Source: an uncultured Chloroflexota bacterium (GTDB taxonomy: Bacteria > Chloroflexota > Chloroflexia > Chloroflexales > Chloroflexaceae). From it: a stretch of DNA of 33,488 nt. Of the stretch, positions 1 to 33,488 are shown in pieces. The stretch is taken from NCBI GenBank assembly GCA_937120965.1, contig CAKZKA010000039.1:1-33488 (forward strand), in the 5' to 3' direction. The position numbers and the translations under genes were made by a program. The notes beneath the pieces were generated by a model. That model was not told the DNA's origin. It saw only the letters and a program-made list of their open reading frames with translations, and searched no databases. Each line of letters opens with the position of its first letter. Positions within the stretch are counted from its first letter, which is position 1.

Positions 1-84
1 CTCCGCGCCGCTGACCCCCAGGCCGCCAGGGATTTGATCGTGAACCGTCGTGGGCTGGGTTATGTGCTGAATCTGGAGGGGTAA
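1..84 (+). CDS. C-terminal end of a probable winged-helix response regulator (partial)
   Basis: An open frame enters from the left edge and ends at TAA. The 27 visible residues finish with VNRRGLGYVLNLEG. This resembles the last wing of OmpR/PhoB-type DNA-binding domains, which typically end in a hairpin of the form T-V-R-G-x-G-Y-x-L. Only the tail is present, so the receiver domain and partner kinase cannot be seen. A two-component or SARP-like regulator is likely, but the identification rests on one short motif. Confidence 0.45.
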   Translation, partial: LRAADPQAARDLIVNRRGLGYVLNLEG

Positions 85-131
85 TACGGTTTTCGATTGC
101 AGGTTGCGGATCGCGCTGCGAAGAGGGGCGG

Positions 132-150
132 GGGGAAACCGGCTTTCCCC
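132..150. repeat. Dispersed palindrome GGGGAAACC family, copy 1
   Basis: GGGGAAACCGGCTTTCCCC is a 19-nt palindrome with 9-bp arms, one mismatch and a single central base. It lies in the 109-bp spacer upstream of the double kinase gene. It is the leftmost of eight copies in the window, all intergenic. Confidence 0.8.
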
Positions 151-193
151 GCTGCTGATATCAGACTCATCGAATCCAACGCTCTAACGACGC

Positions 194-3109
194 ATGACCA
201 TTCAGCCAGGCGTAACCCTGAACCAGCGGTACACCATTCGCCGCGCAATCAGCGAACAGGGCGGGTTCGGCGCCACCTATCTGGCCTTCGACACCGCTGA
301 GCGGCGCGAGGTGGTGATCAAGGTCAGCAAGACGGCGGGAGATATCGAGCAGAATGCGCTGCTGAGCGAACTTCAGGTGCTGAAGAGCCTGGAACATCCC
401 CGTTTGCCCCGGATGTACGACGGGTTCTTTCACCAGGGTCAGCTCTGCGTTGCTATGCAGTACATCCCTGGCCGCGATGTGTCGAGCTATGTGCTGCCCC
501 GCGGCCCCGATCGGCGCGCCGAGCCGCCTGACCGGCCCACCGCCCTGCGCTGGATCAGTCAGACTCTCGAGGCCCTCGCCTACCTCCACGCCCGGGGCAT
601 CGTCCATCGCGATGTCAAGCCCGCCAACCTGCGCGTGCACATGGAGACCGGCGAGATCTTTTTGCTCGATTTCGGCCTGTCTCAACCGATTGCGCAGGCG
701 GCCATCCGCGCCCATTCGCCACGCTTTTCGCCTCCCGAACAGTACGACCCCAACGCTATCCCCACCCCGGCTGGCGATGTCTACTCCGTCGGCGCCACCC
801 TGTACTTGCTCCTGACCGGCTACGAGCCGCCGTTTCGCGACGACCGCCACGATCGCACCGTGCGGCTCCCCAGTGAGGAGAGCCAGTCCATCCCCATCGA
901 ACTCGAACAGGTGGTGCTGAAGGCGATGAGCTACGATGTGGCCGATCGGTACCCCGACGCGCAGGCCATGCTCGATGAGTTGCGACGCCTCGGCTACGCC
1001 TGGCAGCCTGCGGTTCGGCCCGCCACCACCCCGACGCCGACCACCCTGCCAGCGCCGGAGCAGCCGGCTGCGACGGAACCCGATGCGCAGACCGGACCGA
1101 CCCGCGATACCGCAGCAATCCTGCCGATCGGCCAGACGATCAAGGAACGCTACCAGATCCGTGAATTGCTCAGCGCCCAGGGAGGCTTTGGCACCACCTA
1201 CCGCGCCTTCGATATTGAGCGCGGCCAGGAGGTCGTGATCAAGGCCAGCAAGACCACCGAAGACAGCAAGCAGGACGCCCTGCTCGAAGAGCGTGAACTG
1301 CTGCGTCAGCTCAGTCACGAGCGATTGCCCAGGGTCTACGATGCGTTTTTCTTCGACGGGCAACTCTGCGTTTCCATGGAGTACATCCGCGGGCGCGACG
1401 TGGCAAGCTATCTCCGCCAGGGTCCCCCCGATCTGCCCACCGCCCTGCGCTGGATGCGCCAGCTCCTCGAGGCCCTGACCTACCTCCACAGCCGCGAGAT
1501 TGTCCACTGTGACGTCAAGCCCGAGAATCTGCGCGTCCACCACCTCAGCGGCGAACTCTACCTGCTCGACTTTGGCATCTCGCAGCGCCACAACCGCATG
1601 GTCGTGCGCGGTTTCACGCGCCACTTTTCGGCCCCCGAGCAGCGCCGCCCGGGCGCGCCGATCACCCCGGCCGCCGATGTGTACGCCGCCGGGGCGGTGC
1701 TCTACAATCTGCTGGTGGGCGCGCCGCCACCCGATCGCGGCCCCGACGAGAGTAAGCCCCTTCTGCTGCCAACAGACGGGGCAACGGCGATCCCTTCCGA
1801 TCTGGAGCGGATCGTGCTCAAGGCACTCATGCCCAACCCGGCCGATCGCTACCCGCACGCCCGGGCTATGCTCGATGACCTGCGACGGGTGCGCCTGTCC
1901 ACACGCTCCTTCAGGCCCGCGCGCCTGCTCTGGGCCGGTCTGACCGTAGTGCTGGCCGTCAGCCTGGGGCTGGCCATCGTCAGCTTCGCCCGCCCCTTCG
2001 CGGGAGCGCCCGCGCCAGCAACGGGAGAGCCTGCGGCAGGGGTGGGAGTGTCTACGCCAACGCCATTCGCTGACCCGGTAGACGCCACGGCCACTCCGCC
2101 CCTCACCGGCAGCCCGGTTGCCGGCGCCGGCCCGACCCCGGTGGGAGCAGAGCCTGCCACTGTTGTCACTACCACCCCCGTCACAACCCCGACCATCGAC
2201 GGTGGTTCTGCCACGGCGCTTCCTCTGCCGTCCCTGATGCCCACCGATACGCCCCCCGCGCCCCCCTTCGTGGTGCAGCAGTTCGAGGTTCCCGATCAGG
2301 GCCAGCGTGACTCTGTCTTCGTAGGTCGGCTGCCGCTACAATTCACCCTGATCGGCGAACGACTGGACCTCATCAACACTGTCACCCTGCAACCCGCGCC
2401 GGCCAGCGACAGTCGCCCCGCCATCGGGCTGATCGTGCAGCGCGTCGAACCGGGCCGGATCGACCTGCGCCTCAACCGGCTGCCCGACGGCTTTCGCAGC
2501 GGCCAGTATGAACTGCTGCTCAATGGTCTGCCCACCGGCATATCCCTGCGGTTGCAGGATTACCTGCGCGAGAGCCGCATTCTCGGCATCAAGTACGATT
2601 ACCGTCACCTGGCTGCCATTCGACCTCTGCCCAGCTACCGCTTCCAGGGGCAGGACGTTCCCGGCCCGTTCGGGATGCTCTACCTGCGGCCCGACGAGTC
2701 ATCACGTGGCGGTTACCTGCGCAACGGCGATCTGCTGGAGATCCTCGACACGACCAGCCAGCCCGGCTGGTATCTGGTACGGGTGAAGCAAAACTTCGAC
2801 CCGAATCTGGTCGGCTACACGGGCTGGGTCCTGGCCTGGGTGGTGGAAGACACGCCCCCCGCGCCGCCTGAGCCAGGGGCCATCCAGGTCTCGTGGAACA
2901 TCCGCGGCGAGAAGGTTGAGAACGTGATCGAGGATCTGGCGCGGCGGGGCATTCCCCGCGAGAATATTATCGTGGACCTGCAAGACCGTGAGCGCATCCC
3001 CGACGTCTTCGACCGCTACAGGCCCAACCAGGTGGTCAGCTCCGAACCGCCGGAGGGCGGCTGGGTGCTGCCCGGCGGGCGCGTGGTGCTCGGCGTGCGC
3101 GCGCCGTAG
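194..3109 (+). CDS. Tandem double Ser/Thr protein kinase with membrane anchor and PASTA-like C terminus
   Basis: A 971-residue protein with two consecutive Hanks-type kinase domains (about 13-267 and 320-565). Each has a glycine loop (EQGGFGATY; AQGGFGTTY), a VAIK-type lysine (K43; K350), a catalytic loop and a DFG motif (159-161; 459-461). Domain 1 has canonical HRDVKPAN. Domain 2 has HCDVKPEN, so the arginine before the catalytic Asp is Cys, as in non-RD kinases. A hydrophobic helix at about 579-598 is followed by a Pro/Thr-rich segment and an extracellular region. The last 75 residues resemble one PASTA repeat, with EPPEGGWVLPGGRVVL. It is probably a membrane sensor kinase phosphorylating cytoplasmic proteins. 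The two kinase halves are clear paralogues, suggesting internal duplication. The ligand and substrates are unknown. Confidence 0.88.
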   Translation: MTIQPGVTLNQRYTIRRAISEQGGFGATYLAFDTAERREVVIKVSKTAGDIEQNALLSELQVLKSLEHPRLPRMYDGFFHQGQLCVAMQYIPGRDVSSYVLPRGPDRRAEPPDRPTALRWISQTLEALAYLHARGIVHRDVKPANLRVHMETGEIFLLDFGLSQPIAQAAIRAHSPRFSPPEQYDPNAIPTPAGDVYSVGATLYLLLTGYEPPFRDDRHDRTVRLPSEESQSIPIELEQVVLKAMSYDVADRYPDAQAMLDELRRLGYAWQPAVRPATTPTPTTLPAPEQPAATEPDAQTGPTRDTAAILPIGQTIKERYQIRELLSAQGGFGTTYRAFDIERGQEVVIKASKTTEDSKQDALLEERELLRQLSHERLPRVYDAFFFDGQLCVSMEYIRGRDVASYLRQGPPDLPTALRWMRQLLEALTYLHSREIVHCDVKPENLRVHHLSGELYLLDFGISQRHNRMVVRGFTRHFSAPEQRRPGAPITPAADVYAAGAVLYNLLVGAPPPDRGPDESKPLLLPTDGATAIPSDLERIVLKALMPNPADRYPHARAMLDDLRRVRLSTRSFRPARLLWAGLTVVLAVSLGLAIVSFARPFAGAPAPATGEPAAGVGVSTPTPFADPVDATATPPLTGSPVAGAGPTPVGAEPATVVTTTPVTTPTIDGGSATALPLPSLMPTDTPPAPPFVVQQFEVPDQGQRDSVFVGRLPLQFTLIGERLDLINTVTLQPAPASDSRPAIGLIVQRVEPGRIDLRLNRLPDGFRSGQYELLLNGLPTGISLRLQDYLRESRILGIKYDYRHLAAIRPLPSYRFQGQDVPGPFGMLYLRPDESSRGGYLRNGDLLEILDTTSQPGWYLVRVKQNFDPNLVGYTGWVLAWVVEDTPPAPPEPGAIQVSWNIRGEKVENVIEDLARRGIPRENIIVDLQDRERIPDVFDRYRPNQVVSSEPPEGGWVLPGGRVVLGVRAP

Positions 3110-3279
3110 GAGCGCCGCCTGAACCTGCGGGGCCGTGAAGCGCCACGGGCTGCCTGCTCCTCACCGCCGGAGGGCGGCTGGGTGCTGCCCGGCGGGCGCG
3201 TGGCGCTCGGCGTGCGCGCGCCGTAGGAGCGCCGCCTGAACCTGCGGGGCCGTGAAGCGCCACGGGCTGCCTGCTCCTC
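3046..3279. repeat. 117-bp tandem duplication spanning the kinase stop codon
   Basis: Two adjacent 117-bp copies (3046-3162 and 3163-3279) differ by one visible base: GTGGTGCTCGG against GTGGCGCTCGG. The unit contains the last 20 codons of the kinase, its TAG stop and about 54 bp of downstream DNA. The second copy is therefore a non-translated echo of the kinase C terminus, stop included. The unit length is a multiple of three. The near identity suggests a recent event or ongoing homogenisation. This duplication fills the whole spacer between the convergent kinase and csx15 genes. Confidence 0.93.
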
Positions 3280-3280
3280 G

Positions 3281-3664
3281 CTACCGTCGCCTGCGCGCCG
3301 CTTCACGCAGGGCCTGCAGATTGACCACCTCGGCCACCTCGTAGCGCGTCGGCACGCTGCCCTCCACCGGCCGAATGTGCAGGATGGTCGGAAAACTACC
3401 GACCCGCCCGTGGATCTCGGCGATCAGCGCCAGGGCCACCGGGGCAAGGGCAGGCGGATTGAGCACCAGCGGCGTGGTTTGCCATTCGGCGGGGCTCAAG
3501 CCGGCCGCATCGGCCAGATCACAGGCGACCTCGGCCAGGGGGCGGGCGCGATCAACCTGCACAGCCAGGTTGCGCACCTCCGGCGATTCGCCGGTTATCG
3601 CCCTAATCGTCGCAAGCTGCGTCTCGGTGAGCGGATGGGAGTAGTTCAGTACAAGCACAGACAT
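3281..3664 (-). CDS. csx15: CRISPR-associated protein Csx15
   Basis: A 127-residue protein beginning MSVLVLNYSHPLTETQLATI. The N-Y/F-S-H-P-L-T opening followed by a helix is the hallmark of the Csx15 family found beside type III effectors. Family members are soluble and lack nuclease motifs. They have been linked to binding of cyclic oligoadenylates, as a sponge or off-switch; this last point is recalled knowledge and not shown by the sequence. The gene is 16 bp downstream of the membrane CARF gene on the same strand, so the two are probably co-transcribed with the CARF-HEPN gene farther upstream. That context supports a role in tuning cOA signalling. The C terminus is a basic RRRR tail. Confidence 0.75.
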   Translation of the reverse strand: MSVLVLNYSHPLTETQLATIRAITGESPEVRNLAVQVDRARPLAEVACDLADAAGLSPAEWQTTPLVLNPPALAPVALALIAEIHGRVGSFPTILHIRPVEGSVPTRYEVAEVVNLQALREAARRRR

Positions 3665-3680
3665 AGGCTCGAAACCTCAC

Positions 3681-4415
3681 TTATGAGACCGGGCGCATCA
3701 CCACCTTCATCGCGCCGCTCTTCTCCGAGGGGAGGGGATTGCCTTGCTGATCGCGAGGCCCGACCCAGTACTGCACAGGCACATCGGCATCGAGGCAGGC
3801 CAGCAGAATACCGGCGGTCATCGCCTTGGTGCCTCCGGTGATGTCGGCAATCAGCGGCCAGGCATCGCGCACCGGGCGGGCCTGCTCGATCGCCTCACGC
3901 ACATCCGCGTAGACCTGGTCGACATGGATGGCGTCGCCAAGCAGCAGCACGTGAGGAGTCACATTCCGTTCCAGTAACGACCGCTTCAGATCGCGAAGGC
4001 GCTCGCTGTCAGCAACCTCGGGCGATACCAGCAACCAGCAGTGGCGCAGAGTCGCCTGACGCAGGTGCCAGGCGATAATCTCCGCATCGGCTGCCTTGGG
4101 GTTCGGGCTCACCGGCAGAATCAGGCCGGCATGCGGCGGCGCCTGCTGATCCGGTTCAAGCCCCCCAAACTTGCTGCCCCGGCTCTGGATCGCGCGCAGC
4201 AAGCGCTGGAACCCGACCACCACAAAGGCAAAGATCAGGACCGCGCCGCCGATCAGGGCAACGAGAAACTGCGGCGTGGCCCCGAACACGCCGGTCAGCA
4301 ATTCGTAGACGGCGTTGCCGAGGATCGCCAGGGCCAGCGAGCCGATCAGAAACAACACCGGCACGCGGGTTTCCAGAAACAGGCGCAACAGGTCGTTCAG
4401 TGAGGGCTGACTCAT
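3681..4415 (-). CDS. Membrane-anchored CARF-domain protein (Cam1-like candidate)
   Basis: A 244-residue protein. Residues 17-40 and 48-70 are strongly hydrophobic and read as two transmembrane helices. A basic juxtamembrane stretch (RLLRAIQSRGSK) follows, then a CARF-like Rossmann domain at about 97-240. The domain carries the ring-ligand motif DITGGTKAM at 191-199, the same form seen in Csm6/Csx1-type CARF proteins. No HEPN or PD-(D/E)xK motif is visible, so the membrane segment is the only candidate effector part. By analogy with Cam1 and other CARF-TM proteins, it may alter membrane integrity when cyclic oligoadenylate binds. It sits between csx15 and the CARF-HEPN gene on the same strand. 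CARF assignment is strong; the effector mechanism is inference. Confidence 0.75.
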   Translation of the reverse strand: MSQPSLNDLLRLFLETRVPVLFLIGSLALAILGNAVYELLTGVFGATPQFLVALIGGAVLIFAFVVVGFQRLLRAIQSRGSKFGGLEPDQQAPPHAGLILPVSPNPKAADAEIIAWHLRQATLRHCWLLVSPEVADSERLRDLKRSLLERNVTPHVLLLGDAIHVDQVYADVREAIEQARPVRDAWPLIADITGGTKAMTAGILLACLDADVPVQYWVGPRDQQGNPLPSEKSGAMKVVMRPVS

Positions 4416-4744
4416 CGTAGCTTCTCATTCCACATACTGGCCCGCCATTGCCGTGGCGGAGCGCGGCTCGGGCGTCGGAGGGAAGGATATCCTCGACATC
4501 GTCACTCCAGGCAGCCCGCGTCGCGGCGATCTGCGTCGTCGCATCGGCAGGACCGCGCACTATGCGCCGGACCAGGAACAAGCGCCGGTGGAAGGCGCGC
4601 CGCGAATCGCCCTTCGTGCCGCCACAACGACGCAACGGAGAAGTCACTGGCCTCCTCCTGGTGTGACGGGGCGGTTGAGGGCCAACGTAATTATTGTTGC
4701 ATGCCACGGGCAAAGCCCGCAGGCGCCAGACGATCCGGGCATCG
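4416..4744. other. Spacer between the two CARF genes, no convincing gene
   Basis: This 329-bp stretch separates the membrane CARF start from the CARF-HEPN stop. Both strands have short open frames, but they are Arg/Ser-rich, lack recognisable motifs or good ribosome sites and overlap neighbouring genes out of frame. No hairpin-plus-T-tract terminator and no member of the palindrome families was found. It may be the remnant of a lost gene or hold the promoter for the membrane CARF/csx15 pair. Confidence 0.5.
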
Positions 4745-6115
4745 TCACCGCATCGCGAGCCGCGGAAGGTCTACGAAGCGGCTAGCCCGCTCCCAGGCGG
4801 CCCGGTCGTGACCGAGCAACACGAGGAGGCGAACGAGCAACTCTTCCACCACCTCGGCGAACTGGCGATACTCGTCACGGGTGATCAGCCGATAGCCGTG
4901 GGCGAGGATTGAGGTATTGCGCGCGTCACTCCGCGCTTCGATCCGCCCAATGTCATACCCGCGCACGAGCGGATCGTCGAGCGCGGCCAGGAGCATATAG
5001 CCGACAAAGAGGCCAACGGCGCGGTCGGGCAGCCGATAAGGCCGGCGACGACCCTGCGCGCGTTGGACGTCCTCATAGCGATTTTCCAGATCGGGCTTGC
5101 GCTCTTGCGCAGCAGTGAAATCCGGTCGCTCACTCAACACGCCCCAGGTGGCCAGGCGATGCTGGCTGATCAATTCCAGGCAACGGTAGAGCAACAGCGC
5201 AGCGGTATCGTAGCGCCCCTGCGCCTCGCGGCGCTTCGCGCTGGCGTACAGCGAGCCAAGCAGCGCCAGCACCGCGTCGGGATTGGCGAGAGTTGCAAGC
5301 GCCTCGTCACCACGACTGGCGGCCTGGCGGGCCACCTGCTCCAGACGCTCCAGGGTTTGCGCCTGGATGGCGATGGTTGCGACAAGCTCACGCTCTTCAG
5401 GCACTAAGGAGAGGAACTCCTCCAGGCTAGCGCGCCCGGTCTTCAGGTCGAAGGCATCCCAGGCGCTATACGCAGCGGCAAGAGTCGCCAGCGCGGCATA
5501 ACGTGGCCCATCAGGCGGCGGCACGCGCCGCCCCAGGTCGGCAAAGATCCGCGCCGCATTGGCATAATCGTGCGCTTCGTAGAGGCGGGTCGCCTCAGCG
5601 GCCTCCAGGTCGCCAAAGACAATATACGGGTCGGGTGGCGGCGCAAGGTACTGGGAGCCTGGACGAGGCACCTTCCGCTCTGTACCATCGCCAGTACTGA
5701 CGTACTCGCTTTCGACGTAGAGCGCCGGAAGATTCAAGACATAGGCGGCCTTGGCCAGACCGATCGACATCGGCTTCGTACCGCCGGTCACATCAACCGC
5801 CAGACGCTCGCGCGGGAGATCGTTCCATGCCTCGATGATCTTGCGTAATGAGCGATAGATCTGCAAGGGATCAGTATGATCCTCATCGTAGCGCTGCCAG
5901 TTCTGCGGAGCGCTATCAAACCCAAGCTTGCGGGCCACATCATCGGGCATCTTTTGGGAGTCAGGCGTCAGCAAGAAGGCAACCCGCTGTGGTTCAAGCG
6001 CGCCGATCAACAGAGCAGCAGTGGTTGCCTGCAACGTGCCGGGAATGACCAGCCCGGCGAAGGTCGTTGAGTTACAGCGCTCCCGGAAGAGGCGCAATTC
6101 TTCGGCGAAGTCCAT
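4745..6115 (-). CDS. CARF-HEPN ribonuclease, Csm6-like (TIGR02710 family)
   Basis: A 456-residue protein. The N-terminal CARF domain (about 1-150) has the ligand loop DVTGGTKPM at 108-116. A helical middle region leads to a C-terminal HEPN domain with R399 and H406 in RNTSILAHG. This R-x6-H signature of metal-independent RNases is shared with Csm6/Csx1. It is expected to bind cyclic oligoadenylate made by the III-D Cas10 and then degrade RNA nonspecifically in the cytoplasm. The ATG at 6115 was chosen over longer in-frame starts because AGGAGG lies 5 bases before it and the upstream extension runs through an intergenic palindrome. It is first in a same-strand group with the membrane CARF protein and Csx15. 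Assignment to CARF-HEPN is firm; the cOA ring size is unknown. Confidence 0.88.
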   Translation of the reverse strand: MDFAEELRLFRERCNSTTFAGLVIPGTLQATTAALLIGALEPQRVAFLLTPDSQKMPDDVARKLGFDSAPQNWQRYDEDHTDPLQIYRSLRKIIEAWNDLPRERLAVDVTGGTKPMSIGLAKAAYVLNLPALYVESEYVSTGDGTERKVPRPGSQYLAPPPDPYIVFGDLEAAEATRLYEAHDYANAARIFADLGRRVPPPDGPRYAALATLAAAYSAWDAFDLKTGRASLEEFLSLVPEERELVATIAIQAQTLERLEQVARQAASRGDEALATLANPDAVLALLGSLYASAKRREAQGRYDTAALLLYRCLELISQHRLATWGVLSERPDFTAAQERKPDLENRYEDVQRAQGRRRPYRLPDRAVGLFVGYMLLAALDDPLVRGYDIGRIEARSDARNTSILAHGYRLITRDEYRQFAEVVEELLVRLLVLLGHDRAAWERASRFVDLPRLAMR

Positions 6116-6120
6116 ATTAG

Positions 6121-6126
6121 CCTCCT
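6121..6126 (-). promoter_or_regulatory. Shine-Dalgarno of the CARF-HEPN gene
   Basis: A perfect AGGAGG on the minus strand sits 5 bases before the ATG at 6115. It settles the start against a 75-codon longer open frame. Confidence 0.8.
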
Positions 6127-6154
6127 GGGATGGTACAATGGCGCAAGAGGGTGT

Positions 6155-6173
6155 AGGGAAACCAGGTTTCCCC
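6155..6173. repeat. Dispersed palindrome GGGGAAACC family, copy 2
   Basis: AGGGAAACCAGGTTTCCCC is a 19-nt palindrome with only the outermost base unpaired. It is followed by AAGCCCCTATC, similar to the flank after copy 4. It lies between the divergent CARF-HEPN and Uma2 genes. Confidence 0.85.
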
Positions 6174-6298
6174 AAGCCCCTATCTGTCTTGGAACCAACG
6201 GCAGCGAATTCCTTTCGTATCCTGTCGCAGAGCGGGGAAGCTGCACGGATGTTTCGTCGGATGACCCGCAGATTTGTTTCAACCCCCAGGACACGCCT

Positions 6299-6892
6299 AT
6301 GACCACCGACATCCTTCCCGTCGCCGGGCCGGTGACCCACCTGCCCCCACCCCCCGGCGGACGCTGGACGGTCGCCGACTATGAGCGCCTCCCCGACGAC
6401 GGCCAGCGCTACGAGCTAATCAACGGAGACCTGCGTATGGCGCCCGCGCCCACTCCTGGCCATCAACAAGCCAGTGGTCTGATCTTCTACTACCTGATGC
6501 AGCACGTGCAGTTCGCCGGCCACGGACGGGTCTTCACGGCGCCGATTGACGTGGAACTCGGCCCCACCACGGTGGTGCAGCCCGACCTTATCGTCATCCT
6601 CCGTGGCGGAGCGGCGACCATCACCGCGCAGCGCATCGTCGGCCCGCCCGACCTGGTGGTCGAAGTGGTCTCCCCCGGCACGGCCAGCTACGACCGGCGC
6701 GAGAAGCGCGACCTGTACGCCGCCGCGGGCGTGCGCGAGTACTGGATCGCCGACCCGGGCCACCGCGTCGTGGAACTGCTCACCCTGGCCGGCAAGCTCT
6801 ACCACGCCGAACATGTCTACCGCGGGCAGGCCGCCATTCCCTCCACGATCATCCCCAACTGGAACGTGCCGACCGAGCGCTTGTTCGGGTAG
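6299..6892 (+). CDS. Uma2-family (DUF820) PD-(D/E)xK nuclease-like protein
   Basis: A 197-residue protein with the complete Uma2 layout. It has YELINGDLRM near residue 38, then VQPDLIVI with D96, then the core PDLVVEVVSPGTASYDRREK with E122 and K136, then AAGVREYWIAD. These give the D...E-x-x...K arrangement of the PD-(D/E)xK fold. Uma2 proteins are multicopy in Chloroflexota and cyanobacteria and their substrates are mostly unknown. The gene diverges from the CARF-HEPN gene across a spacer with one dispersed palindrome and converges with the frameshifted HEPN gene. A nuclease role in defence or genome maintenance is plausible but unproven. Confidence 0.88.
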   Translation: MTTDILPVAGPVTHLPPPPGGRWTVADYERLPDDGQRYELINGDLRMAPAPTPGHQQASGLIFYYLMQHVQFAGHGRVFTAPIDVELGPTTVVQPDLIVILRGGAATITAQRIVGPPDLVVEVVSPGTASYDRREKRDLYAAAGVREYWIADPGHRVVELLTLAGKLYHAEHVYRGQAAIPSTIIPNWNVPTERLFG

Positions 6893-6933
6893 CCTGATAC
6901 CAGATGGAACTGGCGACACTGCTTGAAGTTGCA

Positions 6934-7334
6934 TCAACACGCGGTCATCTTCTGTCGAATCAAATGGATCAGGGCACATGCCGTGCTCAGTTCAGTCTCG
7001 AGAACTTCGCTGTGCAGTGGTGAGCGTACACCGATGGGATAGCGCGTCTCAATGTAGTACTCTGCAATTCTCTGGCACGGAGCGAGGAACGGACCAAAAT
7101 CAGCATCACGAGCGATCGCTTCCTGGATGAGGAGTTCCAGGTCGTGGAGACGCGGCGTAATGGCCAGCCCTGCGCGAGTAAGAAACCCTTGAGATACTTT
7201 TCCAGTGCCTGCTGAAGGTGAAGGGCGACAATTGAAAGAGGGCCGCCCTGCCTCAAGAGAATCTCTGCCGCTTGCAAGTCCAGATCACCGTGATCAAACC
7301 AGTCGTCTGGCAAAGAAGACTCAGTTGCGGACAT
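6934..7334 (-). pseudogene. Frameshifted HEPN-domain gene, partner of the MNT nucleotidyltransferase
   Basis: The first frame starts MSATESSLPDDWFDHGD and continues with LHLQQALEKYLKGFLLAQGW, typical of small HEPN proteins paired with nucleotidyltransferases. After GWPLRRV it becomes out-of-family sequence. The expected continuation HDLELLIQEA, then RIAEYYIETRYP and so on, is intact in another frame to a TGA at 6934. The break coincides with a GAGA (TCTC on the coding strand) near 7147-7150. Removing one dinucleotide gives GWPLRRVHDLE, so a 2-base duplication is the simplest explanation; a sequencing error is possible. The corrected product would be about 133 residues. The ATG overlaps the upstream mntA stop by 14 bases, indicating translational coupling. 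As read, the HEPN toxin is probably inactive. Confidence 0.75.
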
Positions 7335-7662
7335 AAAGGGGCTTTCCGCGCTCAAGAATTTGCTGGTAAAACGGATCGCCCAGCGCCAGCCGCCGGGTCA
7401 GTTCCTCAGGAGTCAGTACCAGCGGGGAGAAAGGGATGCGGCGCTCAGGATCGGCTATCAGCCGGCGTACCTGAACACGTCGCTCTAAGGGAGGGTCGGT
7501 AGTTTCTTTGATGATAAGCAGATCAATATCACTGTCCGAATCCGGCTCACCGGTAGCAAATGAGCCGAACAACACAATCAGCTCAGGCTGATAATGGGTG
7601 ATCAGCCGTTCAACAATGGTCTGGATCACGGTATTGATCCGCCTCTGGTCGGGAGCAACCAT
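7321..7662 (-). CDS. mntA: MNT-type nucleotidyltransferase (antitoxin of MNT-HEPN pair)
   Basis: A 113-residue minimal nucleotidyltransferase with GSFATG at 33-38 followed by DSDSDIDLL, giving the metal-binding D45-x-D47 pair. In MNT-HEPN systems the MntA enzyme AMPylates and silences the HEPN RNase. Its coding sequence overlaps the start of the HEPN gene downstream, the usual two-gene arrangement. The catalytic motif looks intact although the partner is frameshifted, so this may be an orphaned antitoxin. The reading is strong for fold and moderate for toxin-antitoxin role. Confidence 0.85.
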   Translation of the reverse strand: MVAPDQRRINTVIQTIVERLITHYQPELIVLFGSFATGEPDSDSDIDLLIIKETTDPPLERRVQVRRLIADPERRIPFSPLVLTPEELTRRLALGDPFYQQILERGKPLYVRN

Positions 7663-8139
7663 AGAGCCTGCCTGTGATCAAGCATTCAACACCGGTATGA
7701 ACCAGGAAGTTCTTGGAAGAGTGAATATTCTGTTAGATGCGACTATGCCGCGCATAGGCACATCGTACCATTGCCGAGCGGCCGTAGCAAGCTGTCGGAT
7801 ATGTGTTCACACTTCTCCCGGGTATACGGGCATCTTGCCCGCATCCAGGCCATGGCGGGCGGGACGCCCGCGCACCCGACGCTTTACCCCAAATGTGAAC
7901 CCCTACGCCGTCGGAAAACGCTGCCTTTTCACAGCTTTCCCTCGGCGCTGAGCGGAGCGCCGGAGACCCGCGCGCAGGCAACGCGCAAACCGGCGCTGCG
8001 CCCGGCGCGCGACGCCGATGCCGACGCTGGATACCCGCGCGGACAGGCAACGTTCAAACCCGCCTGACAAGCTGGATACCCGGTTATGTGAACCCGCGGA
8101 GCAATTGTCAGGCGGAAACAGCCCGATCGGAACCATACC
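7663..8139. other. Repeat-rich intergenic region with inverted repeats
   Basis: No gene is supported in these 477 bp. The stretch contains a GCGGGCG-GGA-CGCCCGC hairpin at 7855-7871. It also holds an 11-bp inverted repeat CCGCCTGACAA / TTGTCAGGCGG at 8060-8070 and 8105-8115, separated by 34 bp. Similar phrases recur within it, such as TGGATACCCG twice and ATGTGAACCC twice. It looks like a mosaic of degenerate intergenic repeats downstream of the III-D operon. The hairpins could stop transcription, but no T-tract follows them. Confidence 0.55.
8060..8115. repeat. 11-bp inverted repeat downstream of the III-D operon
   Basis: CCGCCTGACAA and TTGTCAGGCGG are exact reverse complements bracketing 34 bp. 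They lie just past the 3' end of the last operon gene, whose stop is at 8140. It is either a large stem-loop acting as a transcript end or the ends of a small degenerate element. Confidence 0.6.
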
Positions 8140-8826
8140 CTATCCCCCCCGCTTCGCCGCCCGGCGCACATCGAGAATAGTCCTGCCGCTGCGCGACTCA
8201 CGGATGCCTGTAACCTCCACACGCGCCTGGTCTTTGCCTACGGCAAACTTTGGCGTGTTTGCGTCACGTTTCAGCACAGCAATGACCCTGTCCTGGCTGT
8301 ACCCGGGCACTTCAATAGCGAAGTAGTTTTCATCACCCTCGATCACCTTACCGGTGAAAACGCTTCCCACCTGCAGCGCAACACCCGAAGCCGGCTTTGC
8401 CGGCGCTGCTGCGCTGCTCTGTGCAGGCGTCGCTTTCGCAGGCGTCGGAGCGGAGGGTTGTTTTGCCGCTGGTTCCGGCTGTGACGTGCCACCGCCGGCT
8501 ACCGGGCGCTTTGGCGCCTTTTCCGGGAACTCGCGGTAATAGCGCATCAGGCGAATGGCCCAGCCAAGCGTCCAGATCAGTTCCTCGTACTCCATGCCGC
8601 GCAAATGGCGCAGGCAGGCGTTTTGCAGGTCACGGTAATAGTCGAAGGTCTGGTTCGAGCGGATCACTGCCCGACCGTTACTCACCACTGCCTGCAAATA
8701 GTCGAACAGCGCCTTGCTGCTGCGCTGGCTGCGCACATACGCCAGGACCTTCTGCGCCTCGTTGTGATCCACCTGCGCGCCGGACAGGTCGGCGGCCAGG
8801 AGTTCGGCGGTTTGGAACGTGTTCAT
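8140..8826 (-). CDS. Unrecognised III-D operon protein: helical domain, Ala/Pro linker, OB/S1-like domain
   Basis: A 228-residue protein. Residues 1-100 are helical, with conserved-looking aromatic and basic positions (FDYYRDLQNACLRHL; IWTLGWAIRLMRYYRE), reminiscent of Csm2/Cas11 small subunits. Residues 105-147 form an Ala/Pro/Lys/Thr-rich flexible linker. Residues 152-222 read as a small beta barrel: VGSVFTGKVIEG, ENYFAIEVPGY, FAVGKDQARVEVTGI. The pattern is like an S1/OB fold with G-x-V-x-x-G-x-V and F-x-V-G motifs. It is the last gene of the operon, 6 bp after the preceding RAMP gene, so it is very likely co-expressed. A second small subunit tethered to an RNA-binding domain, or an accessory regulator, is possible. 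I do not recognise a named family and the fold calls are by eye. Confidence 0.6.
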   Translation of the reverse strand: MNTFQTAELLAADLSGAQVDHNEAQKVLAYVRSQRSSKALFDYLQAVVSNGRAVIRSNQTFDYYRDLQNACLRHLRGMEYEELIWTLGWAIRLMRYYREFPEKAPKRPVAGGGTSQPEPAAKQPSAPTPAKATPAQSSAAAPAKPASGVALQVGSVFTGKVIEGDENYFAIEVPGYSQDRVIAVLKRDANTPKFAVGKDQARVEVTGIRESRSGRTILDVRRAAKRGG

Positions 8827-8832
8827 ATCTCT

Positions 8833-9780
8833 TCAATAGCTCCTATCCGGGCACCTCCGTTCTCCGCGCGGCCAGCGCAGGATGTCGGCGAGGCGGTTGA
8901 GCTGGTCGTCGAGCACGAGTCGCTCGGCGCGCGCTGCGTCAATCAGCGGCTGGAGCGGTTGCAGAGCGGCGACTGCGTCGAAGTCGCGGTAACTTGCGCG
9001 CGGATCATCAATGGTGAGTTGCGGGTCGAGCACCTCTATAGTGCCCAGACAGACCGGTTTGCCGCCGCCGAGTTTGGGCCATAGCCGTGGCTTGCCGAGA
9101 CCCAGCGCAATCAGGATGAGACCCAGTTCGCCTTGTGTCAGGTTGTTGAAGTCCATGCGTAGACCGAAGCGACTCCCTGCATCGCAGGCTTCCAGCGGCA
9201 GGTCGCCTCTCGCCAGTTCGCCATGCATGTAGAACTTACGCCCCCGCGGTTGCTGTTCGTCTGAGTAGGTGTCACGCGGGCGGAAGAGTTGCGGCGTTGG
9301 TACGGTGATGATCTTCCCCTCGATCAGAACAGCGTCGGCAAAGCGCACCACACCCTGGTACCCCTGCGCGCCGAAGAGCCGCGCGGCAGGATCGAGTTGA
9401 TCGACCGAGCGCGATGGAAGTGTCTCGTCCGGTAAGGGTCGCGCCTTTGTGACGTGGACTGCCGAACGGCTGATGGCCTCGACGATGCTGCGGATACAAC
9501 CCTTGAGGGAGGTCCCTGGAATGGCGATCTTGCCGTTGACACGGAAGTGAGCCTTGATCAGGGGATACTTCGGATCACGGGTCTGCTCCAATAGTCCTGA
9601 GGCAACATGCACTGCCGAGCGTGCCACTATCGTCGCGCGCAGCACGCCGCTCAGGGTATCCGGCTGGTACCGGTGGTGTCCGACAGGTTTCGCCAGATCC
9701 TGCTGTCCCTCCAGCAATGGCACAAATGCATATGGTTTGGGCAGTGGGGGCTGGTTGCCGAACCGGTTACGTTCACTCAT
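8833..9780 (-). CDS. cas7: RAMP protein, Cas7-insertion-like (TIGR03986 type)
   Basis: A 315-residue protein. The N-terminal PYAFVPL at 16-22 is typical of the TIGR03986 RAMP family. It is followed by a Cas7/Csm3-like fold with IPGTSLKGCIRS at 87-98 and a glycine-rich KLGGGKPVCLGTIEV region near 238-253. Csm3 cleaves target RNA with an Asp two residues before a P-x-x-K/R-D segment. Here the matching position reads K71-Y72-P73-L-I-K, so the catalytic Asp appears absent and the subunit is probably structural. The ATG overlaps the csx19 stop by 8 bases. Position after csx19 matches the Cas7-insertion subunit of type III-Dv complexes. Confidence 0.78.
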   Translation of the reverse strand: MSERNRFGNQPPLPKPYAFVPLLEGQQDLAKPVGHHRYQPDTLSGVLRATIVARSAVHVASGLLEQTRDPKYPLIKAHFRVNGKIAIPGTSLKGCIRSIVEAISRSAVHVTKARPLPDETLPSRSVDQLDPAARLFGAQGYQGVVRFADAVLIEGKIITVPTPQLFRPRDTYSDEQQPRGRKFYMHGELARGDLPLEACDAGSRFGLRMDFNNLTQGELGLILIALGLGKPRLWPKLGGGKPVCLGTIEVLDPQLTIDDPRASYRDFDAVAALQPLQPLIDAARAERLVLDDQLNRLADILRWPRGERRCPDRSY

Positions 9781-10225
9781 TGTTCACTCCCGCGTAGCGT
9801 AGAAACTGTACAGCGCCGTTCGGCGCGTGATAAGTCAGGTACTTCAACGGGGGGTACTGGCCGCTCTGGATCATCTTGCGCTCGTGATGTTCGCGCGCCT
9901 CCCATCCCTCGACCAGGGTCTGCGCTCCTGCGATGCTGAGCGGCTGCTCACTGAGCGCCAGCACATCGTAGGCGCCGTCATCGCGGCGCTTCCAGCGCAG
10001 TTCGGCGCGCTCCGAAAAGATGTGGCCGAAGTCGCCGCGCAGATCGAGGTCCTCCAGTCTGCCCAGGGCCTTGATCGGGCGCAGATTGGCAGTTCCTTGC
10101 CCGGGGTCGAGGTCCCACAGCGCCGCGCCGCCAAAACTCCAGCAGGACAGACCGACAATCTCAGCAGCAAGCTGTTTCAGCTGCGCAGAGTCAAGCGGGC
10201 AGATACGGTACACATAGCCACTCAT
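9773..10225 (-). CDS. csx19: CRISPR-associated protein Csx19 (TIGR03984 family)
   Basis: A 150-residue protein with the family signature FGHIFSERAELRWKR at 66-80, preceded by SFGGAALWDLD and followed by short beta strands (YDVLALSEQ). Csx19 is a marker of subtype III-D and is a structural subunit of the III-Dv effector complex. The ATG at 10225 forms an ATGA overlap with the TGA of the upstream cas7 gene. This is strong evidence for this start over a 14-codon longer frame. Flanked by Cas7-type genes, it supports assigning the whole operon to III-D. Confidence 0.82.
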   Translation of the reverse strand: MSGYVYRICPLDSAQLKQLAAEIVGLSCWSFGGAALWDLDPGQGTANLRPIKALGRLEDLDLRGDFGHIFSERAELRWKRRDDGAYDVLALSEQPLSIAGAQTLVEGWEAREHHERKMIQSGQYPPLKYLTYHAPNGAVQFLRYAGVNNE

Positions 10226-11241
10226 AGCCCGATCTCCCTGCGCCAGGCGGGCATACATGCTCGCCACAGACTGCGCACCGCGTCATTGCCCCTCACATTC
10301 AGGCGCACGCCGAGGAATTCGTCTTCGGTGTACGTCATTCCTGCCGGCAAAGGAACCCGATCTTCTTCCGGCAGGGCATACGCGCGATAGGCGTCATCGG
10401 CGCAGAGTGCGCCCAGTCCAACCAGTTCGCTGGCTGTAGCGACACGCTTCCCGTTGAGCAGACGTATCTCTCCGTTGGTGAGGGTGCAGGTCGGGTAGGA
10501 GAGGCTCAACGCGGTGAATTCCACCTTCACCCGCCCCAAACCGCGTGACTTCCCGAAGCCAATCGCGACACGCCCCTCTGCCAGATCGCGCAGCGCCAGT
10601 CCAAGCAATGCAAATTGCGCCAGGGTTAGATTCTTGAAGTAGATGCTGGTACGAAACGTCCCGCTTACAACCGTTTCGTAGTTGAACGGACCAACTGCTA
10701 CCGAGCCGTAGATGCGGTCAATTGCCACCCCGTTGCGTTGCTCGACCTCGAGTTTTCCTTCGGGGTAAGCGTCGGCGAAGCGCACCCGCCCGGCCAGGCT
10801 GGTGTGGCCGAAGATCTGGCTCACGAACGAGGAACGGCGGTAGATTACGGCTGTGCGATCCGCTCCCTTCAGATTCATGCCCTCAATCGCCCGGCCCGAG
10901 CTGTAGTTCATATCGTCAAGCCCGTTGTAGCAGGTGCCCGCGCCAAGAGGGTTATCGGCCAGCGGCACAATCGGTTCATCCTGGCTCAGCCGGCGACGAT
11001 ACGCCTGACGCGCCTGTTGCAATTGTTCGCTGTCGAGCGAGCGGCAGATGCGTTCGCATTGGGCGCGCACGACCCCCTTGAGCGACGGACCGGGGATGTA
11101 AATCTGCCCCCGGCTGCGCACGAATTCCATATCGGGCAGAGTCGGGTCGGCGCCGCCGGTCTCCCCCGCTTTGATCAGGATCGGTCCGTCGGGGGTAATG
11201 GAAAAATCAATCGTTCCTTCGAGAAAGGTCGCTTTGTGCAT
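10222..11241 (-). CDS. cas7: Cas7/Csm3-like RAMP backbone subunit (third of operon)
   Basis: A 339-residue RAMP. It contains YIPGPSLKGVVR at 49-59 and the glycine-rich loop IGFGKSRGLGRV at 227-238. TLPDMEFVR holds D37 where Csm3 has its catalytic Asp, so target-RNA cleavage is predicted. It is longer than simple Csm3 (about 220 residues) because of an insertion at about 70-135 and a C-terminal extension of roughly 90 residues. It follows the preceding cas7 gene by 6 bp and overlaps csx19 by 4 bases. Together with the preceding gene it occupies the place of the fused Cas7-2x protein in III-Dv loci. Confidence 0.8.
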   Translation of the reverse strand: MHKATFLEGTIDFSITPDGPILIKAGETGGADPTLPDMEFVRSRGQIYIPGPSLKGVVRAQCERICRSLDSEQLQQARQAYRRRLSQDEPIVPLADNPLGAGTCYNGLDDMNYSSGRAIEGMNLKGADRTAVIYRRSSFVSQIFGHTSLAGRVRFADAYPEGKLEVEQRNGVAIDRIYGSVAVGPFNYETVVSGTFRTSIYFKNLTLAQFALLGLALRDLAEGRVAIGFGKSRGLGRVKVEFTALSLSYPTCTLTNGEIRLLNGKRVATASELVGLGALCADDAYRAYALPEEDRVPLPAGMTYTEDEFLGVRLNVRGNDAVRSLWRACMPAWRREIGL

Positions 11242-11247
11242 TGTCGC

Positions 11248-12054
11248 TTACTCCCTCGCTGTTGCAGTCGCGCGGCGCTGCAATTCATCACGGAAGGCAC
11301 GCTTCCAGGAGCTCACCTGCTCTTCGGTCGGCTCGTGACTGCCGCTTCCGTCGAGAAAGGCGAGCAGACTGTCAGCATCGCCAGCGTGTAATTCGACGTA
11401 GTCACGCCGGACGCGCTCCAGGCGCACGTGCCCTAACCCACGGGTGCGAAAACCGCCGATCTGCATTTCGCCGCGTTCCCAGGGTTGCAATGCAAGCAGC
11501 ACCATGCCGAGTTGCCAGTCGGCGGCATTCTCCAGCGTCAGCTCAAAATCGAAGCGTGTGCCTGCCGGAACCACTTCATAATCGTACAGCAGCCCCTGCT
11601 CGACCGACTCGGTGTCGCGGTTGAGCGCCACGCCGTTACGCACCTCAAACTGGCCAAACCAGAGTTCCGGCTTCACCAGCGCGTCCTTGAAGAAGATCCG
11701 TCCGGCGATCCAGGGCGCGCCGAAGGTCAACTCGATCATGGTCGACTCGCGCCAGATGTCTGCATCCTTCTTCTCTGCCATGCCCTGACGCATCACATTT
11801 TCGATCTCCTTCAGATCACGCGCCTGGTCGGGCGCAACACTGTGGATCAACGCCTCGACGCGGGCACGGAAGGCGCCCTTGAGCGATGCACCCGGGATAA
11901 ACGGCGCACCCAGCGCGTCACGCAATACCGGCAGATCATTAGCGACAACACCGGTATCCCGACCTGCGCCAATGCGCAGACCGGTCAACGCTGTCAGTTC
12001 ACCGCGCACGGTCAGGCGGTTGCGCAGCGCCTCGAAGGAGTATTCATCAGCCAT
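11248..12054 (-). CDS. cas7: Cas7/Csm3-like RAMP backbone subunit (second of operon)
   Basis: A 268-residue RAMP. GRDTGVVANDLPVLRD places D40 exactly where Streptococcus Csm3 has D33 (IDSPVIKD). It is followed by PFIPGASLKGAFR (51-63) and the glycine-rich IGGFRTRGLGHV (199-210). It is predicted to bind crRNA and cleave target RNA at 6-nt intervals as other Csm3 proteins do. The ATG at 12054 overlaps the stop of the Cas11-like gene by 8 bases and is preceded by GGGGGA; this favours it over a frame 15 codons longer. An acidic C-terminal extension follows the core fold. Confidence 0.85.
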   Translation of the reverse strand: MADEYSFEALRNRLTVRGELTALTGLRIGAGRDTGVVANDLPVLRDALGAPFIPGASLKGAFRARVEALIHSVAPDQARDLKEIENVMRQGMAEKKDADIWRESTMIELTFGAPWIAGRIFFKDALVKPELWFGQFEVRNGVALNRDTESVEQGLLYDYEVVPAGTRFDFELTLENAADWQLGMVLLALQPWERGEMQIGGFRTRGLGHVRLERVRRDYVELHAGDADSLLAFLDGSGSHEPTEEQVSSWKRAFRDELQRRATATARE

Positions 12055-12532
12055 TGGCGTTCCCCCGTAGCCGCTTAAAGTCACCTGTTTTTTTACCATA
12101 GTAGAATGCCCGGTTGAGATAGCCGAGGTAGAGCTGCATCAGGCGCACATAGGCGGTCTGGTGTAGCGTCTCAGCCTCAGGCGCGTCGGGCATGTTCTTC
12201 TTTACGTGTTTTTCGACAGTGCCGGCAAGCTGGTTCACCGTCTCACGCAAATCCCGAATCACGGTATGGCCGAACTCATTATCTCCGCGCCCCCATTTGT
12301 CCTTCTCGCGGGCGATCTGGTAGCGAATAAAGTTGATCACCACCTCCGGCGAGCCTGAGGTGACAGCGACGTTAAGCAGGTTGCGCAACTGGTTTTCCTC
12401 CATTGCTGTTCTTTCGAGCAGAGCAGCCGTCTGGTTCGCCTGCCGGACCAGCGCGTCGAGTTGCTTATCAATTGCCGCTTCCAGCAACAGATTACGGCGC
12501 AGGATTTTCGGATCCAGCACATCAATGCTCAT
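12047..12532 (-). CDS. cas11: Small alpha-helical effector subunit, Cas11-like
   Basis: A 161-residue protein, almost wholly helical by composition. It contains ENQLRNLLNVAV, EVVINFIRYQIAREKDKWG and VRLMQLYLGYLNRAFYYG, and no enzymatic motif. Position between csx10 and a cas7 gene, size, basic character and a C-terminal R/Y-rich helix fit the small subunit that lines the target-RNA channel. In III-Dv loci the equivalent domain is the C-terminal part of a Cas7-Cas5-Cas11 fusion, in the same order as here. Sequence similarity of Cas11 proteins is weak, so the call leans on context. Confidence 0.65.
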   Translation of the reverse strand: MSIDVLDPKILRRNLLLEAAIDKQLDALVRQANQTAALLERTAMEENQLRNLLNVAVTSGSPEVVINFIRYQIAREKDKWGRGDNEFGHTVIRDLRETVNQLAGTVEKHVKKNMPDAPEAETLHQTAYVRLMQLYLGYLNRAFYYGKKTGDFKRLRGNANG

Positions 12533-12541
12533 AGTGGCTCC

Positions 12542-13693
12542 TTAGCGTAGATGAAACTCATCACAGATGCGTATCTGACCATATCCCTCGGCGCGGCGTT
12601 CGCCGATGCCGTCGATCTGGAGTTGCGCCAGACGCTGGCAGCCTTCTTCGGTGAGCGGTCGGTTGGTCTGGAACACATACAGCCCTCCCATCGCCACTGC
12701 CACGCCAGTCGGTTTGGGGCGCTGCCAGAGCGTGTGCCAGCCGCCGACGAGTTTAGTGGTGGTGAAGGCGCGCAGCAGGGTTGCTTCGATGCCGGTCAGC
12801 TCCTTGAGCTGCCCGGCGCTCAGTTCCTGCGTCGGCAGCCAGCCATGTTCGAGCAGGATGACGTCAGCCAGCAGATTGATGGTAAAGATACTCCCCTCAA
12901 TCGACCACGGCGCGCCGCCAAGGCCCTCGTACAGCCTGGCCTGCTCGCGGAAGCGCCGCGTCATTGTTTCGACCCGCTGCAGCACCTGCCGCGCATCTTC
13001 GGGAGCGACAATGGTCTCGGGCGTTTCGACCCGAACCGCTCCTAACCCACTGGTCTGCCGTCCACCCAGATGGGTGATCCGGGTGAGCGCGCTGCGTACC
13101 TGCGCCTCAGCGAACGGCGGGAGCGCCACGCTGCCGCGGAAGCGGGTTGGAACGCGCTGCTTATTCGCTTCCGTCGTTTCACGGATCGCCAGCAGCGAGT
13201 AGAGGCGCTGCTCCTGAGCAGTACCACGCCGCCGGTTGATCGCCACACGGGTCAGGATGCGCTGTTGGACACTGCGATACTGAAGGTTGCCATCGCGTAT
13301 CGTGTACAACTTCGATCCCACAGCCTCCCAGGGTCGTCCATCGTTGTCGGCAGGCGCATAGATCAGGGCAGGAGGTTGTTGCTGTTCCCAGCAGACGCGC
13401 GCGTAGAGCGAGTCGCGAACATCGTCCGTCCGCTCTGCACCTTTGGGCTGGATGGCGGTTGCCGGAAGCGGACGCACCCAGGCATCGCCCTGGTGTACTG
13501 GATAGGCATTGCAGCAGCGGATGGCGCGGAACAGCGCCTCATCGAAGTTCTGCGCACCCAGAATCTGCCCCAGCGCACCGAAGATCGCCCCGCCGGGCAC
13601 GTAGGGCAGGCTGGCGTTGAACTGCGTGCCGGGCTTGCGCTCGGGGAAGGCGAGCGGCGCCACGGCCTCGAGATCAAAGGTGAGTAGCAACAT
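12542..13693 (-). CDS. csx10: Csx10, Cas5-type RAMP of subtype III-D
   Basis: A 383-residue protein. Near the N terminus YVPGGAIFGALG (31-42) is the RAMP glycine segment. The C terminus GIGERRAEGYGQIRICDEFH is the Csx10 signature, a glycine-rich loop ending in a conserved F-H. The protein is expected to cap the 5' tag of the crRNA and contact Cas10. The start forms a TAATG overlap with the upstream cas7 gene. Csx10 together with Csx19 defines the subtype. No frameshift or missing motif was seen. Confidence 0.85.
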   Translation of the reverse strand: MLLLTFDLEAVAPLAFPERKPGTQFNASLPYVPGGAIFGALGQILGAQNFDEALFRAIRCCNAYPVHQGDAWVRPLPATAIQPKGAERTDDVRDSLYARVCWEQQQPPALIYAPADNDGRPWEAVGSKLYTIRDGNLQYRSVQQRILTRVAINRRRGTAQEQRLYSLLAIRETTEANKQRVPTRFRGSVALPPFAEAQVRSALTRITHLGGRQTSGLGAVRVETPETIVAPEDARQVLQRVETMTRRFREQARLYEGLGGAPWSIEGSIFTINLLADVILLEHGWLPTQELSAGQLKELTGIEATLLRAFTTTKLVGGWHTLWQRPKPTGVAVAMGGLYVFQTNRPLTEEGCQRLAQLQIDGIGERRAEGYGQIRICDEFHLR

Positions 13694-14370
13694 TACCGGC
13701 CTCCGCCGCGTTCAACCAGGGCGCGCACATCCTTGCGCAACTGGTCGGCGCTTCGTTCCTGACCATCCACCCACACCTGCGCCGTAACCTCAGCCCACCC
13801 CAGACCGCGTGATTTGGCGCCGCCCCAGCGGGTGCTCAGACTGGCAGCGATCCAGAGTAGCGCCACGTGATCAAGGCTATCAACTCTGCCTCTGATGGCG
13901 CGCTCTGAATAAAAACGGGTCGTCTCCAGGGCGGTTTCCTGAAAGACCAGGAGCTTATCGGCAGCCGTGCGGCGCTGGCGGTCGAGGGCGACCGAAGGCC
14001 GGATGTGGCTGTGGCGCTGCTCTGGACTGTCGCGCAGCGATTCCATCTGCGCCGGGTCGCCGATCACCCCGGGCAGATCGGCGAAGAAGAGCGGCGAGCG
14101 GTGTTGCGTACTGCCGAACAGTTGCCGTACCAGCGTATCCATTTCCTCGCGCTGCGCTCCCTCGAACGGCGTCGGAATATCCTGCCCCAGACCACGCAGC
14201 AGTTGCTCGGCGGCCCAGCGCAGCTTCCCTTTGACCTGCGAGCCGGGGATGATCGGGCGGCCCCAGCCGTCACGGACGATGCTCTTGTCGGCCAGCGTAC
14301 CGACGCTGCTTCCTGCCCCGACGCTGACCGGCGTGCGGCTGGTGATGGTCAGTGCGATCTGTAGCTCCAT
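13693..14370 (-). CDS. cas7: Cas7/Csm3-like RAMP backbone subunit (first of operon)
   Basis: A 225-residue protein of standard Csm3 length. TLADKSIVRDGWGRPIIPGS puts D28 at the catalytic Asp position, followed by QVKGKLR. The C-terminal glycine-rich loop is GGAKSRGLGW (183-192). The middle segment HSHIRPSVALDRQRRTA matches the R-x-x-V-A-I/L-D-R region of Cas7 proteins. The start codon shares one base with the cas10 stop (TAATG), and the stop does the same with csx10. This implies tight translational coupling and fixed stoichiometry. Cleavage-competent backbone subunit predicted. Confidence 0.87.
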   Translation of the reverse strand: MELQIALTITSRTPVSVGAGSSVGTLADKSIVRDGWGRPIIPGSQVKGKLRWAAEQLLRGLGQDIPTPFEGAQREEMDTLVRQLFGSTQHRSPLFFADLPGVIGDPAQMESLRDSPEQRHSHIRPSVALDRQRRTAADKLLVFQETALETTRFYSERAIRGRVDSLDHVALLWIAASLSTRWGGAKSRGLGWAEVTAQVWVDGQERSADQLRKDVRALVERGGGR

Positions 14371-16592
14371 TATGCCTCCGCCACAGGTGGTTTCGCTCCG
14401 GGCGCTTCCGGCGCAGTCTGGATCTGGCTGTCGGTCTCTACAAACTCGTAGGCCTCCAGCACATCGGGCCAGATCGTCTCATAGCTCGCTGTACTCTTCC
14501 TGGCAGGCGGGTCCTTCGACCAGGGCAACCAGGGCGGCATGCCATTGCGTTGCCGCGCGCCGTTCGACGAACGACGCCAGGCATTTTCGATGTGGGTCAG
14601 CAGGATTTCATTGAGCGGCTTACCGATGCGGGCACGGGTGTACAGGTACTCTATGGTGCTGGCGAGCACGCTGTCACCCTGATCCTTATCAAGGACCCGG
14701 CGCAGGCGATAGAGTTGCGACAGCGGCATCCGGGCCTGCTTGAACGCGCGCACCGTCGCCAGGAAGCCGGCAAACTCGGCCCAGGCATACGGGCGGGCAG
14801 TCAGGCGGCGCGCGCTTTCCTTGTGGTCACCGAGCGCCTCTCTGCGGAACGCCGTGATGTCGTCGCTGACCATCGTGATTGATTTCATCACCATAAAGTC
14901 AACCGCGCCGCCAAAGAAGTTCTGCTTCGCTTGATGTTTGGCCAGTTTCTTCGCCCGCTTCAGCAATTCCTCCACCCGGTCGCGCAGGAAGAAGAACGGC
15001 GTGTTCTCCTGAGCGATCAGCACACCCGCCGAGAGTCCGACGGAAGGCATAAAATCGCGCAGCGCGCGCGCCGTATCGTCAGCGCCGGCGTAGCGCATCG
15101 AGATGGGCTGTGAGGCAGAGACGGACAACCCGATGGACGGCGCCAGACGTTCAAAGCGTCCGGTCAACTCCTTCTCAAAGGTCTGGGCAATCGTCAGTGC
15201 AATATCAAACGCCTTGCTACCGGGCACGACGATGAACAGATCATCGCCGCCGATGGTCAAAATCTCGAACGGGTGGACATAGCGTAGTTTCCTGGTCTCC
15301 TCGTCCTGCGCCTCGACCGGCCTGAGATGCTGCGCCAGCGCGCTGAAGACCGCATGTTGTGCAACGTCGCTTAAAGCCCGTGAAACGGCGTGATACGCCA
15401 TTGGTGTGCCCAGGGTTGCCATGAGGCGACCGATGTTGTTGCCATCGGCGTAGATCAGGCCAATGTAGCGGCGCGGATCGGAGGCAGATGCAATATCGGC
15501 AAGATCCTTAGCCGATGGAACTTCTTTACCCAGCAGCGCCCTAGCGTAGTCGGTCGTCTTGCCCTCTTCGCTCCCAAGATACTCCCGCCAGCGTTGCTTC
15601 CAAGTATCTCTCTCTGGATCGACCGGCACCGTCCAGGGCGCCAGCCTGGAAGCCAGGTCGCCGACTTCAACACCCTTGACCTCTCGCCCAACCGCCAGTT
15701 TACGCGCCGAAGGTTCACTGAGCGGGCGTTTATCATCACCGACTCTCGCCACCACCACAGCGGGGCGCACATCGCTGCTCCTGCACTTCTCGGCCCACGG
15801 CATCAATTCGTAGTGCGGCAGATAACGCGGTTCGCCGTGACTGGCGCGCTCATCGCGCCGGCGGTTAAACATGGTTGCCAGTACCGTCACCAGTTCGCCG
15901 AAGGTCTTGCGGTTGAAGAAACGTTTGCGCAAGGCCTCGCTGGTCGTGTCCTCGGGGTCAATTCCCTCAGGGGGGTAGTAGTACGCCAGCAGGGCGGCGC
16001 GTTTGCGCTCGTCCTGGCAATCCCGGAGGAAGGAGTCTACCCAGTATGGCGCTCCCACCTGGCCCTGCGGGTAGAGGCGTCCGTAGCGCAGTTCCAGCAG
16101 ATTGAAGCTGGCGGCCACCGCCACGCTGTTGGCGGTGAGCGTCTGGCTGATGTACTCGCGCTCGACGGCGGTTGCCAGCGCAGGCGCCAGTTCTGCCGGG
16201 GCAAACGCCAGGAACGAGCCGCCGCCAGCGTAGATGATATACGGGTGAGGTTCATCATCCGGGATCGCCACCGGCAGATGGTCGCGCCAGATTCGGTTGA
16301 CGCCCTGCTCACCCACCCAGTCGAGCAGGGCGCTGGCCCCTCGGATCTCCGGCAGCTTGGGGGCTTCGAAGACGTACCCTTTGATCTTCGTCGCTCCGCC
16401 GTAGACCAGGCCGATCGGCTGGCGGGCCAGCGGGTCGGCGTCGATTCGCCGCTGCATCTCCAGGAGCTCGTCCAGCGCACATGCCGCGGGCATCCGCAGC
16501 ACCTCGCTCACTAGATTGACGAGCGCTGGCGGCGCGTCGGGATGGGCCAGACACCGGGCGATCTCCAGCGCAAAGTCGCGAAGTTCAGTCAT
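14370..16592 (-). CDS. cas10: Cas10 large subunit, GGDD-type, subtype III-D
   Basis: A 740-residue protein. The first palm region carries KIKGYVFEAPKLPEIRGASALLDW (69-92) and AGGGSFLAF. The second palm has YADGNNIGRL (381-390) and IGGDDLFIV with GGDD at 448-451, so cyclic-oligoadenylate synthesis is predicted. No HD nuclease motif precedes the first palm, so DNA cleavage by Cas10 is unlikely. The usual four-cysteine zinc ribbon is degenerate: KCRSSDVRPAVVV (C270) and LSEPSARK (292-298) retain only one of four expected Cys. The C-terminal third is helical (Cas11-like D4 domain expected). It is the first gene of the operon; the next gene overlaps by one base. The ribosome site before the ATG is weak. 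Confidence 0.9.
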   Translation of the reverse strand: MTELRDFALEIARCLAHPDAPPALVNLVSEVLRMPAACALDELLEMQRRIDADPLARQPIGLVYGGATKIKGYVFEAPKLPEIRGASALLDWVGEQGVNRIWRDHLPVAIPDDEPHPYIIYAGGGSFLAFAPAELAPALATAVEREYISQTLTANSVAVAASFNLLELRYGRLYPQGQVGAPYWVDSFLRDCQDERKRAALLAYYYPPEGIDPEDTTSEALRKRFFNRKTFGELVTVLATMFNRRRDERASHGEPRYLPHYELMPWAEKCRSSDVRPAVVVARVGDDKRPLSEPSARKLAVGREVKGVEVGDLASRLAPWTVPVDPERDTWKQRWREYLGSEEGKTTDYARALLGKEVPSAKDLADIASASDPRRYIGLIYADGNNIGRLMATLGTPMAYHAVSRALSDVAQHAVFSALAQHLRPVEAQDEETRKLRYVHPFEILTIGGDDLFIVVPGSKAFDIALTIAQTFEKELTGRFERLAPSIGLSVSASQPISMRYAGADDTARALRDFMPSVGLSAGVLIAQENTPFFFLRDRVEELLKRAKKLAKHQAKQNFFGGAVDFMVMKSITMVSDDITAFRREALGDHKESARRLTARPYAWAEFAGFLATVRAFKQARMPLSQLYRLRRVLDKDQGDSVLASTIEYLYTRARIGKPLNEILLTHIENAWRRSSNGARQRNGMPPWLPWSKDPPARKSTASYETIWPDVLEAYEFVETDSQIQTAPEAPGAKPPVAEA

Positions 16593-16839
16593 AGCAGGAT
16601 AGCTTCTTTGTATGCATTACGTCAGCCGCGCGAACAGGTCGGCCTGCTCGCCTCGAGCTTTACAACATCCGACAACTGCCTGGGTTGTTCGCCCGTAATA
16701 CCATTTTTGGTTTTAGATTTTGGATTGTGGATTGCCACACTGGGCAGCACAACGCCTAAAACCGCTTTAAGCAATGCGGCATCATCAACGGTAATTGGTA
16801 TAACAACACCTCCACACCTCCACACCACCCCTTACCCCG
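16593..16839. promoter_or_regulatory. Leader region of the III-D operon
   Basis: This 247-bp spacer separates cas6 from cas10 and is the only sizeable gap upstream of the nine-gene operon, so its promoter is expected here. It includes an AT-rich tract at about 16697-16732 (TTTTGGTTTTAGATTTTGGA and following). The tract resembles short AT-rich segments at about 26410-26430 and 29385-29415. A 68-codon minus-strand open frame covers most of it but has no recognisable motif. No clear -35/-10 pair could be assigned. Confidence 0.4.
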
Positions 16840-17823
16840 TCACACATGCGCCACCTGTACACGGCCGTGGCCGAAGACGCACGCCTTGCCGACGTGGAGC
16901 ACACTGGCCGCGAGGAGGGCCGCGCGCACCGCGGGCGGCACCTCGCGCAGCGTTGCGCTGCCGATGAGTCCGCCGAGCTTCATGGCGCGCTGCTGGCCGC
17001 CGCGCGTGCTGGTGCGCTCCCAGTCGGCCCAGCGCAGGTCGGCGCGCTCGATGCGCACTGCCCGCGCCGCCTCGACCAGTGGACGGTAGTCGGCGCTCCA
17101 CGCGCCTGGCCCGTGAAAGATGGCCAGCGCGCCGATGCGCCAGCAGATCGCCTGCACGATCGCCGCCAGGTCCAGGTGCTCGATGAAGACGCCGCGGGCC
17201 TTGACCCGCAGGGGTGTGGGCAGCTCCAGGCGCAGGTCGGCGGCCAGATTGGCGGCGTGGACGGGCAGCTCAGCCAGGTTGAGCAGCGGTAGCTCCGCCG
17301 GCTCGCGCACCTGCCCATCCTGGTAGAGCGGCACGCCCACCGGGCGGAAGGGTTCCAGGATCTCCACGCGCTCCAGGCGCGCCCGCGCCCGGGCATGGCC
17401 CAGGCCGGCCACGCCCAGATCCGCAAAACCCACCAGAAAGTAAGGCAGAAAATCGATGCCCCGCCCGATCAGGATCAGCCCGAACTCCAGGCTGTCGCCG
17501 GCGGCGTAGTGGCGCTTGTGGTCCAGCGGCGGCTCGATCACGAAGGGGCGCGGCACGTCTTGCAGATCGTGCAACTGGGGAACACCTTCAGGATGCGGTG
17601 TCTCAAAGACCCAGCGGTAGGAGCAGAGTAGCGTCGCTGTGCAACGCTCGGCGTGGCCCCAGCAGACGCGGGGGCACGAGGCGCGCTGAAAGGCGTAGCC
17701 GAAACCGCCGCGCAGCAGCGCGCCCTTGAAGGGCCGCAGGGTCGTTGCCTCCAGCAGGCGGTAGCTGATTCGCGCCCGCAACACCGAGAGCGGCGGAAAC
17801 GTCTGCGGAGTCTCAACCGTCAC
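16840..17823 (-). CDS. cas6: CRISPR pre-crRNA processing endoribonuclease Cas6
   Basis: A 327-residue RAMP. The C terminus GGLIGSATLREVPP...LHVGKACVFGHGRVQV carries the glycine-rich loop (H310 to R321) diagnostic of Cas6. Near the N terminus four cysteines (C50, C54, C61, C67) in a C-x3-C-x6-C-x5-C pattern precede YRWVFET, as in the Chloroflexota/cyanobacterial Cas6 group. The enzyme cuts repeat RNA to give crRNAs. It is on the same strand as and 247 bp upstream of cas10, so it may be a separate transcript. It presumably serves an array outside this window. Confidence 0.88.
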   Translation of the reverse strand: MTVETPQTFPPLSVLRARISYRLLEATTLRPFKGALLRGGFGYAFQRASCPRVCWGHAERCTATLLCSYRWVFETPHPEGVPQLHDLQDVPRPFVIEPPLDHKRHYAAGDSLEFGLILIGRGIDFLPYFLVGFADLGVAGLGHARARARLERVEILEPFRPVGVPLYQDGQVREPAELPLLNLAELPVHAANLAADLRLELPTPLRVKARGVFIEHLDLAAIVQAICWRIGALAIFHGPGAWSADYRPLVEAARAVRIERADLRWADWERTSTRGGQQRAMKLGGLIGSATLREVPPAVRAALLAASVLHVGKACVFGHGRVQVAHV

Positions 17824-17852
17824 TGCCGTTCCTTTCTGCTTCGGTTACAGGT

Positions 17853-17875
17853 GTTGTGCGGCTGCGCCGCACAAC
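17853..17875. repeat. Hairpin GTTGTGCGGC / GCCGCACAAC with conserved flank
   Basis: A perfect inverted repeat with 10-bp arms around TGC, followed by GCCAGAATGAAAA. The right half and flank (CGGCTGCGCCGCACA...CAGAATGAAA) recur with small changes at 20861-20888 and 32299-32326. In all three places this module begins or sits inside a block of the other palindromes. Confidence 0.75.
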
Positions 17876-17906
17876 GCCAGAATGAAAATCTTTGTTCCTG
17901 GGAGGG

Positions 17907-17935
17907 GTAGGGGCGCGGCGCCGCCGCGCCCCTAC
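17907..17935. repeat. GC hairpin with 13-bp arms, copy 1
   Basis: GTAGGGGCGCGGC and GCCGCGCCCCTAC flank GCC as a perfect inverted repeat. It is preceded by TTCCTGGGAGGG and followed by GCTCAAACCCTCC. The same 29-bp palindrome and flanks recur at 18235-18263. Confidence 0.85.
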
Positions 17936-17942
17936 GCTCAAA

Positions 17943-18019
17943 CCCTCCCCGCTGGCGCGTTGGTTCCTGGGAGGGCTGCGCCCTCCCAACCCCTCCCCGC
18001 TGGCGGGTTGGTTCCTGGG
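17943..18019. repeat. Direct repeat of 29 bp, period 48, enclosing a TGGGAGGGC palindrome
   Basis: A 29-bp unit starting CCCTCCCCGCTGGCG and ending GTTGGTTCCTGGG is present at 17943-17971 and 17991-18019 with one difference (GCGC/GCGG). The palindrome TGGGAGGGC-TGC-GCCCTCCCA at 17968-17988 sits at the junction. It appears to be unit-by-unit expansion of a composite intergenic element. Confidence 0.8.
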
Positions 18020-18024
18020 TTTAA

Positions 18025-18215
18025 GGGCGGACAGAACATCCGAGCCAACGTGGGTTGGACCGCATTGGAACGCTCCCGCGCACGGCTCTGGTCTCCCCGC
18101 TTCGACAGGCTCAGCGCAGGCTCTCCAGCTTCGCTGGAGAGGGGGAGGGGGCGGGAGCCAACCAGCGCATCCCAACGCCATAAAGCCCGTCGGCGACCAT
18201 ATGTTCTGTCCGCCC
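18025..18215. mobile_element. MITE-like element with 15-bp terminal inverted repeats
   Basis: GGGCGGACAGAACAT at 18025-18039 is the exact reverse complement of 18201-18215, enclosing a 191-bp segment with no coding capacity. Inside is a further hairpin with 9-bp arms CTCTCCAGC / GCTGGAGAG at 18121-18141. On both sides the sequence is GGTTCCTGGG-type repeat DNA, as if the element had inserted into, or travels with, the palindromic repeats. No target-site duplication could be confirmed. Confidence 0.55.
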
Positions 18216-18234
18216 CTGAAGGTTCCTGGGAGGG

Positions 18235-18263
18235 GTAGGGGCGCGGCGCCGCCGCGCCCCTAC
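18235..18263. repeat. GC hairpin with 13-bp arms, copy 2
   Basis: The second copy of the GTAGGGGCGCGGC / GCCGCGCCCCTAC palindrome has the same upstream TTCCTGGGAGGG and downstream GCTCAAACCCTTCC context as copy 1. The two copies flank the MITE-like element. Confidence 0.85.
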
Positions 18264-18355
18264 GCTCAAACCCTTCCGCGCGCGGGCTATGTTTACGGTA
18301 AGCCGTCAAAGACTTCAATTATTTCTTGTAACGCAAGAACGGCAACAGAGTACCA

Positions 18356-18379
18356 TGTAACACTAACAAACATGTTACA
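18356..18379. promoter_or_regulatory. Possible operator TGTAAC-N12-GTTACA
   Basis: TGTAAC (18356-18361) and GTTACA (18374-18379) form an inverted repeat in a locally AT-richer patch. The patch also reads as a direct repeat CATGTAAC/CATGTTAC. Such symmetry suits a repressor site, but the nearest gene start in a suitable orientation is cas6, over 500 bp away. No promoter elements are evident. Confidence 0.25.
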
Positions 18380-18509
18380 ATCACCCCCGCCAGAGATATT
18401 GCCAGCAAACCCGGGAGCGCAGGCTGGCGGGCTGCCCGCGCTCTCGCCGCAAGCGTTGCCTTAAAGCGCGCCTGCGTGCGAGCGTGCCGCCCGCGCTCCT
18501 TCCCGAAAC

Positions 18510-19169
18510 CTACTGCCGCGCCAGGCTTACAATCGCCGGGGTCTGGTCGAACATCCAGAAGGCCAGCGGCAGTCCCAGGCCGAAGGTGACGCCGATCAGG
18601 CTCCAGGCGGTGAGCAGCCAGAGGCCGCTCAGCCACCAGCCTACCAGCACAAAGTACAGCGCCCGCAGCCAGAAGGACCGCTGCTCGATCTGCGTCTGGC
18701 CGATCGTCACCACTCCGCCCTGGTTGATCACCCGCATCTGGGTGCGGATGGGCTTGAGGGTCATCACCTGGGGCAGCCGGTTGAGCATCAGCAGGCCCAG
18801 GGGCAGGCCAATGACGCTGATGAGCAGGGCCCAGGCCACGCTGGTCCAGATCGCGCCGAGCCAGAGGCCGATGAAGAGGAAATAGAGTGTGCGCACCAGG
18901 CAGCCCGGTCCGGCAACCGTGGGGGCCATGACCACGACGGGGCTGGGGGTTGCCTGCACGTTGACGTTGATCGTCTGGTGAAGCGCAGGACTGGCGGGTG
19001 GCGTCGCTGTCGCGGCGGGCGCGCCGACCGGCGGCTGCGGCGGGGCTGCTGGCGCCAGCGGGCCGAGGGGCGCCGTGGCGACGCCGGCGGTGGCGCCGAG
19101 GGCAGCGCCACAGCCAGTGCAGAAGCGGGCATCGTCAGCGTTGGGTGTGTCGCAGGTTACGCAGTGCAT
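18510..19169 (-). CDS. Zinc-ribbon membrane protein with two YccF-type domains
   Basis: A 219-residue protein. An N-terminal zinc ribbon has C3-x2-C6 and C17-x2-C20. A long Ala/Pro linker follows (about 22-90). Two homologous YccF-like membrane segments at about 93-137 and 169-216 each start R-x-L-Y-F and contain a W-rich helix pair plus a GLPLG or GLPLA turn. YccF proteins are inner-membrane proteins of unknown function. The ATG at 19169 was chosen for the AAGGAG 9 bases upstream and because it opens directly into the zinc ribbon. It is divergent from the binding-protein gene. Confidence 0.85.
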   Translation of the reverse strand: MHCVTCDTPNADDARFCTGCGAALGATAGVATAPLGPLAPAAPPQPPVGAPAATATPPASPALHQTINVNVQATPSPVVVMAPTVAGPGCLVRTLYFLFIGLWLGAIWTSVAWALLISVIGLPLGLLMLNRLPQVMTLKPIRTQMRVINQGGVVTIGQTQIEQRSFWLRALYFVLVGWWLSGLWLLTAWSLIGVTFGLGLPLAFWMFDQTPAIVSLARQ

Positions 19170-19178
19170 GGTTGTTCG

Positions 19179-19184
19179 CTCCTT
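19179..19184 (-). promoter_or_regulatory. Shine-Dalgarno of the YccF gene
   Basis: AAGGAG on the minus strand lies 9 bases before the ATG at 19169. It rejects a start 27 codons upstream. Confidence 0.7.
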
Positions 19185-19416
19185 CGGTACTAGCCTGATC
19201 GTGCGCCGTTCGTCCCCAGTGTAGCAAATCCACCTGGCGCAAATGCGCACGGATGGCGGGGAGATCGGGCTGCTCGGAGGCGCCCGGTTGCCGGGCTGTC
19301 ATGGCCCCGCCTCGCGCGCGGACCACTTACCCGGAGCATAACACGGCTATCATCGTTTCTTAACATCCATCGGCTACACTGGATATCGAAGTTCATTCGT
19401 GAGGCGCGAGTCGTAT

Positions 19417-20661
19417 ATGGAATCACTTACGCGGCTCATTGGCATCGGCTACCTGAGCGTTGTCCTGATACTTCTGCTTCTCACCGCAGTGGTGGGTCCC
19501 TTTGGCGACGCGCCCCTGCAACTGCCACTCGGCCCGGCGCAAACGCCAGTGGAGGTGACAATCTGGTACGGTACGGAGAAGCGCCAGTGGCTCGAGGAGG
19601 CCGCCCAGCGTTTCGCCGCCACCAACCCGCGGGTGGGCCGGCGTCCAGTTCAGCTTGTGCTGCGGGGCATCGGCTCCCGCGAAAGCGTCGAGCGTATCGC
19701 GCGTCAGGATTTTCAGGCCGACGGTCAACCCACGGTGGTCAGCCCGGCCAGTAGTCTGTGGCTGGAGGTGCTGAGGGCCGAATGGGCTGCCCGCAACCCA
19801 ACTGCGGCAACGATTATTGCCGAGGGTCCTGACGCCCCGCGCTTGCTGGTGCTCACGCCGCTTGTGGTGGTCGCGTGGGAGGAGCGGGCCAGCATCCTCT
19901 GGAAGAACGGCCCTGATGATTTCTGGCACGATGTGCACGCCGCCCTCGCCAACGAGGAAGGATGGATCGGCGTCGCGCGAGCGCGCGGCTTCGCTGAGGA
20001 CTCGCCGGAGTACCGGCAGGCGCGCAACTGGGGCTTCGTCAAGTTCGGTCATACCTCGCCACTGACCTCAAACAGCGGCACGCAGGCGCTCATCTTGCAG
20101 GCCTACGGCTACCACCGCAAAGCCTCCGGTCTGACCGTTGCCGACATTCTCGACCCGGACTTTCAGCAGTGGCTACGCGATATTCAAACCGCCGTGCTCG
20201 AGTTCGGCGATAGCACCGGCACGTTTATGACCAGTATGGTGCAGTTTGGCCCCAGCAAGTACGATCTGGTCGTGGTGTATGAGAACCTGGCCCTGGAAAA
20301 TATCCAGGCGGCGCAGGGCCGCTGGGGGAAGCTGCGTATCTACTACCCTCCGGCGACTATGTTCAGCGACCATCCCTATGCGATCCTCGAGGCTCCCTGG
20401 ACCACACCCGAACAGCGGCAGGCGGCGGCGCAGTTCCGCGATTTTCTGCTCTCGCGCCCGCTCCAGGAGCTGGCTTTCAAATCCTACGGCTTCCGCCCGA
20501 TAGACCCCGACGTGCCGGTGCTGACGAACGACCCCGACAACCCGTTCAATAAGTATCGCGATTCTGGCGCTCAGGTTGCCATCGCCCAGCAGGTGGAAAC
20601 GCCCTCGGCTGAGGTCATCGCTACGCTGCTCGACTTCTGGCGGCGCCAGGTCAATCGCTAG
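19417..20661 (+). CDS. Membrane-anchored extracellular solute-binding protein
   Basis: A 414-residue protein. An uncleaved-looking hydrophobic anchor (about 10-30, GIGYLSVVLILLLLTAVVG) precedes a periplasmic-binding-protein fold beginning VEVTIWYGTEKRQWLEEAAQRF. Family landmarks follow: VVSPASSLWLEVLRAEWA, FGHTSPLTSNSGTQALILQAYGY and SDHPYAILEAPW. It is clearly paralogous to the next gene but lacks the VWA domain. A GTG six codons upstream is an alternative start; the ATG is preferred because it begins a normal signal-anchor. No permease is next to it. The ligand is unknown; the fold resembles the molybdate/iron-type binding protein cluster (SBP_bac_11). Confidence 0.82.
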   Translation: MESLTRLIGIGYLSVVLILLLLTAVVGPFGDAPLQLPLGPAQTPVEVTIWYGTEKRQWLEEAAQRFAATNPRVGRRPVQLVLRGIGSRESVERIARQDFQADGQPTVVSPASSLWLEVLRAEWAARNPTAATIIAEGPDAPRLLVLTPLVVVAWEERASILWKNGPDDFWHDVHAALANEEGWIGVARARGFAEDSPEYRQARNWGFVKFGHTSPLTSNSGTQALILQAYGYHRKASGLTVADILDPDFQQWLRDIQTAVLEFGDSTGTFMTSMVQFGPSKYDLVVVYENLALENIQAAQGRWGKLRIYYPPATMFSDHPYAILEAPWTTPEQRQAAAQFRDFLLSRPLQELAFKSYGFRPIDPDVPVLTNDPDNPFNKYRDSGAQVAIAQQVETPSAEVIATLLDFWRRQVNR

Positions 20662-20816
20662 CTACCCGAATTCATTAATCAAAAACCATACGTCAGCTCC
20701 AGGGCTACCCGTCTATTTGTTCCTGGGAGGGCTGCGCCCTCCCAAACCCTCCCCGCCGGCGGGCTGTTTCCTGAGAGGGCTGCGCCCTCCCAAACCCTCC
20801 CTGAAGGGAGGGGGTT

Positions 20817-20835
20817 GGGGAAACCCGGTTTCCCC
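20817..20835. repeat. Dispersed palindrome GGGGAAACC family, copy 3
   Basis: GGGGAAACCCGGTTTCCCC is perfect apart from the unpaired centre. It is directly followed by ATATGTTCAC, a flank that copy 5 repeats in the opposite orientation. Confidence 0.9.
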
Positions 20836-20908
20836 ATATGTTCACATCAGCCGTCCATACGGCTGCGCCGCACATCACCAGAATGAAAGCGGTACCGTAC
20901 TCAACTCT

Positions 20909-20912
20909 GGAG
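20909..20912 (+). promoter_or_regulatory. Shine-Dalgarno of the SBP-VWA gene
   Basis: GGAG lies 9 bases before the ATG at 20922. That ATG opens straight into a lipoprotein signal peptide, so the longer frame beginning inside the repeat block is rejected. Confidence 0.65.
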
Positions 20913-20921
20913 AGACCAATC

Positions 20922-22592
20922 ATGCGAGCCATTCACCTGCTGCTTATGCTCAGCCTGCTGATCGCAATGCTGGCAGCGTGTGGGAATGGGGGCGCCCCCA
21001 GCAATACGGTCGAGATCAGCATCGTGTACGGCAGCGAGAAGCGCGCCTGGCTGGAGGAAGCGGTCAGCCGCTTCAACAACACGAGACCGAAGACGGACAG
21101 CGGCGCGACCATTCGCGTCACTGCCACGCCGATGGGTTCGAGTGACGCCCTCAACCGGATCCTCAACGGTACGCTCCAACCTGTCGTCTGGAGTCCGGCC
21201 AGCCGGATTCTGCTGCCGGTGGCCAACGACGAATGGGGCAAGCGCAACCCCGGCCAGCAACTGGTCAGCGAAGACGCGCCACCGCTGGTGCTCAGCCCGG
21301 TGGTGATCGCCATGTGGGAGCCGATGGCCCGCGTCCTCGGATGGCCTGACAAGCCGATCGGGTGGACTGAAATTGCCGAGCTGCTGGCGAGCGGCAAGAC
21401 CTGGGCCGACTCTGGCCGCCCGGAATGGGGAGCGGTGCAGTTCGGGCATACTCACCCGGACTACTCTAACAGCGGCATCACCACGATTATTGCGATCACC
21501 TATGCCGCGGTCGGCAAGACGCGCGGGTTGACGGTGGCTGATGTTGAGAACCCGCGAACCGCCGAGTTCATGCGCCAGATCCAGAGCGGGGTGATCCACT
21601 ATGGCGAGAGCACCGGATTCTTTGCCGAGCAGATGTTCAAGCGGGGACCGGGGTACCTGTCGATGGCTGTGCTGTACGAGAATGCAGTCATCGAGTCGCG
21701 CGATCGGGAGCGTTACCCCAACCTGACGACACCGGTGGTGGCGATTTATCCCCGTGAGGGGACATTCTGGAGCGACCACCCCTATGCCATTCTGAACTCG
21801 CCGTGGGTCAGCGCGGAGCAACGCGCTGCGGCTGAGCTATTCAAGAACTTCCTGCTCGACCAACCGCAGCAAGAACTGGCGCTGAAGTACGGCTTCCGTC
21901 CCGCCGGCGTGAATGTGCCAGTGGGGGCGCCGATCATCCCCGAAAATGGTGTGGACCCGCAACAACCCGCGACCCTGCTCGAAGTGCCCCGGCCAGAGGT
22001 CCTCGCGGCCATTCGCGGCATCTGGGCAGCGAACAAAAAGCGGGTTGACGTCATGGCTGTGCTCGATGTGTCGGGCAGTATGCAAGAAGAGAACCGGCTG
22101 GAGCAGGCCAAAGCCGCCCTGCGCATCTTTGTCGAGCAACTGGGGGACGCCGACGGCTTTGGCCTGACCATCTTCAGCAACGAGGCAACCGTTCTTAGCC
22201 CGATCTCGCCAATCGGGCCGAAGCGCGCCGAGATGCTGGAGCGGATCGCCGGGTTAGTGCCAGATGGCCAGACACGCCTCCTCGACACGATTGCCGAAGC
22301 CTACAGCGTTCTCGCCGCAGAGCCGCCCGGGCAGCGCATTCGCGCGGTGGTGGTGCTCACCGATGGTCTCGACAACCAGAGCAGGCGGAGCAGCGAGGAG
22401 TTACTTGCGCTGCTGAGGCAGGACGAAGGGGGCTACAGCATCAAAGTGTTTACCATCGCTTTCGGCGGCGACGCGGATGTCAACCTGTTCAAGCAGATCG
22501 CCGAAGCTTCGGGGGCGAAGAGCTACGTTGGTAAACCCGATGAACCCGGCAACATCGAGCGGGTGTACACCGACATCGCCGTATTCTTCTGA
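20922..22592 (+). CDS. Lipoprotein with solute-binding domain fused to a VWA domain
   Basis: A 556-residue protein. The signal peptide MRAIHLLLMLSLLIAMLAAC ends in a lipobox with C20. A binding-protein domain (about 28-360) follows, starting VEISIVYGSEKRAWLEEAV and paralogous to the upstream gene (FGHTHPDYSNSG; SDHPYAILNSPW). A VWA domain from about 376 has the MIDAS motif DVSGS at 382-386 and the later TDG at 480-482, so metal-dependent protein binding is predicted. The product should sit on the outside of the membrane and may couple ligand capture to a protein partner. Similar fusions occur in Chloroflexota and cyanobacteria; their function is not established. Confidence 0.87.
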   Translation: MRAIHLLLMLSLLIAMLAACGNGGAPSNTVEISIVYGSEKRAWLEEAVSRFNNTRPKTDSGATIRVTATPMGSSDALNRILNGTLQPVVWSPASRILLPVANDEWGKRNPGQQLVSEDAPPLVLSPVVIAMWEPMARVLGWPDKPIGWTEIAELLASGKTWADSGRPEWGAVQFGHTHPDYSNSGITTIIAITYAAVGKTRGLTVADVENPRTAEFMRQIQSGVIHYGESTGFFAEQMFKRGPGYLSMAVLYENAVIESRDRERYPNLTTPVVAIYPREGTFWSDHPYAILNSPWVSAEQRAAAELFKNFLLDQPQQELALKYGFRPAGVNVPVGAPIIPENGVDPQQPATLLEVPRPEVLAAIRGIWAANKKRVDVMAVLDVSGSMQEENRLEQAKAALRIFVEQLGDADGFGLTIFSNEATVLSPISPIGPKRAEMLERIAGLVPDGQTRLLDTIAEAYSVLAAEPPGQRIRAVVVLTDGLDNQSRRSSEELLALLRQDEGGYSIKVFTIAFGGDADVNLFKQIAEASGAKSYVGKPDEPGNIERVYTDIAVFF

Positions 22593-22596
22593 TTTT

Positions 22597-22615
22597 GGGG
22601 AAACCGGGTTTCCCC
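22597..22615. repeat. Dispersed palindrome GGGGAAACC family, copy 4
   Basis: GGGGAAACCGGGTTTCCCC begins 4 bases after the stop of the SBP-VWA gene. It is followed by AAGCCCCCGCCTATCGGGGCG, whose GCCCC/CGGGGC can form a second stem, as after copy 5. It could act at the transcript 3' end, but no T-tract follows. Confidence 0.88.
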
Positions 22616-22769
22616 AAGCCCCCGCCTATCGGGGCGCCAGGGACTCAACAGCGGCGGCCCTGCCCCGCCGAGTAACGGCCCTCTGGTATACTGGCACTGT
22701 GCGGCATTATCCTCCCTGCCGGGAGGAGCGCGGCGCGACCGGTTCAGCGCTCTGCCTGAGCGAAGGGTT

Positions 22770-22790
22770 TGAGAGGGCTTCGTCCTCCCA
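22770..22790. repeat. Degenerate inverted copy of the TGGGAGGGC palindrome
   Basis: Read on the minus strand this is TTCCTGGGAGG-ACGAAG-CCCTCTCAAACCCTTC. It matches the TTCCTGGGAGGGCTGCGCC... modules elsewhere with substitutions. It lies 60 bp before the ABC ATPase gene. A second ATGTTCAC motif is at 22831-22838. Confidence 0.6.
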
Positions 22791-22850
22791 GGAAGACACC
22801 TTCTTTATGCCGCCCAGCCGCTTGGGGTTTATGTTCACCTGAGCAAGGCA

Positions 22851-23846
22851 ATGATCGAAGCCCGGCAACTCAGCAAACAATTTGGCGCCTTCCACGCCGT
22901 GCGCGGGATTGATCTGGAGGTGCGTCCGGGCGAACTGCTGGCCCTGCTTGGACCGAATGGCGCGGGGAAGACGACCACGGTGCGCATGCTGGGGGCGATC
23001 CTGCGCCCCAGCGGCGGCTATGCCCGCGTTGCCGGGCTTGATGTGGTGGAGCAGGCCCGGGCAGTGCGCGGCAAGGTCGGTCTGCTCACTGAATACCCCG
23101 GTCTGTACGGGCGCATGGCTGCGCTGGAGTACCTCGACTTCTTCGGCGCGCTGCTTGGCCTCGACGCGCCGACACGCCGCCGCCGCGCCGAGCAACTGCT
23201 GCGCCAGTTCGGGCTGTGGGAGGCGCGTGAACGCAAACTCGACAGCTACTCCAAGGGCATGCGCCAGAAGGTGGCCCTGGTTCGCGCCCTCATCCACGAC
23301 CCGCCGGTGCTGTTCCTCGACGAGCCAACGACGGCGATGGACCCCCAGAGCGCCCGTGTCGTCCGTGACGCGATTGGCGCGTTACGCAACGCCGATCGGG
23401 CGATCCTGCTGACGACCCACAATCTGGCCGAGGCCGAAGCGCTCGCCGACCGCATCGCGATCATCCACGGCGGGCGGATCATCGCTCACGGCCCCTTCGC
23501 CGACTTGAGCCGCCAACTCCTTGGCGATCCGCTGTTCGAACTGCGCCTGGCATGCCCCGCCGTCGCGGCGCTTCCGTTCCTCGACGGCCTGGCGCCGGTC
23601 GAGGAATATGGCGACGACTACCTGCGCTACCGCTGCGCCGAGCCGCAAGAGGTAAACCCGCGCCTGCTGGCCCGCCTGGCCGCGCAGGGTCTGCCCGTCA
23701 TCGCGCTGGCCGAGGCGCCCCGCAGCCTGGAAGAAGTCTACCTCCGCATCGTCGCCGCTGAAGGCGAGGAACTTCCCCCACAGACGCGTCCGTCTGAGGC
23801 GGAGCCTGACCCGGTGCTGCCGGGGGCGGCGCGGCCCCTACAATAG
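22851..23846 (+). CDS. ABC transporter ATP-binding protein
   Basis: A 331-residue ATPase. Walker A is GPNGAGKTT (34-42), the signature YSKGMRQK (133-140) replaces the usual LSGGQ, Walker B is VLFLDEPT (153-160) and the H-loop is TTHN. A C-terminal extension after about 225 resembles the DUF4162-type tail of CcmA/NatA-like exporters. No permease gene is adjacent: the next gene converges on it and the preceding one is a binding lipoprotein. The partner membrane subunit must be elsewhere. The stop overlaps gvpK on the opposite strand by 9 bases. Confidence 0.9.
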   Translation: MIEARQLSKQFGAFHAVRGIDLEVRPGELLALLGPNGAGKTTTVRMLGAILRPSGGYARVAGLDVVEQARAVRGKVGLLTEYPGLYGRMAALEYLDFFGALLGLDAPTRRRRAEQLLRQFGLWEARERKLDSYSKGMRQKVALVRALIHDPPVLFLDEPTTAMDPQSARVVRDAIGALRNADRAILLTTHNLAEAEALADRIAIIHGGRIIAHGPFADLSRQLLGDPLFELRLACPAVAALPFLDGLAPVEEYGDDYLRYRCAEPQEVNPRLLARLAAQGLPVIALAEAPRSLEEVYLRIVAAEGEELPPQTRPSEAEPDPVLPGAARPLQ

Positions 23847-24275
23847 ATTCCCCAGCGGACCAAGATTGAGGTTCAGCTCCTCGCCCTCCAGGCCGAAGAT
23901 CACCTTGAGCTCCTCCATGCGTTGCTCCAGGCGCATAAAGGTCTCACCCAGGCGCTCGATTTCGTCGTCGCTGACGGTGCCGCGTTCGATGCGCCGCAGG
24001 GCCTGGCGCTCCATGAGCTGACGCAGTAGCTCGATCAGGGTCAGAACGAGTTTGGACAGGCCGCGTTCGACCCCTTCGGGATCGGCGTTGATCCGCTGGG
24101 GGAGCGCCGCGCAGGTTCGCTCCAGTTCGGCCATAAACTCCGTCGGGTCGCCGGTGCTGTGCAACACTTTGTGCTGCAATGCAGGCAGTCCATCCTCTTC
24201 CGAGGGCGCCGGCAACGGCTGCGTCGGGTGCGCGGGCGCCGCCGCAGGATGGCATGACACCGGTGAGGCTGACAT
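23838..24275 (-). CDS. gvpK: Gas vesicle protein GvpK
   Basis: A 145-residue protein. After a Pro/Ala-rich N-terminal extension of about 45 residues, the GvpK core runs from RINADPEGVERGLSKLVLTL through LLRQLMERQALRRIERGTVSDDEIERLG to GEELNLNLGPLGNLL, all family hallmarks. GvpK is required for gas vesicle assembly in several organisms but its biochemical role is unknown. It is the last gene of the cluster, starting 6 bases after the upstream gvpF/L stop. The 3' ends of gvpK and the plus-strand ABC gene overlap, so no terminator can lie between them. Confidence 0.93.
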   Translation of the reverse strand: MSASPVSCHPAAAPAHPTQPLPAPSEEDGLPALQHKVLHSTGDPTEFMAELERTCAALPQRINADPEGVERGLSKLVLTLIELLRQLMERQALRRIERGTVSDDEIERLGETFMRLEQRMEELKVIFGLEGEELNLNLGPLGNLL

Positions 24276-24281
24276 ACGCTT

Positions 24282-24965
24282 CTACTCCCCATCAACGAAA
24301 TGGTAGGCTGGCCAGGGTCCGGTGCACAACAAACGCACATCCGGATTGGCCTGGCCCAGGGCCACAATGGCGACGCGGAAGGTGTCGAGGGCCTCGCGCG
24401 GGATCAGGTAAGCAGCACTGAGCAGGACCCGTTCGTGTGGCAGTACCTGGCGGACGTGGGCGACGGCCAGGTGGTCCAGCACCGCGTGGAGGGCGTCAGC
24501 CCGCTTATGGGCCTCGCGCAGCCGCGCCTCTCGAGCCTGCTCCTCAGCCATACGGCGCGCCAGATAGGCGCGTCCGTTTTCGTCGGCTGCCGGGCGTGGC
24601 GCCGATACGACCGGGGTTGCCGGCCAGAGCACGCGCACGCTTACCTCAACGCGCCCGGCCACACGGGCCAGTCCGGCCATGAAGCGGTCATAGCGTTCGC
24701 GCAGGAGCATGGTCAACGCTGCTTCGTCGGCGAGCAGGGCGCCGTAGCGCACCGGGAGCACGCTGTGGCGATCAAGGAGCGCTTCCACCACCGCCTCGTG
24801 ACGCCAGAGTTGCGCCACTTCGATCCGCGGGGCAGCGCCGTGGTACTGGCTGTATACCGCTGCGATGTCACCCCGCTCGCCGCATTGCACCGCCTGTTCG
24901 GCGAGCCCGCGGAGCGGCGGCAGTGGTGTGACGGGGCGGTTGATGATGGCGTACAGGTAAAGCAT
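24282..24965 (-). CDS. gvpF/L: GvpF/GvpL family gas vesicle protein (third copy)
   Basis: A 227-residue protein. It opens MLYLYAIINRPV with the family's Y-x-Y-A/G-I strand, has the VLPVRYGALLADE motif and closes with TGPWPAYHFVDGE, the GvpF/L terminal signature (G-P-W-P-x-Y-x-F). GvpF/L proteins bind GvpA and help nucleate or cap vesicles. It is the shortest of the three paralogues in the cluster. It follows the gvpJ-like gene by about 120 bp and directly precedes gvpK. Confidence 0.9.
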   Translation of the reverse strand: MLYLYAIINRPVTPLPPLRGLAEQAVQCGERGDIAAVYSQYHGAAPRIEVAQLWRHEAVVEALLDRHSVLPVRYGALLADEAALTMLLRERYDRFMAGLARVAGRVEVSVRVLWPATPVVSAPRPAADENGRAYLARRMAEEQAREARLREAHKRADALHAVLDHLAVAHVRQVLPHERVLLSAAYLIPREALDTFRVAIVALGQANPDVRLLCTGPWPAYHFVDGE

Positions 24966-25085
24966 GGCGCTGACTCAGGCATGGTGTGTTGCCGCATCAG
25001 GAAGCCCATCACGGAGCGGGTGAAACCCTTTGAAGCTGTAAGGGCGCGAAGATGAAAGCGGAAGCGTCGAACTCGTTTGAAACGG

Positions 25086-25424
25086 TTAGCTGCGATCACG
25101 CGCTTCAGCAGCGTCCGCGCAGGCGCGGCGATGGGGTTGCTGCGCTGCGGAAGACGGGCGCTGCGCCAGCGCAGATGATTGGTCCACCTCCGAAGGAAGG
25201 GCATGGAAGGGTTGCTCAGATGCCGCGCGCAGCGTCGGGCCACCCGCGCGCATGGCCTCCAGGTTGTCCACCGAGGTAAGCAGCAGGCGCAGACCCAGGT
25301 AGATCAGATCAACATTGGCAACGGAGATGGTGATGTCGCCACTGATGATCACGCCCTTGTCGAGAATCCGATCAAGCAGATCAAGCAAGGTTACGTCACG
25401 CTCAGCAAGCAGATGTTCACGCAT
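25086..25424 (-). CDS. gvpJ: GvpJ/GvpS-like minor gas vesicle shell protein
   Basis: A 112-residue GvpA-superfamily protein. The core LLDLLDRILDKGVIISGDITISVANVDLIYLGLRLLLTSVDNL (about 14-56) is closest to the GvpJ/M/S group (GDI-I-S-V-A-x-V-D-L-I-Y), not to the major shell GvpA. A low-complexity Ala/Arg/Gln-rich tail of about 50 residues follows. The start overlaps the upstream gvpF/L stop by 8 bases. A role in vesicle tip or initiation is inferred from family knowledge. Confidence 0.88.
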   Translation of the reverse strand: MREHLLAERDVTLLDLLDRILDKGVIISGDITISVANVDLIYLGLRLLLTSVDNLEAMRAGGPTLRAASEQPFHALPSEVDQSSALAQRPSSAAQQPHRRACADAAEARDRS

Positions 25425-26247
25425 GAGTCTGCTCCAGCATCAGGTTGACGAAGCTATACGCCGGCCACGGACCATTCACCGTGAATGAGAAGGCGGGTTG
25501 GGCCGCGGCAAGGTCATCCAGGAGCGCCAGAAAGGTCCTGGCGTTCCTGGTCTCCACCAGATAGGCGCTTTTGAACACGGGTTCCGTGCCGGATGCTGCG
25601 CTGCCGGACGTCGCGCCGCCCGCTACCGTGGCGACGGCTTCAGCGGCAAGGCGCGCGTGAACATTGCGCACGCAGTTTTCGATGGCCTGGTCCACTTCCT
25701 CCCGCAAGATCTGGTCGCGCTGTTTCGCCAGCATGTACGCGGCGCCAGAACGCAACGCTTGCTGGCGCGCAGCCAGTTGCTGGATGCGAGGGCTGGTCGT
25801 GGCGACCTGTTCGGCTAACCGGGCCTGATCCACGCTGATGTTCAATCCCCACTCCTGTCGCCCGGCCAGATATGCCAGAGCTTCGCGGAAGCGCGCCGCG
25901 TGTTCGCGCACCATGGCTCGCACACCTTCGGCATCGCGGAAGACGGTCCCGAAACGCAGAGGCACAACCGTCGCCCGGGGTAAGGCGCGCGCCAGAACTT
26001 CCTGATGCAGGCGAACCTGATCCGCGATCCAGGCCAGATCATCCTGGCGGGCACGGACGGCCTCCGGTGTGAAAGCCGCCAGAGGCACGGGGCTGATGAT
26101 CGCCCCGAGGTCCCCAACAACGAGCACCTCCACCGGCGCGCCCGGTCCCACGCCAGGGGCCAGCCCCTCCGGCGCGCCGTCGGTGATGCCGTAGACGTAG
26201 TAACCCTGCGGGGCATTGTCGCTGTCGGCACGTGCAGATACGGGCAT
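25417..26247 (-). CDS. gvpF/L: GvpF/GvpL family gas vesicle protein (second copy)
   Basis: A 276-residue protein. GYYVYGITDGAPEG opens the fold, RATVVPLRFGTVFRD is the family motif, and FSFTVNGPWPAYSFVNL is the C-terminal signature. A Gly/Ser/Ala-rich insertion (GGATSGSAASG) lies before the last strand. The ATG at 26247 is supported by GGAG 8 bases upstream. A 58-codon longer frame would translate two intergenic palindromes and was rejected. Two copies of the GGGGAAACC palindrome separate it from the Cdc48-like gene. Confidence 0.92.
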   Translation of the reverse strand: MPVSARADSDNAPQGYYVYGITDGAPEGLAPGVGPGAPVEVLVVGDLGAIISPVPLAAFTPEAVRARQDDLAWIADQVRLHQEVLARALPRATVVPLRFGTVFRDAEGVRAMVREHAARFREALAYLAGRQEWGLNISVDQARLAEQVATTSPRIQQLAARQQALRSGAAYMLAKQRDQILREEVDQAIENCVRNVHARLAAEAVATVAGGATSGSAASGTEPVFKSAYLVETRNARTFLALLDDLAAAQPAFSFTVNGPWPAYSFVNLMLEQTHA

Positions 26248-26255
26248 ATTCGTTA

Positions 26256-26259
26256 CTCC
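26256..26259 (-). promoter_or_regulatory. Shine-Dalgarno of gvpF/L copy 2
   Basis: GGAG on the minus strand is 8 bases before the ATG at 26247. It fixes the start downstream of the repeat pair. Confidence 0.65.
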
Positions 26260-26279
26260 GTACACTGAGGTGAACATAT

Positions 26280-26298
26280 GGGGAAACCAGGTTTCCCC
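26280..26298. repeat. Dispersed palindrome GGGGAAACC family, copy 5
   Basis: GGGGAAACCAGGTTTCCCC, perfect arms. The sequence before it, GTGAACATAT, is the exact reverse complement of the flank after copy 3. The flank after it (ATGCCCCTGCCTGCCGGGGCG) matches copy 4. The conserved unit is therefore longer than 19 bp. Confidence 0.9.
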
Positions 26299-26348
26299 AT
26301 GCCCCTGCCTGCCGGGGCGCCGGGCGCCCCCGCCATCGCCTGGAGGAG

Positions 26349-26367
26349 GGGGAAACCAGATTTCCCC
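26349..26367. repeat. Dispersed palindrome GGGGAAACC family, copy 6
   Basis: GGGGAAACCAGATTTCCCC has one arm mismatch and lies 50 bp from copy 5 inside the gas-vesicle cluster. The two form a pair between the Cdc48-like gene and gvpF/L copy 2. Confidence 0.85.
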
Positions 26368-26433
26368 ATTCTTCTCCCTGAGGAGGAAGGGGGGCAGGAA
26401 AAACCCAACCAGACTCTGCAATCTACAATCGCA

Positions 26434-28539
26434 TCATACGCCGTGACGGGTCGCGGCAAGGGCGGCCAGGAAGTGGCGCTGCTCCACCTGAAGCCGGTTC
26501 GGATCGGCATCGCCAGCAGCCAGGCGCTCACGCACGGCCGCCATTGCGGCCCGCCGGCACAGGCCAGCCAGATCCGCGCCACTCGCCCCGGGACTGGCCG
26601 ACGCCAGGGCTGCCAGGTCTACATCAGGAGCGAGGGGCATGGCGCGGGTGTGAACGGCCAGGATAGCAGCGCGGGCCGACTCATCGGGCAACGGCAGTTC
26701 GACAATCAGTTCGAACCGACCGGGGCGCAGAAGAGCCGGATCGATCCGGTCTATGCGGTTGGTGGCGGCCAGCACCAGCACATCGCGCAGTTCTTCGATA
26801 CCATCGAGTTCGGTAAGTAACTGACCGACCAGCCGTTCGGCTACCTGGTTGCTGTCGCTGCCACGCGGCGGGGCCAGGGCGTCCAGTTCATCGAAGAAGA
26901 TCAGGCACGGGGCAGCCTGGCGCGCCGTTTGAAAGAGTTTGCGCAGCGCCCGCTCGGACTCGCCAACCCACATACTTAATAGTTGCGGGCCTTTGACAGA
27001 GATGAAATTGGCCTCACTGGCGCGGGCCAGCGCCGCGGCCACCAGGGTCTTGCCGGTGCCTGGCGGACCGTGGAGCAGAATGCCGCGTGGAGGGCGGACG
27101 CCGGCGCGCTCCAGCAACTGGCCGTGGTGTAGCGGCCAGGTCACAGCTTCGGTCAGCGCCTGCCGCGCAGCCTCGAGTCCACCCACATCTTCCCAACTGA
27201 CCATGGGCCGTTCGGCGAACAGCTCGCGCCCTGCCGAGGGCGAGATCTCTGTCATCGCCGTCGTGAAGTCAGCGGCGCTCACGTGCAGGCTCTGGAGATC
27301 GGGAAAGGTCGGGCCAGCGCGGTCGAGTTCGGGCATAACCCGGCGCAGAGCGCCCATCGCGGCCTCGCGGCAGAGCGCCGCCAGATCGGCGCCAACGTAG
27401 CCATGGGTGCGCGCGGCAAGGAATGCCAGATCTACATCATCGGCCAGAGGCATGCCGCGGGTGTGGATCTCGAGGATCTCCTGGCGGGCGGCAGCATCGG
27501 GGATACTGATGCTGATTTCCCGATCAAAGCGTCCAGGTCGTCGCAAGGCCGGATCGAGCGCATTGGGCAGGTTGGTGGCCCCGATAACAATGACGTTTCC
27601 CCGCGACTCCAGGCCGTCCATCAGGGTCAGCAGTTGAGCCACGACGCGGCGCTCGATCTGCCGGTCGCCGCCCATCTCCTCGCGGCGAGGAGCGATGGCA
27701 TCAATTTCGTCAATGAAGATAATTGCCGGGGCGCGACGACGAGCTTCCTCGAAGGCGTTGCGTAAATTAGACTCAGAAGCGCCGTAGTATCGATCTATGA
27801 TTTCCGGTCCGTTAATAGGGATGAAATGAGCGCTGGTCTCGGCAGCGACAGCGCGGGCAATCAGCGTTTTGCCACAACCGGGCGGCCCGTGGAGCAGCAC
27901 TCCCTTCGGCGGATCGATGCCCAGGCGAGCGAAGATCTCGGGGTAACGCAGGGGCAACTCGATCATCTCGCGAATACGGCGGAGTTCGCGACCCAGCCCC
28001 CCGATGTCCTCGTAGGTGATCGTTCCCGGGACAGTGGGAGAGCGTTCGTCGCTCAAGACGATCTCGGTCCCTGCGCCGATCAGCGCCGGGCCGGCGGGCT
28101 GAACTTCGGCCACCGTGAAGCTCCGGGCGCGCGAGCCAAACAGGGTTACGCGCACCCGATCGCCGGCCAGCACCGGCACCCCGTCGAGCAAACGCGCCAG
28201 TTGCGTCGCCAGGCCGCCCGGCAGCGGCCCACCTTCGGCCACGAGCGTCAGGCGGCGCGCCGGCGCCACTGCGACGCGCTCGATGCGCACCCGCTCACCC
28301 AGACTGACCCCGGCATTGGCGCGCATGATCCCGTCCATCTGGGCCAGGCCCTGCCCGCGCTGCTCAGGGTAGGTAGGCATCGCCCGGCCCAGGGTGGCCC
28401 GCGCGCCGCTGATCTGTACCACGTCGCCAATCGAAGCGCCCAGGCGCGCGAGCATCTGCGGGTCCATACGGATCAGACCCCGCCCGACATCCTTTGCCGG
28501 GGCTTCGGCAACACGGAGTTCGATAGGAGAAGACTCCAT
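26434..28539 (-). CDS. Cdc48/VAT-like double AAA+ ATPase within the gas-vesicle cluster
   Basis: A 701-residue protein. The N-terminal region (about 1-165) resembles the Cdc48 double-psi barrel and following beta domain ([23 protein letters not shown]). AAA domain 1 has Walker A GPPGCGKT (218-225), Walker B IIFIDEID (273-280) and Arg fingers in RRPGRFDR (333-340). Domain 2 has GPPGTGKT (491-498), LIFFDELD (546-553) and LRPGRFE (604-610). Both rings look catalytically complete. Pore loops are YYG (251-253) and MWVG (523-526). Such ATPases unfold or remodel proteins. Position between gvpA/J and gvpF/L on the same strand implies a role in vesicle assembly or turnover, in addition to the separate GvpN ATPase. 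ATG 28539 was chosen over a TTG three codons upstream. Confidence 0.9.
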
Positions 28540-28589
28540 CGGTGACAACCTTGTTCGACTGCGCCGACTCGCGGTACGGCACGTTTCAG

Positions 28590-28892
28590 CTACGTCCTGG
28601 CATCAAGGCGTTCTTCGAGACGGGCCAGGCGTTCGTGCAACAACCGGTTCTCGGCCTCCAGCTCGCGGGCGCGGGTGGAGAGCAGCGGGTCGCTCTCCCA
28701 CCAGTTGATCCCCATCTCAGCGGCTTTGTCTACCGAGGCAATCAGCAGACGTACCTTGATGCTCAGCAACTCGACGCCGACCAGGGAAATCGAAATATCG
28801 CCGGCAACGACGATGCCCTTGTCAAGGACCCGTTCAAGAATATCGGCCAGGTTTGTCGTCTGGGTGGCGTGCTGGAGGGTGTAATGAGCCAT
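28590..28892 (-). CDS. gvpJ: GvpA/GvpJ-family gas vesicle structural protein
   Basis: A 100-residue protein. The core NLADILERVLDKGIVVAGDISISLVGVELLSIKVRLLIASVDKAAEMGINWWESDP (about 13-68) is a GvpA-superfamily helix-strand-strand-helix. The LVGVELLSIKVR strand is GvpA-like. The ending MGINWWESDP plus a C-terminal coiled coil of 30 residues is typical of GvpJ-type proteins. It could be a minor shell protein or serve as the main shell if no other gvpA exists. It lies about 50 bp upstream of the Cdc48-like gene and 64 bp downstream of gvpO. Confidence 0.88.
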   Translation of the reverse strand: MAHYTLQHATQTTNLADILERVLDKGIVVAGDISISLVGVELLSIKVRLLIASVDKAAEMGINWWESDPLLSTRARELEAENRLLHERLARLEERLDART

Positions 28893-28956
28893 AGCGTCGT
28901 GCCGTTCTACAGTATGAAGATAAAGAGCAGATGATCGAGCGGATGCGAGGTATGGC

Positions 28957-29220
28957 TTACTGCTTGACCTGACCCCGGTAGTAGCGATTGGTCCGCAGGA
29001 AGCTTATTAGATTGCCTTCCTCATCGAGGTGTACTTGATACGTCGCCAGGACATCGTTGCTATTGGGAATGCGCGTCATTTCGACAAGTTCCATATCGAG
29101 CGTCCAGCCATCCGTGGCGTGCAAGATGCGCGATACGGTGTCAACCGGCAAGCCAGTGAGGGCGGTAATCTGTTCACGGGCGACGTTGACGATTGTGGCG
29201 GCACTGAGAGTTCTGGGCAT
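28957..29220 (-). CDS. gvpO: Gas vesicle protein GvpO
   Basis: An 87-residue protein matching GvpO in length. It has the pattern W-T-L-D-M-E-L-V-E-M-T-R-I-P, then DVLATYQVHLDEEGNLISFLR, then RYYRGQV. GvpO is needed for vesicle formation in haloarchaea and occurs in actinobacterial and Chloroflexota clusters; its mechanism is unclear. The ATG at 29220 has GGGAG 6 bases upstream; a frame eight codons longer lacks this. The spacer upstream of it contains palindrome copy 7. Confidence 0.88.
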   Translation of the reverse strand: MPRTLSAATIVNVAREQITALTGLPVDTVSRILHATDGWTLDMELVEMTRIPNSNDVLATYQVHLDEEGNLISFLRTNRYYRGQVKQ

Positions 29221-29226
29221 AGATCG

Positions 29227-29231
29227 CTCCC
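29227..29231 (-). promoter_or_regulatory. Shine-Dalgarno of gvpO
   Basis: GGGAG on the minus strand is 6 bases before the ATG at 29220 and decides between two in-frame starts. Confidence 0.65.
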
Positions 29232-29288
29232 GTACGCGTTTCAATCACAGGCAATGAACGTGAAGTGTTCCTCCTCAGGGAGGGAAAT

Positions 29289-29307
29289 GGGGAAACCGGG
29301 TTTCCCC
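29289..29307. repeat. Dispersed palindrome GGGGAAACC family, copy 7
   Basis: GGGGAAACCGGGTTTCCCC, perfect arms, lies in the spacer between gvpG and gvpO. The flank TGTGTTCGCATC is a diverged form of the ATATGTTCACATC flank of copy 3. An AT-rich tract at about 29385-29415 lies on the gvpG side. Confidence 0.9.
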
Positions 29308-29422
29308 TGTGTTCGCATCGCACCCATTTCACGTGAACACTCTGCGCGCAGCATCGCGTTATAGCGCGCCTGGACATGCTGGGCAGCAATCCGCAATCCA
29401 ACATCCACAATCTACAGTGGTA

Positions 29423-29662
29423 TCAGATCTGTGTGTGCAACTGGCGAAGCTGATCGAGGAGGGCCGTTTCGGCAGCTTCATACTCCTCTTCACTGATCTG
29501 GCCCAGATCGAGTTGCAGCTCCAGCTCGGTAAGTTGTCGGCGTATCCGCTCAGGGTCGCACAGTTCGCGCTGGGCCTGCTCGTGCAGTTGCTCGGCCAGC
29601 CAGAGAAGACCGCGAAGCGGCCCGGTGAGCGGAAAGGCGAGGAGAGAACCCAGGGCGCCCAT
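29423..29662 (-). CDS. gvpG: Gas vesicle protein GvpG
   Basis: A 79-residue protein of normal GvpG length. The N terminus MGALGSLLAFPLTGPLRGLLWLAEQLHEQA and the acidic coiled coil LTELELQLDLGQISEEEYEAAETALLDQLRQL are typical. GvpG is a small accessory protein that interacts with GvpF/L types. It begins about 15 bases after the gvpF/L copy 1 stop, matching the usual gvpF/L-gvpG adjacency. Confidence 0.92.
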   Translation of the reverse strand: MGALGSLLAFPLTGPLRGLLWLAEQLHEQAQRELCDPERIRRQLTELELQLDLGQISEEEYEAAETALLDQLRQLHTQI

Positions 29663-29677
29663 AGCGTTCTCCGGTCG

Positions 29678-30445
29678 TTATTGCCACTGGATCGTAACCG
29701 ATACGAAGTTATACGGCGGCACGGGGCCAACGTACTTGAACAGAAACTCCCTCTCGAAGCGATCGCCGAACCGCCGCACCGCCTCGTCGAAGTCGGCCTC
29801 GCGCTCCCGCTCAACCAGGAAGGCGGCATTGAGCACCATACGGTCGGCGCGCACCGGGTTGGTAACGGTTTCGACGGCTAGCGGTTGCAACCCGGTCAGG
29901 AACATCTCGGCGTCGCGTTCGCGGCGCGCCGTGAGCGCCTGCTCGACCATTTCGCCGAGGCGAATGCGCTCGTAGTAGGTGCTTTCGAGCGACCGCCCGC
30001 TGAGCGAATCGCGTAGCGCTCTGATCGCCGGGGTCTCGTCGGCAATACGGCGCAGCATATCGTCGGCAGCCCAGAAGACTTTCAGGCCCAGTTCGATCCG
30101 GTTGTGCAGCCTGTCAAGCTGAGCGCGCAGGTCGGAGTAATGGCGCGCCAGCAGTTGCTCACGGATGGTATCCACATCCGGGGCCACGATCCCGAAGCGG
30201 ATCGGCAGCACGCTGTACTCGCGCATGAGCGCTTCCAGCACGCGGGTGTGGGCAAGCATGTGGCGGCGAGTGCCATCATAGGTCTTCTGCGGCGAGTCGC
30301 TCACCACCACGGCCAGATCACGATAGGGGATCGTATACACGTCGCGCCCCTGTTCGTGGATTCCCTGCACGCTAAAGCTGCGGACCTCGCGGCAGGGGAT
30401 GATGCCGTAGAGATAACGGCCGGTTACGGCTTCGGTTACAGTCAT
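29678..30445 (-). CDS. gvpF/L: GvpF/GvpL family gas vesicle protein (first copy)
   Basis: A 255-residue protein. RYLYGIIPCREV opens the N-terminal domain, YSVLPIRFGIVAPD is the family motif, and the end FKYVGPVPPYNFVSVTIQW is the C-terminal signature. A GTG three codons upstream is an alternative start; neither has a strong ribosome site. It lies about 60 bp after the Hsp20-like gene and next to gvpG. Of the three paralogues this is closest to the standard GvpF/L length and pairs with gvpG, so it may be the main one. Confidence 0.92.
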   Translation of the reverse strand: MTVTEAVTGRYLYGIIPCREVRSFSVQGIHEQGRDVYTIPYRDLAVVVSDSPQKTYDGTRRHMLAHTRVLEALMREYSVLPIRFGIVAPDVDTIREQLLARHYSDLRAQLDRLHNRIELGLKVFWAADDMLRRIADETPAIRALRDSLSGRSLESTYYERIRLGEMVEQALTARRERDAEMFLTGLQPLAVETVTNPVRADRMVLNAAFLVEREREADFDEAVRRFGDRFEREFLFKYVGPVPPYNFVSVTIQWQ

Positions 30446-30507
30446 TGCTGGCACCGTGTCGGAGTTTCAAAGGACATACCAGGTCGCGCGGGTTGCTTGC
30501 GCAGACG

Positions 30508-31017
30508 TCAGCCTTGCCTGGTCAGCCGCAGCTCGAGGATACCGTTGCGGTAGGTCTGCTGAAGGGCATCAGGCGCGACAGGGGCGGGCAGCAGGATCTC
30601 CCGGGCATACCGGCGTTCGCCGGTCGTTTCCAGGCTGAGCACGTCGCCATGCACCTCGACACGAACCTCGGATGCGTCTACACCCGGCAACTCGGCAATG
30701 ACGATGATCGTATCGCCTTCGTCAAAGACATCCACAAGAGGTTCGCGCACCGGAGTTACGGCGGGTCCGGCGCTGGTAGAGCGCAGGTTGCCAAAACGCT
30801 CCACGCGCAGATCGCCATGGAGACCGGTGCGAATGCTGATGCCGTAGACGCCGCGAAGACGTTCGCCGCGCCATTCGCCGCTGCGCTCGATGCCTCCGCC
30901 TTCGCGCTCGGCAAGCTCGGCAAGCAAACTGATCATATCGCCGAGATTCTTGAAAATACCCCCCAGCCCGCCTGTGAACGCGCTATCGGGCCGGCGCTGG
31001 GATTGCTCGTCACGCAT
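30508..31017 (-). CDS. gvpH: Hsp20/alpha-crystallin-like protein, GvpH-type
   Basis: A 169-residue protein. Residues about 1-75 are variable and helical/basic. The C-terminal half is a small heat-shock fold: VREPLVDVFDEGDTIIVIAELPGVDASEVRVEVHGDVLSLET, then REILLPAPVAPDALQQTYRNGILELRL with the G-I-L-E-L/V motif. GvpH proteins in gvp clusters have this architecture and stabilise other Gvp proteins. It starts three bases after the stop of the coiled-coil gene, so the two are coupled. The gvpH name is by context plus domain. Confidence 0.85.
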   Translation of the reverse strand: MRDEQSQRRPDSAFTGGLGGIFKNLGDMISLLAELAEREGGGIERSGEWRGERLRGVYGISIRTGLHGDLRVERFGNLRSTSAGPAVTPVREPLVDVFDEGDTIIVIAELPGVDASEVRVEVHGDVLSLETTGERRYAREILLPAPVAPDALQQTYRNGILELRLTRQG

Positions 31018-31020
31018 AGC

Positions 31021-31329
31021 TCAGTACTCCATCACGATGTTGCTGTATGCCCCCGTCGAAGCGCCGGGCCGCGCGCGGTCAACCGGGTCGCCGGAGGCGC
31101 GATCGGAAGCCGGCGCTGCCAGAGCAGCCAGGCGCTGCGTCACCTGACGTAGCCGCGCCTCGGCGCGGGCCTGATTGCGTCGCCACACAGCCAGTTCGCG
31201 CTCCAGGCGCGCCTGCTCGCGTTCGAGCGCCAGACGCTCGGCGGCGACGGCTGAGGGCGACGGGGCCGTTGCGCGCCCGCGCATAGCCGAACCGGGCGGA
31301 ATGCTTTGACGAACCCGTGGTCGCTCCAT
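31021..31329 (-). CDS. Unrecognised small coiled-coil protein of the gas-vesicle cluster
   Basis: A 102-residue protein. The middle (about 27-72) is an uninterrupted heptad-rich helix, AAERLALEREQARLERELAVWRR and so on, with many Arg/Glu. The tail is Pro/Gly-rich and ends YSNIVMEY. It has no membrane segment or enzyme motif. The ATG shares one base with the gvpN stop, and the gvpH-like gene follows within 4 bases, so it is embedded in the operon. It could be a scaffold or adaptor; I do not know a family for it. Confidence 0.7.
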   Translation of the reverse strand: MERPRVRQSIPPGSAMRGRATAPSPSAVAAERLALEREQARLERELAVWRRNQARAEARLRQVTQRLAALAAPASDRASGDPVDRARPGASTGAYSNIVMEY

Positions 31330-32276
31330 CAGCCCCTCCCTGGACAGTGTTCACGGATCAGATTGAGCAGGAGTTCGCGATGCTGCCGGCGCTGCTCGCG
31401 TTCACGGGTATTGAAGGTGCGCTTCGATTCGAGCACATCAAGGCACAGGGCAACAAAACGCGGATCGTCAACGGTGGCGCTCAGTTCCTGCACGGCAGTG
31501 ATGCGGGCAATCATCATTGCCGCGCGCATCGTCGGCGTTTGAGCATAGGCGCCGCTGGCGCGGTAGGCATGAACCAGGCAGACAATGCGCGCCGCGTCTT
31601 CTACGTCAACACCGGTCGAAGCGGTGAGAATGGCCGCCTCGGTGTGCCGGTCGTAAAAATCCAGATCAATCGTAATCAATCGATCAGCCAGGGCGTCCTG
31701 GGCTGCATGAACCCCGGCATATTCCTGCGGATTACTGGTGAAAATCGCTCGAAACTCAGGATGAACCTTGATATACGCTTCGTTGCTCCCACTGGTAGGC
31801 AGCACGAGCATGCGCTCCTCGAGCACCGTCAGCAGCACATTGTTCGCCTCTGGCCGGGAGCGGGTAAATTCGTCATAAATAAGCGTGAAGCCCTCGCGGC
31901 AGGCCGTGGTAAGACGGCTATCTACCCAGCGTTGCACGGCATCTTCTTCGTACTTGACCACCGAGTGGATGAAGCGATCAACAACGCGGCGATAGCGATA
32001 GCCGTGCTGCCCGCCCACCAGATCCGAGGCGCCGAACTCCTCATCGCCAACGAGCAACATGACCGGTCGGCCAAGTTGCGAGGCCACGTGCATAGCCAGC
32101 GTTGTTTTGCCGGTGCCGGCGGGGCCGCGAAAATGTACCGGGAACCCGGCTTGAAGATAGCCGAGCGCGCGCGTCGCCACCTCTTCAAGCGCTCCGGTGG
32201 CCACAAACCGGGCGCTGGGGCGGAGCGCCAGGGTGGCCCGTCCTGGTTCTACCACGGTGCGTGCCGCCAGGGTCAT
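31329..32276 (-). CDS. gvpN: GvpN, MoxR-like AAA ATPase
   Basis: A 315-residue ATPase. Walker A is GPAGTGKTT (51-59), followed by VGDEEFGASDLVGG, then Walker B TLIYDEFTRSRPEANN with D135-E136, VLEERMLVLP and IFTSNPQEYAGVHAAQDALADR. These are GvpN hallmarks. GvpN promotes vesicle growth. The ATG at 32276 is supported by GAGGAG 7 bases upstream; the longer frame would translate repeat DNA. It follows the GvpC-like gene, as gvpC-gvpN do in cyanobacteria. Confidence 0.94.
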   Translation of the reverse strand: MTLAARTVVEPGRATLALRPSARFVATGALEEVATRALGYLQAGFPVHFRGPAGTGKTTLAMHVASQLGRPVMLLVGDEEFGASDLVGGQHGYRYRRVVDRFIHSVVKYEEDAVQRWVDSRLTTACREGFTLIYDEFTRSRPEANNVLLTVLEERMLVLPTSGSNEAYIKVHPEFRAIFTSNPQEYAGVHAAQDALADRLITIDLDFYDRHTEAAILTASTGVDVEDAARIVCLVHAYRASGAYAQTPTMRAAMMIARITAVQELSATVDDPRFVALCLDVLESKRTFNTREREQRRQHRELLLNLIREHCPGRG

Positions 32277-32283
32277 AGATTCT

Positions 32284-32289
32284 CTCCTC
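32284..32289 (-). promoter_or_regulatory. Shine-Dalgarno of gvpN
   Basis: GAGGAG on the minus strand, 7 bases before the ATG at 32276. It excludes the 51-codon extension into repeats. Confidence 0.75.
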
Positions 32290-32298
32290 AGTTCTCCG

Positions 32299-32461
32299 CG
32301 GCTGTGCCGCACAACGACAAGATGAAAAAGGGTTTTTCCTGGGAGGGCTGCGCCCTCCCAAACGCTCCCATCAGGCAAGATGAAAATGGGTTTTTCCTGG
32401 GAGGGCTGCGCCCTCCCAAACCCTCCCACCAGGGAGGGGGGTGGGGAAACCGGGTTTCCCC
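32299..32461. repeat. Composite intergenic repeat block between gvpC-like gene and gvpN
   Basis: A CGGCTGTGCCGCACAAC module at the left edge is followed by two tandem copies, period 58 bp, of CAAGATGAAAA...TTTTTCC. Each copy carries a perfect palindrome with TGGGAGGGC / GCCCTCCCA arms around TGC (32340-32360 and 32398-32418). The palindrome GGGGAAACCGGGTTTCCCC at 32443-32461 (copy 8) closes the block. All module types found elsewhere in the window meet here. The block ends 6 bases before the GvpC-like stop codon. Confidence 0.9.
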
Positions 32462-32467
32462 ACCTTC

Positions 32468-33488
32468 CTAATGCGTAGCGCGACGGCGTGCTGTCTGGAC
32501 CAGCGGATCCCGCGATCCGTTCTGCGAACGTCCACGCTGGCCGGCGCGCGAGCGGGGCTGACCAGGGCGCAGGCGCGCCGCAGCGGTATCGAGATGCGCT
32601 TGCAGTGGTTTCAGCCGTTCATAAAGCCGCGCGATCGTTGCAGCGAAGGCTGGCTGCTGCTCAGGCGCCGCAGGCCAGGGTAACGCCCCCAGGTCTGAGC
32701 TGAGGGTCTCAACACTCCGGCGCACGCCCTCGACCACCTCAAGAAGCTGCTCCTGCCGTTGCGCATCGCCGGAGGAAACCACACTGAGTTCGTCGAGCAG
32801 GGGTTGCACGTTGCTCTGCAAGCTCTCGAGATGCGCTTCGAGCTGCCGCTGCAATGCCGCGTTCTCAGGCGCGCCGCGCTCGAGTTCGCGCAATATCGCC
32901 ACACGGGTCATCTGAGCATATGCGACCAAGCCGGCGTATCCGAGGTCGGAAAGCGCAGGCGAAGCGGTGCTGGCAGCCGGCGCTCCCGGTGTTCTGGCTG
33001 GATTAGCGGTACGGGAAGCGGCAGGTTTGCGTGATGGCGCCTTGAGCGCCGGATCGTCGGTCACATATGGCTTCAGAGGCTCGTCAGGTCGGCGTGGGGA
33101 GCGCTGGGCGGCCAGGCGATGACGCCGCAATCCGGCATTCGACCGGAGCCGCGCCCGCTGTGTGGCTGCCGCTGTCCGCCGCCTGGCGCGCAACTCCTCC
33201 AGCAGCCGGGCCACCTCGCTCCGACGTTCCGCCAGCGTCGCCGCCCGCTGCGCGCGCTCCGCAGCCGCGTCCGCCATCCGCGTTGCGCGCAACTCCTCCA
33301 GCAGCCGGGCCACCTCGCTCCGACGTTCCGCCAGCGTCGCCGCCCGCTGCGTGTGCTCCGCAGCCGCGTCCGCCGTCCGCGTTGCGCGCTGCTCCTCCAG
33401 CAGCCGGGCCACCTCGCTCCGACGTTCCGCCAGCGTCGCCGCCCGCTGCGCGCGCTCCGCAGCCGCGTCCGCCATCCGCGTTGCGCGC
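32468..33488 (-). CDS. gvpC: GvpC-like protein with 33-residue repeats (5' end beyond window)
   Basis: The frame is open to the right edge; 339 codons are visible. The upstream part consists of near-identical 33-residue units starting ADAAAERAQRAATLAERRSE, at least three complete, with a fourth starting at the edge. Each unit is helical and amphipathic. GvpC, the outer scaffold that strengthens cyanobacterial gas vesicles, has 33-residue repeats of this kind. Position directly upstream of gvpN also matches cyanobacterial gvpC-gvpN order. The remaining 235 residues comprise a basic Pro/Ala linker and a helical C-terminal region (about 180-310). Residue-level similarity to known GvpC was not established, so the name rests on period, helix character and synteny. 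Confidence 0.6.
   Translation of the reverse strand, partial: RATRMADAAAERAQRAATLAERRSEVARLLEEQRATRTADAAAEHTQRAATLAERRSEVARLLEELRATRMADAAAERAQRAATLAERRSEVARLLEELRARRRTAAATQRARLRSNAGLRRHRLAAQRSPRRPDEPLKPYVTDDPALKAPSRKPAASRTANPARTPGAPAASTASPALSDLGYAGLVAYAQMTRVAILRELERGAPENAALQRQLEAHLESLQSNVQPLLDELSVVSSGDAQRQEQLLEVVEGVRRSVETLSSDLGALPWPAAPEQQPAFAATIARLYERLKPLQAHLDTAAARLRPGQPRSRAGQRGRSQNGSRDPLVQTARRRATH
33186..33488. repeat. 99-bp tandem repeat encoding the 33-residue units
   Basis: Three copies with exact 99-bp period (phased for instance at 33188, 33287 and 33386) continue off the right edge. Differences are few: CTGCTCCTCC against CAACTCCTCC, GTGTGCTCC against GCGCGCTCC, GCCGTCC against GCCATCC. 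Such identity at the DNA level points to recent expansion, and copy number may vary between strains. Confidence 0.93.

Follow-up and report, generated by a model that had tools for sequence, protein, structure and literature searches.

The csx21-family gene closing a type III-D operon of an uncultured Chloroflexota bacterium most likely encodes a core subunit of the III-D effector, in which a domain of Cas11 fold is combined with a tethered S1 domain acting at the crRNA 3' end; we hold this reading with slightly better than even confidence. Its standing as an extra subunit of the complex we infer from fold, linkage and S1 exchange. New here are the Cas11 fold of Csx21, its core status within its clade, and the repeated exchange of its S1 domain with the tails of Cas7-insertion proteins.

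Architecture of Csx21 and its operon

The window, i.e. the whole stretch of 33,488 nucleotides analysed here, contained a complete III-D operon, with all genes on its minus strand in the order Cas6, Cas10, Cas7, Csx10, Cas11, Cas7 (Csx7), Cas7, Csx19, TIGR03986-like Cas7 and csx21 (Table 1). Cas10, Csx10 (Cas5-III-D) and Csx19, which together mark a type III-D effector, were all present, and csx21 lay within this type III operon, as expected for Csx21. A separate Cas11-like gene was found as well, as the earlier note had pointed out. Beyond csx21 were encoded a CARF-HEPN ribonuclease, a CARF-TM protein and Csx15.

Table 1. Features of the III-D locus and domains of its Csx21 protein (window coordinates)
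Feature	Coordinates	Strand	Evidence
Cas6	16840..17823	-	PADLOC PDLC01477 6.8e-83
Cas10	14370..16592	-	PADLOC Cas10 2.6e-70
Cas7-group subunit	13693..14370	-	RAMPs 4e-19
Csx10 (Cas5 group of III-D)	12542..13693	-	TIGR02674 1.1e-50
Canonical Cas11 (Csm2-like), 161 aa	12047..12532	-	PADLOC PDLC01011 (Csm2) 5.9e-42
Cas7-group subunit (Csx7)	11248..12099	-	TIGR02581 8.8e-47, over curated cut-off
Cas7-group subunit	10222..11241	-	RAMPs 1.2e-24
Csx19	9773..10267	-	PADLOC PDLC01555 2.4e-45
TIGR03986-like Cas7 without insertion, 315 aa, neighbour of csx21	8833..9780	-	TIGR03986 5.3e-35, two stretches
csx21-family gene, 228 aa	8140..8826	-	ORF; PADLOC Csx21 models 1.1e-34, 8.2e-32, 1.4e-31; AF2 model
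Predicted five-helix Cas11-fold domain, residues 1-100	8527..8826	-	Foldseek and VIA on domain modelled alone
Flexible Ala/Pro/Lys-rich linker, residues 101-148	8383..8526	-	low AF2 confidence, variable length
Predicted S1/OB barrel with basic tail, residues 149-228	8143..8382	-	profile matches, VIA, charge
CARF-HEPN ancillary RNase (Csm6/Csx1 family)	4745..6340	-	TIGR02710 1.8e-83

Elsewhere in the window, a gas-vesicle-like cluster could be read from the sequence downstream (24282-24965, 25417-26421, 29678-30454, 31329-32429 and 30508-31017), with GvpF/L-like proteins, a GvpN-like ATPase and a small heat-shock-like protein. A single ORF at 194-3109 comprised two tandem halves, called serine/threonine kinase-like by eye, which lay ~900 nt apart and shared 70-73% DNA identity.

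The csx21 ORF was intact, displayed an ATG start and was located 6 nt downstream of the preceding Cas7 gene. Searches of its product in Pfam and NCBIfam assigned no family, and PADLOC models for Csx21 (PDLC01042, PDLC01516, PDLC01485, PDLC01083 and PDLC01524) matched it at 1e-34 to 2e-9, over nearly its full length or over the N-terminal domain. The protein thus belongs to a named, uncharacterised family, whose PADLOC entry is labelled only 'type III-D / III-A associated', without fold or function, and whose name was not found in the literature searched. The earlier note had envisaged a known III-D accessory family with an assigned role as an objection to its reading; the family exists, and its entry gives no role.

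A model of the protein built with AF2 from a 57-sequence alignment (mean pLDDT 86.5) consisted of two domains predicted with confidence and a disordered linker between them. Five helices were predicted within residues 2-99 (2-16, 21-34, 37-53, 58-75 and 80-99) and a five-stranded barrel within residues 156-222 (strands 156-164, 168-172, 181-186, 200-210 and 216-222). Confidence was low from ~104 to 148, with pLDDT values of 47-55 for residues ~111-150, and linker length varied from 13 to 74 aa across homologues. These limits agreed within a few residues with the division proposed earlier from the sequence, namely a helical domain of ~100 residues, an Ala/Pro linker of ~45 residues and an S1/OB-like barrel; the structure prediction called for at that time returned the same three parts, the C-terminal one being predicted to fold as an OB domain.

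The helical domain modelled alone reached a pLDDT of 94.2. Foldseek placed chains E, B, C and A of 8bmw at ranks 1-4 (prob 0.99-1.00), with an E-value of only 0.14. The paper on this entry (PMC9945777) identifies chains A-E as SSO1424, the sole product of cas11 in the S. solfataricus III-D complex. In VIA, residues 1-106 displayed a fold like that of this protein (8bmw_E, Saccharolobus III-D Cas11), with Z 10.5, 2.6 A and 96 aligned residues at 15% identity; SSO1424 differs from Csx21 in having neither linker nor S1 domain and in coming from an operon with a single Cas11 gene. The ten best VIA entries were all type III small subunits from several species, 8bmw being followed by Cmr5 of Thermus, Archaeoglobus and Pyrococcus (Z 7.9, 7.8, 7.4, 7.2 and 7.1) and by Csm2 (Z 6.8). 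The first unrelated chain appeared at Z 6.0, and the Cas10 C-terminal domain of III-Dv at Z 5.4. With the whole model, the single best match was again 8bmw_E, against residues 1-109 (Z 10.7). Since mostly helical models often score Z 13-14 by chance, a Z of 10 for a helical bundle is weak by itself, and the claim of a Cas11 fold is carried by the unanimous list of small subunits.

Profile-profile comparison (hhalign) of Csx21 with the Cas11 of the same operon was not significant, and a profile search of the helical domain against PDB matched no small subunit by sequence. Of the separate profile searches of both domains suggested in the earlier note, that of the C-terminal part matched S1 and that of the helical part gave no significant Cas11 match; the Cas11-like features it had attributed to the helical domain were borne out by the predicted fold. 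The same comparison led us to reject the idea that Csx21 duplicates the operon's Cas11, fold alone connecting the two proteins. Conservation across homologues was high in the helical half, with A11, N22, E23, K26, R32, T60, L75, W89 and Y96 invariant. Taken together, computation supports a Cas11 (type III small-subunit) fold for the N-terminal half of Csx21 as modelled, its tie to Cas11 being one of fold only. As the protein has 228 aa and bears a linker and an S1 domain, and is not a stand-alone all-helical protein, 'Cas11-fold' is preferred here to 'a Cas11'.

Distribution and retention of the family

Homologues were gathered first with a PADLOC model in Chloroflexota and then, independently of the PADLOC models, by scanning 84,980 genomes for degenerate peptide patterns. 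The latter search yielded 68 homologous loci, distributed over Chloroflexota, Cyanobacteria and Poribacteria. Conservation of architecture and operon position in these loci excludes chance as the source of the observed architecture. The C-terminal domain was usually kept; it was different or missing in L043, L044/L048 and L074 (L numbers designate loci), and the homologue of L140 consisted of the N-domain only. Viral contigs searched for Csx21 relatives as carriers yielded none.

In all 66 loci possessing both genes, Csx21 was the next cas gene after Cas7ins. The median gap was ~12 nt and the distance did not exceed 150 nt in 48 of the 66, for which reason strict adjacency was dropped as a description; in the more distant loci, 17 of which were inspected, mostly other, non-cas genes stood in between. 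A separate Cas11 was encoded in each of the 49 loci with Cas10, Cas7ins and Csx21, making Csx21 an additional Cas11-fold protein.

The slot between Cas7ins and Csx21 was itself of varied content. In four related III-D operons it harbored peptidase genes (L035:1775-2926, L038:8728-9498, L044:4704-5909 and L033:885-2615), three of them trypsin-like (PF13365, 2.4e-13 to 1.9e-6) and one encoding a CHAT protease-like protein (1.3e-15), which are possible protease effectors. Schlafen/AlbA_2 proteins occupied it in three others (L029:8862-9974, L031:8707-9858 and L045:2679-4001; 6e-14 to 2e-10), AAA_15 in L032 and Uma2 in L076.

The cyanobacterial survey was started from TIGR03986 (339 genomes), to avoid the bias of a Csx21-based start. 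Csx21 followed the Cas7 gene in 26 out of 26 loci with insertion-less Cas7, a 27th, decayed locus displaying Csx21 fragments, and none of the 21 loci with inserted Cas7 had it within ~1.5 kb. A tree built for 157 Cas7ins proteins showed Csx21 in one well-supported clade. On the other side of the tree stood the inserted Cas7 proteins together with 11 that lacked both the insertion and Csx21, and many Cas7 proteins from Chloroflexota had neither of the two. A subclade of otherwise similar operons (L128, L135, L137 and L138) possessed Cas11 and lacked Csx21, which is thus dispensable there; a fifth case, L164, probably reflects a contig break, as the Csx21 of that genome was found at the end of another contig. 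The gene is core within its clade, with near-universal retention, and this is demonstrated here for the first time.

Model PDLC01042 also gave 120-162 bits with an unrelated protein, Ala-rich and phasin-like, that is encoded beside a ferritin-like gene. Its matches in L006, L019, L020, L021, L022 and L025 were dropped as unrelated; the model can therefore yield false Csx21 calls.

The S1 domain and its occurrence on Cas7-insertion proteins

For the C-terminal domain, the family profile matched Rrp5 (4.9e-8), ribosomal S1 (7.5e-5) and also the S1 domain of PNPase. PF00575 was matched by 12 of the 57 homologues (best 1.9e-4), the protein studied here not being among them. In VIA, the five-stranded S1/OB barrel aligned with many S1 domains at Z 8-9.5 over ~70 residues, and the structure search with the whole model was dominated by S1 domains (ribosomal S1, NusA, PNPase, eIF2alpha and Rpb7). 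The modelled C-terminal domain is thus assigned to the S1/OB fold, an assignment backed by sequence too. Binding of single-stranded RNA by this predicted S1 domain may be envisaged, the one feature favouring it being its positive net charge (+4).

The S1 half alone was searched against all ORFs and was recovered at the extreme C-terminus of III-Dv-type Cas7-insertion proteins, at residues 700-773 of L118 (9e-15) and 689-765 of L122 (1e-14), with a weaker match in L114. In Cyanobacteria, the tail of the Cas7-insertion protein of Anabaena cylindrica (L166) matched at 4.5e-21 and was 57% identical to a cyanobacterial Csx21 over 83 residues, part of the linker included; further tails were found in L189 and, more weakly, in L176. 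Chloroflexota tails resembled Chloroflexota Csx21 and the cyanobacterial tail resembled cyanobacterial Csx21. A tree built from 94 S1 domains placed the L118 tail as sister to the S1 domain of the L039 Csx21 (support 100/98), and its starred branches forced at least four carrier changes; finer counts would be unsafe, the alignment having only 76 columns. Computation on these sequences supports that the same S1 domain was repeatedly exchanged, partly in a lineage-matched manner, between Csx21 and the C-terminal tail of Cas7-insertion proteins, an observation that is new here. Csx21 and the terminal Cas7 subunit thus seem to have in common a role for a tethered OB domain that binds RNA.

One Chloroflexota Cas7-insertion protein (L113:1072-3435, minus strand) had as its C-terminal tail, in place of S1, a full cold-shock domain at residues 725-786 (PF00313 7.4e-17, above cut-off). 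The genome of the window itself possessed a second TIGR03986 system on contig C62 (L146:4873-7359), with a full Cas7-insertion protein (829 aa); the tail of this protein has an S1-like appearance and is similar to the Csx21 S1 domain of L049 (1e-5).

Relatives of the Synechocystis III-Dv Cas7-insertion protein (8S9T chain E) differ from the present operon in that the tethered C-terminal S1 domain, where they bear it, is fused to Cas7, with no separate Csx21 gene found nearby. In the Synechocystis protein itself there is neither an S1 tail nor a recognisable S1 domain; a Csx21 or S1 domain hidden in its unresolved N-terminal 112 residues was also considered and gave no match. Makarova et al. 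(2011, PMC3150331) had already described 'two distinct fusions' of S1 domains in type III operons with Csx10, i.e. in the same operon type and with the same kind of domain as here. The main text of that paper names no partner, fold or role and does not mention exchange; Csx21 and the Cas7-insertion fusions may be the two meant. The gene, whose architecture the earlier note had put forward as new, was already on record as PADLOC Csx21, and S1 fusions in such operons had been described in 2011; its Cas11 fold is new. None of the type III complexes in the literature searched has a Cas11-fold subunit bearing a tethered RNA-binding domain.

Proposed position and role in the effector complex

In the structure of the Synechocystis III-Dv complex, the insertion domain of the Cas7-insertion protein holds six exposed crRNA 3' bases, which are the seed (PMC11026444). 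That Cas7-insertion proteins can bear the S1 domain of Csx21 as a tail is, together with this placement of the insertion, the main reason to locate Csx21 there, and the earlier suggestion that the protein might hold the crRNA 3' end gains support from it. The Cas11-fold domain would dock next to the terminal Cas7, which lacks the insertion, on the minor filament, and the linker of ~45 residues would let the S1 domain reach and bind single-stranded RNA near the crRNA 3' end. The RNA bound would mainly be the transcript flanking the protospacer, so that targets would be captured faster at the 3' seed; the crRNA 3' end may be bound as well. Which RNA is bound is the least certain part of this proposal, transcript capture near the 3' seed being most likely and clamping of the crRNA 3' end next.

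Csx21 might also be a cap, its Cas11 domain closing the filament and its S1 domain clamping the protruding crRNA 3' end, to protect or measure it, in place of the III-Dv Cas7 insertion. The exact complementarity between Csx21 and inserted Cas7 in Cyanobacteria speaks for such a cap, as does the hold of the III-Dv insertion on the same end (PMC11026444). The exclusion, however, tracks one deep split of the Cas7 tree and is close to a single observation; the Chloroflexota Cas7 proteins with neither feature argue against simple replacement, and S1 tails on inserted Cas7 proteins indicate that S1 is not simply the substitute of the insertion. Replacement was accordingly retained only as a rival, and we consider the cap unlikely. 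A separate, non-stoichiometric ancillary protein would bind operon mRNA or ribosome-associated transcripts through S1 and touch the complex only transiently through its Cas11-like domain. S1 domains are general mRNA and ribosome binders, and the genes intervening between Cas7ins and Csx21 would fit such looser linkage; near-universal retention in the clade, the short median gap and the fact that a structural Cas7 subunit can carry this S1 domain as a fusion oppose it and make this explanation rather improbable.

The Cas11 fold would equally suit a protein taking one of the ordinary Cas11 positions along the filament, with S1 assisting release of the cleaved target, and Cas11 copy number does differ among type III complexes (PMC9945777). 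Such an alternative small subunit is nevertheless improbable given a dedicated Cas11 gene in every locus counted and an S1 exchange that points to the Cas7ins end and not to mid-filament. From the high chance scores of helical models, the Foldseek E-value and the lack of sequence similarity to the operon's Cas11, one could argue that the N-domain is an unrelated adaptor, resembling Cas11 only as any helical bundle might; this appears very improbable, because a search blind to the operon returned type III small subunits of different species as all ten best entries.

A general III-D design, not described before, may tentatively be proposed. In it, a mobile RNA-binding OB module (S1, once cold-shock) would be held by a long tether at the crRNA 3' end, be borne by either Csx21 or the Cas7-insertion tail and swapped between them, and serve as a fishing arm with which targets are caught faster at the 3' seed. 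If this is true, III-D complexes own a second small subunit with a specialised task and, near the 3' seed, an RNA-binding arm that can move. Csx21, an uncharacterised and nonetheless core family, would gain a fold and a position, and how III-D effectors find and hold transcripts would become directly testable by deletion or swap of single domains.
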